A stretch of DNA of 64,000 nucleotides from Mucilaginibacter sp. PPCGB 2223 (GTDB taxonomy: Bacteria > Bacteroidota > Bacteroidia > Sphingobacteriales > Sphingobacteriaceae), in contig NZ_MDJS01000001.1 of assembly GCF_001705515.1 (NCBI RefSeq), positions 1,984,001 to 2,048,000 of the forward strand, in the 5' to 3' direction. The position numbers and the translations under genes are program-made. Below, piece after piece: positions 1 to 64,000 of the stretch. The notes under the pieces are model-generated. The model worked only from the letters and a program-made list of their open reading frames with translations. It searched no databases and was not told the origin of the DNA. Each line of letters opens with the position of its first letter. Position 1 is the stretch's first letter.

Positions 1-936
1 GGCATGGTCCAGCCGGGCTTTGATGTTCATTAACCCGGTGCCCCCGCGACGGGCCATATCGTTCTTTGACTTCTTACGGTTATGGCTATGGTAGTACAGC
101 ACCCCACCGGGAAGCGCACGGATGAGTATGCCTGCCGGTGCCCCCGGGTCGCCCAGATGCCCGTGTTTAAAGAGATTCTCAGCCAGGGTCAGCAATACCA
201 TCGGGATGATCCGGAGACCGGAAAAATCCCCTTCGGTTGTGAGCTCAAAATAAAAACCCGCGGCAAAACGGTAACGGTTGATCTCTTCCAACTGGCGCAG
301 GTGCATGAGTTCCTCTTCAACGGGCGTGCTTCCATTGGCGTCCGCCGCTTCCAACCCGAATCGGATAATATCGGAAAGCAGCAGGACACTCCTTGCGGCA
401 TCCGGCGAATTCCTGCGCACCTCGCTATATATAAAATTCAGGGTATTGAACAGCATATGGGGACTGATCTGCTGTTCCAGATAAGCATTTCGGAGCTCAG
501 CCTGTTTCCGGGCCGCCTCGGTGACCTTATTTCGGTAAAAAGCAATATATCCTGAACTCCAGTATGCAGCCGAAAGGATAGCAAAATAGCCTGCACGGAA
601 CAGGTAGCCGGGCATCATCGGACGAACGGCAGTTAAGGGACGCGCGTAGAGGAGGAAATCAAGCCCGGCCTTGACCAGCAGGTAGCCCCCTAAAAGTAGC
701 AGCCAAAGCAAAACACCACCAAGGTAATCCGGTGAAGAACGGTAAAAGGTCCTATTGAGTACTGTGGCTTGCGCATAAAAAAAACCGATGTTCAGGGCGT
801 AAAACAATACATAGCGATATAGCGGTTCCAGGTGACCGATACTATAGTACAAGAGCCCTAGCTCATACCCAATAAACGCCGCCCAGCAGGCCATATGGAT
901 CAGGAACAGCGGGAGCTTTTTTTTGAATCCTCTCAT
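1..936 (-). CDS. LytS/YehU-type sensor histidine kinase, partial (3' end off window)
   Basis: The reading frame is open from the ATG at 936 to the left edge, 312 codons in all, so the C-terminus is missing. The N-terminal third is hydrophobic, with about four predicted membrane helices starting with a basic MRGFKKK stretch. Next comes the phospho-acceptor box of the LytS family (LEQQISPHMLFNTLN), then an N-box with AENLFKHG and a glycine-rich RRGGTGLMNIKARL near the edge. Proteins of this family autophosphorylate on the His of the QISPH-type motif and pass phosphate to a LytTR response regulator, usually encoded next door; any partner here would lie to the left. Family assignment is firm; the signal sensed is unknown. 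Confidence 0.9.
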   Translation of the reverse strand, partial: MRGFKKKLPLFLIHMACWAAFIGYELGLLYYSIGHLEPLYRYVLFYALNIGFFYAQATVLNRTFYRSSPDYLGGVLLWLLLLGGYLLVKAGLDFLLYARPLTAVRPMMPGYLFRAGYFAILSAAYWSSGYIAFYRNKVTEAARKQAELRNAYLEQQISPHMLFNTLNFIYSEVRRNSPDAARSVLLLSDIIRFGLEAADANGSTPVEEELMHLRQLEEINRYRFAAGFYFELTTEGDFSGLRIIPMVLLTLAENLFKHGHLGDPGAPAGILIRALPGGVLYYHSHNRKKSKNDMARRGGTGLMNIKARLDHA

Positions 937-1031
937 ATATCACACTTTCACACCGGCAAAATGCCGGTTTACTTAAAAAATACAAATCCAAACGAAAACA
1001 AGTTTAATTTAATAAAAAAAAGATAAACACA

Positions 1032-1187
1032 ATGAAAAAACTTCACCAGTTACCGACCAAAAAAAGAGGGACAGTAGGACAATTTACTAACAAATTTAAA
1101 CGGAGCGGAGATACCGACACAACGACCAACACGACTTCGACGGACACAACAAGTCTGACCACGGTCAACACCACCCACCTGTTATAG
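1032..1187 (+). CDS. small Thr-rich peptide (51 aa), hypothetical
   Basis: A short open frame begins with ATG and ends with TAG three bases before the next gene's ATG, so the two could be co-transcribed. The N-terminal half is basic (MKKLHQLPTKKRG) and the C-terminal half is almost all Thr, Ser, Asn and Asp. It has no cysteine, no clear signal peptide and no recognisable domain. It could be a real small protein, a leader peptide or chance coding. I do not recognise a family. Confidence 0.4.
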   Translation: MKKLHQLPTKKRGTVGQFTNKFKRSGDTDTTTNTTSTDTTSLTTVNTTHLL

Positions 1188-1190
1188 GGT

Positions 1191-2270
1191 ATGTTCAGGG
1201 ATGAACTGCATTCCCTGGGTAAGGTTATCGATGACCTTTTCGCGGGTACCGGGGAACCGGATTGCACCGGGACACTGGAGGAAATTATCCTGGCCTGGCG
1301 ACAGGCGACCTTTTCAGCCGCTACCAACGAGTGCCTTAAACGGTATTACAGTTTTCACCTGGAGGGTATCTCGATACATTCGGATACCCTCTCTACATTC
1401 ACCGGAGAGCATAAGGCCTTAGAAAGCGGTTTACTGCACCTCTCCGAAACCCTGGTCAACCGGTATGGTGCTTATCTGGAGGACGATCTCCGGCTGCCCT
1501 CCCTGTACACACACGCGTGGCGTCAGTTGCGGCTAAAAGAAATAAGCGCGCTGCGACCGGCCATTCTTAACGCCAGCCTGCCCGCGGGCCTGAAAGATTG
1601 TATCGGCAGCTATTTTGATGCCTATCTGCAACCTGGACAGGCTTGCCTTTATACGCTGGGGGCGATCCGGTATTTCGATAAACTCACCGGGGAACTGGAA
1701 AAGCTGGATTTCAGCTCTCCGGACATCGAACAGCAGGTAGATGTACTGTTTCTTCACCTGGATTTCAATCACCTGCACCACCTGGCCCTGCTGCAAGCCA
1801 GGATCAGCAAAAATGCGGAGCAAATGGGGCAACAGGAAAAACTCCGTTACCTATTGGCCGAACGCTGCCGGTTCGGGGGCCTGCCCGTTCAGACCCGGTA
1901 CCGCTACCAGGCCGATTGGCCTTCTCTCCGCTCGATGCTGCACAACTGGTTAAGTGAGGAGATCGTGCGTGTTCGTGAACAATCGCCGGCCTGTACCACC
2001 CCTATTCAAAAGCTTGGCCTTAACCTTTCCGTCGCCCAGCTCGCCTGCCTGTTAAAGCTTTTGTATGACGAAGGTATTTTCTGTACGGAGAATTTCTCTG
2101 ATATTCTGCGCTTTTTCTCTGCGTATTTCCGCAGCAAACGCCAGGAAAACATCTCTTACGGCAGCCTGAGTAAGGAAAGTTACAGCACGGGCCAGGTTAC
2201 GGCCGCGGTTCTTCGTGATAAGTTCGCGCAGATGATCAAAAAGATCGATCGTCACTTCTTCCCGGAATAG
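1191..2270 (+). CDS. RteC-like conjugative-transposon regulator (359 aa)
   Basis: The last 85 residues (LNLSVAQLACLLKLLYDEGI, then a FSDILRFFSAYF helix, a KRQ segment and a basic end) have the layout of the RteC C-terminal domain. In that domain an 'SK..LIELIYAL' helix is followed by a second helix and an R/K-rich tail. RteC is known in CTnDOT-type elements as a regulator of excision. The N-terminal 250 residues are helical and unassigned. The protein has no transmembrane segment or catalytic motif. Its 3' end overlaps the convergent small gene at 2236-2484 by 35 bases. A second, broken RteC-like fragment lies at 3733-3897. The assignment is a distant-similarity judgement. Confidence 0.5.
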   Translation: MFRDELHSLGKVIDDLFAGTGEPDCTGTLEEIILAWRQATFSAATNECLKRYYSFHLEGISIHSDTLSTFTGEHKALESGLLHLSETLVNRYGAYLEDDLRLPSLYTHAWRQLRLKEISALRPAILNASLPAGLKDCIGSYFDAYLQPGQACLYTLGAIRYFDKLTGELEKLDFSSPDIEQQVDVLFLHLDFNHLHHLALLQARISKNAEQMGQQEKLRYLLAERCRFGGLPVQTRYRYQADWPSLRSMLHNWLSEEIVRVREQSPACTTPIQKLGLNLSVAQLACLLKLLYDEGIFCTENFSDILRFFSAYFRSKRQENISYGSLSKESYSTGQVTAAVLRDKFAQMIKKIDRHFFPE

Positions 2271-2484
2271 GCTGCAGGAGGTGCAGGAGGCCCCGGTCGG
2301 TCAAAAACGTCGTCAGCTCACCAAGCCAACCGAAGGAAAAACCCGGCCGCAGCAATAATTCTTCAGGTGACAGAATGAGCACATCTTCCAGGGTTTCCAA
2401 TCCCATTAGTGACGCCTGCGCACAAAACTCCGATTTAAAGCTAAGCGCTTCTAATCGCTCCTTTAAAAACTCCCTATCCTCCAT
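2236..2484 (-). CDS. small protein resembling RNA polymerase alpha C-terminal domain (82 aa)
   Basis: A longer open frame extends upstream, but the Met at 2484 gives a compact protein and leaves a proper divergent intergenic region. Residues 20-65 (a cysteine-containing turn, then GLETLEDVLILSPEELLLRPGF and a glycine-containing turn before LGELTTFL) follow the helix-hairpin-helix pattern of the RpoA C-terminal domain, which reads roughly 'L..lGi.Tl.dL...s..eLl...gfG...l.El...L'. Stand-alone alpha-CTD-like proteins are known from Bacteroidota genomes; their role is unclear. It is divergent from the XRE gene at 2572 and shares the palindrome at 2502-2531 with it. Confidence 0.6.
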   Translation of the reverse strand: MEDREFLKERLEALSFKSEFCAQASLMGLETLEDVLILSPEELLLRPGFSFGWLGELTTFLTDRGLLHLLQPIPGRSDDRSF

Positions 2485-2501
2485 AACCAAATATACATCT
2501 T

Positions 2502-2531
2502 TTAAGATACACCTTATATGATGTATCTTAA
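2502..2531. promoter_or_regulatory. 10-bp perfect inverted repeat in divergent promoter region
   Basis: The arms TTAAGATACA (2502-2511) and TGTATCTTAA (2522-2531) are perfectly complementary and separated by ten bases. They lie between two divergent start codons, at 2484 on the minus strand and 2572 on the plus strand. Position and symmetry suggest an operator bound by the XRE-family regulator encoded immediately downstream. Confidence 0.55.
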
Positions 2532-2571
2532 TAACGGTACTTTTTACGATGGGTTTTAACTTATTTTGGGC

Positions 2572-2826
2572 ATGGCTACCCGAAAACCCAAGAACTTTGA
2601 CCCGCATACAGAAGAGATGCTCAAGCGCCTCGGCTCGCGGATGAAGGCCATCCGGATCGAGAAGGGCCATGACAATTACGAAAAATTCGCGATGGCGCAT
2701 GATATTTCCCGCGCCCAGTACTGGCGCTACGAAAAAGGAAAAGATCTGAACTTCAGCACGCTTGTGCGTGTAATCAAGGCACTGGATATAAGTTTGGCGG
2801 AATTTTTTAGCGAGGGGTTTGAGTAA
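2572..2826 (+). CDS. XRE-family helix-turn-helix regulator (84 aa)
   Basis: I take the ATG at 2572 (MATRKPKNF) as the start; a TTG two codons upstream is less likely. Residues 19-80 form a Cro/C1-type helix-turn-helix: LGSRMKAIRIEKG, then EKFAMAHDISRAQYWRYEKG as the turn and recognition helix, then LVRVIKALDISLAEFF. Small proteins of this kind are common regulators in Bacteroidota mobile elements and often control their own promoter. The palindrome just upstream is the obvious candidate site. The target genes may include the divergent alpha-CTD-like gene. Confidence 0.85.
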   Translation: MATRKPKNFDPHTEEMLKRLGSRMKAIRIEKGHDNYEKFAMAHDISRAQYWRYEKGKDLNFSTLVRVIKALDISLAEFFSEGFE

Positions 2827-3064
2827 GTCCGGATGGATTTGGCCCAGCACTCACAAGCCGAAAAACTTGAAACCCGTTTTGCAATACGTTGTAGCCAACG
2901 CTGAAAGTACCATGAAGCTGCAGTTATATGGTCCTTAAATAATGGCTTTAAAGTCCCGGGATTCAGGCGACCGTCCAACACATCAAGGCATAATGGGTTG
3001 TTAGTAGCGTCATTTATGCTTTTATTGAAGTAGGCAAAGCACTAAACATATTAATTAACTCAAT

Positions 3065-3643
3065 ATGAAAGCAAAGTATCTGATGACCGTAAAGTCCGAT
3101 GAGAACAATAACTTGTTGTGCATCATCGCCTTACTGAACCCCGCATAACTACAAGCCCAGCAATTAGAACAAGAGCCCGACGGCTTCCATCCGGAACGCA
3201 ACTTACCCTGCAAAATCTGCGGCGATTACGTCAACGGCAAAAAAGCCTGGTTCGACCAGAACGGCCAGCAATGCCTGCACTGCCACCAAGCCATCAAAGA
3301 CGATATTATCCCCGGCGACCTGACCGACAAAGACTACTTCAAAGAAATCGAACTGGAGCTTTATTTTACCCTCGACCGTAAGGCGATCAACCAGCTTATC
3401 AGGAAAAAGCGCCTCTTTGCTCGCGAGGTGAAGCGCATAGACCAAAAAGGCACCTACTTGCGCCTGTTCCTTTACCCCGACAATCCGGGTTTCTTTCCAC
3501 CCAAAGACCTACTCAAAGGAGGCGTGGTAAAAGACGGTGAAGAGTATGTGTTTGTGCCTTGGTATTTGGTTGTTGATGATCCTAATGAGGTGATCAAGGC
3601 TTATGGAATAGGTAAAGTCATGCGATGGGCTGATATCAAATGA
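3065..3643 (+). pseudogene. zinc-ribbon-type protein gene interrupted by an in-frame stop
   Basis: From the ATG at 3065 (MKAKYLMTVKSDENN) a single frame runs to TGA at 3641-3643. It is broken once by TAA at 3146-3148, after 27 codons. The part after the stop has no good start for over 90 codons yet keeps protein-like composition. It includes a CKICG ... CLHCH pair of CxxC motifs, a central LDRKAINQLIRKKRLF helix and a C-terminal VFVPWYLVVDDPNEV segment. The simplest reading is a nonsense-mutated gene; a GTG at 3428 could still yield a 71-residue fragment. I do not recognise the family. RteC remnants lie directly downstream. Confidence 0.55.
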
Positions 3644-3732
3644 AGGTTTGGGTGACAAGCTCATCATCTTTTGACCATGTCGAACTCGAAGATTTCAAAG
3701 AAGACGAGCAGTAAAACACCAGCAACGACTAA

Positions 3733-3897
3733 AGACTCGGCAGGATCATTGCCAACGAAAAATACCAGGACTACCTCAACATTGCACTCACCAAACTCCA
3801 GGTCGCATCCGAAACCATCCTCCAATCCTTCAAACCTGCCCAATGGGCCGTCAGTCAGACCGGCACCATCGAACTCATCTACGGCTGCCCCCATTAG
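3733..3897 (+). pseudogene. C-terminal fragment of an RteC-family gene
   Basis: This frame is preceded by an in-frame stop and has no start codon. Its 54 codons begin RLGRIIANEKYQDYLN and end with QWAVSQTGTIELIYGCPH before TAG. RteC proteins carry 'ARILANEMLQ.YLN' followed by 'L.WT.SKT.LIELIYAL', so this looks like a decayed middle-to-C-terminal piece. The short frame 3640-3714 just upstream (24 codons, overlapping the previous stop) may be more of the same debris. Confidence 0.5.
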
Positions 3898-4051
3898 TTA
3901 GTATCTGAGAAATAGTTGGCAACAAATAATTCGGATATTATTTACGGAATTTTATTTGATTCATTTTTTACAAAAGTTTGGTATTAAGGTGATTTAGTCT
4001 TAATATTATTTTTTATTATTAAAACAAACATACCCCTAAAGTTCTGTTAAC

Positions 4052-6460
4052 TTGAATCTCTTGCAACAATATCGAACCGGGCAAACCATGGTACTCGACT
4101 TGCCTGTCCTCATAAATAATTCTTTCTTGCAAGAATTTGTCGAAGAATACCGTGAACTGCTGCAAGAATTGGTCAAAGAAGGCAGAGCATTTTTGAAACC
4201 GGGAATGAAACTCAACGTCCGTTTTAAAAATCATAATGGCGCGGCGGATGACGAGATTGATTTTGACCTGATTTTCCTTTCTTATCTGACCTTGTTGAAG
4301 TTTGATTTTCCGAATATTCAGATCAATCTGATCCTACCGGCCAATGAATCAGGCACACAACTTTCCAAATACTTCTACAGGTTGCTGAACCACCGGACAC
4401 ATCTTGAGATCAATGCCCGTCAGGAAATATTTAAACTTTATATCGGAGACGAAACATATAAGGGCATTAATACAGAGCGTTCGGGAAATTATATACCCCC
4501 ACTGCTGATTACGTCGCAAACGATCAAGACCTTGTTCCAGCCGAAGCGATCCGGACGGGATTATACCACCCTTTTAAGAGAGACCTTTCAACAATTTAAA
4601 GGTGTCCTTCCCAAACTCGGTGACCGGGAGAATTTTTATAAAGAATTCTTTGACAAGTATGACCTCAGCCGCGGAGAGTACTTTACGTGGAAGCCGCTGG
4701 ACTTGAGCGGTTCCTATTTTATGCGTGCCCTGTATGATCTTTATTTGCTGCGGTATCTTTTTGCCCGGGATAAAGGCTTGGAAACGGACTATCAGATCGG
4801 CAATCCCATTCGGACTAAAAAAGGTGATGATTCGCCCGCTTTATTTAAGACGGGCGTACTGAGAACCCTACTCAAAGAAGGCGTATTCCAGTTCAACGAC
4901 GTGGAAGCTTATTTCTTTTCGATTCTGATTCAGCATACCGATCTTTTCAAAATACCGAATAAGCTTCCTGACATCCTGGAAAAGATCAGACCATTCATTG
5001 CCCCGGAAATTACGGAGAAAGACGAAAAACTAGTCAAAGAAAATTACATTACGCTATTTAACGAAAACCTGGTGCGACTTATCCGTTACACCCGGGATAT
5101 TGCCTATGCATTAGAGGAGCTGTCCAAAAACATCGTAGAACATACCGAAACAGGCATCGGTGTGATCACGGCTCGCATCTATTCGTTCGAGCGTGTAGTC
5201 AACCTGAAAAGCACCGAAGAAGGATGGCGCAAGCAATTTTCAGCAGGCCATAAATTTTTAGATATCAATGTGATCGATAATGGCCGCACGGGTATAAAGG
5301 AAAAATACCTGAAAAATTTAGAAAAGGAAAAGAATGAGTATGAACAGCTTATTGAAAATGCAGAAATGCGGCACACCATCGCGGAGAATTACACCGATGA
5401 TATCCAGCAAATGCAGTTATTTTCCCTCAATCAGTTTTTTAATTACCATACCATTCAACTTTACCACCAGATCAACCGGGTAAAAGCACGTTTAGGATTG
5501 TTGATCTTTTCACAGCACATACTTCATGACCGAAATGCTCAAATTCATATTTCCTCCAATAGCCTGACCGAGAAGCGGCCGATCGGTTTTTACCTTTTTA
5601 CAACAGAGGGTCAAATTGTCGAGCGCATCAGTAGGGATTATTTATCACTTGGCACGAACTATCAATTCCTGATCCCGGTTAAAGAGGAATTTGAACACCA
5701 TGCGGTACCGCAACATACGCGCGCTTCCGGAACGAGTATTGGGGCCTCTGTATTTATGGAACTACACGGTTATGGTTTTAGCCCGGAGAGCCCGCACCGC
5801 TTGATCAAACCGCATTTTGTCCCCGGTCAAGGTAAAAACAAGTATAAAAAACTGGAAAACTTGGTAGCACAGGTTGACAAAATATCGGACGGTCAAATAT
5901 TGGTACTGAACGCCGGGGAACTGGCTGCTACTGTCTCTTCATCCAGCGATTGGATCAGATTGCTCGCAGGTCTTCAATTCGGCTATCTTGCGATTCGCGA
6001 TATCATTGTTTACGGGTTGAGTCCCGAAGTCTATGAAGACATTGTTAATATACTTAAGATTTTCAGCGACTTTAAGAAAAGTGACATTGGTTTTTGGAAA
6101 CAGGACCGGCAAGTTTTGTTTTTTATCCCGGTCGTGCATAATGAATGCCGGTTTTGGTTTAATAGCATACTCACGGCATCCGATTACGGGATGTTCCTGA
6201 AAGTTAACCAGGAAATTGACATATACCATTTTAACTTAATACGGTTGACAGAGCCCGAGAATATGACTGTAGTCGACGACACGGTCACGGATTTTTCAAG
6301 TAGTTCCTTATTTTCTAAAAGTAACAAACTACTCAATTTTGAGCTTTTGATCAAAAACGATACAGGTTCATCGCTCTATGAAGAAACCATTTGGTCGATG
6401 CTGCAGCAACCGATCAAAAAAGGTATAGCGGAACTTGACTTATCTAAACCAAGTGCATAA
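4052..6460 (+). CDS. large GHKL-ATPase-domain protein, first gene of PRTase/GHKL/REC operon (802 aa)
   Basis: The frame opens at TTG 4052; the first ATG is at 4088, so the true length is 802 or 790 residues. A histidine-kinase-type GHKL ATP-binding fold is visible: N-box EELSKNIVEHT near residue 355, G1 box VIDNGRTGI near 406 and a G2-like RLGLLIF near 480. No HisKA phospho-acceptor helix is evident. The N-terminal 340 residues and a C-terminal alpha/beta segment near 610-680 (ILVLNAGELA ... IIVYGLSPE), which resembles a STAS-like fold, are otherwise unassigned. No transmembrane helix is seen. Three bases separate it from the next gene. DNA here is clearly more A/T-rich than the tra genes. 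Its role is inferred only from the operon. Confidence 0.7.
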   Translation: MNLLQQYRTGQTMVLDLPVLINNSFLQEFVEEYRELLQELVKEGRAFLKPGMKLNVRFKNHNGAADDEIDFDLIFLSYLTLLKFDFPNIQINLILPANESGTQLSKYFYRLLNHRTHLEINARQEIFKLYIGDETYKGINTERSGNYIPPLLITSQTIKTLFQPKRSGRDYTTLLRETFQQFKGVLPKLGDRENFYKEFFDKYDLSRGEYFTWKPLDLSGSYFMRALYDLYLLRYLFARDKGLETDYQIGNPIRTKKGDDSPALFKTGVLRTLLKEGVFQFNDVEAYFFSILIQHTDLFKIPNKLPDILEKIRPFIAPEITEKDEKLVKENYITLFNENLVRLIRYTRDIAYALEELSKNIVEHTETGIGVITARIYSFERVVNLKSTEEGWRKQFSAGHKFLDINVIDNGRTGIKEKYLKNLEKEKNEYEQLIENAEMRHTIAENYTDDIQQMQLFSLNQFFNYHTIQLYHQINRVKARLGLLIFSQHILHDRNAQIHISSNSLTEKRPIGFYLFTTEGQIVERISRDYLSLGTNYQFLIPVKEEFEHHAVPQHTRASGTSIGASVFMELHGYGFSPESPHRLIKPHFVPGQGKNKYKKLENLVAQVDKISDGQILVLNAGELAATVSSSSDWIRLLAGLQFGYLAIRDIIVYGLSPEVYEDIVNILKIFSDFKKSDIGFWKQDRQVLFFIPVVHNECRFWFNSILTASDYGMFLKVNQEIDIYHFNLIRLTEPENMTVVDDTVTDFSSSSLFSKSNKLLNFELLIKNDTGSSLYEETIWSMLQQPIKKGIAELDLSKPSA

Positions 6461-6463
6461 ACC

Positions 6464-9400
6464 ATGAAGATCAAACCGGAGCTTTATTTCGAAAATTTTA
6501 ATGGTTTTAAGATTGCCGACGCACATTTTGAGCTCGGTTCCAATTTGCATATCCGGGACTATTACTATGTCAAGAGAATTTTTTACAACAGCTTTTTCAC
6601 CAACAGGTTCGCTCTCTTAGTCGCTCAGAAATTACTTGTCCAACATCGTGATCTGATCCGAATGTTAGCCACTACAGAAACCATCAAAAAGACCGAAGCT
6701 GCCATTACCCTGGTCGGTTATGAGAATTACTCTGATCTACTGCTCAGTAATATTCGAAAAATGCTGAATGATTACGTCCGGACAGCATACGGCATCAGCG
6801 AGGACCTGTTCAACCATGATGTTTTCACCAAAGAAAATGTCTTTTTGAAGAATCCGAACAAGATTGCCAACCGGATCATTTTGGTGTTTCCCATCAGCAC
6901 AACGTTTTCCACCTCGATCCGGGTGAGAGGGGAAATCACCGAGATCGCCAGGGATCAGAAACTCAAATGTCATCCGCCTGAATTTATTGACCCCGTAGTT
7001 AATTGCATTGTGATCAGCAACCGACCATTGGAAAAGAATTATGAATTCAAAGAAATAAGCGATTACGAATATGACTACGGGTGGCGAAGCGTCAATGTTG
7101 CGGAAAAAATGGTCAATGTGCAGATCATCGACCAACCCAGTCAACAGGTAAAAGACCGTCATCAGAGACCCATCGATTGCTTTTTCGTGGCCCAGCTTTA
7201 TCTGATCTCGCTGGTCACCAAATGGATAAAAATAAGTGAGTGCGGGGAATGTTACCCAAGCGATAAACAGCAAGAAAAAAGCCTCATTGAGACCAAAATC
7301 ATTCCGGTAACACCCAGTCTGATCTTTGGGTACCCCAAGACCATCGTGCCAGAAAAACATGTCAGTATATTTCCGGCGTTTGATATCAGGAAAAAAAGGG
7401 CAAAGGAGGAGCCGATGATTTATCGCCGGCATTTCAAAAAACTCGAGAACTATTATATCTATTACGTCAGAACAGGTTTTTTTCTTTTGGAGAATTTATC
7501 CGATATTAAAATTTGGCTGGCTGATCTACGTTCCCATGAATTGTCCGGTCTGATCGATAAAAGCATCGTCATCATCACGCCGACAGCCGGCTCTAATTCA
7601 GGCTTCGTTAATTTATTGAATGACATTGTCTTCTCGGAAACGGCGACCATCATTCAGTATAATTCCAGGGAAGAGTATTTACAAAACTTCATCCATTTTT
7701 ACGCTGATGTGATCAGACAAGCGGAGAAAATCATTTTTGTTGATGATGCCGTCGCCACAACCCAGAGTTTTCTGGAGATCGATTTTTTTATCAGAAATGT
7801 ACGGGATGGTAAAGGGACAGAATATTTCATTACGTTGATCGACCGCGTTGATTATTATAATTCGATCAAACTCAGTGCAATACTTGAAGAGTCCAATCAA
7901 ATTGAACAGGTGGAGAAACGTTTTTTTGCTTATCGGCACATCCATGTTTCGCCCATCGTTCACCGCGATAAGTATCCTTACATTTCACTTATGGAAAAAT
8001 TTAAGGAGCTATCCGAAAAATCAGTCCTCGATAGTATGCGGATACATTTCAAAAACCGGGAACGGCATTTTAGACCTGTCGATCTTACCCGGGACTATGA
8101 AAAGTTCGAGCACGAAGACAATATCAAATCGCTGTTATTATTCTTGCTTTTTCATGAATTCTCAGCTTTATTCTACTGTAAAAACGGACGCTTTATTTTC
8201 CAGGGAACTATTCAGAAGGCCTTTGAAAATAACGAAGACCCCAACAGTTGGCAATTCGTTTTGATCCATTTTGAAGAATTAGCCGAGAAATGTTCTCTTA
8301 ACCAGTTTAAAGAATCTTATCCGGCTTATCAACAAGAAATTAAAAATTCATTATTTAAGATATGTAGTTCAGATCCTTTTTATCAGCACCAGAATATTAA
8401 GGAAAGCGCATTCCGATGGATATTGGCCGACCTGGGTGACAGAGTCACCCATATTAATAAAATGAAAAAAGTGGACCGCTCTTTTTTTCAACGACGTACG
8501 GTCAACGGTGTACCGCTTGCATATTCCACCTTTCAGGATTTTAAATTCCTATTAAAAAGAGGCGCCAAGCTGAAAATGAATTACATCTATTCGGTTGAAA
8601 TGCTCTACGCCATCGGTTATATCGTCAAGGGTTTAACACAATATTCGAATGCTGAACGCGCAAGTCAATCACCTATATCTTATCCGATCGATTTTATTAC
8701 CTATTATGTAGGTCTGTTACAAGAGCTCATTATCGAACACGAAGCAAAAGCTTTACAGGTGGTGAAAAATATCAAGACGATCATTGATGCCAATCCGATA
8801 ACGCCCTATGAACATCAAACTTTAAAAAATACCTATAACGACCATTTTATTCATCTGCTACGTATGCTTGTTTTGGAGAATACTTTTATTTTCCACACAG
8901 CTGCTGAAAAATTCATCTCAAAATACAAAGGACCCTTGTTATTCTCGAAGAATGATAGCGAGGAGTTTTTTGAACGCTTGGATGCCGCGATGAAAACCTA
9001 TCCTTTTTACTATACCAACTGGATGCTGTCTCGTTTCGATGCACCCGGTAAGAGCCAAAGACCAAGTCCGGAAAAAGGTAGTTTGATATCCTTTAAGAAT
9101 ATGATGTTTTTGAAGGCTCTTCTAACCGCGGATAAAAGCCCCCGGCCATTAAGCGAGGTTTCCATTGAAATCAAATTGCGCGAAATCCTGCGTCTATGCT
9201 GTGAAATATTGGAGGTGAAAAATGGCGGCGCTTATTTCGCGGTGAAACATAAAAACAATCGTAATTTATCAGAGGAAGGAGACATTGCCATTGTAGCCAG
9301 CTATCAGCATAGTCAAAAAACGGCGTTCAAATCTGCTGATATCACCAAGGAGAGTTTACTCTACAAGATCTTTGATGGAATAAATGAAACCAATAGCGCA

Positions 9401-10600
9401 AACATCTTAACCACAGTCGAACTATCATTGGACGATGAACAAAATTATCGTTTTCGGGATAATCAAAATTTTAGTGCGCGTGATCTTTATCGTCTGTCAG
9501 AGTTTCAGAATGACCTTTATCGTGACTTGTTTTACCTCAGAATTACGGAGATCGAATTTGACGAAAAGAAAAAAAGTTACCTCGTTGTACCACAGGCGAT
9601 CTTATGCTTTTATCACGATAAACTGAGTAAAGTCGAGACTAAAATGGTTCATGATAAGCTCAAATTGATCGCGACGAGCAGCCCTCTTGCTAAGCAATTG
9701 TCGTTAACTGATACGCCGGTCGAACTGCCAAAACAGCGACCCGTGTACAGGCGGTTTGATCCCAAAAAAGTGAGACAGTTGCTGTTGCTCCGTAGCGATC
9801 TGAGTGACTTCATCAACCATCACTTCAACAACGACAGCCTGCGCGCCTATATTGAACTGATCAACAACAAAAAATACTATGACTCACTCAAACATGGTAC
9901 AACAACGTACGAGGAACTGGTCAAAACTCATATAGACAAAGTCGTTAACGCTAAAAATTTCGGGGATGTCGGTTATTACGCCCAATTTCTTAAACGCGCT
10001 TACAAATACCTCATCAATAAATTGCACCTGCTTTCCCTCACCAGCAAGTTATTTGAGGATAAGTCGAAAATTTCCGAAAATGCCTTTGTAACAACATCCG
10101 TGAGAGATATTGCAGGTTTGCTCGAACAGGAAAGCCTTTATATTTTCACCATGTGGCAACCTAATCTCAATAGTTTAGATGACTTAAAAGCCATAAAATT
10201 CATTAATAGTGTCCCGATAGAACTTTGGGGACTTCAAATCAAAATTTTCCACTCCCTGTTGGACGAAATGATTTTTGAATTGCTTTACAATATCAAGAAG
10301 CACACGATCCATATCATGTATGAGGAAATTTCAGAAACAGATCCATTGACCATTACCCTTAGCGGAGAAATCAAAAATGACGGTATCTTCTGGCTGACGA
10401 TCACTAATAATTTTTCTACCAAGCGCCCGGATTTCGTCAGGAATTTAAGTAATAAACTGGCGAAAAGAAACATTTCAGACGGCCTGAATCTCATATATAA
10501 CGTTTTGTTCCAGTCCACCGGACAGCAACTGCTGTTATCTGCAAAACCAGGGGAATTTAGTGTTAGCATACCATTTATTATCAATCGTAAACATGAATAA
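6464..10600 (+). CDS. giant phosphoribosyltransferase-GHKL protein (1378 aa)
   Basis: Near residues 421-437 there is a type-I PRTase signature, two hydrophobics then DD and a TT turn (KIIFVDDAVATTQS). Strand-like segments before it (SIVIITPTAGSNSG, TATIIQYNS) fit a PRTase core. The C-terminus carries a second GHKL-like fold: N-box FELLYNIKKHT near 1272, a degenerate G1 with LTITNN near 1310, and SDGLNLIYNVLF near 1340. A segment near 905-1040 (LREILRLCCEILEVKNGGAYF) is reminiscent of a GAF domain, with low confidence. The protein is cytosolic by composition. Its stop overlaps the start of the receiver gene by eight bases. No known enzyme has this layout to my knowledge. Confidence 0.65.
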   Translation: MKIKPELYFENFNGFKIADAHFELGSNLHIRDYYYVKRIFYNSFFTNRFALLVAQKLLVQHRDLIRMLATTETIKKTEAAITLVGYENYSDLLLSNIRKMLNDYVRTAYGISEDLFNHDVFTKENVFLKNPNKIANRIILVFPISTTFSTSIRVRGEITEIARDQKLKCHPPEFIDPVVNCIVISNRPLEKNYEFKEISDYEYDYGWRSVNVAEKMVNVQIIDQPSQQVKDRHQRPIDCFFVAQLYLISLVTKWIKISECGECYPSDKQQEKSLIETKIIPVTPSLIFGYPKTIVPEKHVSIFPAFDIRKKRAKEEPMIYRRHFKKLENYYIYYVRTGFFLLENLSDIKIWLADLRSHELSGLIDKSIVIITPTAGSNSGFVNLLNDIVFSETATIIQYNSREEYLQNFIHFYADVIRQAEKIIFVDDAVATTQSFLEIDFFIRNVRDGKGTEYFITLIDRVDYYNSIKLSAILEESNQIEQVEKRFFAYRHIHVSPIVHRDKYPYISLMEKFKELSEKSVLDSMRIHFKNRERHFRPVDLTRDYEKFEHEDNIKSLLLFLLFHEFSALFYCKNGRFIFQGTIQKAFENNEDPNSWQFVLIHFEELAEKCSLNQFKESYPAYQQEIKNSLFKICSSDPFYQHQNIKESAFRWILADLGDRVTHINKMKKVDRSFFQRRTVNGVPLAYSTFQDFKFLLKRGAKLKMNYIYSVEMLYAIGYIVKGLTQYSNAERASQSPISYPIDFITYYVGLLQELIIEHEAKALQVVKNIKTIIDANPITPYEHQTLKNTYNDHFIHLLRMLVLENTFIFHTAAEKFISKYKGPLLFSKNDSEEFFERLDAAMKTYPFYYTNWMLSRFDAPGKSQRPSPEKGSLISFKNMMFLKALLTADKSPRPLSEVSIEIKLREILRLCCEILEVKNGGAYFAVKHKNNRNLSEEGDIAIVASYQHSQKTAFKSADITKESLLYKIFDGINETNSANILTTVELSLDDEQNYRFRDNQNFSARDLYRLSEFQNDLYRDLFYLRITEIEFDEKKKSYLVVPQAILCFYHDKLSKVETKMVHDKLKLIATSSPLAKQLSLTDTPVELPKQRPVYRRFDPKKVRQLLLLRSDLSDFINHHFNNDSLRAYIELINNKKYYDSLKHGTTTYEELVKTHIDKVVNAKNFGDVGYYAQFLKRAYKYLINKLHLLSLTSKLFEDKSKISENAFVTTSVRDIAGLLEQESLYIFTMWQPNLNSLDDLKAIKFINSVPIELWGLQIKIFHSLLDEMIFELLYNIKKHTIHIMYEEISETDPLTITLSGEIKNDGIFWLTITNNFSTKRPDFVRNLSNKLAKRNISDGLNLIYNVLFQSTGQQLLLSAKPGEFSVSIPFIINRKHE

Positions 10601-11150
10601 GAGAAAAATAATCATCATCGAAGATGTTGAAGAACACTGGAAAAAACTTTACAGTATGCTTCGCCAAAAATATGACGTCTATCCCGAACGTTTGGATCAA
10701 TTTAAAGCGTTACGGGGCCAGCTGGCCGCAGTTTATGGCGAAGGAACGGAAGATAATCTTATCGAAAAAAATGATAAACTGATCAAAGCGACGATCAGCG
10801 ATTTTGCTGCGGAACTTTGCCTGGTTGACTACGAACTCATGGAGGGTAACGAAATGTGCAACGGCATCAGGTTCAGCGAAGACTACCTGTTTAATAAAAT
10901 AATTTTGTTCATCACCGGAGTGAAAGGTGAAAATAGTGATGAAATAAGGAACAAGATCAAAGAGCACTGTGAGGGTATCGGCCCAGGAACCAATACTGGT
11001 AAAGATGACAATCAAAACCACGTAGACTTTCTTTTTAAAGAAAAGATGAACGAAGACTTTCGAGTAAGATTGATGCGCTGGCTCGCTAAGTTTTTTAAAA
11101 GCAATGATACCGATGATGACGAAAGATTGGATCCTAATATTCTAAAATAA
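10593..11150 (+). CDS. stand-alone receiver (REC) domain response regulator (185 aa)
   Basis: I take the ATG at 10593, inside the last codons of the upstream gene, as the start. The receiver signature is complete: acidic pair ED at residues 10-11 after a IIII strand, phospho-acceptor Asp79 in LVDYELMEG, Thr108 in ILFITG and Lys149 in FLFKEKM. The spacing between these sites is longer than in classical CheY-type receivers, implying insertions. There is no DNA-binding output domain. It probably accepts phosphate from, or is regulated by, the GHKL proteins encoded upstream and acts through protein contacts, perhaps with the membrane protein that follows. Confidence 0.75.
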   Translation: MNKRKIIIIEDVEEHWKKLYSMLRQKYDVYPERLDQFKALRGQLAAVYGEGTEDNLIEKNDKLIKATISDFAAELCLVDYELMEGNEMCNGIRFSEDYLFNKIILFITGVKGENSDEIRNKIKEHCEGIGPGTNTGKDDNQNHVDFLFKEKMNEDFRVRLMRWLAKFFKSNDTDDDERLDPNILK

Positions 11151-11155
11151 TTAAA

Positions 11156-11722
11156 ATGAATCAACCTGACGAAACGGAATATACGAAGCTTAAAAACGAA
11201 TTTGTCCAGCAACATAAAAACTGGAAGGACTTTTTACCGCTGTTAAAGCAACCAGGTGACTATCGGTCTGTCAAAACCCTGGAAGCTGATATCAATCGCC
11301 TGAACGACTTTATTGTGATCTTCTCCGGCTTATGCTATGCCATTTCCATACAAGCTGCGGTCGAAGACCCCAAGGGCCATCGACGTGAAACTCTTAACCT
11401 GGTCAACAATGTCAAAGATAAAGTTATCTATCAGCACTTGTCACCATTGACAAACCGACTCAACCATTTGGTCAACCGGGCGAACATGATAGTTGCTTAC
11501 GTGGCATTATTCGTTGGGTTATTGGGTGTCGGATTGGCAGTCTACCCCTTGCTTAATGACCCCGTACCGCACTTATTGAAAAAACTTGATGAGATAGAGC
11601 ATAAGATAGATAGTATAAATACATCAGCGGGCAAGATAAAATTATTACCAATTACACCTATTGAACAAGTGGATACAACAAATCACATTAAACATAAAGA
11701 AGACGGAATAAAAGCACAGTAA
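11156..11722 (+). CDS. small membrane protein, last gene of the PRTase/GHKL/REC operon (188 aa)
   Basis: It starts six bases after the previous stop. The N-terminal ~115 residues are helical and charged. One strong transmembrane segment follows (MIVAYVALFVGLLGVGLAVY, about residues 116-136), then a short coiled-coil-like LLKKLDEIEHKIDSI and a polar tail. No family is recognised. As the only membrane component of the operon it could be the effector or an anchor for the receiver protein; this is inference from position. Confidence 0.7.
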   Translation: MNQPDETEYTKLKNEFVQQHKNWKDFLPLLKQPGDYRSVKTLEADINRLNDFIVIFSGLCYAISIQAAVEDPKGHRRETLNLVNNVKDKVIYQHLSPLTNRLNHLVNRANMIVAYVALFVGLLGVGLAVYPLLNDPVPHLLKKLDEIEHKIDSINTSAGKIKLLPITPIEQVDTTNHIKHKEDGIKAQ

Positions 11723-12172
11723 ATTTTTAATCCGTTACTGCTCTTTTGCTTCGTCATTGAACTTAACAATGACATATGTAAATCAAAACCAACAAGTGCC
11801 GACGATATGATACGACGACGGTCTCCTCGATTGGCGTTTATTGGAAAGTTCTGATCTAAATCTTCGTTTTGCCTAAATCATAAGAATTGAAGATATATGG
11901 CAAATGTGCGGACACAAAGGTCCCATATGTTTTTTGATGAACGGTTCTGTTGCATAGTTTAAAGTAAAAAAACAAATGTTCAGACTATTAAATCGATATC
12001 ATGCTTTTAATATTTATTTATATTTATATAATCTGACGCTATTTCGTTATTTTATCAAAAAGCAATCATTTGTTTTGACGAATTTACCAGTGATAAAATG
12101 ACGATTGTTTAGTAAATTTGATTAATCCTTTGCATTTTATAAATTAAATGAGCAAAGGTAATTTGAAAGAAA
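11723..12172. other. A/T-rich intergenic region between two cargo operons
   Basis: No convincing gene is seen in 450 bases. A 7-bp inverted repeat, GTCATTG (11753-11759) and CAATGAC (11767-11773), follows the upstream operon and could be a weak terminator, although it lacks a T-tract. A TAAATTTG sequence at 12113-12120 matches the Bacteroidota -7 box TAnnTTTG and lies 52 bases before the next start codon. No well-spaced -33 TTTG was found. Confidence 0.45.
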
Positions 12173-12808
12173 ATGGTTGTAGAAACGCAATTTGTACATA
12201 CAAATAAGCCGGTTGAAACTGTGGACTATGGTCATACAGTGATACCTGCAAATAGGCTGGAGTTTTTATACCGGAAATGTACGGAAGTTCTCAAACGCAA
12301 TCCCGGTAATGTACTCGAAGTAGGCGTCTACAAGGGCGGCACATTGTTGGCGCTCGCTAAGGCGATGTATGAAGTTTGCCCACAGTATACTATTTACGGG
12401 GTGGACACCTTTAGCGGGCATCCTTATACAGATGGTCATCCAGTCCACTACACTGGCAAGTACGCTGATGTCGACCTCGCTGAATTAAAGAAATTCCTTT
12501 TGACCGTACCGTATACTGGAAATATAAAACTGTACAGAGGACGAATAGAAAAAATATGGCCTACGATCCCGGTAAACAACCTGTCTTTCGCGCATATTGA
12601 TTGCGATCTGTATGTCCCGATAAAATATTGTTGTGTGAACATCCCCGAAAAATTCGAAGATGGCGCCGTTATGTACTTCGATGACTATGGACATGACCAC
12701 TGCCCTGGTGCCACTCGCGCAGTCAACGAGGTTTTCGGTGCAAAAAAGTATGTCAATGAAGTTATTCTTGATGATCTAACAAACTGGTCCTGCTTTATAG
12801 ATTTTTGA
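12173..12808 (+). CDS. TylF/macrocin-O-methyltransferase-like SAM methyltransferase (211 aa)
   Basis: A class-I SAM-binding motif LEVGVYKGGTL lies near residue 48. The TylF-family signatures follow: AHIDCDLYVPIKY near 140 and MYFDDYGHDHCPGA near 167, where the acidic residues bind metal and substrate in the characterised sugar O-methyltransferases. It begins a co-directional run of seven genes with gaps of at most nine bases or overlaps. Its substrate here is unknown; linkage to an ABC transporter and two unknown proteins suggests modification of a small molecule or an envelope sugar. The upstream region holds a candidate TAnnTTTG box. Confidence 0.8.
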   Translation: MVVETQFVHTNKPVETVDYGHTVIPANRLEFLYRKCTEVLKRNPGNVLEVGVYKGGTLLALAKAMYEVCPQYTIYGVDTFSGHPYTDGHPVHYTGKYADVDLAELKKFLLTVPYTGNIKLYRGRIEKIWPTIPVNNLSFAHIDCDLYVPIKYCCVNIPEKFEDGAVMYFDDYGHDHCPGATRAVNEVFGAKKYVNEVILDDLTNWSCFIDF

Positions 12809-12817
12809 ATAGTAGTA

Positions 12818-13852
12818 ATGGAGCAAACGACGTATCTCGCAATTTTGGATAATTTAAATGCACATGATAAACCCAAATACAGGGCTATTGTCAATGCTTT
12901 TAAAAATTGGAAATTATCTGGTGGAAAGGAGATTATCGACAACGTTTCCAATGATTACTTTGTACTAAAGCTCCCTTTGTTGGCCGTAATTGATCATTTA
13001 TTGAAGTTCAAAGGCGTTCATTCTTGGTTAGATGTAAGGGATCAGTATGATGAGGCTTGTAAAAGCCAAATCAAAAAGTTCTGTGTTGGTGGGAAAATTG
13101 ATAAAAAAGAAGAATATAGTAAATATTTAGGCCGGGGTTTTAAGGAAATAGCTGTGAGCAGATGTTGTCCTGTACACCGTATGGTTAGCGATATTGGATG
13201 CCATCCAAATAATTCCCTTAGTGAGGATGAATGTAATTTGTTAAGGGAGCGTCTTGTGAAAAACTCTTTGACAAAAGATGATAAACTGATGAAATTCAGA
13301 GTCGGAAAGCCATTTTTTCCGATTTGGGTCACGTTCGTTGGAGAAAAAGACAAATTCTCTGCTCCAACAGAGTTTGCAAATGGAGATTTTAAACATTATC
13401 AACTTCGCATCTGCCTCGGACTTTCACCAAGAGAAGATAGTTTTCCTCAGTTTGTAATCACTTATAAACTAGACAAATCGGAAAGACTACGATTTCCTAC
13501 AGTGATCGATGCCGGTACCTATGATTTTTTTAGCCCAACTGATAAAAAGGAAAAATCGAAGCATGGCTATACGGCCAATAGTTCTAACAGTCACGAAATA
13601 TTTTCCAGATTAATGCTCAGTGACAATTTTAAAAGAATGTTCAAAAAAGAGCTAGATGAAATTGAGGTTGAAAAGATAAATCTTTCAAAACCAAGTGCTG
13701 AAATAGAAAAGTCAATTATGGCGATAAACGAAAAAATTCAAAAAAAAATTATTGAGGAGACATTTTTGAAAGGCCGCCCCGAATCCGTCTATTACAGCAA
13801 TCGTGATATTGCTATTTCAGAATTACTTTCATATGAAGTAACATTACCATAA
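12818..13852 (+). CDS. unknown protein A of the ABC-transporter operon (344 aa)
   Basis: I do not recognise this protein. It has no transmembrane segment or signal peptide. Residues 85-135 are rich in Cys and His (KKFCVGG, RCCPVHRM, DIGCHPNN, DECN), compatible with a small metal site. A middle beta-rich region (FFPIWVTFVGEKD, HYQLRICLGL, QFVITYKL) is followed by a basic helical tail. It starts nine bases after the methyltransferase and ends one base before the next gene, so it is almost certainly co-translated with its neighbours. A/T-rich codon use matches the rest of this operon and differs from the tra genes. Confidence 0.75.
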   Translation: MEQTTYLAILDNLNAHDKPKYRAIVNAFKNWKLSGGKEIIDNVSNDYFVLKLPLLAVIDHLLKFKGVHSWLDVRDQYDEACKSQIKKFCVGGKIDKKEEYSKYLGRGFKEIAVSRCCPVHRMVSDIGCHPNNSLSEDECNLLRERLVKNSLTKDDKLMKFRVGKPFFPIWVTFVGEKDKFSAPTEFANGDFKHYQLRICLGLSPREDSFPQFVITYKLDKSERLRFPTVIDAGTYDFFSPTDKKEKSKHGYTANSSNSHEIFSRLMLSDNFKRMFKKELDEIEVEKINLSKPSAEIEKSIMAINEKIQKKIIEETFLKGRPESVYYSNRDIAISELLSYEVTLP

Positions 13853-13853
13853 T

Positions 13854-16037
13854 ATGTCGAACTTAAGCGTCTTTCTTTCTTCAAACAGAAATCTGCCATA
13901 TTCTTTTTTTGGAAAAAGTCTGATTGATTTCAACAATGATGAATTAGAAGACCTGCTTCATATTTGTCTGGAAGAAAAAAGCATTATTTCACCTTTATTA
14001 AGTAAAGAAGACGGCCCAATTGAGTTTCTATCAGAAGTACTCAGAACGACAAGTATCGATGTATTTGACAACTACTCCGATACAATTGATAAGATATTCT
14101 TAGAGGCGATTCAAGAAAAAGAGCGCTTCCAAACCTGGTCAGAATTACAAGTTCGCATTATCATTAATGCGTTAAGACTTTCAAATAGAATGAAACGAGG
14201 AATTCAAAAGGATTCTTTAATTGGCGTTATAAATAGTGCTCATTGGGATGCCGTTAGCAAAATTCCCGAAGCTGTACTCAAGGATACGGCAACGCTCATC
14301 TCGATCTATCCATCCCAAAATTCCGACTTTTGGATGAAAATTGATATTCAGAGATTTCCTTTTCTTATCGGCCCTTGTATTAATGGATTAGCCGGGTATC
14401 CAGACGCTTGTATGGAGTTTCTTAAAAAATTGACGCCGAAGGAAATAAAACCTGATTTGCAATTTCCACTTTCAAAATTTATCAGGAATATGTTCAACTC
14501 CAGGTTAGATGATAATGCTAAAAGAAAGGCATATAGGAATTTTTATAAACTAAATTACAGGCTACAGGAGGAAATTAATTCAATTATCGCACTTGTTTTT
14601 GAAACGGATGATCCAATTTTTAAACTCGTAGAGCCTATTAAGTTTTGGAAATATTATGTGAGAAGTAAATCATTTGCTGCTACTCCTAAACGAAAATCTT
14701 TCTTCCCAGCGTCCGAGTTTTACGATACAAGCATTTTTCCATATGGAATACAGAACTTGGACATCGCAACAAAATATAATTTACAGGCGCAAGTTTTTAA
14801 ACTGCCGGATTATGTGGACGATGCGCCATTACTGCTAAATAGAGACTTAAAATCGGCATTGGAAAAAATCAAACTTAATAAGAAATATGATTTTATTGCT
14901 CGCGATTTTAAAGAAGGAAATATACTGATAACTTATCCTATTGAAGCCTTTAAACCTAATCAACAGGGTGAGGGGATGGATATCGCTGTTCTTAATTTAT
15001 TCAATTACGCTATTATAAGCAATGTTGTTCCTGACGCAACAATTTACAATGAGTTATATGAAAAAAACATCCATACACCAAAATTGGTGAGATTTTGTGC
15101 AACTCTTCTTCAAATCATTAAAGCAAGTTCAAATAAAAGAGAAGTTAATGTATATGTTAATGATTCTGGCATAAAGGGAGTTATGGACGATAGTTTTGGC
15201 AAATTGCTTGGCTACTTTAAAGATCATTTTGATCGTAATATTATCTTTTCCTTTCACTTTATTGTTGTTAAAGGTCAAAAAAAGCTAATTGACCGTCTTA
15301 ATACGCCCAATTCTATTGTAATAACTACAGGCCCTGTATTGGCCCAAATCTTCGAATGGCAGCTCAGCGGCAAGAATTCCTTTGAATATTTTTCAAACTC
15401 TAAATTTGTGGAAGAGCTCCTAAATATTGAAGAAAAGACTGAAGCTATAAAACTTTTAATTTCCTCCCTAGAAACTTCGTTATTACACCAATCATTGCAC
15501 ATTAACATTCCAATCGAAAAATATAGGGATAACCCAGAGCACCAGAGCGTTGTGCATAAATATGCAAAACTCACGTATTTTACGAGTGAGTACATTGCGA
15601 AAAACATTCAGCGTTACGTTGACTTTGTTGAAAAGAACCAAAAGTTGTTCAAACTTTCAGGTCAGAAACCTAGTAGACGTTCCATAGAACAGGCTATTTT
15701 GTTCTCTTACATATTTGGGCACCATACAAAACTCAACACATCCGATGTGAATTTGAATCAAACGCATAATGAGATTTATAAAAAGGTGATTGTTTCATGG
15801 TCCCAAGCTCTAAACAGGTTAGGTATGAACTTAGTAATGCATAGGGAAAAAGCTACTGATCCAGCAACTATTGATACGGTCGATTTCCTGCAAGCCGTTT
15901 TAAACGAGATTATTACATTTGGTGAAGAGGATTATTTGCTTTCGTCGATAGAGCCACAAGACCTAGAACCCTGGTTTAATAATCATCTTTACAAGAGACC
16001 ATCAAATACACTTTCAACTCAAGTTGCAAATGCATAA
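13854..16037 (+). CDS. unknown protein B of the ABC-transporter operon (727 aa)
   Basis: I do not recognise this protein. It is soluble by composition, helical in the first 250 residues, and has a mixed alpha/beta core around 360-520 (VNVYVNDSGIKGVMDD, NIIFSFHFIVVKG, SIVITTGPVLAQ) before a helical end. No Walker, nuclease or kinase motif is visible. Its final codons contain the ATG of the transporter ATPase, so translation of the two is probably coupled. That coupling ties its function to the transporter rather than to a neighbouring cassette. Confidence 0.75.
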   Translation: MSNLSVFLSSNRNLPYSFFGKSLIDFNNDELEDLLHICLEEKSIISPLLSKEDGPIEFLSEVLRTTSIDVFDNYSDTIDKIFLEAIQEKERFQTWSELQVRIIINALRLSNRMKRGIQKDSLIGVINSAHWDAVSKIPEAVLKDTATLISIYPSQNSDFWMKIDIQRFPFLIGPCINGLAGYPDACMEFLKKLTPKEIKPDLQFPLSKFIRNMFNSRLDDNAKRKAYRNFYKLNYRLQEEINSIIALVFETDDPIFKLVEPIKFWKYYVRSKSFAATPKRKSFFPASEFYDTSIFPYGIQNLDIATKYNLQAQVFKLPDYVDDAPLLLNRDLKSALEKIKLNKKYDFIARDFKEGNILITYPIEAFKPNQQGEGMDIAVLNLFNYAIISNVVPDATIYNELYEKNIHTPKLVRFCATLLQIIKASSNKREVNVYVNDSGIKGVMDDSFGKLLGYFKDHFDRNIIFSFHFIVVKGQKKLIDRLNTPNSIVITTGPVLAQIFEWQLSGKNSFEYFSNSKFVEELLNIEEKTEAIKLLISSLETSLLHQSLHINIPIEKYRDNPEHQSVVHKYAKLTYFTSEYIAKNIQRYVDFVEKNQKLFKLSGQKPSRRSIEQAILFSYIFGHHTKLNTSDVNLNQTHNEIYKKVIVSWSQALNRLGMNLVMHREKATDPATIDTVDFLQAVLNEIITFGEEDYLLSSIEPQDLEPWFNNHLYKRPSNTLSTQVANA

Positions 16038-16770
16038 CCCATTGTTTTCTTTAAATGAAGTTTCAAAAGTTTACGAAAACATAAATCGTGAAAAATCTCA
16101 GGCACTTTCAAATATTACAATAAGTCTTTTAGGTAATAATATTACCTGTATCATGGGGAATTCCGGCTCGGGCAAAACAACACTCTTAAGGACTATTGCG
16201 AAATTGGAGACGGCAACTTCTGGAACAATTGATTTTAATTATGACAGTGACAAATTGGGCTATGTTTTTCAAAACAACTCTGTCTTTCCATGGATGACAG
16301 TCGCGGAGAATATCGGCTACGCAATGAAAATTCGAAGAATTGAAAAAGAAAACATCGATGAAAAGGTCAAACTACTTGTGGATATGGTCAATTTGCCGCA
16401 GACACATTTAAATAAATATCCAAAGGAACTTTCGGGAGGTGAATTGCGGAGACTCGCGATCGCTTCTGCGCTATCCAAGGACACGCAACTGCTGTTGCTT
16501 GATGAACCGACCTCTCAGTTGGACGACATGAATAAATGGTCCATTCAGGATCTTGTGCAGAGAATATGGGCCAGCAAAAAAATGGCCGTGCTATGGGTGA
16601 CTCATGATATCGAAGAAGCTATCTATATGTCTAATCAGGTTATCATTATGAAAAAAGGGCAAATTGTGGAAAATGTACCTGTCGAACTGACTTATCCAAG
16701 GACCAATGAAATGAGGGTTTCACCTCGGTTTTTAGCATTAAAATTAAAAATTAGTGAACTATTATGCTGA
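16030..16770 (+). CDS. ABC transporter ATP-binding protein, NitT/TauT type (246 aa)
   Basis: I use the ATG at 16030, which overlaps the previous stop; a TTG two codons earlier is possible. All nucleotide-binding motifs are present: Walker A GNSGSGKTT, a Q-loop region with FQNNSVFPWMTVAENI, signature ELSGGELRRLAIA, Walker B LLLLDEP and switch His in VTHDIEEA. The PWMTV segment is typical of SsuB/TauB/NrtD-like ATPases that power uptake of nitrate, sulfonates, taurine or pyrimidine precursors. Its end overlaps the first permease gene by seven bases. The substrate cannot be told from the ATPase. Confidence 0.92.
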   Translation: MHNPLFSLNEVSKVYENINREKSQALSNITISLLGNNITCIMGNSGSGKTTLLRTIAKLETATSGTIDFNYDSDKLGYVFQNNSVFPWMTVAENIGYAMKIRRIEKENIDEKVKLLVDMVNLPQTHLNKYPKELSGGELRRLAIASALSKDTQLLLLDEPTSQLDDMNKWSIQDLVQRIWASKKMAVLWVTHDIEEAIYMSNQVIIMKKGQIVENVPVELTYPRTNEMRVSPRFLALKLKISELLC

Positions 16771-17549
16771 ATGCCCGGAAAAATTTGAGAACACTTATAT
16801 TGCTCATCATTGTACTATGTGCGTGGGAAGTAGTTGCCGATTTATTTGCGCAACCAAGGCTATTTCCATCATTAAGCCACCTGTTAACGTTTTCTCTTCC
16901 CTCGATTGCTACCTTCTCAATTGACGGTAAATCCGGATACGACGTAGCCCTTTTTGTAATTTTAAAGCATTCGTTATTGTCCGTTTACCGTTGTATTTTC
17001 GGCTTTGCTATCGGTTACGTAACTGGCATATTATATGGCTTAAGCGGTCAAAAAGAATCTCGGCCCGAAAGGAAAATGCCCATTCTCTTAACGTTTTCAC
17101 GTAATATTCCATTATTGGCTTTGATTCCGCTGTTTTTGTATTGGTTCGGCGGTACAGAAATCGGAATGATCCTATATATCGCATTTGCTGTTTTTATCAT
17201 TGTAGCAACAAATACGCAACAAGCTGTTTTCAACGTACCTCAAAATCTTATTGAACAAGCGCAAATGCTTGGAGCTGACAGGAAAAGAATCATATGTGAC
17301 ATAATCTTTCCGTGTATACAGGGCGAGCTAGCGGGCGCCATAAAATATTTAGCCAGTTTGATCTGGGCTGTGTCGTTGGCTTCGGAATATTTGGCCAGTT
17401 CCAGTGGCATGGGATTTTTGATCTACCAATCTTATTCTTTTTCGGATATGGGGAAATTAATTGTTTTATCGATAGTATATTGTTTTTTAAGCATTTGCAG
17501 TTATCACTTTGTAAATTTGTATTTTAAAAAGAAATTAACCTGGATATAA
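16764..17549 (+). CDS. ABC transporter permease 1, NitT/TauT type (261 aa)
   Basis: A polytopic inner-membrane protein of the binding-protein-dependent permease family. The cytoplasmic EAA-like loop that contacts the ATPase is visible (LIEQAQMLGADRKRIICDIIFP), followed by a GxGFLI-like segment. The length is normal for the SsuC/TauC group. Its start lies inside the last codons of the ATPase gene. A second, different permease follows the binding protein, so the channel is probably a heterodimer, which is uncommon in this family. Confidence 0.9.
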   Translation: MLNARKNLRTLILLIIVLCAWEVVADLFAQPRLFPSLSHLLTFSLPSIATFSIDGKSGYDVALFVILKHSLLSVYRCIFGFAIGYVTGILYGLSGQKESRPERKMPILLTFSRNIPLLALIPLFLYWFGGTEIGMILYIAFAVFIIVATNTQQAVFNVPQNLIEQAQMLGADRKRIICDIIFPCIQGELAGAIKYLASLIWAVSLASEYLASSSGMGFLIYQSYSFSDMGKLIVLSIVYCFLSICSYHFVNLYFKKKLTWI

Positions 17550-17552
17550 GTC

Positions 17553-18827
17553 ATGAACAAGAAAATTGTCTTCTGGATAACCGCCATTATTATCATTGCT
17601 GGGTCCGTCTACCTGTTCTTTGTAAAAAGGAACTCGGTTAATAATAACTTGACTACCGTTAAATTTGGAATGCTACCCTACGGCGATCATTCTCAGGCGA
17701 TCATTGCCGCAAAAAACGGATGGTTTAAAGAAGTCGGTATTGATTTTCAATACGAATTGATAAAGGTTGAAGCTGTCTTACCAGATCTGAATAATAATCG
17801 GCTTGATGTTTCCTCTTGTGCTCCTGGAATCATACTTTCTTCTTATGACAATGCCTCAAATATTTGTATGTTTTCATTCGCTGATGTTTTCCAGGGGTAT
17901 GCTATCTTGGCGCAGCCAGGCGGTAACTACAAAAACTACCAAGAATTATTAAAATCTGGTTTATCAGATAAAGACGCAATAAAGGTGGCGGTTTCACAAC
18001 TAAAAGGGAAAACTTTTGCCTACCCGTCTGAAACGGCTATCAAGCCATTTATTGATATTTTGCTTGAAAAGGCTGGTATGACCAGAAGCGATTTTAAATC
18101 ACTGGTTCAGGATGATGCTATCAATATCAACGCCATGCGGAATCATCAGGCGGATTTCCAGGTCGGTGGCGTACCTTCTAGAATAACACTACAAAAGGAG
18201 GGTTATAAGGAAATCGTTAGTTCTATGGATATTGTAAAGGCCGCTATGCCATCACCCGATTCCAAAGAGCTATCCAGCGTTTTTAATGACGGCTGGGCAA
18301 TAACGAAAACTTATTATGATTCCCACCGGGAGACAGTACTTCGATTAGCGTCAGTTAATTTTCGGATCAATGATTTCATTTTGCAACATCCTTCACAGGC
18401 CCTTGCTATTCATATGCCATATCTTAGCCAGATTACTGGGGAAAAATACACCACTGAAGATGGAACGGTAATTTACGATCACCTAGATCCATTTTACAAT
18501 TTTGCGGCTCAGCGCTCTTGGTTTTTTAATGATAAGGACCCCTTGTATTATAAGAACCTCTATGGCAGCATTATCAACAGTTTCAAAAATCAGCATATTT
18601 ACAAGTCGAAGATTCCCGCAGTTGACGATGTTATCTTTGCGGATGACGTGTACAAGTCGCTAGACAGTTTAAAGAATACAACAGAAAAAAAATTTCTAGC
18701 CATCGACAAAAAACCTTTTTTGAAAGAATCTTCGGAGAATAAGGCGAAGTTAGCGGAAGCCCACCACCAATATTCAATCTACAACTATTTAGATGCCGAT
18801 AAAATTACCGCAGACATCCTTAAATAA
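17553..18827 (+). CDS. membrane-anchored ABC substrate-binding protein, NMT1/SsuA-like (424 aa)
   Basis: The N-terminus is one hydrophobic helix (residues 5-24) without a lipobox Cys, so the protein is likely tethered to the inner membrane with its binding domain outside. The mature part opens with the family pattern VKFGMLPYGDHSQAIIAAKNGWFKEVGID and continues with the two-lobed NMT1/THI5-like fold, including DVSSCAPGI and a central FAYPSETAIKPFID hinge region. At 424 residues it is longer than typical SsuA or TauA (about 320), with an added helical C-terminal part. It lies between the two permease genes and overlaps the second by 35 bases. The ligand is unknown. Confidence 0.85.
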   Translation: MNKKIVFWITAIIIIAGSVYLFFVKRNSVNNNLTTVKFGMLPYGDHSQAIIAAKNGWFKEVGIDFQYELIKVEAVLPDLNNNRLDVSSCAPGIILSSYDNASNICMFSFADVFQGYAILAQPGGNYKNYQELLKSGLSDKDAIKVAVSQLKGKTFAYPSETAIKPFIDILLEKAGMTRSDFKSLVQDDAININAMRNHQADFQVGGVPSRITLQKEGYKEIVSSMDIVKAAMPSPDSKELSSVFNDGWAITKTYYDSHRETVLRLASVNFRINDFILQHPSQALAIHMPYLSQITGEKYTTEDGTVIYDHLDPFYNFAAQRSWFFNDKDPLYYKNLYGSIINSFKNQHIYKSKIPAVDDVIFADDVYKSLDSLKNTTEKKFLAIDKKPFLKESSENKAKLAEAHHQYSIYNYLDADKITADILK

Positions 18828-19599
18828 GATTAATCGGGAAATATTAAAGTTTGTTCCGGTTGTAGTGTTCCTCTTTCTTTGGCAGGTTTGTTCGTTGCTC
18901 TTTGGGGGGACAAATTTTCCAAGCTTGGTAGATATTGCTTCGTCTCTCTTTAATTCAAAAACGGTTGTTGCCATTATCTCCTCACAGGGCGGCGGAGACA
19001 ATGGTATGTTAGGTCATTGGTTTTTGACCTTTTGTGTTCACCTAGCGGGACTAATTTCCGGAACAGCCTTGGGATTGGCATTTACAATTTTTCTTTTTCT
19101 TAAAAAATCAATAAGAAATGTTCTTGAGCCTTTTTTTACGGTAGCAAGAACTATTCCGCCCCTTATTTTCGCACCGTTTCTCCTGCTCATTTTTAATGGT
19201 GGAATATTAGCGAATTTTGCAATTGTAGCCATTTATGTTTTTTATGCTGTTGTCGTTTACGGTTTGAATTCCCTTGACCTCGTACCGATGGCATATATAG
19301 AGTTGGCTAAGATTCATAATAGTAATGGAAAAAGTATTGTTTTCTATATCTTATTACCCGGAATGCTCCCGCAGTTCTATGGTGGTCTTCGCGTCGTGAT
19401 TTCGATCAGTCTTGGTGTCTTGGTTGTGGGGGAATATATAGGGCCAGGGGACGGCCTGGGTAAGGTTATGAAATATGCGATGTCCTATTCACGGCTCGAT
19501 TTGCTAATTGCCGCCATCATTTGTTGCGTCGTCGTGGCTATATTAAACGACCTACTGATCACGCGGTTTTTTAAGCGTTTTATGAAGTGGGATAACTAG
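18793..19599 (+). CDS. ABC transporter permease 2, NitT/TauT type (268 aa)
   Basis: A second polytopic permease with its own EAA-type loop (MAYIELAKIHNSNGKSIVFYILLPGMLPQ) and a GPGDGLGKVM segment. It starts 35 bases inside the binding-protein gene. Its sequence differs clearly from permease 1, so the two are not a recent duplication. It closes the seven-gene operon; the following 146 bases separate it from the tra region. Confidence 0.9.
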   Translation: MPIKLPQTSLNKINREILKFVPVVVFLFLWQVCSLLFGGTNFPSLVDIASSLFNSKTVVAIISSQGGGDNGMLGHWFLTFCVHLAGLISGTALGLAFTIFLFLKKSIRNVLEPFFTVARTIPPLIFAPFLLLIFNGGILANFAIVAIYVFYAVVVYGLNSLDLVPMAYIELAKIHNSNGKSIVFYILLPGMLPQFYGGLRVVISISLGVLVVGEYIGPGDGLGKVMKYAMSYSRLDLLIAAIICCVVVAILNDLLITRFFKRFMKWDN

Positions 19600-19721
19600 T
19601 TTACAAATAAAAACTTTCACGGCATCTACTGAATTTCAAGACAATCAAGATTAAATAAGTTTAAGCAATAGCCCATCCTGTGGTTAGAGGGGCTAATACA
19701 TACGGTACATATCGACAACTT

Positions 19722-19744
19722 TGCTTTCAATAAAAATGAAAGCA
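19722..19744 (+). promoter_or_regulatory. hairpin directly in front of the first tra-region start codon
   Basis: The arms TGCTTTCA (19722-19729) and TGAAAGCA (19737-19744) are perfectly complementary, with a seven-base A-rich loop. The ATG of the next gene follows after one base. The hairpin could limit ribosome access, act as an operator, or be a processing site. No U-tract is present in the position expected for a terminator. Confidence 0.4.
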
Positions 19745-19745
19745 T

Positions 19746-20249
19746 ATGTTAAACTCTATTTCCTGGCTGCAATATATTGCCGCCGTTATTTTACTCACAA
19801 CCTCTTGGTACGCCTACATCGGCCTCCGTTATTTCCAACCGGAGCTCTCACGCTTCCTCCGCATTAAACCTAAATCATCCGGTGCCTTACCTGAAGTAGC
19901 TACCGCCCAGCCGGTGATGGCCGTGGCGCGTCCCGAACCCGGAACAAATCTCGCCGAACCTGATGAACTCGTCTTCAGCATCTCCGCCGCAGACGGCATC
20001 AGCGACCAAACGCTACCCCAGGGACCCGCCGATGACCTGCTCGCCGAAGCCGAAACCCTCATCAGCGCCTTCACTGACAACAACGACAAACCCGGTTTCC
20101 TATCGCTACTCCGTGTATTGATTAGCAAATACGAAGTCTTTGCCGATGAGATCAGCCTGCCGCAACTCATCAGCGCCCTTCAACTCCCCGCCAAAAAACT
20201 CCCATTTATCATCCAGGCCAACGAATGGCCCCAAACATTTACCGCATGA
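19746..20249 (+). CDS. tra-region membrane-anchored protein of unknown function (167 aa)
   Basis: One N-terminal transmembrane segment (LQYIAAVILLTTSWYAYIGL) is followed by a Pro/Ala-rich linker and a cytosolic-looking acidic domain. Its TGA overlaps the ATG of traE, so the two are translationally coupled. I do not recognise a named family. Position directly before traE suggests a role in the transfer apparatus. Confidence 0.7.
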   Translation: MLNSISWLQYIAAVILLTTSWYAYIGLRYFQPELSRFLRIKPKSSGALPEVATAQPVMAVARPEPGTNLAEPDELVFSISAADGISDQTLPQGPADDLLAEAETLISAFTDNNDKPGFLSLLRVLISKYEVFADEISLPQLISALQLPAKKLPFIIQANEWPQTFTA

Positions 20250-20539
20250 AAAAGCTCAAATTAGTATTCGCCCTACTGTTCGTCGCCACGGTCTGCCTGG
20301 CCCAGGACGGCAACGCCGGCATCAACGAAGCCACCAACCAGGTCAAAAGCTATTTCTCCACCGGCACCAACCTGATGTACGCCATCGGCGCCATCACCGG
20401 CCTGGTCGGCGCGATCAAAGTCTATAAAAAATGGAACGACGGCGAACATGATACGGGTAAGGTTGCTTCCAGCTGGTTTGGCAGTTGTATCTTCCTAGTG
20501 GTCGTAGCGACGGTGCTAAAATCCTTTTTTGGAGTATAA
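20246..20539 (+). CDS. traE: conjugal transfer protein TraE (DUF4134 type, 97 aa)
   Basis: I start at ATG 20246, which gives a clean signal peptide (MKKLKLVFALLFVATVCLAQ). The mature part has two hydrophobic helices around a KVYKKWNDGEHD loop, the pattern of the DUF4134/TraE family of Bacteroidetes conjugative transposons. That family occupies the place of VirB2/VirB3-like subunits in the type IV secretion channel. It is the first recognisable tra gene here and is followed by a strong hairpin and an antisense cargo pair rather than by traF. Confidence 0.85.
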   Translation: MKKLKLVFALLFVATVCLAQDGNAGINEATNQVKSYFSTGTNLMYAIGAITGLVGAIKVYKKWNDGEHDTGKVASSWFGSCIFLVVVATVLKSFFGV

Positions 20540-20584
20540 CCTTGTTGCCTTGCTAAGGACTCTAATAGCAATTTTAAATCCCTT

Positions 20585-20625
20585 ACGTTTAAACCGGGTA
20601 TCTAATAAATTTCCGGTTTAAACGT
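20585..20625. terminator. bidirectional terminator-like hairpin, 13-bp arms
   Basis: The arms ACGTTTAAACCGG (20585-20597) and CCGGTTTAAACGT (20613-20625) match perfectly across a 15-base loop. The hairpin lies between convergent traE and the TPR gene and includes the latter's stop codon. It would end transcripts from both sides, so traF and traG downstream probably need another promoter. Confidence 0.65.
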
Positions 20626-22237
20626 TCTTGCTCGCCTTGTATTGACGACACTTCGGGCAATCACAGGAAACGTTCTCTAGTTTTTCAAGTCTTTTGTAAC
20701 CCTCTAAAGCGACACCCTCCAAAGTTTTCATGTTTTTATAATAGCCAAATGATTCCTTTCGTAATAAGTCAGCTTCGTGCCGTTCTCCTCTGAGCGTGGC
20801 CATCGCGCTGAGCATCTGCGTATTAAAGGCCAAACCAAAATACAGCTTGTCATCCAGCAATTGCCTATCTTTCATCGCAATTGCATAATAATGTAGTGCT
20901 TTTTTTGCCGCAAAAATACCATAAGACCCTTCTGACCAAGAAGGATAATTTTTATTAAATTCATCATACGTTCGAGCAATCTGTAATACATCATCGGTCG
21001 ATTTTTGGTATGCGTTTACATATAGTTCATAGGGTTCGAGCATCGGCTGAAATCTATCTTTAAGCAATAAAAATTTTTCTTCGCTACAATACGAATGGTA
21101 TATTCTTGCAGTAACAATAAGGTCCGGCAAGCAATTGGCATGAAAAAAAAAGCATTCCGTATTGAGGTCTGCCTTAAAAAAAGCCTCCATCGCAATCATT
21201 GCTGCTTCGAAATTCGTATTAAAGTCACGTAGGTTTTTGCTAGTAGGATTTTCCACCACTTCAGCGAGCGCTCGTTTCTGTAATGTATAAGATAATAAAG
21301 AATAAGCTTTACTATCTATAGTAGCTGCATTTTTTCTAATTTCAATAGCTTCATGCATCAACTTTATTTTTTCTTCACCAGTATATGTAGTCGCCAGGTT
21401 ATGTAAACTATTCGCTAATAAAGTTAAGCCTGTGACTAATCCATCATTTTTAGGGTTAAAGATTTTAATAGCCCTTTCGAGCGCAGCTTTGGTTTTTTTA
21501 AAAAAGACTCTAGCCTTTACTCTATCTACATCCAAGTAAATAGTACCTATGCTGTAAGATATAAAAGCGTCCAAAACATCGCCGTCTTCATTGTAATTTC
21601 GAGCATTTTTAAAATGCTTGATCGCTCTTCTATAATCTTTAACTTTATGATAAAAAAAGGCAGCCTGAGAATAGGCCTCATAACTTTTAAAGGTCTTTAT
21701 TGCATTTTCGTACAGTAAAATTGTTTGATTAATATACGCTGGTTCATTAAAGTTTATCGAAGAAAGCGAGGCTTTTAATAAATATTCCTCCGACAGATCT
21801 TTTAAATTTTGATTTATTTGACTGATTTCAGCATGTGTTTGATCCCGTCGTTTTAAAAGGGTTTCTACCTCTGAATCCAACTCCCGATCATTCAGTTTAA
21901 TTCGAGCTTCATCTATTTTCCCTTCATCAAATAATCGTTTTGCTTCTTTTAACCGTTCTTTGTTCAATGGCACTGCATTGAACATTTTGTAAAGATTATT
22001 TATCTCTTCTTTAAACAGCCCAATGCGCTCGTTTAGGGTATTAATTTCACGATTTATTTTTTCCCGATATTCAAGTGCAGATGGAAGACTATTTTCGAGA
22101 GCCTCTTGTTTTTCTTTCAATTGTGACAATAGATCGGCATAGTTCTGAGATCGATTTAATATTTGGTTAATGTAAATGTGAGAGTCAACAGCGTTACCTA
22201 CTGTAATATTGTTCATACCGGTTACTGCTATACTCAT
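20618..22237 (-). CDS. TPR protein with N-terminal amyloid-signalling-like motif (539 aa)
   Basis: Residues 6-25 read TGMNNITVGNAVDSHIYINQ, closely matching the last 20 or so residues of the protein encoded just upstream. A coiled-coil-like stretch follows (about 33-160), then TPR-like helical repeats, for example the segments AAFFYHKVKDYRRAIKHFKN and SYSIGTIYLDVDRVKARVFF. It ends with a CDCPKC cluster. No P-loop or NACHT/NB-ARC signature is present, although known bacterial receptors with such motifs are usually STAND ATPases. I infer a sensor that templates assembly of the partner. It is antisense inside the tra region and A/T-rich. TPR assignment is good; the signalling role is inference. 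Confidence 0.75.
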   Translation of the reverse strand: MSIAVTGMNNITVGNAVDSHIYINQILNRSQNYADLLSQLKEKQEALENSLPSALEYREKINREINTLNERIGLFKEEINNLYKMFNAVPLNKERLKEAKRLFDEGKIDEARIKLNDRELDSEVETLLKRRDQTHAEISQINQNLKDLSEEYLLKASLSSINFNEPAYINQTILLYENAIKTFKSYEAYSQAAFFYHKVKDYRRAIKHFKNARNYNEDGDVLDAFISYSIGTIYLDVDRVKARVFFKKTKAALERAIKIFNPKNDGLVTGLTLLANSLHNLATTYTGEEKIKLMHEAIEIRKNAATIDSKAYSLLSYTLQKRALAEVVENPTSKNLRDFNTNFEAAMIAMEAFFKADLNTECFFFHANCLPDLIVTARIYHSYCSEEKFLLLKDRFQPMLEPYELYVNAYQKSTDDVLQIARTYDEFNKNYPSWSEGSYGIFAAKKALHYYAIAMKDRQLLDDKLYFGLAFNTQMLSAMATLRGERHEADLLRKESFGYYKNMKTLEGVALEGYKRLEKLENVSCDCPKCRQYKASKNV

Positions 22238-22244
22238 CTGATCT

Positions 22245-22610
22245 TTATTGCTGATTGATTACTATCGTCGAATTCTGAGCAGTGCCAATAGTATTATTTT
22301 TGTCGCCCGTAATTTTTTGAAAAAAGCCATTTTCTTTCATTCTGCTAATTTTTTCTTTCAATTGCCCTGTTAAGGCCGGGTCATCCAACAAAATACTCTG
22401 TAAATGTGTCTGAGCTTTTACAAAATTCGATTCATCCTCAGGTTTAGACTCAATGTCACTGATTAACTCTTCTTTGTTTTTACTTTTAAAGATAGACTTA
22501 ATGAAGGGCCAGAATTCATTTCCTGCCTCATCCCCCAAATTATCTATTCCTTGTGCAAGCAACGGTTTAATAAGTGTAATAGCTTCTTTAGCAATATGTA
22601 AGGCGTCCAT
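22245..22610 (-). CDS. Bell-like death-effector candidate with C-terminal amyloid motif (121 aa)
   Basis: The first 95 residues are a helical bundle whose layout resembles the bacterial Bell domain: a hydrophobic first helix with LIKPLLAQG, then NEFWPFIKSIFKSK, an acidic PEDESNFVKAQ segment and LLDDPALTGQLKEKI. The C-terminus, residues 101-120, is TGDKNNTIGTAQNSTIVINQ and repeats the N-terminal motif of the neighbouring TPR protein. Bell proteins are described as bacterial counterparts of fungal HeLo/HET-S cell-death effectors triggered by amyloid templating. It lies seven bases upstream of the TPR gene on the same strand. Domain assignment is from pattern memory and needs a profile search. 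Confidence 0.65.
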   Translation of the reverse strand: MDALHIAKEAITLIKPLLAQGIDNLGDEAGNEFWPFIKSIFKSKNKEELISDIESKPEDESNFVKAQTHLQSILLDDPALTGQLKEKISRMKENGFFQKITGDKNNTIGTAQNSTIVINQQ

Positions 22611-22745
22611 GTCTTAATAAATTTATAAATAAATATAAAAATAATTATCATTAGAATTCCTCTCAAAAAATGAGGTCAATCAATTCATACCACCCTTGGC
22701 TGAGGTGTGGAATATACTTTGAGTTGTCTATGCACCTTTGCCCGC

Positions 22746-23054
22746 ATGAGCTACACCATCAATAAAGGCATCAACCGCCCCATCGAATTCAAAGGACTGA
22801 AAGCGCAATACATCGGCTACTTAGGAGGCGGCTTGGTCTGTCTCCTTGTGCTATTCGCTATCCTGTATCTAATTGGCCTAGCCGTCTACGCCTGCATCAC
22901 GATCATCACGGGCCTCGCCAGCCTGCTCTTCTACAAAGTATTCGGCCTCAGCCATAAATATGGCCAGCACGGCCTCATGAAGAAAAACGCGAAGCGCTAC
23001 CTGCCGACCTATTTGAAATTCAAATCCAGAACGCTATTCTATGAAAAACGCTGA
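22746..23054 (+). CDS. traF: conjugal transfer protein TraF (DUF4133 type, 102 aa)
   Basis: I choose ATG 22746 (MSYTINKGINRPIEFKGL), the usual start of this family. Two adjacent membrane helices follow (YLGGGLVCLLVLFAILYLIGL and ACITIITGLASLLFYKVFGL), then a basic tail. DUF4133/TraF is a VirB3-like inner-membrane component of Bacteroidetes conjugation machinery and is normally directly upstream of traG, as here, with a 14-base overlap. It is separated from traE by the antisense Bell/TPR pair. Confidence 0.85.
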   Translation: MSYTINKGINRPIEFKGLKAQYIGYLGGGLVCLLVLFAILYLIGLAVYACITIITGLASLLFYKVFGLSHKYGQHGLMKKNAKRYLPTYLKFKSRTLFYEKR

Positions 23055-25464
23055 AGATATCTTCCCGATCTATAAGGTCGAATACCAAACCCTGCTGTCC
23101 GCACAGGGCGACCTCACCATCGCTTACGAAGTTGTTTTGCCGGAACTCTTTACGCTTTCCAACGAAGAGTATATCGCTTTCCACCAAACCTGGGTCAAAG
23201 CCATCAAGCTCTTGCCCAAACACAGTATCTTTCATAAACAGGACTGGTTCACCGAAGATCAGTATGTTGCCAACTTCGGCGACCAAACCTTTCTGGGCCA
23301 TGCCAGCGAGCGCTTCTCCAACGAAAGGCCATATTTGGCACACCGCTGTTATATCTTTTTGACCAAACGCGCCGTCAACTACAAACCCGTCACCAGCGCG
23401 GCCAGCAGTTTGTTGCGTAAACGCATTACTCCGGTGCAAAGCACCTCCGCGGAACTCTTCCGCGACTTTACCGACAGTTGCGGCCAGTTCAAACGCGTAT
23501 TAGAGGACAGCGGTTTGTTATCATTGCGCCGCCTCAGCGACGATGAACTCACCGGCACTTTAAAAGTCCCCGGCATTCTTGAACAATACTGCTTTTTATT
23601 AAATGCAGACGACGCGCCGGTACTCAAAGACATTCACTTTGATCCCCTGAGGATTGGCGATAACCAATGCCAACTCTTTACGCTCGCGGATGCCGAATAC
23701 CTGCCCGCTCTCTGCGGCCCCCGTATCACCTATGATCCTTACAGCACCGACAGAACTAAGTTCAGCACCGGCTTTGCCAGCCCTGTCGGTGCCTTACTGG
23801 ACTGCAACCATATCTATAACCAGTATATCTTCATGGAAGACAGTGCCGCTACCCTTAAAAAACTGGAAGCCAAAAAACTGCGCCTGCAATCCCTTTCGGC
23901 CTACTCCCGCGAAAACGCCATCGGCCGCGATGCCACACAGGAGTTCCTGAATGAAGCCATTTCACAACAGCGCTTGCCTGTCAAGGCCCATTTCAATATC
24001 CTGGCCTGGGGTGATCCCAAAGAAATTAAAAATAAAGTCAGTAGTGCTTTAGCACAATTAGATGCGATACCCAAACAGGAAACGGACGGCGCCCCGCAGA
24101 TCTGGTGGGCAGGCCTGCCGGGCAACGCCGGCAATTTCCCGATGAACGATACGTTCGACACTTTTACTGAACAGGCCGCCTGCTTCTTCAACCTCGAAAC
24201 CAACTACCAAAGCAGTATCTCACCCTGCGGTATCCGCTTAGGCGACCGCCTCAGCGGCAAACCATTGCACGTCGACCTCAGCGACGAACCCATGAAGAAA
24301 GGCGTCACCACCAACCGCAACAAATTCATCTTAGGCCCATCCGGCAGCGGCAAGAGCTTCTTTACTAATCACCTGTTACGCTCTTACTTCGAACAAGGCG
24401 CCCATATTGTCCTAGTCGACGTCGGCCATTCTTATCAGGGCCTCTGCGAATTCGTCGATGGTTACTATTTTACCTATAGTGAAACGAACCCCATATCCTT
24501 CAACCCCTTTTATGTCGGTTCCGGCGATACCCTTGATACCGAAAAACGGGAAAGCATCAAAGCGATGATCCTCGCGCTCTGGAAAAAAGAAGACGAGGGC
24601 GTACAACGGTCGGAATACATCGCCATCTCTGATGCGCTGTTTCATTATTATGAAAGTGAACCAGAATTTGCCTGCTTTAATTCCTTTTACGAATTTTTAA
24701 AAGGCCCTTTCTATGATACCATGAAAGAAAGTAAGGTAAAGGACGCACACTTCGATATCGACAATCTGCTGTTTGTGCTTCGTCCTTACTATAAAGGCGG
24801 CGAATATGATTATTTGCTCAATGCCACCTCCAATTTAGATTTGCTTCAACGCCGTTTTATTGTCTTTGAATTAGACAACATCAAAGACCATCCCATTTTA
24901 TTTCCGGTAGTGACCCTCATCATCATGGAAACTTTCGTTTCAAAAATGCGCAAACTGCCTAAAGATGTCCGAAAGATGATCCTGATCGAAGAAGCCTGGA
25001 AAGCCATCGCACGCGAAGGTATGGCCGAATACATCAAATACCTCTTCAAGACCGTCCGCAAGTACTTCGGCGAAGCCATCGTCGTCACCCAGGACATCGA
25101 AGACATCATCTCCTCCCCTGTCGTCAAACAAGCCATCATCAACAACAGCGACTGTAAAATATTATTGGATCAACGCAAATACCAGAACGACTTCCCTAAG
25201 ATCCAGCAACTGCTGGGCATCACCGACAAAGAAACCGCGCTGATCCTGTCCATGAACCGCGCCAATGATGAGCGGTACCGATACAAAGAGGTCTTCATAT
25301 CGCTTAACGGGCAGCTATCTAAAGTTTACCGCACCGAAGTCAGCCCCGAAGAATACTGGACCTATACGACGGAGTCCAGCGAAAAATCCAAAGTGCAGCG
25401 CTATACCCAAACATACGGCGACATCAAAAAAGCGATCGCCGCCATTGTCCGGGAAAGCAGCTAA
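23041..25464 (+). CDS. traG: conjugation ATPase TraG (VirB4-like, 807 aa)
   Basis: This is the assembly/secretion ATPase of the transfer channel. Walker A (GPSGSGKSFF) lies near residue 430 and Walker B (KMILIEEAWKAIA) near 643, followed by VVTQDIEDI and NNSDCKILLDQRK segments typical of VirB4 proteins. The length of about 800 residues is normal. It overlaps traF at the start and the convergent DoxX gene by four bases at the end. It appears intact. Confidence 0.92.
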   Translation: MKNAEDIFPIYKVEYQTLLSAQGDLTIAYEVVLPELFTLSNEEYIAFHQTWVKAIKLLPKHSIFHKQDWFTEDQYVANFGDQTFLGHASERFSNERPYLAHRCYIFLTKRAVNYKPVTSAASSLLRKRITPVQSTSAELFRDFTDSCGQFKRVLEDSGLLSLRRLSDDELTGTLKVPGILEQYCFLLNADDAPVLKDIHFDPLRIGDNQCQLFTLADAEYLPALCGPRITYDPYSTDRTKFSTGFASPVGALLDCNHIYNQYIFMEDSAATLKKLEAKKLRLQSLSAYSRENAIGRDATQEFLNEAISQQRLPVKAHFNILAWGDPKEIKNKVSSALAQLDAIPKQETDGAPQIWWAGLPGNAGNFPMNDTFDTFTEQAACFFNLETNYQSSISPCGIRLGDRLSGKPLHVDLSDEPMKKGVTTNRNKFILGPSGSGKSFFTNHLLRSYFEQGAHIVLVDVGHSYQGLCEFVDGYYFTYSETNPISFNPFYVGSGDTLDTEKRESIKAMILALWKKEDEGVQRSEYIAISDALFHYYESEPEFACFNSFYEFLKGPFYDTMKESKVKDAHFDIDNLLFVLRPYYKGGEYDYLLNATSNLDLLQRRFIVFELDNIKDHPILFPVVTLIIMETFVSKMRKLPKDVRKMILIEEAWKAIAREGMAEYIKYLFKTVRKYFGEAIVVTQDIEDIISSPVVKQAIINNSDCKILLDQRKYQNDFPKIQQLLGITDKETALILSMNRANDERYRYKEVFISLNGQLSKVYRTEVSPEEYWTYTTESSEKSKVQRYTQTYGDIKKAIAAIVRESS

Positions 25465-25838
25465 GCGATCAATACCCGGTACTTTGACCAGTTGTCCGCG
25501 ATCATCCAACCCAGCACCGCCCATAAAATGAGCGCGATAGGCCAGCCATCCGGCACGATACACAGATGCGTCAATAATACCCCCACCATCACCGGGAAAA
25601 CAACCAGTACCCCTAAAGGCCTTGTTTTCGGGAACAGTACCAGGATACCACCCGCAATTTCTGCCGTAGCGATCAGCGGCAATAACCAATTGATAGCGAC
25701 CAAAGCCGCGGTCGCTTTGACCAGCGGCTCCGGCAAATTCCCGGGCACCGGGATATAATTAAAAAACTTATTTAAGCCACTGTTGACCATCATCAGGCCG
25801 AACAGCGCGGAGAGCACATTTAAAATCTTTCGTTTCAT
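25461..25838 (-). CDS. DoxX-family small membrane protein (125 aa)
   Basis: Four hydrophobic helices are visible, with the N-terminal MKRKILNVLSALFGLMMVNSG and the GLNKFFNY motif common to DoxX-like proteins of Bacteroidota. Its exact function is not established. It lies four bases downstream of the SRPBCC-VOC gene and on the same strand as the ArsR gene, forming a three-gene cassette opposed to the tra genes. Confidence 0.75.
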   Translation of the reverse strand: MKRKILNVLSALFGLMMVNSGLNKFFNYIPVPGNLPEPLVKATAALVAINWLLPLIATAEIAGGILVLFPKTRPLGVLVVFPVMVGVLLTHLCIVPDGWPIALILWAVLGWMIADNWSKYRVLIA

Positions 25839-25842
25839 AGGA

Positions 25843-26805
25843 TTAATTTTGGTGATTGATCATCCAGTTCACGCCATACCGGTCGGTAAATTCGCCGAAA
25901 TAAGCGCCGAAGAACATATCCGCCATCGGCATGGTCACCTTCCCGCCTGCGGAGAGTTCGGTAAACAGACGGTCCGCTTCTTCCCGGCTTTCCGGCTCGA
26001 TACAGATGTGCATATTGTTGCCGCTGCTTAGGTTAAAGCCCATTTCTTTTGGCGCATCAGTAGCCATTAAGATATGCCCGCCGGTGATCGGTAACTCGAT
26101 ATGTAATATCATTTTTTTGATCACGTCCGCCACCGGTGGATGGTCTGCGTTTGCAGGAATATCGCCGAACCGCTGGATGCCGCGACCGCTGAATTCAGTT
26201 TTAAATACAGACCGGTAAAACAGGAAGGCTTCTTCGGTATTGCCCGGAAAATTCAAATAGGTACATACCCGGGCAGTTTTGCTGGTCTTGTTTTCTTTGC
26301 GTAACTGAAACTGCGCAGCAAGATATTGGTCAAGATTCTCCAGCGCCATCGTAAAGCCTTCCTTAAAGCCCATTTGGATGATCATTTCCAGGTCAGCCAG
26401 GTTATTGTATCTCGCCGTGATGTTCACGAGTGTCTGCTCACCGGCAGCAGTAAATACATTTTCCCAGTGCGTGCGCGGCATATTGGTATTAACAACACCG
26501 TTTTCATCACAGAAAGCATCCAAGCCGCTAAAACTTTGCTGCGGCCTGATCTTTTGGTAATCATTCCTGCACCAGTGCTTTTCGTTTTCTGGGCTGATCA
26601 TGGCATACAGCCAGGTACCGCCTTCGCGGAAATCCATCGACTTGGTTTGCATCCGGTAAGGTTTTGGCGACCACCACAGGTCAAGGATCTCCGGCTTGGT
26701 CCAAGCATCCCAGACCAGGTCCAGTTCGGCGTCGAAGGTTCGTTTTACGTTGACCGTATGATTTTCTTTATCTACGGTGAAATCAAATTGCAGGTTCGGA
26801 TTCAT
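25843..26805 (-). CDS. SRPBCC (AHSA1-like) and VOC/PhnB-like fusion protein (320 aa)
   Basis: Residues 1-160 are an AHSA1-type SRPBCC domain (VKRTFDAELDLVWDAWTKPEILDLWW, then DFREGGTWLYAM and GFTMALENLDQYL). Residues 180-320 are a PhnB-like VOC domain (CTYLNFPGNTEEAFLFYRSVF, ending FGEFTDRYGVNWMINH). The two domains are more often separate proteins encoded together, so this is a natural fusion. Such genes commonly sit beside an ArsR regulator, as here. The ligand is unknown. Confidence 0.88.
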   Translation of the reverse strand: MNPNLQFDFTVDKENHTVNVKRTFDAELDLVWDAWTKPEILDLWWSPKPYRMQTKSMDFREGGTWLYAMISPENEKHWCRNDYQKIRPQQSFSGLDAFCDENGVVNTNMPRTHWENVFTAAGEQTLVNITARYNNLADLEMIIQMGFKEGFTMALENLDQYLAAQFQLRKENKTSKTARVCTYLNFPGNTEEAFLFYRSVFKTEFSGRGIQRFGDIPANADHPPVADVIKKMILHIELPITGGHILMATDAPKEMGFNLSSGNNMHICIEPESREEADRLFTELSAGGKVTMPMADMFFGAYFGEFTDRYGVNWMINHQN

Positions 26806-26815
26806 GAGGGTTGTT

Positions 26816-27142
26816 TTAGTTGTTTTTTTTCAGTTTGGCCAGTACCTGGTCCAGCTCGTTAAAGCGGCTTTCCCAGATCTTGCGGAACTGGCTCAGCCAA
26901 TGGTCGATCTCTTTCATTTTGTCGATCTGTAAATGGTAATAGATTTCTTTGCCTTTCTGCTGCTGCGCAACCAGTTCGCATTCCGTCAGGATCTGCAAAT
27001 GCTTGGAAACCGTAGAACGTGCATTGTCAAATTCTGCCGCTATGGCCCCGGCACTCATGGTCTGCACCATCAGCAGGGCGAGGATTGCCCGCCTGGTCGG
27101 GTCGGCGATGGCCTGGAATACATCTCTTCTGGTGATCATCAT
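26816..27142 (-). CDS. ArsR-family winged-helix repressor (108 aa)
   Basis: The core is [17 protein letters not shown], then [31 protein letters not shown] as the helix-turn-helix and [12 protein letters not shown] as the wing. There are no metal-binding cysteine pairs, so it belongs to the metal-independent, SRPBCC-linked ArsR group. An upstream ATG at 27172 would put coding sequence in the operator palindrome, so I prefer the Met at 27142 (MMITRRDVF). It is the first gene of the ArsR/SRPBCC-VOC/DoxX cassette and probably represses it. Confidence 0.88.
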
Positions 27143-27164
27143 TTCGTTATTTGACGACAAGTAT

Positions 27165-27196
27165 AAAAACATTTCGTCATATAGCGAAATGTTTTT
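27165..27196. promoter_or_regulatory. 12-bp inverted repeat, likely ArsR operator
   Basis: The arms AAAAACATTTCG (27165-27176) and CGAAATGTTTTT (27185-27196) are perfectly complementary with an eight-base spacer. The site is 23 bases upstream of the preferred ArsR start, and a half-site-like ATTTCGTTAT follows at 27141. Autoregulation is the family norm. Confidence 0.6.
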
Positions 27197-27360
27197 TTCA
27201 AATTATTCGGATATAGACGTTTCTATACGTTTATTCCTCGTTTTTTTCTTGCATTCCACCCCAATTTTGTCCCAGGAGCAGCGCGGTCCGTATCCGCTGC
27301 TGCCGTGTTCTTTGACATCTTGGAAAGCCGGGTAATTATTTCGTAAATTTGTTAAACCAG

Positions 27361-27368
27361 AAAGGAGG
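27361..27368 (+). promoter_or_regulatory. canonical Shine-Dalgarno AAAGGAGG
   Basis: AAAGGAGG lies five bases before the ATG at 27374. Bacteroidota genes, including nearly all others here, lack such a site. It supports this start codon and may mark foreign origin of the toxin module. Confidence 0.6.
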
Positions 27369-27373
27369 TCATC

Positions 27374-27649
27374 ATGATAGAAAATAATAAAGAACTCGAC
27401 AAGGCTTTAGCCAAGCGTACAGAAGAAATGTATCGTGATGCTTTTGTAAAAGGCATATCGCTGCATTATCATGATGAACGCGTGAAAAAGAAGGGCCAAT
27501 ATGTACAGGCCAATCCTGATGGTTCAGAACAATTGGTGGAGTTTGTATCGGCTGATCGTACTTTTAAGGTCATTAAAGAACTTTGTCCTCCAGGGCAAGG
27601 GCACTGGGCCTACCTGTCACCATTGATAGCCCATGGCGGAGCAGCCTGA
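27374..27649 (+). CDS. small partner protein of the zeta-toxin-like gene, candidate antitoxin (91 aa)
   Basis: An acidic helical N-terminus (ENNKELDKALAKRTEEMYRDAFVKG) is followed by short beta-like segments and a GHWAYLSPLIAHGG end. It overlaps the zeta-like gene by 17 bases and has a strong Shine-Dalgarno sequence, as expected for an antitoxin made in excess. It does not match a classical epsilon antitoxin that I recognise. The antitoxin role is inference from position. Confidence 0.6.
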   Translation: MIENNKELDKALAKRTEEMYRDAFVKGISLHYHDERVKKKGQYVQANPDGSEQLVEFVSADRTFKVIKELCPPGQGHWAYLSPLIAHGGAA

Positions 27650-28298
27650 TTTTTATATCATTGCGGGACCTAACGGTGCCGGCAAAAGTACTTTTGGTTC
27701 CCTTTTTATTCCACCCGATACTTTTTATTTTAACGGTGATTTGGTATTCGCGGACTTGTGCAAACGCTATCCCCATATTGAGCCAGAACGGCTGGGCGGC
27801 GGTGTTGCCGTGCAACTGGAGAAAGACCGTGATGCCGCTTTAGCAGTTCGCGCAAGCTTTGCTTTTGAAAGCAATTACTCCAATCAACTGGCCGTTGATA
27901 TTTCCCTGTTTTTTAAAGAAGAAGGTTACCGCATCCACCTCATCTATTTTGGGTTGCCTGATCTTATTGACTCGACAGCCAGGGTAAGAAGGCGTGTCGA
28001 CATGGGCGGCCACAATGTTACCGATGAAACGATCCTGTTTAACCGAGACGAAGGGATCAGGCGTGTTTGCGAGAATCTCAGCCTATACGATACCGTTTCA
28101 TTTATGGATACATTTGACTTGCTCCCTAAAAGGGCAGCCGTTTTCCGCCCGGGCCAGGGAAGACTTCATATCATCACCGAAGGTATTGAATGGTTTGAGC
28201 GTGCTTTCAAACCGCTCATTCAACGGCTGATCGTTAAACAAAAGCTCCAAACTGTTGCCAGGAAACGCCCACGTAAAGGTCGTGGTCCGCGCTTGTAG
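27633..28298 (+). CDS. zeta-toxin-family P-loop kinase (221 aa)
   Basis: Walker A is YIIAGPNGAGKSTF at residues 8-21. An SFAFESNYSN segment, as in zeta-like kinases where it contributes to substrate binding, is followed by YRIHLIYFGLPDLIDSTARVRRR with the LID-type arginines. Zeta toxins phosphorylate UDP-N-acetylglucosamine or related sugars; the broader family also includes non-toxic kinases. It is located between traG and the TraI-like genes, paired with a small overlapping upstream gene, and ends in a basic tail. Confidence 0.8.
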   Translation: MAEQPDFYIIAGPNGAGKSTFGSLFIPPDTFYFNGDLVFADLCKRYPHIEPERLGGGVAVQLEKDRDAALAVRASFAFESNYSNQLAVDISLFFKEEGYRIHLIYFGLPDLIDSTARVRRRVDMGGHNVTDETILFNRDEGIRRVCENLSLYDTVSFMDTFDLLPKRAAVFRPGQGRLHIITEGIEWFERAFKPLIQRLIVKQKLQTVARKRPRKGRGPRL

Positions 28299-28395
28299 GA
28301 ATTCCAAACCAAAATTCATCAAGTAACCCTAAACATTTTACCACCTGTCGATCCAGGGTGGGTAAGGCCTGCTTTTTCCCCGCCAATTTTGGTAT

Positions 28396-28668
28396 ATGAA
28401 AAAGCTCATTATACCGATCTTATTGTTAATGGCTTGCAATACCAATCACGACGGCCGCTATACCAACCACACACAAGGCCAGTTTTCCATTACTGACGAT
28501 ACGCTGGAAGTCCGCGATACTTTGATCATCGAACATACCGGTTTTCAACGCATCCGCAATGGCGTTACAAGACCAAAGGAGTACAAGACCAAACAACTGT
28601 TTGAATTGCATCCGCAGTTCAATGGAAACCAGCTCATCTTAAACAACACCACTTATGAAAAGCTTTAA
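28396..28668 (+). CDS. small predicted lipoprotein (90 aa)
   Basis: The signal sequence MKKLIIPILLLMAC ends in a lipobox with Cys14, so the protein is predicted to be lipidated. The remainder is a short polar, beta-prone domain (GQFSITDDTLEVRDTLIIEHTG). It overlaps the next TraI-like gene by 14 bases. Small lipoproteins at this position in conjugation operons can act in channel assembly or surface exclusion; neither is shown here. Confidence 0.7.
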   Translation: MKKLIIPILLLMACNTNHDGRYTNHTQGQFSITDDTLEVRDTLIIEHTGFQRIRNGVTRPKEYKTKQLFELHPQFNGNQLILNNTTYEKL

Positions 28669-29317
28669 AATCACCTTTGTGCTGTTGCTGTTGGGTGCTG
28701 CAGCCCACGCTCAGTTCGCCGTCGGTTCCGTGCTTAACGCAACGGTTGGCAAAATTATCCGGGCTATCGACCTGCAGGTCCAGAAAGCACAGAACCAAAC
28801 GATCTGGCTGCAGAACGCGCAAAAGGAGATCGAGAATGAGTTGCACCAGTTACAATTGTCCAATATCGCCGGCATCAGTACGCAGCAAAAGAACCTGTTC
28901 ACCGAATATTATAAGGAATTGCTTACGGTCAAATCGGCCATCAATGATTATGGACAAATCGTCAATATTATCAGTCGCCAGGAACAACTGGTGAGCTTAT
29001 ACAAAACCTCCTGGTCTATGACCCGGCAGGACGGACACTTTTCTGTGGCCGAACTCCAGCAGATCGACCAGGTTTATAGTGGCATCCTGTTGGAGAGCGC
29101 CAACAATTTAGACCAGTTGGCCAAAGTGATGAACTCTTTCCAAACCCAAATGACCGATGAACAGCGCATCGAGATCATTGACCGCCTCGCCAAACAAGTC
29201 GATGGTAACTACAACGACCTCAAAAAATTTACGAACCAGAACATCCAATTGAGTATGGCGCGCGCCAAAGACCAGCAGGATGTTCAAAGCATCAAAAATC
29301 TGTATGGCATTCATTAA
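28655..29317 (+). CDS. traI: TraI-like secreted conjugation protein, copy 1 (220 aa)
   Basis: A signal peptide (MKSFKITFVLLLLGAAAHAQ) is followed by a long helical protein with a coiled-coil-like NQTIWLQNAQKEIENELHQLQ. The tail RAKDQQDVQSIKNLYG is repeated in form in the next two genes. This matches the periplasmic TraI family upstream of traJ in Bacteroidetes elements, which is VirB5-like in position. It is the closest of the three to the usual TraI form. Confidence 0.75.
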   Translation: MKSFKITFVLLLLGAAAHAQFAVGSVLNATVGKIIRAIDLQVQKAQNQTIWLQNAQKEIENELHQLQLSNIAGISTQQKNLFTEYYKELLTVKSAINDYGQIVNIISRQEQLVSLYKTSWSMTRQDGHFSVAELQQIDQVYSGILLESANNLDQLAKVMNSFQTQMTDEQRIEIIDRLAKQVDGNYNDLKKFTNQNIQLSMARAKDQQDVQSIKNLYGIH

Positions 29318-29891
29318 ATATCTCCCGCTACTGCTGGCCTTGCCCGCAAAAGCACAATTGTTCGGCCAGGCCAGCAAGCAACAGCAATACTATTTGCAGC
29401 AGATCGCCGCGTATAATATGCTACATGCCGAACTTAAACAAGGTTATGGTGTCATCAAAAATGGCCTGGGAGGTATCCGCGACATCAATACCGCCGAACT
29501 TAATGCGCACACGGCCTATTATACCTCTCTCAAAACGCCCTCGGCAGCAATCAAAAATAACGGTCAGGTCAAAGATATCCTGAATTACCAAAGTTATATC
29601 AATAGCCTGTTCAGTCATATAACCGACCAAAGCGATTACGTACAGAACCTCAAAGCCAAAGTGCTGACGGATTGCAGCCACGACCTGTCCGACCTGCAAA
29701 ACCTGCTGAGTAACCAGCTACAGATGAGCGATGACGAGCGGCTCAAACAGCTGAATACGATCCATGCCTCCATGCTGGATAAATATGAGTTTACTCAAAA
29801 CTTCAGCAACCAACTCAAAACGTTGGCCTTGCAACGCCAGCGAGAAACAAATGATGCCCAAACCCTAAACGGACTTTATGAAAACCATTAA
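29304..29891 (+). CDS. TraI-like secreted conjugation protein, copy 2 (195 aa)
   Basis: Starting at ATG 29304 gives a clean signal peptide (MAFIKYLPLLLALPAKAQ); an upstream Met at 29280 would spoil it. The mature part is helical and ends QRQRETNDAQTLNGLYENH, the same tail pattern as copies 1 and 3. It overlaps both neighbours by 14 bases. It is a diverged paralogue rather than a recent duplicate. Confidence 0.7.
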   Translation: MAFIKYLPLLLALPAKAQLFGQASKQQQYYLQQIAAYNMLHAELKQGYGVIKNGLGGIRDINTAELNAHTAYYTSLKTPSAAIKNNGQVKDILNYQSYINSLFSHITDQSDYVQNLKAKVLTDCSHDLSDLQNLLSNQLQMSDDERLKQLNTIHASMLDKYEFTQNFSNQLKTLALQRQRETNDAQTLNGLYENH

Positions 29892-30498
29892 GATAAGTAT
29901 TGTATGCTTGCTGCTGAGTTTGGGCGCCCATGCCCAAAGCAGTGACCTCACGCAATTGATCCTGGACATCGAGAAACTTACGCAATTGAAAGGGATCTTG
30001 TCCGATATGAAGACCGGCTATCAAATTGTCGATGGCGGTTACAACCAGGTCAGATCTGTTGCCAGCGGCAATTTCAATTTGCACGCGACGTTCCTTAATG
30101 GCCTCAATGCTGTCAGTCCTGCCGTTGCCAATTACGGGCGTGTCGCCGACATCATCTTACAGCAAGCCAATCTCGTTGCGGAATACAAACGCTACCAAGC
30201 CTCGTTTCGCCAAAGCGGCACCTTTAATGCTGCCGAACTTGGCTATATGGCCAATGTCTATTCGACGTTATTGCAACAAAGCCTGCAAAACCTGAGTCGA
30301 TTGACCGATATTTTAATGACAGGTAAACTCCGCATGTCTGATGCCGACCGACTCAAAGCCATCGACAGAATATATGTCGACAGCTCCGACCAATATAGCT
30401 TTTTAAAGTCTTTCGACCGCCAGGGTGCCCTGCTTTCCCTGCAGCGGAGCAAAGACCAGAACGATATGCAAACCCTTAAACAACTTTACGGCTTATGA
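29878..30498 (+). CDS. TraI-like secreted conjugation protein, copy 3 (206 aa)
   Basis: A signal peptide (MKTIKISIVCLLLSLGAHAQ) precedes a helical domain containing LTQLILDIEKLTQLKGILSD and GYNQVRSVASGN. The tail is QRSKDQNDMQTLKQLYGL, parallel to copies 1 and 2. Its end overlaps the traJ start by four bases. The three paralogues may form a hetero-oligomeric pilus-tip or adaptor complex; this is inference. Confidence 0.7.
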   Translation: MKTIKISIVCLLLSLGAHAQSSDLTQLILDIEKLTQLKGILSDMKTGYQIVDGGYNQVRSVASGNFNLHATFLNGLNAVSPAVANYGRVADIILQQANLVAEYKRYQASFRQSGTFNAAELGYMANVYSTLLQQSLQNLSRLTDILMTGKLRMSDADRLKAIDRIYVDSSDQYSFLKSFDRQGALLSLQRSKDQNDMQTLKQLYGL

Positions 30499-31547
30499 AT
30501 TTAGCAAACGATATTGGCGGCCTGCAAGGCGTGCTCAACGGTGTCTATAACGACATGCTGCCCCTATGCAGCCAATTGATCGGCGTAGGCCGTGGCATCG
30601 CCGGTTTCGGCGCGCTGCTCTATATCAGCACCCGGGTCTGGCGGCAGATCGCCGCCGCCGAGCCTATCGATTTTTATCCTTTGCTGCGACCATTCGCTAT
30701 CGGCCTGGCCATCCTGTTGTTCCCAAGCCTGATCGCCGTGATGAACGGTGTACTTAACCCGACCGTGATCGCTACCGGTGGTATGGTACAAAACTCTGAT
30801 ACCGCCATCAAAGCTTTACTGGCCGCTAAGGAAGCAGCGGTCGAAAAGACGGATGCTTACCAAATGTACGTTGGCGCGGATGGTGAAGGCGACCGCGATA
30901 AATGGTATAAGTATTCCCATCCGGATGACCCCAATGATTCCAAAGAGGGCATGTTTTCTTCGGTTGGGAACGATATGAAATTCGCCATGGCTAAAGCCAG
31001 CTATAATTTTCGCAACAGCGTCAAACAATGGATGAGCGAAGTGCTGCAGGTTGTGTATGAAGCAGCAGCCTTATGTATCAATACCATTAGAACTTTTTAT
31101 TTAATTGTCTTAGCCATTTTGGGCCCATTAGTTTTGGGACTGAGTGTATTCGACGGTTTTCAATTCACGCTCAATACCTGGCTCGCCAAATACGTCAACG
31201 TGTTTTTGTGGCTGCCGGTCGCCAATATCTTCGGCGCGATCATCGGCAAAGTCCAGGAAAATATGCTCAAACTGGATATTCAACAAGTACAAAGCGCGGG
31301 CGATACCTTCTTTAGCAGCACTGACACTGCTTACCTCATCTTCCTACTCATCGGCACCATCGGCTATTTTACCGTACCGGCAGTAGCCGGTTATATCATT
31401 AACCCCGGCGGTGGCAACGGTTTGCTCAATAAGGTCAGTGCGCTTACGACTACGGCCGTCAGTTCAGTGACCCATCATTTCAGCAGTGTGTTCAGCAGCC
31501 CGGCAGCGAATACTCCCCAACAACAAAAGATCGACCCTAAAAACTGA
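30495..31547 (+). CDS. traJ: conjugal transfer protein TraJ (VirB6/TrbL-like, 350 aa)
   Basis: A polytopic inner-membrane protein with about six hydrophobic segments and the pattern RGIAGFGALLYISTRVWRQIA at the start, FYLIVLAILGPLVLGLSVF in the middle and GTIGYFTVPAVAGYIINPGG near the end. This is the TraJ family of Bacteroidetes conjugative transposons, functionally similar to VirB6. It starts inside the last codon of the preceding gene and is followed five bases later by traK. Confidence 0.9.
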   Translation: MNLANDIGGLQGVLNGVYNDMLPLCSQLIGVGRGIAGFGALLYISTRVWRQIAAAEPIDFYPLLRPFAIGLAILLFPSLIAVMNGVLNPTVIATGGMVQNSDTAIKALLAAKEAAVEKTDAYQMYVGADGEGDRDKWYKYSHPDDPNDSKEGMFSSVGNDMKFAMAKASYNFRNSVKQWMSEVLQVVYEAAALCINTIRTFYLIVLAILGPLVLGLSVFDGFQFTLNTWLAKYVNVFLWLPVANIFGAIIGKVQENMLKLDIQQVQSAGDTFFSSTDTAYLIFLLIGTIGYFTVPAVAGYIINPGGGNGLLNKVSALTTTAVSSVTHHFSSVFSSPAANTPQQQKIDPKN

Positions 31548-31551
31548 ATTT

Positions 31552-32166
31552 ATGTTCACGCACCTCAAAAACATCGAAACGGCCTTTCAGTATATCAAGC
31601 GCTTCAGCTATCTGCTGATCATCGCCTGCCTGCTCATCAGTTGCTTTGCCCTTTACAAAAGTTATGCTTTTGCATCAGCAGCGAACAGCCACGTGTATAT
31701 CCTGGCTAACGGTAAAGCCCTCGAAGCCTTTGCCGCTGACCGGAAAGATAATATCCCGGTCGAGGCCCGCGACCATATCCGTATGTTTCATCATGACTTC
31801 TTTACGCTCGATCCCGATGAAAAGGTCATCGAAGCCAATATTGGTAAAGCATTGTACTTAGCCGACGAATCTGCCCGTAACCAATATAATGGGTTGAAAG
31901 AAAAGAGCTATTACAATAACCTGATCTCCGGCAATATCAGCCAGTCTATCCAGGTCGACAGCGTACAATTGGACATGAACCAATATCCATACTATTTCAA
32001 ATGTTGGGCGATCCAAAAATTAATACGTTCGACCTCGGCCGTCAACAAATTACTGATCACCCAGGGCTATTTACGAAACGTTAGCCGAAGTGACAATAAT
32101 CCCCATGGCTTCCTCATCGAGCGTTGGGAAACATTAGCTAACCGTGATACGATACTCAACAAATGA
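31552..32166 (+). CDS. traK: conjugal transfer protein TraK (VirB8-like, 204 aa)
   Basis: From ATG 31552 the protein has the TraK layout: a short cytoplasmic start (MFTHLKNIETAFQYIKRF), one membrane helix (SYLLIIACLLISCFALYKSY) and a periplasmic domain with HMFHHDFFTLDPDE-like composition. The length is standard for the family, about 207 residues. VirB8-like proteins form the inner-membrane scaffold of the channel. The stop overlaps the next ATG. Confidence 0.9.
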   Translation: MFTHLKNIETAFQYIKRFSYLLIIACLLISCFALYKSYAFASAANSHVYILANGKALEAFAADRKDNIPVEARDHIRMFHHDFFTLDPDEKVIEANIGKALYLADESARNQYNGLKEKSYYNNLISGNISQSIQVDSVQLDMNQYPYYFKCWAIQKLIRSTSAVNKLLITQGYLRNVSRSDNNPHGFLIERWETLANRDTILNK

Positions 32167-32459
32167 AACTGAAACTCATCTTTTTCGCATCAGTCTATGC
32201 CACATTGTTAGGCTGGTCGCTCACCCATAACAACATCAATATCGAACCCGGCAGGATGCCCACATACATCGGCCACAATCTACAAGATCATGGAAAAACA
32301 ACGCAAATTCTACCTCATGCTCCCGCTGCTCGTGATACCCTTTCTCACCATGGCCTTCTGGGCCCTTGGCGGCGGCAAGACAGCACCACAGCAAACAGCG
32401 GCCAAAGGAATCGACACCACCTTACCCCAGGCGCAGTTCAAAGCCGAAAAGCAAGATAA
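32163..32459 (+). CDS. small tra-region protein overlapping traM (98 aa or shorter)
   Basis: The ATG overlaps the traK stop and the first ~45 codons look genuine, with a hydrophobic N-terminus (MKLKLIFFASVYATLLGWS). The last ~55 codons lie entirely inside traM in another frame and have shadow-like composition, so a lost stop or a frameshift is possible. It occupies the place of traL but does not clearly resemble TraL. Confidence 0.4.
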   Translation: MKLKLIFFASVYATLLGWSLTHNNINIEPGRMPTYIGHNLQDHGKTTQILPHAPAARDTLSHHGLLGPWRRQDSTTANSGQRNRHHLTPGAVQSRKAR

Positions 32460-33267
32460 AATGAGGGTTTACCAGGCTTCGTCACGCGATTCCGCACATA
32501 ATGGTATCAGTCCCTCATTCCTGAAAGCGATGGGCATGAAAAAGGACTCGACCAGTGCCGATGCCAGCGCTGAACGGATCCAAACCCAACTGGCGCAGTT
32601 ACATCAGCAATTGAGTCAGCCACAGGTACAGCAACCCGCTGAAGCGTCCGACCAAAAGATACAGCAATTGCATCAATTGATGCGCTCGGTCAAAAGTAAT
32701 CAGCAGGAAGACCCGCAAATGAAGCAATTGAGCCAAATGCTTACCCAAATACAGGCTATCCAAAACCCAGGCTCTGTCAAAGTGCTCAAAAAACCAGAAG
32801 ACAATACACCCTTTAAAGCCATACCAGCGATCATCGATGGCAAACAAAAAGTAGTGAACGGCGGTGCGGTCAAGCTCAAACTGACCGACTCGGTTATCAT
32901 CAAAAATCAAACGCTTCCTAAAGGACAGGAATTATTTGGTGTGTGTCAGATCACTAACCAGCGACTGCTTTTAACTATTCAAAACATCAGGTTAAACGAG
33001 CAAATTATCCCCGTCAACCTCACCGTGTTCAGCTTAGACGGTATGCCCGGCATTCCCGCACCGGAAGCAGAGCTTAGCGGCGCTGCCAGTAGTGGCGCCA
33101 GCGAGGCTGTGCAAAGTATGCAGTTCCTGACCATGGATCAAAGCCTCGGCGCACAAGCCGCGGCCGGTGGTGTGAACGCCGCCAAGGGGCTGTTCAGCAA
33201 GAAAGTCAAAAAGATCAGAGTGAAATTAAAAGACGAATACCCGGTATTACTTAAAATCAATAAGTAA
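32290..33267 (+). CDS. traM: conjugative transposon protein TraM (VirB10-like, 325 aa)
   Basis: A single N-terminal membrane helix (KFYLMLPLLVIPFLTMAFWALGG region) is followed by a Gln/Pro-rich spacer and a C-terminal beta domain. That domain contains TPFKAIPAIIDGKQKVVNGG, VKLKLTDSVIIKNQTLPKG and TNQRLLLTIQNIRLNEQIIPV, as in TraM proteins. The family is the VirB10-like energy transducer. Its last base is the first base of the following ATG. The expected next gene, traN, is absent. Confidence 0.9.
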   Translation: MEKQRKFYLMLPLLVIPFLTMAFWALGGGKTAPQQTAAKGIDTTLPQAQFKAEKQDKMRVYQASSRDSAHNGISPSFLKAMGMKKDSTSADASAERIQTQLAQLHQQLSQPQVQQPAEASDQKIQQLHQLMRSVKSNQQEDPQMKQLSQMLTQIQAIQNPGSVKVLKKPEDNTPFKAIPAIIDGKQKVVNGGAVKLKLTDSVIIKNQTLPKGQELFGVCQITNQRLLLTIQNIRLNEQIIPVNLTVFSLDGMPGIPAPEAELSGAASSGASEAVQSMQFLTMDQSLGAQAAAGGVNAAKGLFSKKVKKIRVKLKDEYPVLLKINK

Positions 33268-34397
33268 TGGAACAAGCTGTCAATTTCTATGAACTGAAGA
33301 CCCAATTGGCGGACCTTGGTTATCATGAACCCGAGGTTGCTGATCAGCTGCGTTCGATCATCTCCCAGGACGAGTTCCACTCCGCTATTGTGCATACCCG
33401 GAAAGACGGTGTCAAATTCGAGTTTGAACTGGAGCGAAATGACCAAAACGGATTTGAAATACTGTTTAACTATGCCTGGCTGGATACCGGCAAAGGTATC
33501 GTCTCCCGCATATTCGAGTCGGATATTCCCGTCGATAGGGCCATTGAACTTCTATATCAAAAGGTCTTCGACGAGCCCGATCTGGACGGGCCGCTCGACG
33601 ATGATCATATCTATGAACTGAATTATAAACAACAAAATCAATATACCATGAACACTGAAAATCTAAGTTACCTGCAAAAGCAGCTCCTGAACCTCGGCTT
33701 CGGCGAGGGCATGAACAAGGACCTCGAAAAACAGATCAAGTCCAAAGCGCCGGAATTCACCCTGGATTCCACCCAAACTTATAATACTGACCGCGCCGAT
33801 TATCAATTATATTTCAAGCGCGGCAACGAGAGCGATATGTACTTTTTCAATAAGTACGAGGCCAAAACAGATGGCTTTGACCACACCCAGACCTTTTATA
33901 TCAATAAGGGAAGTGGCATGACCGCCAAAGAAGCGTATAACCTGATCGAAGGCCGGGCCGTCTATAAAGAGTTGGAAAATAAGGAAGGCGACCGGTACAA
34001 AGCCTGGGTCACGCTGGATACGAAGGGGGAAAAGAATGAACAGGGCAATTACAAGATGCAAACTTTCAGTGAAGGCTGGAATTACCGCCCCGAGCGGGCC
34101 ATCGATAAAATGGACATCGTTGGTATTAACGAACCCGGCGCGCGGGAAAAGCTGATGAAGTCCTTAGAAAAAGGCAACCGACACCAGGTGACTGCGATGA
34201 AGGACGGCAAAGAAGTGAAACTATGGCTGGAAGCCAACCCCGCCGACCACCGCGTCAACCTCACCAATTACAAAGGTGAGGCGCAGCAACTGGAACACTA
34301 TAAAAAGCCGGAAGCGAAACAGCAACAAAAGACCGCGCAGGGCCAGGAGGCTGCGCAGGAAAAAAAGCCCCGGAAAAGTGCTAAAATGAAAGTATAA
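33267..34397 (+). CDS. two-part conserved ICE protein (376 aa)
   Basis: Residues 1-125 are an acidic domain I do not recognise (EQAVNFYELKTQLADLGY, EFELERNDQNGF). From residue 128 (MNTENLSYLQKQLLNLGFGEG) the sequence matches a common ICE-associated protein of Sphingobacteriaceae that usually begins at this Met. That part includes DMYFFNKYEA, TFYINKGSGMTAKEAYNLIEGRAVYKEL and a KGNRHQVT...LWLEANP end before a Gln/Lys-rich tail. The gene therefore looks like a fusion of two proteins. It ends just before the terminator hairpin at 34402. Function is unknown. Confidence 0.65.
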   Translation: MEQAVNFYELKTQLADLGYHEPEVADQLRSIISQDEFHSAIVHTRKDGVKFEFELERNDQNGFEILFNYAWLDTGKGIVSRIFESDIPVDRAIELLYQKVFDEPDLDGPLDDDHIYELNYKQQNQYTMNTENLSYLQKQLLNLGFGEGMNKDLEKQIKSKAPEFTLDSTQTYNTDRADYQLYFKRGNESDMYFFNKYEAKTDGFDHTQTFYINKGSGMTAKEAYNLIEGRAVYKELENKEGDRYKAWVTLDTKGEKNEQGNYKMQTFSEGWNYRPERAIDKMDIVGINEPGAREKLMKSLEKGNRHQVTAMKDGKEVKLWLEANPADHRVNLTNYKGEAQQLEHYKKPEAKQQQKTAQGQEAAQEKKPRKSAKMKV

Positions 34398-34401
34398 CCT
34401 T

Positions 34402-34423
34402 GAAGCCCCTGAACAGGGGCTTC
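34402..34423 (+). terminator. intrinsic terminator after the tra operon
   Basis: A 9-bp perfect stem, GAAGCCCCT (34402-34410) and AGGGGCTTC (34415-34423), closes a four-base loop and is followed by ATTATTTTG. It begins five bases after the stop codon of the 376-residue gene and marks the end of the tra transcription unit. Confidence 0.8.
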
Positions 34424-34437
34424 ATTATTTTGATTCC

Positions 34438-34704
34438 ATGAATGTGATCTGCCTCGAAGAAGCCGCTTTTTACGAACTGATCGAAACGGTGGTCAAAAAA
34501 CTACAGGAAAAAAAAGTCAAGGAAGACTTGTGGGTCTCCGGTACGGAAGTGATGCGGCTGTTACGCATCAAAAGCAAAACCACCCTGCAAAAGCTACGGG
34601 ATACCGGGCAGATCCGTTATAGTCAATATGGGGTGAAAATCATCCTGTATGAGAAAGCGTCCGTGCTGGAGTTCCTGGAGCGCCACGCCTGTGAAACCTT
34701 TTGA
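34438..34704 (+). CDS. helix-turn-helix (HTH_17/excisionase-like) protein (88 aa)
   Basis: Residues 30-80 fit the MerR-like HTH_17 fold: LWVSGTEVMRLLRIKSKTTLQKLRDTGQI, then a wing with IRYSQYGVKIILYEKASVLEFLE. Small proteins of this type in Bacteroidota mobile elements serve as excisionase-like or transfer regulators. A related gene lies at 59563-59847. It sits directly after the tra terminator. Confidence 0.75.
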   Translation: MNVICLEEAAFYELIETVVKKLQEKKVKEDLWVSGTEVMRLLRIKSKTTLQKLRDTGQIRYSQYGVKIILYEKASVLEFLERHACETF

Positions 34705-34721
34705 ATTTAATATCTTTGCGT

Positions 34722-35822
34722 ATGAAGAAATTGATCTGGCCTGTTGCGGCCATTGCCTTAATTTTAGTTTCCTGGGGTGGCGTTGGCCATAAAACCGTAG
34801 CGACCATCGCCGAAAACCACCTGAATACCGAAGCCAAAATTTCCATCAAAGCCTTATTAGGCGACCAAAGCATCGCCGACATCGCCTCCTGGGCCGACGA
34901 AGTGCGCAACACCCCTGAATACAAATCCACCGGACCCTTACATTATGTCGACCTGCCCTTAGGTTATACCTACGATCAATTCGCCGCCGAGGTCAAAAAA
35001 CAAGGGTCAGGAAACGTTTATGGTGCCATCCTCAAATACGAAACGGAACTGCAAAGCGACACCACCCGTAATGAAGAAAAAGCCATCGCCCTGAAATTCC
35101 TGGTACATTTCATCGGCGACTGTCACCAGCCTATGCACGTCAGCCGGGCCGAAGATAAAGGCGGCAACGATATCAAAGTACAATTCAATGGCCGGAATAC
35201 CAATTTACACAGTTTGTGGGACAGCGGCCTGATCAGCCGCGAAGGCAAGAGCTTTGACCAGATGGCCAAAGATTACGATAATGCCAGCCAAGACGATATC
35301 ATCAAATGGACGGGCACTGACCCGATGACCTGGCTCTGGGAAAGCTACCAGTTCAGCACCAAAATTTATGGTGACGTTGAAAAGAACAATACACTGGACG
35401 AGGAATATTATAAAGCCAATATCCCCATCGTACAACAACGTATCGAAATGGCGGGTATCCGTTTAGCGGGTGAACTTAATAAGATATTTTCACAATATCC
35501 TGTCAAAGGCGTAGTCACTCATATCGGCACTCCCATGTCCGCCAACCTCGCTAAAGAGATCGATATCAAAGATGCCGCACAGCATATGAATGAATGGGTG
35601 AGCATTACCGCACAGGCTTATAGTTCACGCAGTATTGGCGAGATGACCTTAGTGAATTTAGGCGCAGCTTATCCTAACCAATTGCTGACCATTGTCTTGA
35701 AAGAAGGTGTGGCAACGCTCAAACTTGATGGCAAGAACATTACGGTCAAAGGCAAAGTCATCGAATACAAAGGTAAACCTGAGATCGAGGTGACTGATGC
35801 GCAACAGATTACAGTCCACTAA
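34722..35822 (+). CDS. S1/P1-type zinc nuclease, secreted (366 aa)
   Basis: I use ATG 34722, which gives a signal peptide (MKKLIWPVAAIALILVS) cleaved just before Trp. In this family the mature N-terminal Trp and the first His help bind zinc. Zinc ligands are visible in WGGVGHKTVA, ADIASWADEVR, LHYVDLPLG, LVHFIGDCHQPMHVS and NTNLHSLWD. The C-terminal ~90 residues form an extra beta domain (VVTHIGTPMSAN, QLLTIVLKEGV), possibly for binding. A TATCTTTG box at 34711-34718 is so close to the ATG that the mRNA might be leaderless. The role is probably scavenging of extracellular nucleic acid. Confidence 0.9.
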   Translation: MKKLIWPVAAIALILVSWGGVGHKTVATIAENHLNTEAKISIKALLGDQSIADIASWADEVRNTPEYKSTGPLHYVDLPLGYTYDQFAAEVKKQGSGNVYGAILKYETELQSDTTRNEEKAIALKFLVHFIGDCHQPMHVSRAEDKGGNDIKVQFNGRNTNLHSLWDSGLISREGKSFDQMAKDYDNASQDDIIKWTGTDPMTWLWESYQFSTKIYGDVEKNNTLDEEYYKANIPIVQQRIEMAGIRLAGELNKIFSQYPVKGVVTHIGTPMSANLAKEIDIKDAAQHMNEWVSITAQAYSSRSIGEMTLVNLGAAYPNQLLTIVLKEGVATLKLDGKNITVKGKVIEYKGKPEIEVTDAQQITVH

Positions 35823-36513
35823 AATTTATTAGAGTACCCGGCGGCACTTCGTAAGCCGGTTTGTTCGGCTCGAATATCCGCGTGTCATAGCGGCCTTCTA
35901 CCGTGATCTTTTCGCCAAGCACCCGTATCCAGTTACCTTCCCGCAAGCCGATGACCGGTTCGGAGTTTTGGGTGTGAAATTCCCTGATACGTGTTTCCCG
36001 CGTTTCACCATTGTGTTTAGATGTTGGATCAGGGTCCAGGTAATGCGGATTCAAATTGAACGGCACCAGCCCCAATGTTTGAAAACTCGGCGGATAAACG
36101 ATCGGCATGTCGTTGGTCGTTTGCATACTGACCCCGGCGATATTACTGCCGGCACTCGTGCCCAAATAAGGAATTCCTTTTTCCACGGATGCCCTTAGGG
36201 CATCCATCAAATCGAGTTCATGCAGTTGTTTGACCAGCAAAAAAGTATTGCCACCCCCCGTAAAAAAGCCAGCGGCATTCCGGATTGCCGTTTGCGGATC
36301 TGCATAGGTGTGCAAACCGGTCAGTTTGATATTTAAGGCCGCAAAAGCCTCAGCGGCCTTGACGGTGTAGTCGTCATGCGAAATACCACCGGGACGGGCA
36401 TAAGGAATAAAGATCACCTCCTGATCAAAAAGTGAACTTATTTCAGAAGTCAGATAGGCTAAGTAAGCTTCACCAAATAAAGACGAGGTACTCGCGAGCA
36501 GGATATTTTTCAT
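35809..36513 (-). CDS. pepE: peptidase E (dipeptidase E, S51 family, 234 aa)
   Basis: The nucleophilic Ser lies in GIPYLGTSAGSNIAG, the signature of S51 peptidases. Other family elements are FIPYARPGG, GFFTGGGNTFLLVKQL and LNPHYLDPDP. PepE cleaves Asp-X dipeptides in the cytoplasm. The length and motifs suggest an intact enzyme. The gene converges on the nuclease gene with a 14-base overlap and is one base from the small gene upstream. Confidence 0.92.
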   Translation of the reverse strand: MKNILLASTSSLFGEAYLAYLTSEISSLFDQEVIFIPYARPGGISHDDYTVKAAEAFAALNIKLTGLHTYADPQTAIRNAAGFFTGGGNTFLLVKQLHELDLMDALRASVEKGIPYLGTSAGSNIAGVSMQTTNDMPIVYPPSFQTLGLVPFNLNPHYLDPDPTSKHNGETRETRIREFHTQNSEPVIGLREGNWIRVLGEKITVEGRYDTRIFEPNKPAYEVPPGTLINFSGL

Positions 36514-36514
36514 A

Positions 36515-36739
36515 TTAATTCAAATGGATATAAGCCGCCAGGGGTTTAAGCGAAATAAAGGCCCGGCAACGCACGATCTTGTTCGTGGTATGATCATAGA
36601 AAACCTCCGCAAAAAAATTCGGGTGACTGTACAAAGCGACCCGCAGTTCCTTTTCAAAACGCACTTCTATAAAGTTGCCTTGCATGGCTACTGCAGCGCG
36701 TTGCTCGTCATCTAAGGCATTGAATTCGTATAAGGTCAT
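36515..36739 (-). CDS. small hypothetical protein upstream of pepE (74 aa)
   Basis: I choose the Met at 36739 (MTLYEFNALDDEQRAAVAM); the frame extends further upstream without a better start. The sequence has a short acidic helix, then beta strands (NFIEVRFEKELRVALYSH, AEVFYDHTTNKIVRCRAF). It has no named domain that I know. Tight spacing suggests co-transcription with pepE. Confidence 0.65.
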   Translation of the reverse strand: MTLYEFNALDDEQRAAVAMQGNFIEVRFEKELRVALYSHPNFFAEVFYDHTTNKIVRCRAFISLKPLAAYIHLN

Positions 36740-36835
36740 GACGCTAAGATAACATAAAATAACATGAGCCATACAGGCAAGTTATTTGAGCCATACAAAA
36801 AACCTTAGCCTCTGTATCCTGTTGAACTTTGTGTC

Positions 36836-37810
36836 ATGAAAAATATAACAAGGATACAATTAGGAAATAATGGCCCGCTGGTTTCCAAACTGGGTTTGGG
36901 CTGTATGCGCATGTCTTCGATCTGGGGCGGCCCGGCACCAGACGAAAACGAAAGTATCGCGACCATTAACCAGGCGTTAGATAGCGGCATCAACTTTTTG
37001 AATACCGGCGATTTTTATGGTGCCGGGCATAATGAAATGCTTATAGGCAAAGCGATCAAAGGCCGCAGAGACGATGCGTTTATCAGCGTTAAATTTGGCG
37101 CGATCTTCCACAACGGCCAGCATTTAGGACTCGATCTGCGCCCGGTCGCCATCAAAAACTTTATCAACTATTCCTTAACACGTCTGGGTGTGGAGACCAT
37201 TGACCTGTACCAACCCTGCCGGATGAATGACAGCGTGCCTATCGAAGATATTATTGGGACTATCGCAGACCTGATCAAAGAAGGTAAGGTGAAACACATT
37301 GGCGTATCAGAAATTACTGCTGCCCAGCTACGCGAAGCCAATAGCGTATATCCGATCAGCGCACTTGAAATCGGCTACTCCCTGGCTGACCGCCAGATCG
37401 AAACGGAGCTTTTGCCTGCCGCCAAGGAATTGGGTATCGCCGTAGTGGCTTTCGCCAATACTGCTGAAGGTTTATTGACCGGCGAGATGAAAGCCCCCTT
37501 AGCCGCGAACGACTATCATGCGCACTTTTCCAGATTTCAAGGGGATAACCTAGTGCGCAATTTGAAGAAAGTGGAGGTCTTGAAGCAGTTGGCCAAAGAT
37601 AAAGGCGCCACACCCACACAGATTGCCATTGCCTGGGTCAACGTCCAGGGCGAACATATCATGCCCCTCGTCAGTATGAGCAAACGTTACCGATTACCAG
37701 AGAACACGGCTGCGATGGACATCCGTTTTAGCGATGGAGAAATGCAGTTATTAAATGATACTTTTGCCATCGGCGCTATCTTAGGCGGCACCTACTTACA
37801 ACGTTCATGA
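36836..37810 (+). CDS. aldo/keto reductase (324 aa)
   Basis: The family start LGNNGPLVSKLGLGCMRMS is followed by ALDSGINFLNTGDFYGAGHNEMLIGKAI with catalytic Asp and Tyr, then AFISVKFG carrying the catalytic Lys and DLYQPCRMN where most members have a His. It likely reduces an aldehyde or ketone with NADPH. The AraC-type gene downstream overlaps it by four bases, suggesting a regulated pair. The substrate is unknown. Confidence 0.9.
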   Translation: MKNITRIQLGNNGPLVSKLGLGCMRMSSIWGGPAPDENESIATINQALDSGINFLNTGDFYGAGHNEMLIGKAIKGRRDDAFISVKFGAIFHNGQHLGLDLRPVAIKNFINYSLTRLGVETIDLYQPCRMNDSVPIEDIIGTIADLIKEGKVKHIGVSEITAAQLREANSVYPISALEIGYSLADRQIETELLPAAKELGIAVVAFANTAEGLLTGEMKAPLAANDYHAHFSRFQGDNLVRNLKKVEVLKQLAKDKGATPTQIAIAWVNVQGEHIMPLVSMSKRYRLPENTAAMDIRFSDGEMQLLNDTFAIGAILGGTYLQRS

Positions 37811-38610
37811 CCAACCCCGCAGAAATACTCCCCGGCGTGATTTTCTACTCTTATCTTTCGGCAGAAAGAAAAGAGAAAGTATGCTTCTGGGACAATCCCG
37901 CTTTAGTATTGATGGTTTCCGGGCAATTTGGCCTGGAAACTATCGATCAACGCATTGATATCAAAGCCGGCGAAATGTTGCTCATCGGTAAAAACCAGTT
38001 GGGCACGCTCACCAAAAAGCCGACGCCGGGCGAGAGTTATGAAAGCATTGTCATTTCCTTGCAGGAAGATCTGTTGCGCAAGATCGCGCTGGAAGAAAAG
38101 ATAACAGCAGACAATAAATATGTTGGCCCGCCAAACATCCAAATCCCTTCCAATACTTTTTTGCAAGGATTCTTTCAGTCCATCATGCCCTATGCCCGTA
38201 GCCGGACAGAAGTATTAACGGAGGAGATGGGGATGCTGAAAGTGAAAGAAGCGGTTAAATTGTTGCTGCATACCATGCCGGCATTGCGCAATTTCTTATT
38301 CGATTTTTCCGAACCTCACAAGATCGATTTGGAGCGCTTCATGCAAAGCAACTATCACTTCAATATCCCGGTCGAAAAATTCGCGCAATTGACCGGCCGT
38401 AGCCTGGCCAGCTTTAAGCGTGACTTCCAAAAAACATTTGGTTTTCCACCACGTCAGTGGCTGCAAAACAAACGCTTGACCGAAGCCAAGCATTTGATCG
38501 AGCATAAGCACCAGAAACCATCGGCAATTTATCTCGACCTGGGTTTTGAAAGTTTATCGCACTTCTCCAACTCCTTCAAGAAAAAGTTCGGCAAAGCGCC
38601 GACAGCCTGA
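37807..38610 (+). CDS. AraC-family transcriptional regulator (267 aa)
   Basis: The C-terminal ~100 residues contain two helix-turn-helix units: FNIPVEKFAQLTGRSLASFKRDFQKTFGFPPRQWLQNKRL, then AIYLDLGFESLSHFSNSFKKKFGKAP. The N-terminus is a cupin-like sensor (ALVLMVSGQFGLETIDQRIDIKAGEMLLIG). It probably controls the co-transcribed aldo/keto reductase and perhaps the convergent SDR gene. Confidence 0.92.
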   Translation: MTNPAEILPGVIFYSYLSAERKEKVCFWDNPALVLMVSGQFGLETIDQRIDIKAGEMLLIGKNQLGTLTKKPTPGESYESIVISLQEDLLRKIALEEKITADNKYVGPPNIQIPSNTFLQGFFQSIMPYARSRTEVLTEEMGMLKVKEAVKLLLHTMPALRNFLFDFSEPHKIDLERFMQSNYHFNIPVEKFAQLTGRSLASFKRDFQKTFGFPPRQWLQNKRLTEAKHLIEHKHQKPSAIYLDLGFESLSHFSNSFKKKFGKAPTA

Positions 38611-38617
38611 TGCTCTT

Positions 38618-39328
38618 TTAAAAATAAACACCCGTAAGCTTTGCGCATTGAGCCAGCAGCGCGTCCTGCAAGACAACATCATCGGCAGCCCGGTTATACC
38701 TCGCCGTTTTTTGGTGATGAAAATATTGCCCGCTAACCAGCGCGCTCGGTTCATTACTGGTGGCCAGCCAAACCTGTGTCTGGTAACCTTGTTCCAGATC
38801 ATCCGGCGCACCCGCGCCGCCCATCTTGGTCGGCACCCAACCCGGATCAACCACGTTGGCATGAACCTCTGGCCATTTCCGCGCCAAAGCTTTGGCCAGC
38901 ATCAGTATATGGAGCTTGGTATCCGAATAAGAAGGGCTGTTCGTCCATTCCGGCCTGCCCGATAGGTGCATACCGGAACTCAAATAAATCAGGCGCTTTG
39001 GCCGGTGCATCAGCGCCGTCAATAGGTACGGCGCAAGGATGTTGACATGTAATAATTGCTGTGTATTCGCCCGGTAGACGCCGGCGTTGTGGATGACTAC
39101 ATCAAAAGTGCCTAAAGCATTCGCTTTTTCCGCCAGTACCTTCGTTTCAGCAATATCAGAGAGGTCAGCGATCAACACGGCTGACGCGCCGGTTACTTGC
39201 TGCAGCGCTTGCTGTCCGCGTGCTTCGCTACGGGCATGCAAGACCACCTCATGCCCTTCTCTGACCAATTGCCTGGCTGCCAACTGGCCAAGGCCGTCGG
39301 TTGAGCCGGTTATCAAAATCTTTGCCAT
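38618..39328 (-). CDS. short-chain dehydrogenase/reductase (236 aa)
   Basis: The start at 39328 gives the Rossmann N-terminus MAKILITGSTDGLGQLAARQL; the frame extends upstream but lacks this fit. IHNAGVYR matches the NAG motif, and LIYLSSGMHLSG plus YSDTKLHILML carries the Ser-Tyr-Lys catalytic set in the YxxxK form. It is an NAD(P)-dependent oxidoreductase of unknown substrate. It converges on the AraC gene and diverges from the SWIM gene. Confidence 0.92.
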   Translation of the reverse strand: MAKILITGSTDGLGQLAARQLVREGHEVVLHARSEARGQQALQQVTGASAVLIADLSDIAETKVLAEKANALGTFDVVIHNAGVYRANTQQLLHVNILAPYLLTALMHRPKRLIYLSSGMHLSGRPEWTNSPSYSDTKLHILMLAKALARKWPEVHANVVDPGWVPTKMGGAGAPDDLEQGYQTQVWLATSNEPSALVSGQYFHHQKTARYNRAADDVVLQDALLAQCAKLTGVYF

Positions 39329-39420
39329 GTTGTTTAAAACAAAGATCGTATTTTTCCACTGGCTGCGTGCTGCGGTTTTCTTAATTTTTATACTAATTTT
39401 AGAGCGAAACAACGCCAACC

Positions 39421-40728
39421 TTGCAACTAACCGAAGACCAGATATATGCCCTTGCGCCCGACGATGCTTCCAAAAAAGCCGGGCGCGATCTCGCTGCACC
39501 CGCCAAGTGGGTTTCCAAAGGTATCAACCCGCTGGCGCTCTGGGGCGAATGCCAGGGCAGCGGCAGCAAACCTTACCAAACACAGGTTGATCTAACAGCT
39601 ATCGCTTTCAAATGCTCGTGCCCAAGCCGGAAATTTCCGTGCAAACATGGGCTGGGCTTATTGTTGTTACGTGCCCGGCAGCCGGATTTGTTCCCCGATT
39701 CGGATATGCCTGCCTGGGTCAGCGAGTGGATCGGCAAACGATCCGAAAAAGAAGAAAAGAAAGCCGAAAAAACGGAGAAACCAGTTGATGAAGCCGCCCA
39801 GGCTAAGCGCCAGCAATCACGCGAGCAGAAAGTTATCGCGGGCATTGATGGTTTATTGGTTTGGATCAAAGATATTATTCGAGGCGGCATATTAACGATC
39901 CCTGAAAAAGACGGCGCTTATTGGGACGGCATGGCCCGCCGCATGGTTGATGCCCAGGCATCAGGTTTGGCCGCTATCGTGCGCGATTTGGGTGCGACCA
40001 ATTTTTGGAACGAAGGCTGGCAAAGTAGCTTTATGGATAAGTTGTTGCAACTGTACCTGGTGGCCGAAAGCTATCAGCATTTGCCTATTATTGATCCACT
40101 ATTACAGCAAGATATTCGTTCGGCTATTGGTTTTACCATGAGCCAGGATGAGCTCAAAAAACAAGATGGTGTTAACGATACCTGGCTGGTGATCGGCAAG
40201 GAAAGCCGCGATGAACAGCAACTCACCGTGGAGCAAAATTGGTTATACGGTTTAAAAAGTAAGCAATACGCACTGGTGCTGCAGTTCATCGTACGCGGTC
40301 AGGTCGGTCAATTATCCCTGAGTACAGGTATGTGTCTTGAAGCGGAACTCAGTTATTACCCTTCAGCCGTACCTTTTCGGGCGATCATTAAAAATCATAG
40401 CATTACCCCAACCCCAACTCAGGCTAACGTAGCGGGCTTTACAGGCTGGCAACAAGTAGCCGAGCACGAAACGGAATTGAATAGCAAGCTCCCTTTCCGG
40501 AGCGAAATGCCCCTTGTGGTAACTGCATTAAAACCGGTGCAATACCAAAAACAATGGTGGCTGCAGGATGAACAAGGTTACCTTTGCTGTATATCTTCCA
40601 GCTTTAAAAATATTTGGCAGCTCCTGGCTCTAAGTGGTGGCGAACCCTTAACCATGACGGTGATCGGTAAAGAAAATGAGTACCGTCCTCTGGGCGTATG
40701 GCACGGGCAAAATTATAAAGCAATCTAA
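39421..40728 (+). CDS. SWIM zinc-finger protein, first gene of the MoxR/VWA operon (435 aa)
   Basis: The start is TTG at 39421; no ATG follows until about residue 99, well past the conserved N-terminus LTEDQIYALAPDDASKKAGR. A SWIM zinc finger (CxC..CxH) lies at about residues 63-78, FKCSCPSRKFPCKHGLG. The rest is an unassigned alpha/beta region. SWIM proteins of this type are encoded with DUF5691, MoxR, DUF5682 and VWA proteins, as here. Its last base is shared with the next ATG. Confidence 0.85.
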   Translation: MQLTEDQIYALAPDDASKKAGRDLAAPAKWVSKGINPLALWGECQGSGSKPYQTQVDLTAIAFKCSCPSRKFPCKHGLGLLLLRARQPDLFPDSDMPAWVSEWIGKRSEKEEKKAEKTEKPVDEAAQAKRQQSREQKVIAGIDGLLVWIKDIIRGGILTIPEKDGAYWDGMARRMVDAQASGLAAIVRDLGATNFWNEGWQSSFMDKLLQLYLVAESYQHLPIIDPLLQQDIRSAIGFTMSQDELKKQDGVNDTWLVIGKESRDEQQLTVEQNWLYGLKSKQYALVLQFIVRGQVGQLSLSTGMCLEAELSYYPSAVPFRAIIKNHSITPTPTQANVAGFTGWQQVAEHETELNSKLPFRSEMPLVVTALKPVQYQKQWWLQDEQGYLCCISSSFKNIWQLLALSGGEPLTMTVIGKENEYRPLGVWHGQNYKAI

Positions 40729-42209
40729 TGAAGGCCTGGGAATATGTTATCAATACCGCTATGCTGGGCACGGATAAACAAATCCCTTCGCCTGCCGATC
40801 TTCCGGAGGAAATAACCGGGGTCGCAGCGCTGATCGATGCTTCGGAGACAGCGGATAAGGAGGTCAAATTTCTGCAAAAGGCTGCCGCTATCTATAATTA
40901 CCGCCAGTGCGGATTTACACCTTTAGAACAAAAAGAACTGCCGGTTCATACGGCATCGCCCGAAACCAGCCCCTATTGTACCGAAGCCGCCTCCGCAATA
41001 TTGAGCGATATCTTGAATGAAGAGCCTACCGCCCTACTGGGACTTTGGTTGAGCCATTGTCACCAAACCGGCAAAATACTGCTACCCGATGTTTTGCCTG
41101 CGGTGTTAGATGTTGCCTTAAAAGATAAATCCTTACAGCCCTTAGCTGTTGCCTGTTGTGGTAACCGAGGCCTGTGGTTAAGCGGGTTAAACCCATCCTG
41201 GGATTATTTCAGCACTGTATCCGACAAAGAACTATGGCAAACCGGTAAGCCGGATGAGCGGGCCGGCGCGCTTGAAAAGCTAAGAACAACCGACCCGGAT
41301 ATGGCACGGGAGTGGTTGCAGCAAACCTGGCCCCAGGAAACTGCGGCCAGTAAAGCCGACCTGCTCAAAACATTCCGGGTAAATGCAGGCGCCGCCGACC
41401 AGGACTGGCTGGAAAGCTTATGGAGCGAAAAGGGGCAAAAAGTAAAAGAGGAAGTCGTCTACTTATTGAAGCGCATACCCGGGTCGTCCATCATAAAGTT
41501 ATACGAGGGCGTGTTGAGAGAAGCCGTTATGCTGAAAAAAGAAAAAGCTTTATTGGGGATGATGACCAAGGTATCCATTCAGTTCAAACTCCCGTCAAGG
41601 ATCGATGAAGCCATCTTTAAATCGGGCATCGAAAAGCTATCCGGCCAAAAGTCGCCCTTTTCAGATGAAGAGTTTATCATTTATCAACTGATCGAGTCGG
41701 TTCCGCCAGCTTTCTGGGAGCAGCGATTTGAAGCTGCGCCGGCACAGGTTGTGCAATATTTCGAAAAGTATGCGCCAGCAATGACCGGGGCGCTAGGCAT
41801 GGCGGTATCGCGTTTTAAAGCAGCTTCCTGGATGCCTTATTTCCTGCACCTCGACGGATTCTATGTGGATTTTATCGATTTCCTTAACCCGCCCGAGCAG
41901 GAGAAATATTTACTCCGCTTTTTTAAACCCGATCCGCGGAACGCGATACATTATGCCTTGCAATTAAAACAGGAATGGAGTGCCGACTTCGCGATAACGG
42001 TTCTTCGCGAAATGGCCAATTATCCTTACGAGTATAACCGCGCCTCTTTCAATAAACATATCCGGCTGATACCGGTAACCATCATCAACCAGGTTAAAGC
42101 GATCGAGCCTAAAGATTTGAACCTGTTAAACACCTGGGCAAAAAACCGCGATCATTTACTTAAATTACTCCGTCTGAAGCAACAAACGCTTAACGCTTTT
42201 AACGCATAA
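40728..42209 (+). CDS. DUF5691-like helical protein (493 aa)
   Basis: The N-terminus AWEYVINTAMLGTDKQIP is characteristic of this family, which occurs with SWIM and MoxR genes. The body is a run of amphipathic helices resembling HEAT-type repeats, for example DPDMAREWLQQTWPQETAASK and EEVVYLLKRIPGSSIIKLYE. No catalytic motif is visible. It probably serves as a scaffold or adaptor in the MoxR/VWA system. Confidence 0.8.
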   Translation: MKAWEYVINTAMLGTDKQIPSPADLPEEITGVAALIDASETADKEVKFLQKAAAIYNYRQCGFTPLEQKELPVHTASPETSPYCTEAASAILSDILNEEPTALLGLWLSHCHQTGKILLPDVLPAVLDVALKDKSLQPLAVACCGNRGLWLSGLNPSWDYFSTVSDKELWQTGKPDERAGALEKLRTTDPDMAREWLQQTWPQETAASKADLLKTFRVNAGAADQDWLESLWSEKGQKVKEEVVYLLKRIPGSSIIKLYEGVLREAVMLKKEKALLGMMTKVSIQFKLPSRIDEAIFKSGIEKLSGQKSPFSDEEFIIYQLIESVPPAFWEQRFEAAPAQVVQYFEKYAPAMTGALGMAVSRFKAASWMPYFLHLDGFYVDFIDFLNPPEQEKYLLRFFKPDPRNAIHYALQLKQEWSADFAITVLREMANYPYEYNRASFNKHIRLIPVTIINQVKAIEPKDLNLLNTWAKNRDHLLKLLRLKQQTLNAFNA

Positions 42210-42220
42210 AATAATTAACC

Positions 42221-43297
42221 ATGTCACAGCTATTACGTCAGCACGCAGAACAACTATACGCACACGAACTGGAAGAACTTAAGAAACAGGACAGTGCTCA
42301 ACGCCCGGCAAATTGGGCGCTCTCGCCACAATCAGTGGTTACCTACCTGGTGGGTGGTAAACTAAAAAATGGTTTTGAGGTATCGCCTAAGTATATCGGC
42401 AATAAACGGCTGATGGAGATTGCGGTCGCGACGCTGACCACCGACCGGGCTTTGCTGCTGTATGGTTTACCCGGAACGGCCAAGAGCTGGGTAAGCGAGC
42501 ACCTGGCTGCGGGCGTGAGCGGCGACTCGACATTGATCATCCAGGGTACCGCCGGAACCAGCGAAGAAGCGATCCGCTACGGCTGGAATTATGCCCGTTT
42601 GATCGCGGAAGGACCCTCTGCCGGCGCATTGGTCGAAACACCGGTGATGCGGGCCATGAAAGACGGGAAGATCGTCAGGCTGGAAGAGCTGACCCGCATA
42701 GGGGCCGATGTACAGGATACACTGATCACCATCCTATCCGAAAAAACATTGCCAGTGCCCGAGCTGAATATCGAAGTTCAAGCGGTCAAAGGCTTCAACG
42801 TCATCGCCACAGCTAATAACCGTGATAAAGGTGTTAACGAGTTGTCGAGCGCCTTAAAACGCCGCTTCAACACCGTGATCCTACCTTTACCCGATTCGAT
42901 CGAGGAAGAGATCGATATTGTGCGCCGCCGGGTAGAAAGTTTTGAGAAAGTCATGGAGCTGCCTGCCGAACCGCCGGCTTTACAAGAGATCAGGAGGATC
43001 GTGACCATTTTCAGAGAGCTGCGTAACGGGGTGACACTGGATGGCAAGACCAAGATCAAAATACCTACCGGGACGTTAAGTACCGCCGAAGCTATTTCGG
43101 TGGTGAACAGCGGCTTATCCATGGCGGCTTATTTTGGCGACGGGCAATTAAAGGCCGCCGATCTGGCAGCAGGTATCATTGGTACCGTGATCAAAGACCC
43201 CGTGCAGGATAAAGTGGTATGGCAGGAATACCTGGAGACGGTTGTGAAACCGCGCAGCGACTGGAGTGATATTTACCGTGCCTGCCGCGACCTATAA
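42221..43297 (+). CDS. MoxR-type AAA+ ATPase (358 aa)
   Basis: Walker A is LLYGLPGTAKSWVSEHL near residue 82. The Walker B region reads KIVRLEELTRIGADVQD and sensor 1 is FNVIATANNRDKG, followed by arginine-finger-bearing LSSALKRRFNTVILPLP. MoxR ATPases act with VWA-domain proteins as chaperone-like remodelling machines. It sits eleven bases after DUF5691 and 18 before DUF5682. The protein appears complete. Confidence 0.9.
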   Translation: MSQLLRQHAEQLYAHELEELKKQDSAQRPANWALSPQSVVTYLVGGKLKNGFEVSPKYIGNKRLMEIAVATLTTDRALLLYGLPGTAKSWVSEHLAAGVSGDSTLIIQGTAGTSEEAIRYGWNYARLIAEGPSAGALVETPVMRAMKDGKIVRLEELTRIGADVQDTLITILSEKTLPVPELNIEVQAVKGFNVIATANNRDKGVNELSSALKRRFNTVILPLPDSIEEEIDIVRRRVESFEKVMELPAEPPALQEIRRIVTIFRELRNGVTLDGKTKIKIPTGTLSTAEAISVVNSGLSMAAYFGDGQLKAADLAAGIIGTVIKDPVQDKVVWQEYLETVVKPRSDWSDIYRACRDL

Positions 43298-43315
43298 CCT
43301 ATATCATTACAAAGC

Positions 43316-45553
43316 ATGGCCATTCATATCTTAGGGATACGTCACCACGGGCCCGGTTCGGCGAGGAATGTTAAGGCATTCCTGGAATCGGTTGGGCCGG
43401 ATATCGTGCTGGTGGAAGGTCCGCCCGAAGCTGACGCCATGCTGCAATGGGTGGGGCACGCCGGTTTAAAGCCTCCGGTTGCGTTACTTTGCTATCAGCC
43501 TGATGATCCGCAGCGGTCCGTTTTTTATCCCTTTGCCGATTTTTCGCCCGAGTGGCAAGCCATCCTTTACGCGCGCGAAAAAAACATCCACGTGCGCTTT
43601 ATGGACCTGCCCGCCGGTAATCAAATGCTGGTAGAGAAAGAAACTGTTAACCCTGATCAGATCAACCTGGAAGCGCAAGCCTATGAAGAGCTGTACAAAC
43701 GCCCAATCAGCTATCTATCAGATGCTGCCGGTTTCGCCGACGACGAGCAATGGTGGGAGCATACCTTTGAATACCGTTTAAATAACGACGAAGTATTTGA
43801 TGCGGTAGCCGAAGCCATGCAGGCCCTCCGCGAAAGCCTCCCTCAAAAAGATAAAAAGCTGGAACAATTGCGCGAGGCTTATATGCGCCGTACTATCCGG
43901 CAGGCCGAGAAGGAAATGTTCCATACCATCGCGGTGATCTGTGGCGCCTGGCATGTACCGGCATTGCAAAACAAATCATCACAAAAAGACGATAACGAAC
44001 TGCTGAAAGGCTTACCCAAAACGAAGACCGAATGTACCTGGATACCCTGGACATTCAACCGTTTGAGCTTTTACAGCGGCTATGGTGCCGGTATTAATTC
44101 GCCTGGATGGTATAACCATGTGTGGCACCACCCGCAGGATGACGGTACCTTGTGGATGGCCCACGTTGCACAGCTCTTCCGCAAACAGCAGGTGGATACC
44201 TCGGTTGCACATTTGATCGAGGCGGTACGTTTAGCCGGATCGCTGGCCGCTTTGCGCGGCTTGCCCAAAGCCGGGTTGGAGGAGTTGAACGAGGCCACGT
44301 TGAGCGTGTTATGTAACGGCGAAAGTATTTTATTGCGACTGGTACAGGACGAATTAATCGTGGGTCATCAAATTGGTGAAGTACCGCCCGAAATACCAAA
44401 ACCTCCCCTGCAACTGGATATTGAAAAACTCCAAAAGAAATTAAGGCTGCCTCCCACTGCTGATTTTAAGGATTATACGCTTGATCTGCGAAAAGATACC
44501 GACCTGGAGCGCAGCGTTTTTCTGCACCGGCTCAACCTGCTCGGTATACCTTGGGGCAAACAGCAATATGTACCTGGTAAGGGCACGTTTAAAGAGCAAT
44601 GGCGATTGCAATGGGACCCCGGCTACTCGGTAGAGGTCATCGAACGCGGCAATTTAGGGAATACTGTTTCAGAGGCTGCGACCAACAACATACTTAATCA
44701 GGCTACTGAGGCTACAGATCTGAAAGCGATCAGCGGCCTGCTGGAGCAAAGCATCCCGGCCGAATTGCCCGACGCCATACAGATATTAATTAACCGGTTA
44801 AATAACCTGGCGGCTGCATCGGCCGATGTGATCGAGTTAATGGAAACCGTTCCGGGTTTAATTACGGTTGCCCGCTATGGTAATGTGCGCAACACGGACG
44901 CTACGGTCATATCCGCCATCATCAGCAGCATTATCACCCGTATCTGCATCAGCTTACCGAATGCTTGTGTAGCCATCGATGAGGACGCCGCGCAAAAAAT
45001 GCTGGATTTATTCTATAAGCTGAATGACGGCATTAACTTGTTGCAGGAGCCCGAAACAACAGCAGGCTGGCATCAGACGCTGCAAGTCATCGCGGGCAAT
45101 AAAAACACTTCGCCGGTAATCGGCGGCTATAGCACGCGTTTACTGAACGATAACAAACTGCTCCATGCAGAACAACTCATGCAATATTTTGGCTATGCAA
45201 TGTCTGTCGCTACGGCACCGATAGTATCGGCCGCCTGGTTGGAAGGTTTTTTGAAAGGCAGCGGCACCCTGTTGTTGCTTGATCAGGAGCTGTGGCAAGT
45301 GATCGACAATTGGGTAGCTGGATTAACTGATGATGTTTTTATGCTGGTATTGCCCTTGCTTCGTCGTACATTTGCCAATTTCACACATCCGGAAAGACGG
45401 AAACTGGGAGAAAAAGCACGTACAGGCGGAACAGGAATACAGCAACATACGACCATGATGGCCGACTTTGATACCGAGCGGGCAAAAAAAGGCTTGCCGG
45501 TAATTATGCAATTATTGGGTTTAACACCAAACAAAGATCAACATGGAAACTGA
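43316..45553 (+). CDS. DUF5682-family protein (745 aa)
   Basis: The N-terminal signature IRHHGPGSARNVKAFLESVGPDIVLVEGPPEAD resembles the TraB/PrgY-like fold, and AVICGAWHVPAL repeats the GxxH feature. These elements are typical of DUF5682 proteins in MoxR/VWA clusters. The C-terminal half is helical. No enzymatic activity is established. It overlaps the VWA gene by eleven bases. Confidence 0.85.
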   Translation: MAIHILGIRHHGPGSARNVKAFLESVGPDIVLVEGPPEADAMLQWVGHAGLKPPVALLCYQPDDPQRSVFYPFADFSPEWQAILYAREKNIHVRFMDLPAGNQMLVEKETVNPDQINLEAQAYEELYKRPISYLSDAAGFADDEQWWEHTFEYRLNNDEVFDAVAEAMQALRESLPQKDKKLEQLREAYMRRTIRQAEKEMFHTIAVICGAWHVPALQNKSSQKDDNELLKGLPKTKTECTWIPWTFNRLSFYSGYGAGINSPGWYNHVWHHPQDDGTLWMAHVAQLFRKQQVDTSVAHLIEAVRLAGSLAALRGLPKAGLEELNEATLSVLCNGESILLRLVQDELIVGHQIGEVPPEIPKPPLQLDIEKLQKKLRLPPTADFKDYTLDLRKDTDLERSVFLHRLNLLGIPWGKQQYVPGKGTFKEQWRLQWDPGYSVEVIERGNLGNTVSEAATNNILNQATEATDLKAISGLLEQSIPAELPDAIQILINRLNNLAAASADVIELMETVPGLITVARYGNVRNTDATVISAIISSIITRICISLPNACVAIDEDAAQKMLDLFYKLNDGINLLQEPETTAGWHQTLQVIAGNKNTSPVIGGYSTRLLNDNKLLHAEQLMQYFGYAMSVATAPIVSAAWLEGFLKGSGTLLLLDQELWQVIDNWVAGLTDDVFMLVLPLLRRTFANFTHPERRKLGEKARTGGTGIQQHTTMMADFDTERAKKGLPVIMQLLGLTPNKDQHGN

Positions 45554-46685
45554 AACACAGCACTTACGTAAATGGCGGCTGATCCTGGGTGATCACGGGC
45601 AGGAAGGAACCCAACTCGATTTAGATGAACCCGATCTGAAGATCGACCGGACCCTTGAAGCGCTATATGACAGTGACCGGACCGGTGGGCTGGGCGCCTC
45701 TTCACCCAACGTAAGCCGCTGGTTGGGCGATATCCGTACATTTTTCCCGTCGAGCGTAGTGCAGGTGATGCAGCAGGACGCTTTAAAGCGCCTCAATTTA
45801 ACCCAGATGCTTTTTGAAAAAGAAATGCTGGAAAACGTGGAGCCGGATGTGCATTTGGTAGCAACCTTAATGACCTTAAGCCGTGTCATACCCGATAAAA
45901 CCAAAGATACTGCCCGCCAGGTAGTGCGTAAAGTGGTGGACGAACTGGTGAAAAAACTGGCCGAACCTACCCGGCAAGCCATTACCGGCAGCCTGAACCG
46001 GAGTGCCCGGAATAACCGCCCGCGGCACAACGAGATTAACTGGGGCGCTACCATCTTAAGGAACCTCAAACATTACCAGCCGGAATATCAGACGATCATT
46101 CCCGAGACCCGGGTCGGCTACGGGCGAAAGCGCTCATCGCTGAAAGATGTGATCCTATGTCTGGATCAAAGCGGTTCGATGGGATCGTCTGTGGTTTACT
46201 CGGGCATATTCGGTAGTGTAATGGCTTCTATTCCTGCCATCAAAACAAAAATGGTCGTGTTCGACACAGCAGTTGCTGACCTGACGGAAGAACTGACCGA
46301 CCCGGTGGAGTTATTGTTTGGTGTACAGCTTGGAGGCGGTACGGATATCAACGCGGCGCTTACCTATTGCCAGCAGATCGTGACCAGGCCAAACGATACG
46401 GTGCTGGTGCTGATCACCGATTTGTATGAGGGTGGTAATGTCAACGATATGCGCCGCCGTGCTGTCGAGCTGGTTTCAGCCGGCGTGCAGCTCATTGTAC
46501 TCCTGGCCCTAAATGATGACGGTGCGCCATCGTACGACCATCGCAATGCGCAGTTCCTGGCTGATCTCGGTGTACCTGTTTTTGCGTGTACGCCTGATAA
46601 ATTTCCTGACCTGATGGCATCAGCGCTGACTAAGCAGGACGTGAGCTTATGGGCTGCTAAGGAAGAGTTGCTGATCAAGAAATAA
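45543..46685 (+). CDS. VWA-domain protein, last gene of the MoxR operon (380 aa)
   Basis: The metal-ion-dependent adhesion site is complete: DQSGSMGSS near residue 208, a conserved Thr in GGGTDINAAL and Asp in LVLITDLYEGG. The N-terminal ~190 residues are helical (LEALYDSDRTGGLGASSPNVSRW). VWA partners of MoxR ATPases bind targets or metal. Together the five genes form a complete MoxR/VWA cassette whose biological role is not settled. Confidence 0.88.
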   Translation: METETQHLRKWRLILGDHGQEGTQLDLDEPDLKIDRTLEALYDSDRTGGLGASSPNVSRWLGDIRTFFPSSVVQVMQQDALKRLNLTQMLFEKEMLENVEPDVHLVATLMTLSRVIPDKTKDTARQVVRKVVDELVKKLAEPTRQAITGSLNRSARNNRPRHNEINWGATILRNLKHYQPEYQTIIPETRVGYGRKRSSLKDVILCLDQSGSMGSSVVYSGIFGSVMASIPAIKTKMVVFDTAVADLTEELTDPVELLFGVQLGGGTDINAALTYCQQIVTRPNDTVLVLITDLYEGGNVNDMRRRAVELVSAGVQLIVLLALNDDGAPSYDHRNAQFLADLGVPVFACTPDKFPDLMASALTKQDVSLWAAKEELLIKK

Positions 46686-46733
46686 TGCTAATTATTTGCT
46701 GAGCACTGGTTCTTATATTCGAAGCCAAAGATC

Positions 46734-46970
46734 ATGAACGAGACATTTAATTTACCAGTCATTTATAAAGGCGAAGAACTGGAGCTGAAAGCCCGTTTTG
46801 AACGCTATGGCTATACCCACCGCATCGCTGTCCTGATCGGCGAAACGACCATCATCTTTGAACCGGATGAAGAAGGCGGCTACCGCGCCTTAGGTACTGG
46901 GCCGGTAGACGTCGGTCTGCTGCGTATGATTGCTGAAAAACTCGCCGCTCTAAGCAATTCGGCCATGTAA
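46734..46970 (+). CDS. small hypothetical protein (78 aa)
   Basis: A compact acidic protein with beta-rich sequence (NLPVIYKGEELELKARFER, IAVLIGETTIIFEPDEEGGYRAL) and a C-terminal helix. It lies between the VWA gene and the imuA promoter. It resembles small conserved Bacteroidota proteins, but I cannot name a family or function. Confidence 0.6.
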   Translation: MNETFNLPVIYKGEELELKARFERYGYTHRIAVLIGETTIIFEPDEEGGYRALGTGPVDVGLLRMIAEKLAALSNSAM

Positions 46971-46987
46971 AAAATTCTGGAGATTTA

Positions 46988-47020
46988 TTGCAAATACTAA
47001 TATTTTTAGCATTATGTTTG
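46988..47020 (+). promoter_or_regulatory. Bacteroidota-type promoter of the imu cassette
   Basis: A TATGTTTG box (47013-47020) matches the -7 consensus TAnnTTTG, with TTG at 46988-46990 as a -33 element 22 bases upstream. The imuA ATG follows at 47037, leaving a short leader. No palindromic SOS operator was identified. Confidence 0.55.
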
Positions 47021-47036
47021 TAGTCCTTTTTACACG

Positions 47037-47750
47037 ATGGAAAGCAAACAACAGGTCATCAGCAAACTGCGGCAGGAACTACTGCAATGGGAAGGTTATA
47101 AACCGCCCGTGGCCGGCCAACGCGGCGTATTGGGCCTCGGGGAACTGGAACAGGTATTTCCCAATAAGATATTTCCCAAAAATTGTGTGCATGAACTGGT
47201 TTGCGCCACAACGGAACAAGCTGCCGCTTCGGGCGGCTTCATCAGCGGCATCCTATCTTTATTAATGCAGCAAGGCGGGGTTTGTGTCTGGATAGGCAGG
47301 GCGCATCGTTTATTCGCTCCAGGGTTGGCGGCTTTTGGGGTACAACCGCACCAAGTGATCTTTATCAGTTTGCAGAAAGATAAAGACGCGCTTTGGGTGA
47401 TGGAAGAAGCACTGAAATGCCCCGGCCTCACCGCGGTCGTTTGTGAATTGCGCCAAATGGACTTTAAACAATCGCAGCGTTTTCAGCGGGCGGTGGAAAA
47501 TAGTAGAGTAACCGGCTTTGTATTACGTAACGCCGGTAAACTGAGTTCAACGGCCAGTGCTGCACGCTGGCAAGTACAGCCTTTACCCAGTACTGATCTT
47601 GGAGGCTTACCCGGTTTAGGTTTTTTACGGTGGCAGGTCGACTTGCTGAAAGTTCGGAATGGGCAAACGGGACGTTTTCAATTGGAATGGCAGGAAAAAC
47701 GATTTGTACCCGTTGAGGAGATACGGATCGAAGAAAGGCAGGTAGGTTGA
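47037..47750 (+). CDS. imuA: mutagenesis protein ImuA (237 aa)
   Basis: The protein has a RecA/SulA-like layout without an intact Walker A: GLGELEQVFPNKIFPKNCVHELV, then ASGGFISGILSLLMQQGGVCVWIGRAHRLFAPGLAAFG. This is the pattern of ImuA proteins that precede imuB. ImuA helps recruit the error-prone polymerase complex during translesion synthesis after DNA damage. It is three bases from imuB. Confidence 0.85.
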   Translation: MESKQQVISKLRQELLQWEGYKPPVAGQRGVLGLGELEQVFPNKIFPKNCVHELVCATTEQAAASGGFISGILSLLMQQGGVCVWIGRAHRLFAPGLAAFGVQPHQVIFISLQKDKDALWVMEEALKCPGLTAVVCELRQMDFKQSQRFQRAVENSRVTGFVLRNAGKLSSTASAARWQVQPLPSTDLGGLPGLGFLRWQVDLLKVRNGQTGRFQLEWQEKRFVPVEEIRIEERQVG

Positions 47751-47753
47751 GCG

Positions 47754-49247
47754 ATGCAAAAACGTTTCATGTCCATCTGGTTCCGGCACTTGCTGACGGA
47801 CGGGCTGGCGCGGCGGCGGCCCGAATTGAAGGACCTGCCTTTTGTATTGGCCGCACCGGTTAAAAACAGGATCATCATTACCGCCTCCAGTCCCTTAGCG
47901 GAGCGTGAAGGTGCTTTTGTAGGTATGGCTGTTGCGGATGCCCGGGCCGCATTTGCGGAACTTGTCGTGATTGACGAAGTGCCCGGCCAGGCCACAAAAC
48001 TATTGCGCCTGATCGGTCTGGGTTGCATCCGTTATACGCCCATCGTTTCCTTGGATGTGGACGGATTACTATTGGATATTTCCGGTTGCGCACATTTATG
48101 GGGAGGCGAACGCGGCTACCTGACCGAGATCGTTCTGAAATTACGGGCGGCAGGTTTTGACGCCCGCGCTGCGATTGCCGATACGCCGGGAGCGGCTTGG
48201 GCAGTCGCAAGGTTCGCACAAAAAAAACCTATTGTACCATCTAACTCACAAGCTGAGGCACTTGCAGGCTTACCACCAGCGGCTTTACGCCTGGAGCCGG
48301 AAAGCCTCGAGCTCTTAAAAAAACTCGGCTTTAGAAATATCCAACCCTTGTTACAAACCGCACCACAGGCCTTACGCCGCCGTTTTGGCCAACAAATGCT
48401 GCTCCGCATAGACCAGGCCTTAGGCCGAGTGGAAGAATACCGCGAAGCATTAGTGCCGCCTGTGCCTTATATCGAACGTCTGCCATGCCTCGAACCCATC
48501 CGTACCGCGCCGGGTATTGAGATCGCCATGGAAAAGCTGCTGGAAATGCTTTGCTTACGCCTGCAATCCGAAGGCCTGGGTGTGCGCAAAGCCATTCTAA
48601 AATGTCATCGTATTGATGGCCGTAAAGTACAGGTCGGTATTACGACCACTAAAGGTTCGCATAGCGTTTCCCATTTATTGAGATTATTCAAACTACAGAT
48701 CGACAAGATCGAACCTGCGCTGGGTATCGAGCTTTTTGTACTGGAAACCCCGAACGTAGAAGAGATGGATACGGTCCAGGAACAGCTTTGGGCAGAAGCC
48801 AAAGGGCTGGCGGATAATTCACTCGCAGAATTGCTTGATCGTATTGCTGGTAAAGTCGGCGCCCATACCATCCAGCGTTTTCTGCCTTCTGAAAACCATT
48901 GGCCCGAACGCTCAATTAAGTTAGCCACCTCGCTCAGCGAACAGCCCCAAACAACCTGGCCGGAATTACCACGTCCCATCCGCCTCATCAATCCACCTGA
49001 AATCATCGAAGTGATGGCGCTTGTTCCTGATCACCCGCCCAAGCTCTTTGTACATCAAGGCAAACGGCATGATATCGCCAAAGCAGATGGCCCGGAACGT
49101 ATCGGGCGGGAATGGTGGCAGGACAGCGGAGAGCACCGGGATTATTATATCCTGGAAGACAGCGAAGGCTGCCGTTACTGGGTGTACCGTTCGGGACATT
49201 ACGATAGTGCCGATGCCCAATGGTATTTACATGGATATTTTGCCTGA
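47754..49247 (+). CDS. imuB: Y-family polymerase-like protein ImuB (497 aa)
   Basis: The fold of DinB-type polymerases is present, but catalytic acids are lost: the N-terminal metal-binding Asp motif is replaced by MSIWFRHLL, and the usual SxDE motif reads SLDVDGLLLDISG. This is normal for ImuB, which acts as a hub that binds the beta clamp, ImuA and DnaE2 rather than synthesising DNA. The C-terminal part holds the little-finger and extension regions. Its TGA overlaps the dnaE2 ATG by one base. Confidence 0.9.
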   Translation: MQKRFMSIWFRHLLTDGLARRRPELKDLPFVLAAPVKNRIIITASSPLAEREGAFVGMAVADARAAFAELVVIDEVPGQATKLLRLIGLGCIRYTPIVSLDVDGLLLDISGCAHLWGGERGYLTEIVLKLRAAGFDARAAIADTPGAAWAVARFAQKKPIVPSNSQAEALAGLPPAALRLEPESLELLKKLGFRNIQPLLQTAPQALRRRFGQQMLLRIDQALGRVEEYREALVPPVPYIERLPCLEPIRTAPGIEIAMEKLLEMLCLRLQSEGLGVRKAILKCHRIDGRKVQVGITTTKGSHSVSHLLRLFKLQIDKIEPALGIELFVLETPNVEEMDTVQEQLWAEAKGLADNSLAELLDRIAGKVGAHTIQRFLPSENHWPERSIKLATSLSEQPQTTWPELPRPIRLINPPEIIEVMALVPDHPPKLFVHQGKRHDIAKADGPERIGREWWQDSGEHRDYYILEDSEGCRYWVYRSGHYDSADAQWYLHGYFA

Positions 49248-52200
49248 TGAAATACGCCGAATTACAAGCCACTTCCAATTTCAGCTTCCTGCGCGGCGGT
49301 TCGCATCCCCATGAACTGGTAGAGCAAGCGGTGGCCCTTGGTTATTCCGCGATCGCCATCACTGATCGTAATTCTTTTGCCGGAATCGTCCGGGCACATA
49401 TGGCCGCGAAACGTTCAAATGTTCGGTTCATCCCGGCCTGCCGCCTCGACCTCGTGGACGGCACCAGTTTACTGGCTTACCCCATGGATATCGATGCCTA
49501 TGCACGCTTGTCGGCGCTATTGACCTTAGGTAACCTGCGCACTGAAAAAGGAAAATGCGAACTCTATAAAAAAGACGTCTATGCGCACAGCACCGGCAGT
49601 TTTTTTGTAGTGGTACCGCCAGACCGGCTGAACAGCCGTTTTGAGTTTGATGAGTGCTTTTTACGCGATGTAGCCGAGTATAAACAACACTTAGCTAATT
49701 TATATATCGCTTTTTCTTTCAACTATTTGGGCCAGGATGCCAAACGACTGTACCGACTCACCGAAACAGGCATCCCATTGGTCGCTACCGGCGATGTTTA
49801 TTACCATATTGCCGAACGGCGCGAATTACAGGATATTTTGACCTGCGTCCGGGAGAAATGCACCATTCATACCGCCGGTTATCGGTTGCACCCTAACGCC
49901 GAGCGTTTCTTAAAACCCATCGACGAGATGCACCGCCTGTTCCGCGCCTATCCCGAAGCAATAGCTAACGCTCAACATATCGCGGATTCTTGTCATTTTT
50001 CGCTCGATCAGCTTAAATACCTGGAACCCGAAGAAATGTTCGTTGATGGACTGACCCGGCAACAACAGCTCGAAAAACTGGTTTGGGAACGCGCTAAAGA
50101 ATGCTTCGGCGACCCGGTTCCGGCCAAGCATCGCCGGCAGATCGAATTCGAGCTGGCTTTTATCACCAAACGACGCCTGGCCTGGTATTTCCTGCGGGTC
50201 TACAAGATCACGCAAAAGGCCGAAGACCTGGAAATCCTGCACCAGGGCCGGGGTTCGGCAGCGAACTCGACCATTTGTTTCTGTTTGGGTATTACGGCCA
50301 TCGACCCCTCCAAGTTCCGTTTGCTGTTCTCCCGCTTTATGTCCGAAGCCCGGGACGAATGGCCCGATATTGACGTGGATTACGAGCATGAACGCCGCGA
50401 GGAGATCATCCAGTTCATCTACGAAGACTACGGCCGTGACCGCGCCGCCATCGTCGCGACGGTCACCCAGGAGCGGCATAAAGGCGCTATCCGCGATGTG
50501 GGTAAAGCGATGGGCTTGTCCGAAGATACCATCAAACGCATCGGCGCGACCATTTGGGATTGGCAGGAGGAGGCGTTTGATGAGCAGCGCCTGCGTGATC
50601 AGGGCCTGAACCTGCATGACCCGGTCACCCGTAAAGTATTGGAACTGACCACCCAACTGATGGGCTTTCCCCGCCAATTGGGCCAGCATACCGGCGGCTT
50701 CGTCATTACCGAAGGGGAACTATCCGACTTTTGCCCGGTCCTAAATGCCCGCATGGTCGACCGCACCCAGGTCGAATGGAACAAAGATGACCTGGAAGAC
50801 CTCGGTATCCTCAAGATCGATGTGCTTGGCTTAGGGATGCTGACCATGATCCGCAAAGCCTTTGAACTCGTGCTCAAACACTATGACCGCAAACTTACTT
50901 TGGCGAATACACCGCAGGACGATCCACTGGTCTACGACATGATCTGTAAAGCCGATACCATCGGCGTATTCCAGATCGAAAGCCGCGCGCAAATGTCCAT
51001 GCTGCCGCGTTTAAAACCCCGCACATTTTATGACCTGGTGATCGAAGTGGCCATCGTGCGCCCCGGCCCGATACAGGGTGATATGGTGCATCCCTATTTG
51101 CGCCGCCGTAACGGCGAGGAGCCGGTGAGCTATCCATCGAAAGAACTGGAAGAGATATTGGGTCGGACGCTGGGCGTACCCTTATTCCAGGAGCAGGCGA
51201 TGGAGATCGCCATCGTCGCGGCCGGTTTTACGCCAGCGGAAGCCGACCAGTTACGGCGCAGTATGGCCTCCTTCAAAGCCAATGGCAAGCTGCACATTTA
51301 TGAGACCAAGCTGGTCAAGGGCATGGTCGAACGCGGCTATGAGGAAAACTTTGCCCGCCGCATCTTCAAACAGTTACAAGGTTTCGAGGGTTACGGCTTC
51401 CCCGAAAGCCATGCCGCATCCTTCGCCTTACTGGTCTATATTTCCTGCTGGCTCAAATACCATTATCCCGACGTCTTCTGTGCCGCGCTGCTGAACAGCC
51501 AACCCATGGGTTTTTACCAACCCGCCCAGATCGTGCAGGATGCACAACGTCATCAGGTAAAGGTTTTGCCGGTCGACGTCAACTATTCGGAGTGGGATAA
51601 TACAATCGAGCAACAGGGAACGGTTCGCTTAGGCTTTCGGCAAGTCAAAGGCCTGAGAGAAGAAGATATGCTCACCCTAACGGTCATGCGTAATAATGGT
51701 TATACACATATTGATCAATTGCGTTCAGTCGGTGTACCTGAAGCTGCGCTGGAAAAACTGGCCGATGCCGATGCATTTCGATCTTTGGGCACCGACCGCC
51801 GCCTGGCACTTTGGGAAGTATCTGCACTGGCAGACCGTCCCATCGGCTTATTCGACGGACAGGTATCTGAAACCGCGTTGGAAGATGCCGTACCCTTACC
51901 ACTCATGACCCAAGGAGAGCATGTCGTGCAGGATTATATCTCGACCGGCCTGTCACTTAAAGACCATCCCGTGCACCTGATACGTCCCCAACTATCCCAC
52001 CTGCGCAATGTCAAAGTAAGCGACCTGGCCCGCTACAAAGATGGCGATTGCGTTTGTCTGGCCGGCCTGATCACCGTTCGTCAGCGCCCCGGCACGGCCA
52101 AAGGCGTATTGTTCATGACCCTGGAAGACGAAACCGGTTCCGCGAACCTCGTGGTTTGGCAGAAACTCTTTGACCAATACCGCAAAGAGATCGTGCAATC

Positions 52201-52423
52201 CAAGCTGCTCATGGTCTTTGGTAAACTACAAATCGCCAATGGGGTGACACACCTGGTGGTGCGCAAATGCTATAACCTGACCGCCTTGTTAAACACCTTG
52301 ACCGAAACTTCTTTACCTCAAACACTCATGCGCGGCGATGAAACCACTAAGCCGGTCAATTATGATGGACGTTATACATCAGCTGCGGAGACCGCGATAC
52401 ACAAGGGACGTAATTTTCATTAA
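49247..52423 (+). CDS. dnaE2: error-prone DNA polymerase DnaE2/ImuC (1058 aa)
   Basis: I use ATG 49247 (MKYAELQATSNFSFLRGGSHP). A PHP domain opens the protein, and the polymerase signature WPDIDVDYEHERREEII carries the catalytic Asp pair; a third motif follows in ILKIDVLGLGML. The C-terminus has an OB-fold segment (CLAGLITVRQRPGTAKGVLFMTLEDETG). The length matches DnaE2. It performs translesion synthesis with ImuA and ImuB and raises mutation rates under DNA damage. The three genes form one operon. Confidence 0.93.
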   Translation: MKYAELQATSNFSFLRGGSHPHELVEQAVALGYSAIAITDRNSFAGIVRAHMAAKRSNVRFIPACRLDLVDGTSLLAYPMDIDAYARLSALLTLGNLRTEKGKCELYKKDVYAHSTGSFFVVVPPDRLNSRFEFDECFLRDVAEYKQHLANLYIAFSFNYLGQDAKRLYRLTETGIPLVATGDVYYHIAERRELQDILTCVREKCTIHTAGYRLHPNAERFLKPIDEMHRLFRAYPEAIANAQHIADSCHFSLDQLKYLEPEEMFVDGLTRQQQLEKLVWERAKECFGDPVPAKHRRQIEFELAFITKRRLAWYFLRVYKITQKAEDLEILHQGRGSAANSTICFCLGITAIDPSKFRLLFSRFMSEARDEWPDIDVDYEHERREEIIQFIYEDYGRDRAAIVATVTQERHKGAIRDVGKAMGLSEDTIKRIGATIWDWQEEAFDEQRLRDQGLNLHDPVTRKVLELTTQLMGFPRQLGQHTGGFVITEGELSDFCPVLNARMVDRTQVEWNKDDLEDLGILKIDVLGLGMLTMIRKAFELVLKHYDRKLTLANTPQDDPLVYDMICKADTIGVFQIESRAQMSMLPRLKPRTFYDLVIEVAIVRPGPIQGDMVHPYLRRRNGEEPVSYPSKELEEILGRTLGVPLFQEQAMEIAIVAAGFTPAEADQLRRSMASFKANGKLHIYETKLVKGMVERGYEENFARRIFKQLQGFEGYGFPESHAASFALLVYISCWLKYHYPDVFCAALLNSQPMGFYQPAQIVQDAQRHQVKVLPVDVNYSEWDNTIEQQGTVRLGFRQVKGLREEDMLTLTVMRNNGYTHIDQLRSVGVPEAALEKLADADAFRSLGTDRRLALWEVSALADRPIGLFDGQVSETALEDAVPLPLMTQGEHVVQDYISTGLSLKDHPVHLIRPQLSHLRNVKVSDLARYKDGDCVCLAGLITVRQRPGTAKGVLFMTLEDETGSANLVVWQKLFDQYRKEIVQSKLLMVFGKLQIANGVTHLVVRKCYNLTALLNTLTETSLPQTLMRGDETTKPVNYDGRYTSAAETAIHKGRNFH

Positions 52424-52500
52424 ATGTTATCATTGTGTTAAGCCCTTGCAGATGGCCTATTTTTTGCTTAATTTAACCATTCACCTTTAAGACAGCGCTT

Positions 52501-52779
52501 ATGAAAACGGAAAAAACTTCAGCTTTGTTGGTACGTATCGTGGCACAGTTGCGCCCCAAAGACTTGTTACTAAGTGAACACCGCGCTGCCTTGCGGGAAC
52601 GCATCGAAACGCTGCGTCACGAAAAAGGCTGGGACAACTTGCAGTTCGGCAAGTCCATCAAAGCAGAACTGAACGAACTGCGCCACTGGCTATCCGGTGC
52701 CCGCGAGCTCACCACCGAAACGCTGACTGAAATATGCGGTATATTCTATATTTCCATTGGCGATCTGGTGCACGAATAA
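52501..52779 (+). CDS. XRE-like helix-turn-helix protein (92 aa)
   Basis: Residues 27-90 have a Cro/C1-like layout: RAALRERIETLRHEKGWDNLQFGKSI, then ELNELRHWLSGARELTTETLTEICGIFYISIGDLV. The recognition helix is atypical but the fold pattern is clear. It converges with topB with no gap. It could regulate the imu cassette or the mobilisation genes; there is no direct evidence for either. Confidence 0.7.
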   Translation: MKTEKTSALLVRIVAQLRPKDLLLSEHRAALRERIETLRHEKGWDNLQFGKSIKAELNELRHWLSGARELTTETLTEICGIFYISIGDLVHE

Positions 52780-54573
52780 TCAGGCTGTTGCTTTAAATAG
52801 CTTGCCGGATTGTAATAATTCCTGGGTGATGCTGCGCGTATAGACTTTGATCTCTTCCTGGAACTCGTTGACCGATGCTCCGGTGCGGATCTCTTCTAAA
52901 CGCTTTTCCCAATTACCGGTCAGTTCTGCCTGGGCAATGCGCTGGTCTTTCACGATCCCGTAAACGGACAAACCGGTTTCAGTGGGGACCAGGTTCTTCT
53001 TTTCACGGATGATGTATTTCCGAGTCAGCAAGGTTTCAATGATCGCTGCGCGCGTGGCCGGTGTACCCAAACCGCTTTCTTTCATCGCTTCACGGAGCTC
53101 TTCATCTTCGATTTCCTTACCAGCGGTTTCCAGTGCTTTCAGTAAGCTGGCCTCGTTATAGAGTGGCTTGGGCTTGGTTTGCTTTTCGAGTATGGCTTTG
53201 TTTAGGATCGGCAGGTCTTCACCTTTGACGACTTTGGGTAAGCTGGCGTTCTCTTCGTCTTTCTTTTCTTCGTCCTTGTCATTAAAAACGGCCCGCCAAC
53301 CTGCGGTTTGGACAACCGTACCACTTGCGGTAAACTTCGAGCCGGATAGCACGGTAATTTTAGTGATCTCTTTGATACAGTCCTGGTGAAAAGCTTCGAG
53401 CATACGTCCGGCGACCATATCATAAACGGCCTGCTGGTCGGGCGTTAACTGGTAAGGCGCTACACCGGTAGTTAATACCGCATGGTGATCGGTAACTTTT
53501 TTAGCATTAACGCTGCGTTTGCTGAGTTTTGCGCCATTCAACAATGTCGCTTGTTTTCCAAATTGCGGGTGGTGACTTAGTTTAGAAATGAGGTCGGGCA
53601 CGGTCGCAAACACATCGTCACCAATATACCGGCTACCGGTACGCGGATAGGTGACTAACTTGCTTTCGTATAAATTCTGCAATAAGCCGAGCGTTTGATC
53701 GGCGGTAAAGCCTTTGCGTTTATTGGCTTCTTGCTGTAAACTGCTCAGGTCGTGCAACAGCGGTGGCGGTTCCTTGCGGGGTTTGGCTTCGACAGCAGCG
53801 ATGTTACCTGTAGCTTCAACAGCGTCCAATATTGCCTGCGCTTCTTCTTTGGTTTTATAACTCTTTTCAGAAATAGCTCTAAACGCCTGCCCATCTTTTG
53901 CTGGTTGGATGGCCACCTGATAGTATAGCTCCGGTACGAAGTTTTTGTTTTCTAAATAGCGAGCGCAGATCATCGCTAGCGTCGGGGTTTGCACCCGTCC
54001 CAAAGACAAAACGCCTTTATTACCTGAAGCCAGGCTCAATGCCTGAGTCGCATTCATACCCACCAACCAGTCCGACTGCGAGCGGCAATGCGCCGAATTG
54101 AACAGGGTATCGTAATCGCTGCCCGGTTTCAAATTCCTGAAACCATCTTTAATGGCTTCGTCAGTTTGCGAGGATATCCATAACCGTTTGAAGGGCTTTT
54201 TACACTTTAAAAAGTAATAGATATACCGGAAGATCAGTTCCCCCTCGCGCCCGGCATCCGTCGCGACAATGATCTCTGTCGCTTCATCAAATAGCTTTTT
54301 GATAACTTCCAGTTGCTTTTTGGCACCTTCATCATCTTTGCCATTTTTCTTACGAATGGACAGTTTGAACTTGGGTGGCAGCATCGGTAGGTTTTGTACG
54401 CTCCAGCCAAAATAGCCGTATTCCTGTGGCGCGGCCAGTTGCAACAAATGCCCGAACGCCCAGGTAAAAGTATACCCTTTGCCTTCCAAATAACCATCGT
54501 GCTTGGTCGTGGCACCAAATACTTTGGCGATCTCTCTTCCTACGGATGGTTTTTCGGCAATGATAACTTTCAT
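52780..54573 (-). CDS. topB: DNA topoisomerase III (TopB, 597 aa)
   Basis: The Toprim domain starts MKVIIAEKPSVGREIAKVFGA and includes DAGREGELIFR near residue 107. The active-site Tyr is in LVTYPRTGSRYIGDD near 308. It is somewhat shorter than typical conjugative-element TopB (about 700 residues) because the zinc-ribbon end is missing, which is common in this group. TopB decatenates DNA during transfer and replication of conjugative elements. It is read from the same strand as the mob genes. Confidence 0.93.
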   Translation of the reverse strand: MKVIIAEKPSVGREIAKVFGATTKHDGYLEGKGYTFTWAFGHLLQLAAPQEYGYFGWSVQNLPMLPPKFKLSIRKKNGKDDEGAKKQLEVIKKLFDEATEIIVATDAGREGELIFRYIYYFLKCKKPFKRLWISSQTDEAIKDGFRNLKPGSDYDTLFNSAHCRSQSDWLVGMNATQALSLASGNKGVLSLGRVQTPTLAMICARYLENKNFVPELYYQVAIQPAKDGQAFRAISEKSYKTKEEAQAILDAVEATGNIAAVEAKPRKEPPPLLHDLSSLQQEANKRKGFTADQTLGLLQNLYESKLVTYPRTGSRYIGDDVFATVPDLISKLSHHPQFGKQATLLNGAKLSKRSVNAKKVTDHHAVLTTGVAPYQLTPDQQAVYDMVAGRMLEAFHQDCIKEITKITVLSGSKFTASGTVVQTAGWRAVFNDKDEEKKDEENASLPKVVKGEDLPILNKAILEKQTKPKPLYNEASLLKALETAGKEIEDEELREAMKESGLGTPATRAAIIETLLTRKYIIREKKNLVPTETGLSVYGIVKDQRIAQAELTGNWEKRLEEIRTGASVNEFQEEIKVYTRSITQELLQSGKLFKATA

Positions 54574-54630
54574 AATGATTGGGGCGAAAGTAGTGAACGT
54601 GAACAGGTGCTACAATGGGTGTGGATAAGT

Positions 54631-56526
54631 CTAAGGCAGCGCGACCGTTTCGACCAGCATTTTGACCTCTTCCTTGATGCGCTGATAAGTGGAGATGATC
54701 TCAGTGGTGCTCGGCTGACGTATGGGCGGTATATCTTGGTAAGTCCGTTCTTCGACAGCTATAGCTTCATGGTCGTTTTGTATCTGGCAATGAAAGGTTT
54801 TGAGGTCGATCTTGTTGGTCGGGTCGTCGGCGACCATGCCGACGAACTCACCTGAGGATAGCCCGGCAATTTTAGAGGCGGGTACGGCATAATCCAGTTG
54901 GGTCGATCTGCTAACTGAAGTATCTGTCGCATTAATTGATACGCTTTCTTTGACCTGGTTGATCTTGCCGAAACGTTCCGACAATTGCTTGGCCGTATCG
55001 CCGGTCACTTGTCCGCAAATGATATTGCCGACGATATTCATGATGACCTCTGCCTGTTCGCGGCCATAATCTTTTTTGAGCTGGCTGTAGTCCTGCACGG
55101 CCAGCGTCACGGCGACTTTGTTGGAACGGGCTGTAGCGATCAAGTTATCGATGCCATTAAAATAGATGGTCGGGAACTCATCAAAGATCAGGCTGCACTT
55201 TTGCTGTTTTTTGCGATTGACCAACTTATTGATGCGGTTCACATAAAGCGAAAGTACCGCGCCATAGACCTGCGACTTCTGCGGGTTATTGGCCAAACAT
55301 ATGATCTTGGGGTCGTCGGGGTTATTTACATCCAGGGAAAAATCATTGCCGCTTAATACATAGTATAACTGGGGTGATGATAGCCGGGCCAAACTAATCT
55401 TGGCGCTGGCGATCTGCCCTTCTAACTGTTCATAAGCTTCGTTTTTCCAGGCCGAAATAAAGGGGTTGATGAGCACTTCAATCTCGGGTTCGCTGATCAA
55501 TACAGCAAACAGGTCTTTGTATTCTACCAGCGATAGTTCGATCACATGCGGCAGCGTGCAGTACCGGCCACCTTCATACTTTTTTAAAAACCAGATTAAT
55601 GCGGTGACGAAATTGATGGGCGATTCCACGAAAAAATCACCCTGTTTTTTGATCCATTCCCGGTTCAGGCCGAGCATGATCGTCCGTGCGGCTTCCATCG
55701 CATCGGTGATATCGGTCATGGTATCGGGTTCCAGGGGATTGCTGCGGTGCATGATCTTTTCGAAATTGATGACGCAGAATTTGCGGCCGCCATGTTTCAA
55801 TAACGCATTGTAGGCTATCTTCGACAAATCATCGTACTTAAAATCATAGATCAGCATACTAAATCCTTTGCGGATATGTTGGGTGATGATGTGCCGGATC
55901 ACGAAATAGGACTTGCCCGCGCCTGGACTGCCGCCGACCAAGGTGCCACGGAACGGATTGATGATATTGATCCAGCTATTCCGTTCTTTGCCCTTTAATT
56001 GATATTTGGCTGGCAGGTTGATGGAGTATTCGTTTTCCAATAGCCGTTCTTCCTGCGGGAAGGTTTCGTTCTCTTTATTGAAAATATCCCCGCCTAATTT
56101 GAGTTTCAGCATCCTGAATAATAGCGCGCCGCCGGTCATGAATAAGAGATAGCCGAATGCCGTCGCGCCGATATAAAGCCAGGGCCAATAGATCAGATAG
56201 TCGCTGACAAAATAAATGAGCAGCCCAGTTACGCCATAAGTAATGATCGTCTTGGCCCTGATCTTTTCATCACGTTTGCCTTTGGAGCCGATGAGGGAAA
56301 CGATGAGCAGGCCGAGCGCGGTCAGTTTGGCGGTCAGCATCGTGCTGAAAATACCCATCTTGGACAGTGGCACTAAAACATGGTTGACGATTTTGTGCGT
56401 TAAGTGCGCTTGCTCGAATACAGGATAGCAGATGAGGTAAAAATGGATGATCAGGATGGCGATGCTGAGCAGTCTGGTAAAGTCGATGATCTTTCTGAGG
56501 GCTTGTTCGTTTTCTCCGGTTTGCAT
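54631..56526 (-). CDS. mobC: conjugative coupling protein MobC (VirD4/TraG-like, 631 aa)
   Basis: About four N-terminal membrane helices (for example LLSIAILIIHFYLICYPVF) anchor a cytosolic ATPase with Walker A VGGSPGAGKSYFVIRH near residue 197, Walker B CSLIFDEFPTIYF near 445 and a TraM-recognition segment ARSNKVAVTLAVQDYSQLKKDYG. It links the relaxosome to the secretion channel. It is two bases downstream of the relaxase gene, in the Bacteroides-style order mobA-mobB-mobC. Confidence 0.92.
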   Translation of the reverse strand: MQTGENEQALRKIIDFTRLLSIAILIIHFYLICYPVFEQAHLTHKIVNHVLVPLSKMGIFSTMLTAKLTALGLLIVSLIGSKGKRDEKIRAKTIITYGVTGLLIYFVSDYLIYWPWLYIGATAFGYLLFMTGGALLFRMLKLKLGGDIFNKENETFPQEERLLENEYSINLPAKYQLKGKERNSWINIINPFRGTLVGGSPGAGKSYFVIRHIITQHIRKGFSMLIYDFKYDDLSKIAYNALLKHGGRKFCVINFEKIMHRSNPLEPDTMTDITDAMEAARTIMLGLNREWIKKQGDFFVESPINFVTALIWFLKKYEGGRYCTLPHVIELSLVEYKDLFAVLISEPEIEVLINPFISAWKNEAYEQLEGQIASAKISLARLSSPQLYYVLSGNDFSLDVNNPDDPKIICLANNPQKSQVYGAVLSLYVNRINKLVNRKKQQKCSLIFDEFPTIYFNGIDNLIATARSNKVAVTLAVQDYSQLKKDYGREQAEVIMNIVGNIICGQVTGDTAKQLSERFGKINQVKESVSINATDTSVSRSTQLDYAVPASKIAGLSSGEFVGMVADDPTNKIDLKTFHCQIQNDHEAIAVEERTYQDIPPIRQPSTTEIISTYQRIKEEVKMLVETVALP

Positions 56527-56528
56527 AA

Positions 56529-57734
56529 TTATAGATTGAGTCCTTTGCGTTTCCTTTGTTCGCGCTTGATCTTGTTCAAAGCGCCCAAATCTTCCCGGTC
56601 AGGCTGTAATAGGATGTCCAGTAAGTTGGTGCCGGTATCGAATTTTTCCTGATGGGATTGCTCGGCAGTAGTTGTTTTTTGAGCGGCAGGATTTTCGGGT
56701 TCGTTAAAGCGTTCATTGAGCGGGTTGGCGCTAAATTCTTTACCGAGGTCGCTGCCATTAAATACGGTTTTGTTTTGATGGTCGATAAAGGTTGCACCAT
56801 AGATACGGCCGTCATCATTCCGGCGGAAGATGACCTGGATGTTTTGGGCTTGGAGGGCTTTTTCAAAGGACTGGCGGTCGTTTGCTTTTTGCAATGCCTG
56901 GGTGATGATTTGCTTGAGCTGATCCTTGAGCGGCTTACGCAGGGCTGCGTTCAGTTTGAATTTTTCGGCCAGCATTTTCAGCGTTGGCTTACCATAGATA
57001 CTACTGGCTTTGATCGGCACTCCGATCTTGTTACCCTGTTGATCGAGTATCCAGTAAACCAGCCCCGCGCGGGCGAACATCCGTGAGTCTTTTGAACCCA
57101 GGTCAGCCTGGATATGGTATCGCAGAAGGACGGCATTGAGTTCGGGGATGCTGGTAAATCTGTAGGTGCGGATCACCTGGTTCACGATATTGGTGATAAC
57201 GCGCTTGGTTTCAGCATTGCCATAGTCGGCAGGTGCTGCCTTTAAATCCGGCTTTTGCTTGGGCTGATCTTCGGCTTTGGTCAGGTTATATTTGATCTCG
57301 ATGGCTTTCCGGGCTTTTTCGGATTGGTTTTGGCCGAGGTAATGCAAGCTGATACGGTAGCCATCGCGTTTGATATTGGTGCTCACAATATGGATATGCG
57401 GGTGCCCGGCATCGCTGTGGCGGTAAACCAAATAGGGTTGATTATCAAAGCCAATGCCTGTCATGTAATCCCGGGTGATATCCATCAGTGTTTCTGTGGG
57501 TAGGGCTTCGCCATTGGGAAAATTCAATGAGATGTGAACCGTATTGGTCCGCGTGCGCTGGTTACCCTCTGCCAGATCGGTCAGTCGCTGGAGCTTATCA
57601 TAAAAGTTAAGGTCTTTCATTTCTTTGGGGTAACCGGGCGCACCGATGAGTTGAGCTTTGCCTTGTTTCACTTTGTTCTCGTTATAATTGAGCGCGCCGG
57701 TCAGGCTTTTGCCGCTCTTAATTTTTGCGACCAT
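56529..57734 (-). CDS. mobB: relaxase MobB (MOB_P-like mobilisation nuclease, 401 aa)
   Basis: The three-His metal site is HPHIHIV, with His111, His113 and His115, preceded by TNTVHISLNFP. The N-terminal MVAKIKSGKSLTGALNYNENKV contains the likely catalytic Tyr17. It nicks one strand at oriT and stays attached to the 5' end during transfer. The C-terminal half is variable and basic. It overlaps mobA by 34 bases. Confidence 0.93.
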   Translation of the reverse strand: MVAKIKSGKSLTGALNYNENKVKQGKAQLIGAPGYPKEMKDLNFYDKLQRLTDLAEGNQRTRTNTVHISLNFPNGEALPTETLMDITRDYMTGIGFDNQPYLVYRHSDAGHPHIHIVSTNIKRDGYRISLHYLGQNQSEKARKAIEIKYNLTKAEDQPKQKPDLKAAPADYGNAETKRVITNIVNQVIRTYRFTSIPELNAVLLRYHIQADLGSKDSRMFARAGLVYWILDQQGNKIGVPIKASSIYGKPTLKMLAEKFKLNAALRKPLKDQLKQIITQALQKANDRQSFEKALQAQNIQVIFRRNDDGRIYGATFIDHQNKTVFNGSDLGKEFSANPLNERFNEPENPAAQKTTTAEQSHQEKFDTGTNLLDILLQPDREDLGALNKIKREQRKRKGLNL

Positions 57735-58111
57735 ATATCGGCGTATTGGTTCATCTTGTCTTTGATCTGGTTAATGGCCGGTTCGACCTTGCTGGTGACG
57801 GTGCTGAGGAGATGCGCCCACAGCCGGGTGTCTGCATCGCCATGCGCGGCATTGATCTGGTGGACGGCCTGATTCAAATTATTGCCGATGGCGTTCAGCT
57901 CACGCCTTAACAGGATCATTTCTTCGAGCACATCATCCATTGCCTTGTCGCGATAGGTGACGGTCACCGGCTTCTCCAAAAGTACGCTGCGGACGTACTC
58001 ACTCAGCTTGCGGAAACGGGTCTTTTTAAAGCGTTTTTCCAGGTGTTCGTATTCATCTGGTTTGAGCCGGGTGAGGAGGATTTTTGATCGGTTATCTTCT
58101 GGCGTTCCCAT
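57701..58111 (-). CDS. mobA: relaxosome accessory protein MobA (136 aa)
   Basis: The N-terminus (KILLTRLKPDEYEHLEKRFKKTRFRKLSEYVRSVLL) has the ribbon-helix-helix layout of plasmid mobilisation accessory proteins. The following MILLRRELNAIGNNLNQAVHQIN matches the BacMobA/MobC-type signature. These proteins bind oriT and open it for the relaxase. The candidate oriT lies directly upstream. Confidence 0.88.
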   Translation of the reverse strand: MGTPEDNRSKILLTRLKPDEYEHLEKRFKKTRFRKLSEYVRSVLLEKPVTVTYRDKAMDDVLEEMILLRRELNAIGNNLNQAVHQINAAHGDADTRLWAHLLSTVTSKVEPAINQIKDKMNQYADIWSQKLRAAKA

Positions 58112-58122
58112 GTGTTGCGTTT

Positions 58123-58215
58123 GAAAAGCCCGACTTCGGAGGCGCTTTTCCCAGGTCCCGGACTGAACCTGAGAAGGGAGGGCAAGATGCGTTTGTAATA
58201 CAAACGTACATCTTG
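58123..58215. other. candidate oriT region upstream of mobA
   Basis: A two-part inverted repeat is present: CAAGATG (58183-58189) with CATCTTG (58209-58215), and inside it GTTTGT (58191-58196) with ACAAAC (58200-58205) around an AAT loop. A second repeat, GAAAAGC (58123-58129) and GCTTTTC (58144-58150), is closer to mobA. Placement next to mobA/mobB is typical of oriT in Bacteroidetes elements. The nick site is not known. Confidence 0.5.
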
Positions 58216-58246
58216 CTGACTGCTGCGAAGCGGGCGGTCTTTACTG

Positions 58247-58501
58247 CTATTCATTTTTAGTATTACTTTTTAGAAAGAGTTCGAGTGCCTGGATGTTGAG
58301 GTCTTTCAAGGATTGCTCATGTTCCAGGCCAAAAGTTTTCAGGCGTTTCAGGAGGCCCTTGGGTATCCAGTTATTGAACTGTACTTCGGGATCTTTGAGT
58401 GCCTGCTGCTTGACGGGCTGGACTTCCTGAATGGGCGTTTTCGGTCTTTCCTTTTTAAGTTTTTGGGCGAGGTTGCCAAGCTTGTTTTGATATTCTTCCA
58501 T
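58247..58501 (-). CDS. small basic protein between mobA and parA (84 aa)
   Basis: The protein is Lys/Gln-rich at the start (EEYQNKLGNLAQKLKKERPK), then carries VQFNNWIPKGLLKRLKTFGLEHEQSLKDLNIQALELFLK, reminiscent of a ribbon-helix-helix DNA-binding domain. Its place directly after parA suggests a ParB-like or TraB-like accessory role; this is inference. Upstream it shares a leader motif with parA. Confidence 0.65.
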   Translation of the reverse strand: MEEYQNKLGNLAQKLKKERPKTPIQEVQPVKQQALKDPEVQFNNWIPKGLLKRLKTFGLEHEQSLKDLNIQALELFLKSNTKNE

Positions 58502-58542
58502 GGTCTATGTTTATAGATTTCTACAAGGGTTCGCAATGATCT

Positions 58543-58568
58543 TAGAATTATAGATCGCTATAATTCTA
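58543..58568. repeat. 11-bp A/T-rich palindrome at the parA stop codon
   Basis: The arms TAGAATTATAG (58543-58553) and CTATAATTCTA (58558-58568) are perfectly complementary across ATCG. The repeat begins at the parA stop codon. It could be a terminator, an operator for the next gene, or a centromere-like site; related sequences recur near 59.2 and 60.2 kb. Confidence 0.55.
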
Positions 58569-59174
58569 CCCGGCGCTGATGTGTTCGACGACTTCCTCGG
58601 CGAGTGCCATGATTTCGGCTGCAGCCTTCGGGTCTCCACCATTTAAGATACCGGTCGTCATTGCCGAGCGGGCGATGCTGACCCGGTCGTGTACCCTTGT
58701 TTTGAGCAGGGGGACTTCCATACTTTCGAGCAGCGCTGCGATGTCTTTGGTTAACCCGGAGCGCGGCTTGATCATGTTCAGGACGATACCTGCTTTGAGG
58801 TGCGGTGCTTGCGTCTGCGCTTCTTTGATCAGTGCCAAAGTAGAACGGATCGCCATGACGTCAAAAAAGCCGGCCTTGGTCGGCACGAGAATAAAATCGG
58901 AATGGAGAAAAAGCTCGGGCAGCTTATTGGAAAGATAGGGCGGCGTGTCAACAATGACCAGGTCGTGATCGAGCTGCTGAATAGCGGTTAGCTTGTCGGG
59001 GCCAATGATAGACAGTTCGGGGAAGTCCTCTTTGATATGATACAAGCTACCCTGTAAGTCGGTATCGACGAGCGCGATCGATAATTGATCCTGGAAACAT
59101 AAGGCCAGGTTGATGGCCAATGTGCTTTTGCCGACGCCGCCTTTCTGGTGTGCGATAGTGATGATCTTTGCCAT
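58566..59174 (-). CDS. parA: ParA-family partition ATPase (TraA type, 202 aa)
   Basis: The deviant Walker A motif (HQKGGVGKSTLAINLAL, residues 8-24) is intact. ALVDTDLQGSLYH and LVIVDTPPYLS supply the remaining nucleotide-binding elements. The short length is typical of ParA/TraA proteins on Bacteroidetes conjugative elements, where they stabilise the excised circle. The upstream leader carries a motif shared with the 84-residue gene, and palindromes flank the gene on both sides. Confidence 0.93.
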   Translation of the reverse strand: MAKIITIAHQKGGVGKSTLAINLALCFQDQLSIALVDTDLQGSLYHIKEDFPELSIIGPDKLTAIQQLDHDLVIVDTPPYLSNKLPELFLHSDFILVPTKAGFFDVMAIRSTLALIKEAQTQAPHLKAGIVLNMIKPRSGLTKDIAALLESMEVPLLKTRVHDRVSIARSAMTTGILNGGDPKAAAEIMALAEEVVEHISAG

Positions 59175-59221
59175 GGTATAAATTTCTAAGGGTTTACAAT
59201 TCTATATTGCTGTATTTTTAA

Positions 59222-59249
59222 AAGTCTATAAATGTAGATTTATAGACTT
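59222..59249. repeat. 12-bp A/T-rich palindrome upstream of parA
   Basis: The arms AAGTCTATAAAT (59222-59233) and ATTTATAGACTT (59238-59249) are perfectly complementary with a GTAG spacer. On the minus strand it follows the 102-residue gene and is trailed by a T/A-rich run, so it could terminate that gene. Its place upstream of parA also fits an operator or partition site. Confidence 0.6.
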
Positions 59250-59257
59250 GGGATGGT

Positions 59258-59566
59258 TTAACGATGGTTTTCGCGGAGCCGTTGTTTGAGTTTTTGCTCT
59301 TGCTGGTAATTGAAGATCCAATCACTGGCCAGTACTTTCCAGTTGCGATAAGGCGTGCCCTGCGGACTGCACCACCCTGCTTCCCGGTAATGGTCGTAAA
59401 ATGCGGCGGCTTGTTCGGTCTGCCCTTTCTGGTCGAAATAGATATCGATCAGTTGCCGGTCCGGCGGCATTTCGTAGCCAAAGCCTTGCTGGGTGGATGG
59501 TTTGACTTTCCGTTTGCTGGCTTGCAGGGCGGTCGTCCGTTTGGCTTTTCTTTTTAGCGTATTCAT
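59258..59566 (-). CDS. small protein with replisome-organiser-like C-terminal motif (102 aa)
   Basis: The basic N-terminus (NTLKRKAKRTTALQASKRK) precedes AAAFYDHYREAGWCSPQGTPYRNWKVLASDW. That pattern, FxxxYxxxGW...NWKxxxxxW, also ends many phage and plasmid replication-initiation proteins. The function as a stand-alone protein is unknown. Its ATG overlaps the stop of the HTH gene upstream, so the two are coupled. Confidence 0.6.
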   Translation of the reverse strand: MNTLKRKAKRTTALQASKRKVKPSTQQGFGYEMPPDRQLIDIYFDQKGQTEQAAAFYDHYREAGWCSPQGTPYRNWKVLASDWIFNYQQEQKLKQRLRENHR

Positions 59567-59847
59567 CTTGCGGTCTCCATCATACTGGTGATCTTGTCGA
59601 CATCGTAATAAGTAATGCCGCCAAGTTTGGTAAAAGGTATTTCCCCCCGGTCACGTAAGTACTGGAGTTTTCCTGCGGAGATGTTAAGCATTTTTCGGAC
59701 TTCCAAAGATTTAAGCCATTTTTTGGTTTGCTGGAAACCGTGGCCTTTCAAAAGTCCTTTGATTTCGTTCAAAAGTTGGTCTTTGATATCGGCAAGGTCG
59801 CCTACGGTGACGAGTTGATCTCGTGTTACATTTTTGCGTTGTTCCAT
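59563..59847 (-). CDS. helix-turn-helix (HTH_17/excisionase-like) protein (94 aa)
   Basis: I prefer the ATG at 59847 (MEQRKNVTRDQLVTV) over a TTG at 59901. The C-terminal half is an HTH_17 fold: QTKKWLKSLEVRKMLNISAGKLQYLRDRGEIPFTKLGGITYYDVDKI. It is related in type to the gene at 34438. Proteins like this regulate excision or transfer genes. It heads the parA-side operon, running leftwards. Confidence 0.8.
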   Translation of the reverse strand: MEQRKNVTRDQLVTVGDLADIKDQLLNEIKGLLKGHGFQQTKKWLKSLEVRKMLNISAGKLQYLRDRGEIPFTKLGGITYYDVDKITSMMETAR

Positions 59848-59948
59848 AATTTGATGTATTTGGGACAACAAAGTTGCGGGATGGATAAGGGTGATTTTCA
59901 ACCCTGTAGCATAGGTGGTGTGATTTTGTTTCCTTTTGAGTTTATTTC

Positions 59949-60182
59949 ATGCCTTATTGTGATATGAGGGGACTAACTGTAAAACTGCAGGCGATGCTGG
60001 ATGAATTGAGATCAAATTTGACGGACGAGGATTTGCTTGGCTGGCGAAAGAGCGTGGAGCTTTTCCAGGGCTGCGCGAAGTGGCGGACGGCTTATGCTTT
60101 GGAGCGGCGTCGGCTGGTGGAGATTTGGCGGAATGAGAATGAACAGGTGTTCGTTTTTTTGTCGGGTAAGGTGTTTATTTGA
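59949..60182 (+). CDS. small hypothetical protein divergent from the HTH gene (77 aa)
   Basis: The sequence (MRGLTVKLQAMLDELRSNL, then DLLGWRKSVELFQGCAKWRTAYALERRRLVEIW) looks like a helical protein with a plausible coding bias. No family is recognised. It is divergent from the HTH gene and followed by the A/T-rich repeat cluster. It may be spurious. Confidence 0.4.
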   Translation: MPYCDMRGLTVKLQAMLDELRSNLTDEDLLGWRKSVELFQGCAKWRTAYALERRRLVEIWRNENEQVFVFLSGKVFI

Positions 60183-60484
60183 ATGGACATTGAAGTCTGT
60201 AGATTGCTATAAATTTAGATTTACAGATTGCTATAATTATAGTCATTTAAGTTAGAGCGTTTCTGGAAGAGCATAGATAAACCACATCTGAATGCCCCCT
60301 TTCGACCAATCTGGAATGATCACATTTGGTGCTGATATTCAATTATTTAACGCCGTAAATAAATCGGCGATGAGGGACCAACGTTTCTGGTTTATCCAAC
60401 TTGTATATTTTTGGCATTTTTAGCCTTTTTGTTTGGTTATTTCGTTTTGCCGAAAGGGAATTTCCGTTTTGGCGGTTGTACTGA
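60183..60484. other. intergenic region with A/T-rich repeat cluster
   Basis: There is no gene. Direct repeats TGTAGATTGCTATAAATT (60198-60215) and TTACAGATTGCTATAATT (60221-60238) overlap a perfect 12-base palindrome CTATAATTATAG (60231-60242). Related sequences occur near 58.55 and 59.2 kb. The remaining ~240 bases show nothing I can assign; this may be near the element's end. Confidence 0.5.
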
Positions 60485-63157
60485 TCACAAATTAAACTGG
60501 ACTTTGAGCAGTACAATTCTTCCAGGCAGGGTATATGAGCTTGTTGTTAGTGTGTTGGACGAGAGGTACAGTGCATTATAGGTTTTTACATTCAGAAAAT
60601 TCACAGCGCTCAATTCAAGACCGGTTTTCCATGATTTGATCCTGAATCTGGCCGATGCGTCCGCAAAAAAGTATTTCAGGTCGGGGTCGCCCTGCTGGCG
60701 GGTAAAGTAATGTTCACCGGATAGTTTGCACTGCAATTCATCCATAGGGTTGTAATTGACCGACGCCTGTTGCTGCAATTGGTCGACATGAAAAGCCGAT
60801 ACATCCGCCGCCGAGTGGCTGGCGGTTTGGATACCCGTAGCTTTGTAGCTGAAATTAATTTGGTCCGTCACTTTGGTATCCGCACCGAAGCTCAGGCTTT
60901 CAGTCTCGGTATTGAAGGGCAGCAACGCGTTATTCTGTAGCTCAACCGACCGGCTGCTTTGCCATTGGATGCCCCCGCTGAAAGTGGTACTGAGCGCAAT
61001 TGAATATTTGCTGACCGAACCGCTGAACAGCCAGGAGTCCGTACTGTTGGCATAAGGCAGCATTACACGCTCCTGCAGGCTGTTGCTGATCCTGCTCGAG
61101 GCGATTTGATTGGCGCTGGTATGACTGTAGATCACATTCACACTGGCAAACAGTAAAGTAAGCGCCTTGCGGTAATTGAACCCGAATCCCGCCTGCTGGG
61201 TTTGCTGTAAAGTGAGCTCGGCGCTGTTGGCCTGCAGCGTGCGGTAGTCCTTCAGGATCTCGCCCTGGTAAATATCTTCGATCGTACCCACCTGGTTACG
61301 ATAGTTGTAGAGCAGGTTCAGGTAGTTTTCTGCGCCGACCTGGTATTTCATCCTGAATTGCGGGTTAACATACAGACGGGTCAGGCTCTTGTTAAGCGCA
61401 TAAGTGGTATCTGAATAATTGATCTGCTGAAAAATGAGCGGCAGCGTCAAATTCGCTTTGAGTCTATCGCCCGGGATATCAAAAGCCAATTCGGTATAAG
61501 CTTTTTTCTTCATCCAGTTGAGGTGGTTAACGGCGCTATCCGACTCCAGGCGGACGCTGTTGTTGTTCTGAACGACGTTTAAGCCCGATGTCAGTGTTTG
61601 CGATTGTATACTAAAACCCGCCCTGAAGCTTTTGGTCATCACATTCCCCGGGATCTTGAAGGAAAAATAATTGTGGGTGTACCAGGTCGGTACATTGACG
61701 TTCTGGATCAACTGGGCGTAAGGATTGCGGTGATTGAAAAGCGAGTCGTTGAAATTAGGTTGAATTACCCTGTTCTCTGGCTCGGCCGTATGGCTGAAAT
61801 AAGAATAAGCCTGGATGACATAGTTAGACTTGAACGACTTGATCAGGTTGAACTCATTAGAAAAGCTAAACGCATTATCCTTAAAATTCTGCCCCACCAA
61901 ACTGCTGTTGGTGTTCAAGTCCGAATTCCAGGCCGAGCGGTTGGCATCCATCAAAAGCGCGTCGTTCAGGTAGATTTTGTCCTGGTTCACATTCAGCGTA
62001 AATTCGGCATGAACGATATCCGGCACATACCGGTTATGCTGCGTCTCGGAATAATGTACCGTGTCATTCGGCAAAAAAACAGTCGTTCCCTGGCTGTAGT
62101 CCTGTTTTTGCGTATCGTGCAGGTAGTAGGCATTTAGTTTGAGCTGAACACCTTTGTTCAGGTTCACCAAATTGTTTAGGTTTAAGATCCCTGCCTGGTT
62201 AAACAGGTAGCGGTTCCCGGCCAAAGCGGGCGTACTGACCGGCCCGAGCGAAAGCACCGCCGGCGGCACGCTATTGTCGATACGCTGCATATAATCGTTG
62301 GAATTGTGCGACAACAGGTCCTGTGTCAGGTCATAACCGATGTTGTTGCCGTTCAGGTAGTTGATCGCCTTGTATTTGTCCTTGAACAGCATCGCGTTCA
62401 GCTCCACATCATAATTACCGGGCAAACCGGCACCGATGGTTTCCTGGCCAATCACCTGCAGTTTCGCGCCTTTTTTAATGGTTAGGTTTAAAGCGACGTC
62501 ATCGCTCATCACCTTATTTTGCAATGCCTTAATCGGTTGATTGTTCTGCAGCACTTGTACCTGGTCAACCACGCCCTGCGGAATGGTATTGGTGGCGATG
62601 CTGTATTTATCGTCCAGCAGGTTATCCCCACCGATGTACACCGTACTGATCGGCTTATTGTTATAGCTGATCGTCCCGTCGGCGGCAACGGTGATGCCGG
62701 GCAGTTTTTTGATGATCTCGCCGATGGTCCTGTCCTGCGGGTTGGCAAACTCGGATACTTTGTAACTCAGCGTATCGCCATTGACACGCAGGACCGGCCG
62801 GCTGCTTTTGATCACCACGGTCTGCAATTGGTTTACAGCATTCTGTAGTACAAAATCAACAGTTCCCGTACTGGTAACGCCTTTGACCTGGTTTTTGTAG
62901 CCCATGCTTCGCACTTCTACGGCAAGACTATCCGGGTGTTGCCCCTGCGGAAACGCCAGCGTATAAGTACCATCATCAGCCGTGGTCGTGTAAGCGACGA
63001 TCGCGTTGCTGGCCTTGTTTTTCAGGCTGACGGTGGCGTACGGTGCAGCTTTCCCGGTACTGTCTTTAACCGTTCCCCGGATGTTTCCCTGCGCAAAACA
63101 GAGCGAAGAAAGCACCATGCCGCATAGTAGCAGTAGGAAGAATTTGATAGGACACAT
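60485..63157 (-). CDS. TonB-dependent-receptor-like outer-membrane barrel protein (890 aa)
   Basis: A signal peptide (FFLLLLCGMVLSSLCFAQ) is followed by a CarboxypepD_reg-like domain (IRGTVKDSTGKAAPYATVSLKN), then a plug-like region (YKVSEFANPQDRTIGEIIKKLPGITV, TVYIGGDNLLDDKYSIA). A long beta-barrel with alternating aromatic strands follows. The end KVQFNL is a typical outer-membrane terminal strand. This is the 'outer membrane beta-barrel family' of Bacteroidota, usually with a GLPGLI-family partner, which is present two bases upstream. The substrate is unknown. Confidence 0.88.
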   Translation of the reverse strand: MCPIKFFLLLLCGMVLSSLCFAQGNIRGTVKDSTGKAAPYATVSLKNKASNAIVAYTTTADDGTYTLAFPQGQHPDSLAVEVRSMGYKNQVKGVTSTGTVDFVLQNAVNQLQTVVIKSSRPVLRVNGDTLSYKVSEFANPQDRTIGEIIKKLPGITVAADGTISYNNKPISTVYIGGDNLLDDKYSIATNTIPQGVVDQVQVLQNNQPIKALQNKVMSDDVALNLTIKKGAKLQVIGQETIGAGLPGNYDVELNAMLFKDKYKAINYLNGNNIGYDLTQDLLSHNSNDYMQRIDNSVPPAVLSLGPVSTPALAGNRYLFNQAGILNLNNLVNLNKGVQLKLNAYYLHDTQKQDYSQGTTVFLPNDTVHYSETQHNRYVPDIVHAEFTLNVNQDKIYLNDALLMDANRSAWNSDLNTNSSLVGQNFKDNAFSFSNEFNLIKSFKSNYVIQAYSYFSHTAEPENRVIQPNFNDSLFNHRNPYAQLIQNVNVPTWYTHNYFSFKIPGNVMTKSFRAGFSIQSQTLTSGLNVVQNNNSVRLESDSAVNHLNWMKKKAYTELAFDIPGDRLKANLTLPLIFQQINYSDTTYALNKSLTRLYVNPQFRMKYQVGAENYLNLLYNYRNQVGTIEDIYQGEILKDYRTLQANSAELTLQQTQQAGFGFNYRKALTLLFASVNVIYSHTSANQIASSRISNSLQERVMLPYANSTDSWLFSGSVSKYSIALSTTFSGGIQWQSSRSVELQNNALLPFNTETESLSFGADTKVTDQINFSYKATGIQTASHSAADVSAFHVDQLQQQASVNYNPMDELQCKLSGEHYFTRQQGDPDLKYFFADASARFRIKSWKTGLELSAVNFLNVKTYNALYLSSNTLTTSSYTLPGRIVLLKVQFNL

Positions 63158-63159
63158 GC

Positions 63160-64000
63160 TTATTTTTCAGGTAATTCTACCGGGTTATTCATCACCGGAC
63201 GGGCCGGACCAGGGCCCGCCTTGACCATAATATGATCCGCTTTAGGACCATTAGCGGCGTTCATCGCTTGCAGCACACCATTAGGGTTTTTTCTCAACGC
63301 CTCCTTCACTTTCTCGAATTCCTTCTCCGTGGTTTTGATCGCCCTCGGCGGCGGCGCGATCAGATTCATGTCATCATCCAGGTCACGCGCTATCGGGGGT
63401 ACATCTTTTTCATCAACCGCAGGTCCGCTATTCGGTGGCGTAGGGATCGTTTTCTCTACCCCGTCAAATTGAAAGACCACTTCATTTTTTGAGTCGCGGG
63501 CATCTACGATCACGCCGGGCAAGCCGTTCAACTTCCATGGCCCCGTATGCACCGGCAGATCGGGGCAATACCATACGATATAATCCCGGCCTTTAAAATG
63601 ACCGGTGGCTTTCTGGCAATGCAAACCGCCGAAAGTTGCCGTGTCACCACTGGTTTTCCATTCAATGGCGGGCATCGGGCCTGTGACCGCATAGCTGTTG
63701 ACCAAGAGGTCTTCCTTGGTGACCAATTTTTTCTGATTCGGATACTGATAATATTCGGTGGGCGTACCCACCCCCTTTCTGTTGATCATCGGGCGCCCGT
63801 CGGGACTTGCTGCTACAGCCTCGGCAAACGCTTTCTTAAACTGCGCTTTATAGACGACCGCATCATAGCTCCTGTAGGCGCCGTCGCTGTTGCCAATGTA
63901 CAACACCATGTTTTCTGTAAAGGGATGCGCCCGGTTGGCGGTGTCCTGTACCCACGAATACTTGTAATGGATCATCATTCGCGCGATATCCGTTTTTTGG
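63160..64000 (-). CDS. GLPGLI-family protein, partial (5' end off window)
   Basis: The frame is open to the right edge, so the N-terminus with its signal sequence is missing. The family name motif appears as WKLNGLPGVIVDARDSKNEVVFQFDG. Upstream is the usual YKYSWVQDTANRAHPFTENMVLYIG region and a WYCPDLPVHTGPW segment. GLPGLI proteins are secreted Bacteroidota proteins of unknown function co-encoded with TonB-type barrels, as here. Confidence 0.9.
   Translation of the reverse strand, partial: QKTDIARMMIHYKYSWVQDTANRAHPFTENMVLYIGNSDGAYRSYDAVVYKAQFKKAFAEAVAASPDGRPMINRKGVGTPTEYYQYPNQKKLVTKEDLLVNSYAVTGPMPAIEWKTSGDTATFGGLHCQKATGHFKGRDYIVWYCPDLPVHTGPWKLNGLPGVIVDARDSKNEVVFQFDGVEKTIPTPPNSGPAVDEKDVPPIARDLDDDMNLIAPPPRAIKTTEKEFEKVKEALRKNPNGVLQAMNAANGPKADHIMVKAGPGPARPVMNNPVELPEK

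Follow-up and report, generated by a model that had tools for sequence, protein, structure and literature searches.

A seven-gene operon-like cluster of importer, methyltransferase and orphan genes in the cargo slot of a CTnDOT-type conjugative element

In a 64,000-nucleotide stretch of DNA from Mucilaginibacter sp. PPCGB 2223 (hereafter the window), the seven genes at 12173-19599 are cargo of a CTnDOT-type integrative conjugative element (ICE). They encode a transporter and a methyltransferase of familiar types, together with two proteins, A and B, for which the searches gave no convincing relatives. As the most likely reading, we propose that the genes form an accessory operon for the import and modification of a small molecule, and we give this reading an even chance of being right.

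A compact cluster of familiar and orphan genes

Seven + strand open-reading frames (ORFs) account for 7414 of the 7427 bases in the cluster. A putative TylF/NovP-type class I SAM-dependent O-methyltransferase (211 aa; 12173..12808) is followed by protein A (344 aa; 12818..13852), protein B (727 aa; 13854..16037), an ABC transporter ATPase (16030..16770 from an ATG, with a TTG start at 16024 also possible), ABC permease 1 (16764..17549), an NMT1/SsuA-like substrate-binding protein (17553..18827) and ABC permease 2 (18793..19599). The junctions measure, in gene order, 9, 1, -14 (from the TTG; -8 from the ATG), -7, 3 and -35 bases, with overlaps at B/ATPase, ATPase/permease 1 and binding protein/permease 2. 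B, with its stop codon at 16035-16037, thus contains the start of the ATPase gene. The overlapping junctions and the gaps of 9, 1 and 3 bases suggest coupled translation. A first-pass annotation had described genes spaced by nine bases or fewer or overlapping, with the ATPase starting within B, and had called them an operon; the spacing and the start are as it described, and the co-oriented, contiguous genes appear to form a single tight, operon-like cluster. The A/T-rich composition that it noted is also evident, as the seven genes have a G+C content of 35-44% versus 48-52% in six genes measured for comparison (tra, mob and topoisomerase).

The importer is of the NitT/TauT type that had been proposed, with an NMT1/SsuA-like binding protein, two BPD permeases and an ABC ATPase all encoded in the operon. 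The binding protein matches PF09084 (33.5 bits; Pfam cut-off 20.5) and, under the cut-off of 163.5, TIGR01728 (SsuA_fam; 32.2 bits). It has an N-terminal transmembrane segment (residues 3-26), and its translation has no cysteine near the N-terminus. Both permeases match PF00528: permease 1, with several transmembrane segments, at 59.1 bits and permease 2 at 73.2 bits. The two are non-identical (22% identity). The ATPase matches PF00005 (Pfam, 104 bits) and carries Walker A, LSGG, Walker B and switch histidine motifs. No equivalog with a named substrate (SaoA, TauB, NtrCD, SsuC or others) was reached, as all NCBIfam matches listed fall under their curated cut-offs (every match for the permeases and binding protein, the best 25 of 208 for the ATPase); the best ATPase model is SaoA, at 177.9 bits with a cut-off of 360. 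Scans for the binding protein in IMG/VR and, via an alignment, in genome contigs confirmed nothing, and absence from such scans, which use short exact peptide patterns, is weak evidence. The genome has an NMT1-type importer of its own at C1:1475067; the operon importer is distinct from it, and identity between the two was ruled out. Nitrate as the substrate of that other importer is a reading of its neighbouring ORFs rather than a search result.

The methyltransferase belongs to the TylF family, in line with the earlier description of a TylF-like enzyme. It scores 49.2 bits against PF05711 (gathering cut-off 23) and matches NovP (2wk1) by phmmer at E 1.1e-8. The Asp motifs of TylF/NovP enzymes hold the metal and act as base; here, HIDCDLY (residues 141-147) and FDDYG (169-173) align with MDGDLY and VDDYM of NovP. 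Relatives in the PDB are the antibiotic-pathway enzymes NovP, mycinamicin MycF and CalS11. The usual TylF context is missing, as no sugar or secondary-metabolite family was found in the operon or in the scanned neighbour genes.

Proteins A and B both score as coding: of the six reading frames, their own ranks highest by a codon table derived from seven other genes of the window. By a simple base-composition model, an equally long open frame would arise by chance with a probability of about 5e-11 for A and 2e-22 for B. Neither has a transmembrane segment by hydropathy, and single-sequence structure predictions, with a mean pLDDT of 37.5 (A) and 34.3 (B), were set aside. Protein A has no match in Pfam, PADLOC, NCBIfam, PDB sequences, PLSDB plasmids or IMG/VR patterns, and its best PHROGs match has an E of 0.12. 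Its two matches in 395 phylum genomes are its own genome and one weak hit (G040; E 7.2e-4, 18.7 bits) that reads through two stops and was set aside as chance. For B, the best matches in Pfam (E 0.072) and PHROGs (E 0.081) are at chance level; none was found in NCBIfam, PADLOC, PDB sequences, PLSDB plasmids, phages, or the IMG/VR and genome-contig patterns, and among 399 family genomes only its own contains B. The caution about short exact patterns in IMG/VR and genome contigs applies equally to these two proteins. A and B thus appear to have no convincing homologue in the databases and panels searched, and as a result there is no comparative tie between them and the importer.

A cargo slot between rteC and the tra genes

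The first-pass annotation had placed the cluster in an island and suggested that it was transferable cargo, and its surroundings bear out both points. The same window contains TraG (TIGR03783), TraJ (TIGR03782) and MobC genes above cut-off, a MobB-like gene (339.6 bits, below the model cut-off of 400) and a DUF4134 gene. Left of the cargo, at 3637..3885 on the + strand, is a truncated, broken rteC remnant. Its translation, with in-frame stops, matches the rteC proteins of all eight related elements at 38-46% by tblastn (E 8e-12 to 5e-18, computed against this stretch alone), and its DNA matches seven of the eight at 69-78% over 96-113 bases. To the right, 146 bases past the last operon gene, the first ORF of the tra region (19746..20249, + strand) has homologues in 57 of 120 genus genomes, its own included, and is followed by the DUF4134 gene. 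The slot between rteC and tra is empty in 6 of the 8 related elements with rteC.

Upstream of the operon, the slot also holds a PRTase/HATPase/receiver-like module. Its 1378-aa protein occurs in one of 247 phylum genomes, its own, and was not found in plasmids. One of the related elements (locus L086) has the PRTase/HATPase module in the slot without the operon, which rules out an obligatory link between the two and marks the operon as an independent cargo unit. These filled and empty examples document the rteC-tra junction as a slot for cargo among ICEs of this group, one that offers a simple place to seek further orphan systems.

A possible import-and-modify function and its rivals

In the import-and-modify reading, the binding protein, located on the periplasmic side of the inner membrane, would capture a small molecule that the two permeases and ATPase would bring into the cell. 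The TylF-type enzyme would O-methylate this molecule or its product. A and B, which would be translated from the same message, may be cytoplasmic partners (an enzyme, a sensor or a carrier), to judge by gene arrangement alone. The benefit may be nutritional, detoxifying or signalling. The import-and-modify reading draws on the tight cluster, the protein families, the ATPase motifs, the likeness to an importer of Paracoccus yeei, an importer-TylF cluster in another genome (G006) and the cargo slot. Weighing against it are the P. yeei locus, which lacks TylF, A and B, the 1 in 21 other TylF loci with an importer permease, a possible false join with G006 in the TylF tree, the differing GC3 and the failure to find convincing relatives of A and B. 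If the operon is one pathway, the conjugative element spreads a capacity for small-molecule uptake and methylation, and two sizeable orphan proteins gain their first functional context.

Alternatively, the ICE slot may have received two units, tylF-A-B and the ABC importer, that lie end to end but serve no common pathway, which we consider unlikely but a serious possibility. GC3 varies along the cluster (raw values of 0.44 for TylF, 0.32-0.33 for A and B, and 0.39-0.42 for the transporter genes), and the operon may therefore be a mosaic of unlinked pieces. This type of importer occurs in Paracoccus without TylF, A or B, and an unrelated module adjoins in the same slot. However, three of the six junctions overlap and the others are so short that coupled translation is suggested, and an importer and TylF share a single cluster again in G006. 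It is very improbable, in our view, that the operon confers self-protection through uptake and O-methylation of a toxic hydroxylated compound. The PDB relatives of the methyltransferase do come from antibiotic pathways, and resistance cargo is frequent on mobile elements, but an importer would raise rather than lower the internal toxin dose, and none of the seven proteins matched a resistance family in Pfam or NCBIfam (for the ATPase, among the best 25 of 208 NCBIfam matches).

A role in defence or inter-element conflict, with the imported or methylated molecule, or A and B, as the sensor or effector directed at phages or competing elements, seems to us decidedly unlikely. The first-pass annotation had raised defence as a possibility, and the part of that suggestion that stands comes from the neighbourhood: the slot contains the PRTase/HATPase/receiver-like module, and the L086 relative weakly matches PRTase-CE (E 0.0017, below cut-off), in which CE stands for conflict systems. 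Conflict proteins often include divergent orphans. The operon's own proteins do not bear the suggestion out. PADLOC leaves A, B, permease 1 and the binding protein unmatched; it gives a chance-level match for permease 2 (E 0.072), generic ABC matches for the ATPase (58 families, of which the best 25 are listed) and a TylF match that spans 45 residues; no Pfam family rises above chance in A or B. We know of no defence system based on a binding-protein importer, and a narrow literature search returned no paper that combined all its terms. MADS (mad1-mad8) was ruled out, as the PADLOC scan of ten proteins did not recover its gene set: the ATPase matches mad3 (98.5 bits) and mad8 (39.2 bits), TylF matches mad2 (15.4 bits over those 45 residues), and no further mad matches were seen (among the best 25 of 58 for the ATPase).

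Relation to known importers and TylF loci

The earlier statement that NitT/TauT transporters rarely travel with TylF enzymes is consistent with our survey, in which one of 21 other TylF loci has an importer permease, from an importer of another type with an unrelated binding protein. Five of the six annotated plasmid TylF loci examined are near sugar, polysaccharide, NRPS or polyketide genes. No operon like the present one appears in titles or abstract openings among the literature matches listed (including the best 20 of 25 and the best 20 of 238), nor do these matches include a report of an importer-TylF module; the portions available of PMC13092281 and PMC7824862 describe no such operon.

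The best-scoring TylF relative in other genomes of the 247-genome phylum sample is in G006 (locus L021; E 3.8e-17). There, genes for an SBP_bac_3 protein, a permease, an ATPase and a 257-aa hydrophobic-reading protein precede one for a TylF-nitroreductase fusion. As in the window, an ABC importer and a TylF domain are encoded co-directionally, and the N-terminal stretch of the binding protein reads as hydrophobic. Unlike the operon, the G006 cluster has another binding-protein family, one permease, a TylF domain fused to a nitroreductase (BluB-like), and neither A nor B. The two TylF domains group in a tree with 80/77 support, on long branches that flag a possible false join. As a query against 99 genomes and against plasmids, the fusion protein returned mainly nitroreductase-domain matches. 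One could envision importer plus TylF as a module that has come together two or more times, each time with an unrelated importer: of NMT1 type on the mobile element here, and of SBP_bac_3 type in G006. The captured small molecule would be O-methylated and then passed to fast-evolving partners (A and B in the present case), to serve in signalling or conflict and not in nutrition; we hold this to be quite improbable.

The nearest transporter relative of the operon is a complete two-permease importer on Paracoccus yeei plasmid NZ_CP020444.2. Similarity is 26% over 389 aligned positions for the binding protein, 36% for the ATPase, and 31% and 26% for the best permease pairs, with permease 1 closest, at 31%, to the second P. 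yeei permease. The P. yeei cluster has another gene order, and its last gene encodes an SDR oxidoreductase, which gives it a metabolic look. No TylF-type gene is annotated there, and TylF, A and B were all absent from the locus by tblastn. Like NitT/TauT-type importers (nitrate, taurine, sulfonate, NMT1-like), the operon encodes an NMT1-like binding protein, BPD permeases and an ABC ATPase; it differs in its two different permeases and in the N-terminal transmembrane segment of its binding protein. Its methyltransferase shares family and Asp motifs with the TylF, NovP and MycF enzymes but sits in an ABC importer operon.

A compact operon carrying two orphan proteins

The seven plus-strand genes of the operon (12173-19599) encode a TylF-type O-methyltransferase, the orphan proteins A and B, an ABC ATPase, a permease, a binding protein and a second permease. 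Their positions, as read by the first-pass annotation from sequence alone, are borne out, with gaps of 9, 1, -14, -7, 3 and -35 bases; the gap between B and the ATPase becomes -8 instead of -14 if the ATPase starts at the ATG at 16030. Coding sequence accounts for 7414 of 7427 bases. The annotation had also called the region A/T-rich, and the operon genes do contain 35-44% G+C, compared with 48-52% in six tra, mob and topoisomerase genes taken for comparison. The operon is a sound observation: an unusual cargo operon, and a modestly surprising one.

Gene 1 matches PF05711 (49.2 bits), and alignment to NovP shows that both Asp motifs are kept (HIDCDLY at 141 and FDDYG at 169); our genome holds another TylF-family match on a different contig. 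The ATPase (gene 4) retains Walker A, LSGG, Walker B and the switch His. Genes 5 and 7 encode the permeases, and gene 6 an NMT1-like binding protein that has a single transmembrane (TM) segment at its N-terminus. Among the matches listed (25 of 208 for the ATPase), no NCBIfam transporter model reaches its cut-off.

The orphans A (344 aa) and B (727 aa) are the interesting part of the operon. Although orphans, both are probably genuine genes, because in each the gene's own reading frame scores best and stays open for much longer than chance would allow (about 5e-11 for A and 2e-22 for B under a simple composition model). Hydropathy predicts no TM segments in either, and searches of Pfam, NCBIfam, PADLOC, PHROGs and PDB sequences gave nothing better than chance for either protein. 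At E 0.001, A was matched in two of 395 phylum genomes, our own and one other whose weak match (E 7.2e-4) we set aside as chance. B was found in our genome only (1/399 family genomes), and a plasmid search returned no match to A or B.

The rteC-tra slot and its cargo

A CTnDOT-type conjugative element is present in the window. TraG, TraJ and MobC score above their model cut-offs, MobB falls short of its own, and both a relaxase domain and DUF4134 occur. The open reading frame directly after the operon (19746-20249) has homologues in 57 of 120 genus genomes, own included. From ten high-scoring genomes among the other 56 we retrieved the DNA upstream of this frame, one locus per genome, omitting two that lie near contig ends. 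rteC is present at eight of the ten loci, according to a profile for which these eight also served as input, and Pfam RteC was confirmed on both rteC proteins scanned. In six of the eight relatives, 129-153 bases separate the end of rteC from the 19746-20249 homologue; other genes fill about 4.3 kb at one further locus (L084) and about 8.8 kb at another (L086). Given this short spacing in relatives, and a truncated rteC remnant with in-frame stops to the left of the cargo (3637-3885), the slot in the window is filled by some 16 kb of cargo. The L084 slot (15021-18560) holds five genes on the opposite strand; two of the five proteins were scanned, with no confident Pfam family.

A second unit, a PRTase/HATPase/receiver-like module, shares the slot at 4052-11722, encoding proteins of 802, 1378, 196 and 188 aa, the last with TM segments. 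In its counterpart in the rteC-tra slot of L086 (865-8577, minus strand), one 2132-aa protein matches the two large window proteins (the 1378-aa protein at 25.7% over 1065 aligned positions, the 802-aa protein at 23% over 499), and a 259-aa protein matches the 196-aa protein (26% over 129). The counterpart also has a third, small protein, in the equivalent position and without a BLAST match. The L086 proteins show PRTase-CE (E 0.0017), HATPase_c (E 0.012) and Response_reg (E 0.0011) matches, all below curated cut-offs, the first two in the 2132-aa protein. PADLOC matched none of the four window module proteins or the three from L086. Because L086 holds the module with no ABC operon, and the seven operon proteins are unmatched in all ten fetched loci, the operon is an independent cargo unit.

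Two other stretches of the window are of note. An A/T-rich gene at 20618-22237, on the minus strand and opposite to the tra genes around it, encodes a protein of 539 aa whose TPR match (PF13424, E 2.2e-4) is below threshold. SWIM zinc finger, DUF5691, MoxR-like AAA, DUF5682 and VWA_CoxE genes stand in tandem at 39421-46685, a second possible cargo block.

A proposed import-and-methylation scheme

The protein families and the gene arrangement make one scheme most likely. From a shared transcript, a binding protein anchored at the inner membrane would pass its substrate to a heterodimeric importer. O-methylation of the imported compound, or of a product, would fall to the TylF-type enzyme, with A and B as presumed cytoplasmic partners. 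GC3 nevertheless leaves room for two unrelated pieces placed end to end, as it is 0.32-0.33 in A and B and 0.39-0.44 in the rest of the operon. A defence role is suggested by the neighbourhood only.

The pairing of an importer with TylF has one parallel among the TylF loci inspected elsewhere. Gene 1 matches in 12 of 247 phylum genomes, own included. We inspected 21 TylF loci: 12 places across the 11 remaining genomes, each covered by about 15-18 kb except for one contig of just 4.8 kb, and nine of 36 plasmid records, with about 5 to 8 kb either side. With a profile of six importer permeases, an importer permease was detected at one of the 21; two others (L023 and L049) have an ABC ATPase match without a profile-type permease. 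Six plasmid loci were annotated and three unannotated; five of the six lie near sugar, polysaccharide, NRPS or polyketide genes, and one shows none.

The sole importer-bearing locus (L021, in genome G006) carries the best-scoring TylF relative in the sample outside our own genome. Its co-directional cluster (8074-12649, minus strand) encodes, in order, an SBP_bac_3 binding protein, a permease, an ATPase, an apparently hydrophobic 257-aa protein without a Pfam family, and a fusion of TylF with a BluB-like nitroreductase. In a 22-row tree, the operon and G006 TylF domains group together (support 80/77); their branches are long, and the grouping carries a flag as a potential false join. We regard this parallel as a lead, not proof. 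About 3 kb from the cluster, a C5 DNA methylase gene lies together with one for an HNH endonuclease.

Comparison with a Paracoccus importer

The binding protein was found in one of 296 phylum genomes, our own, and a two-row profile of it matched two of 188 class genomes, our own and one partial (90 positions, E 1.7e-5). Six plasmid records matched it, one of them, Paracoccus yeei NZ_CP020444.2, across 90% of its length. Upstream, beyond two genes on the opposite strand, this plasmid has another transporter cluster, which includes genes for N-carbamoyl-D-amino-acid hydrolase and Zn-dependent hydrolase. Like the operon, the Paracoccus cluster encodes a complete two-permease importer, with identities of 26% for the binding protein, 36% for the ATPase, and 31% and 26% for the best permease pairs. 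Unlike the operon, it ends in an SDR gene and is without TylF, A and B.
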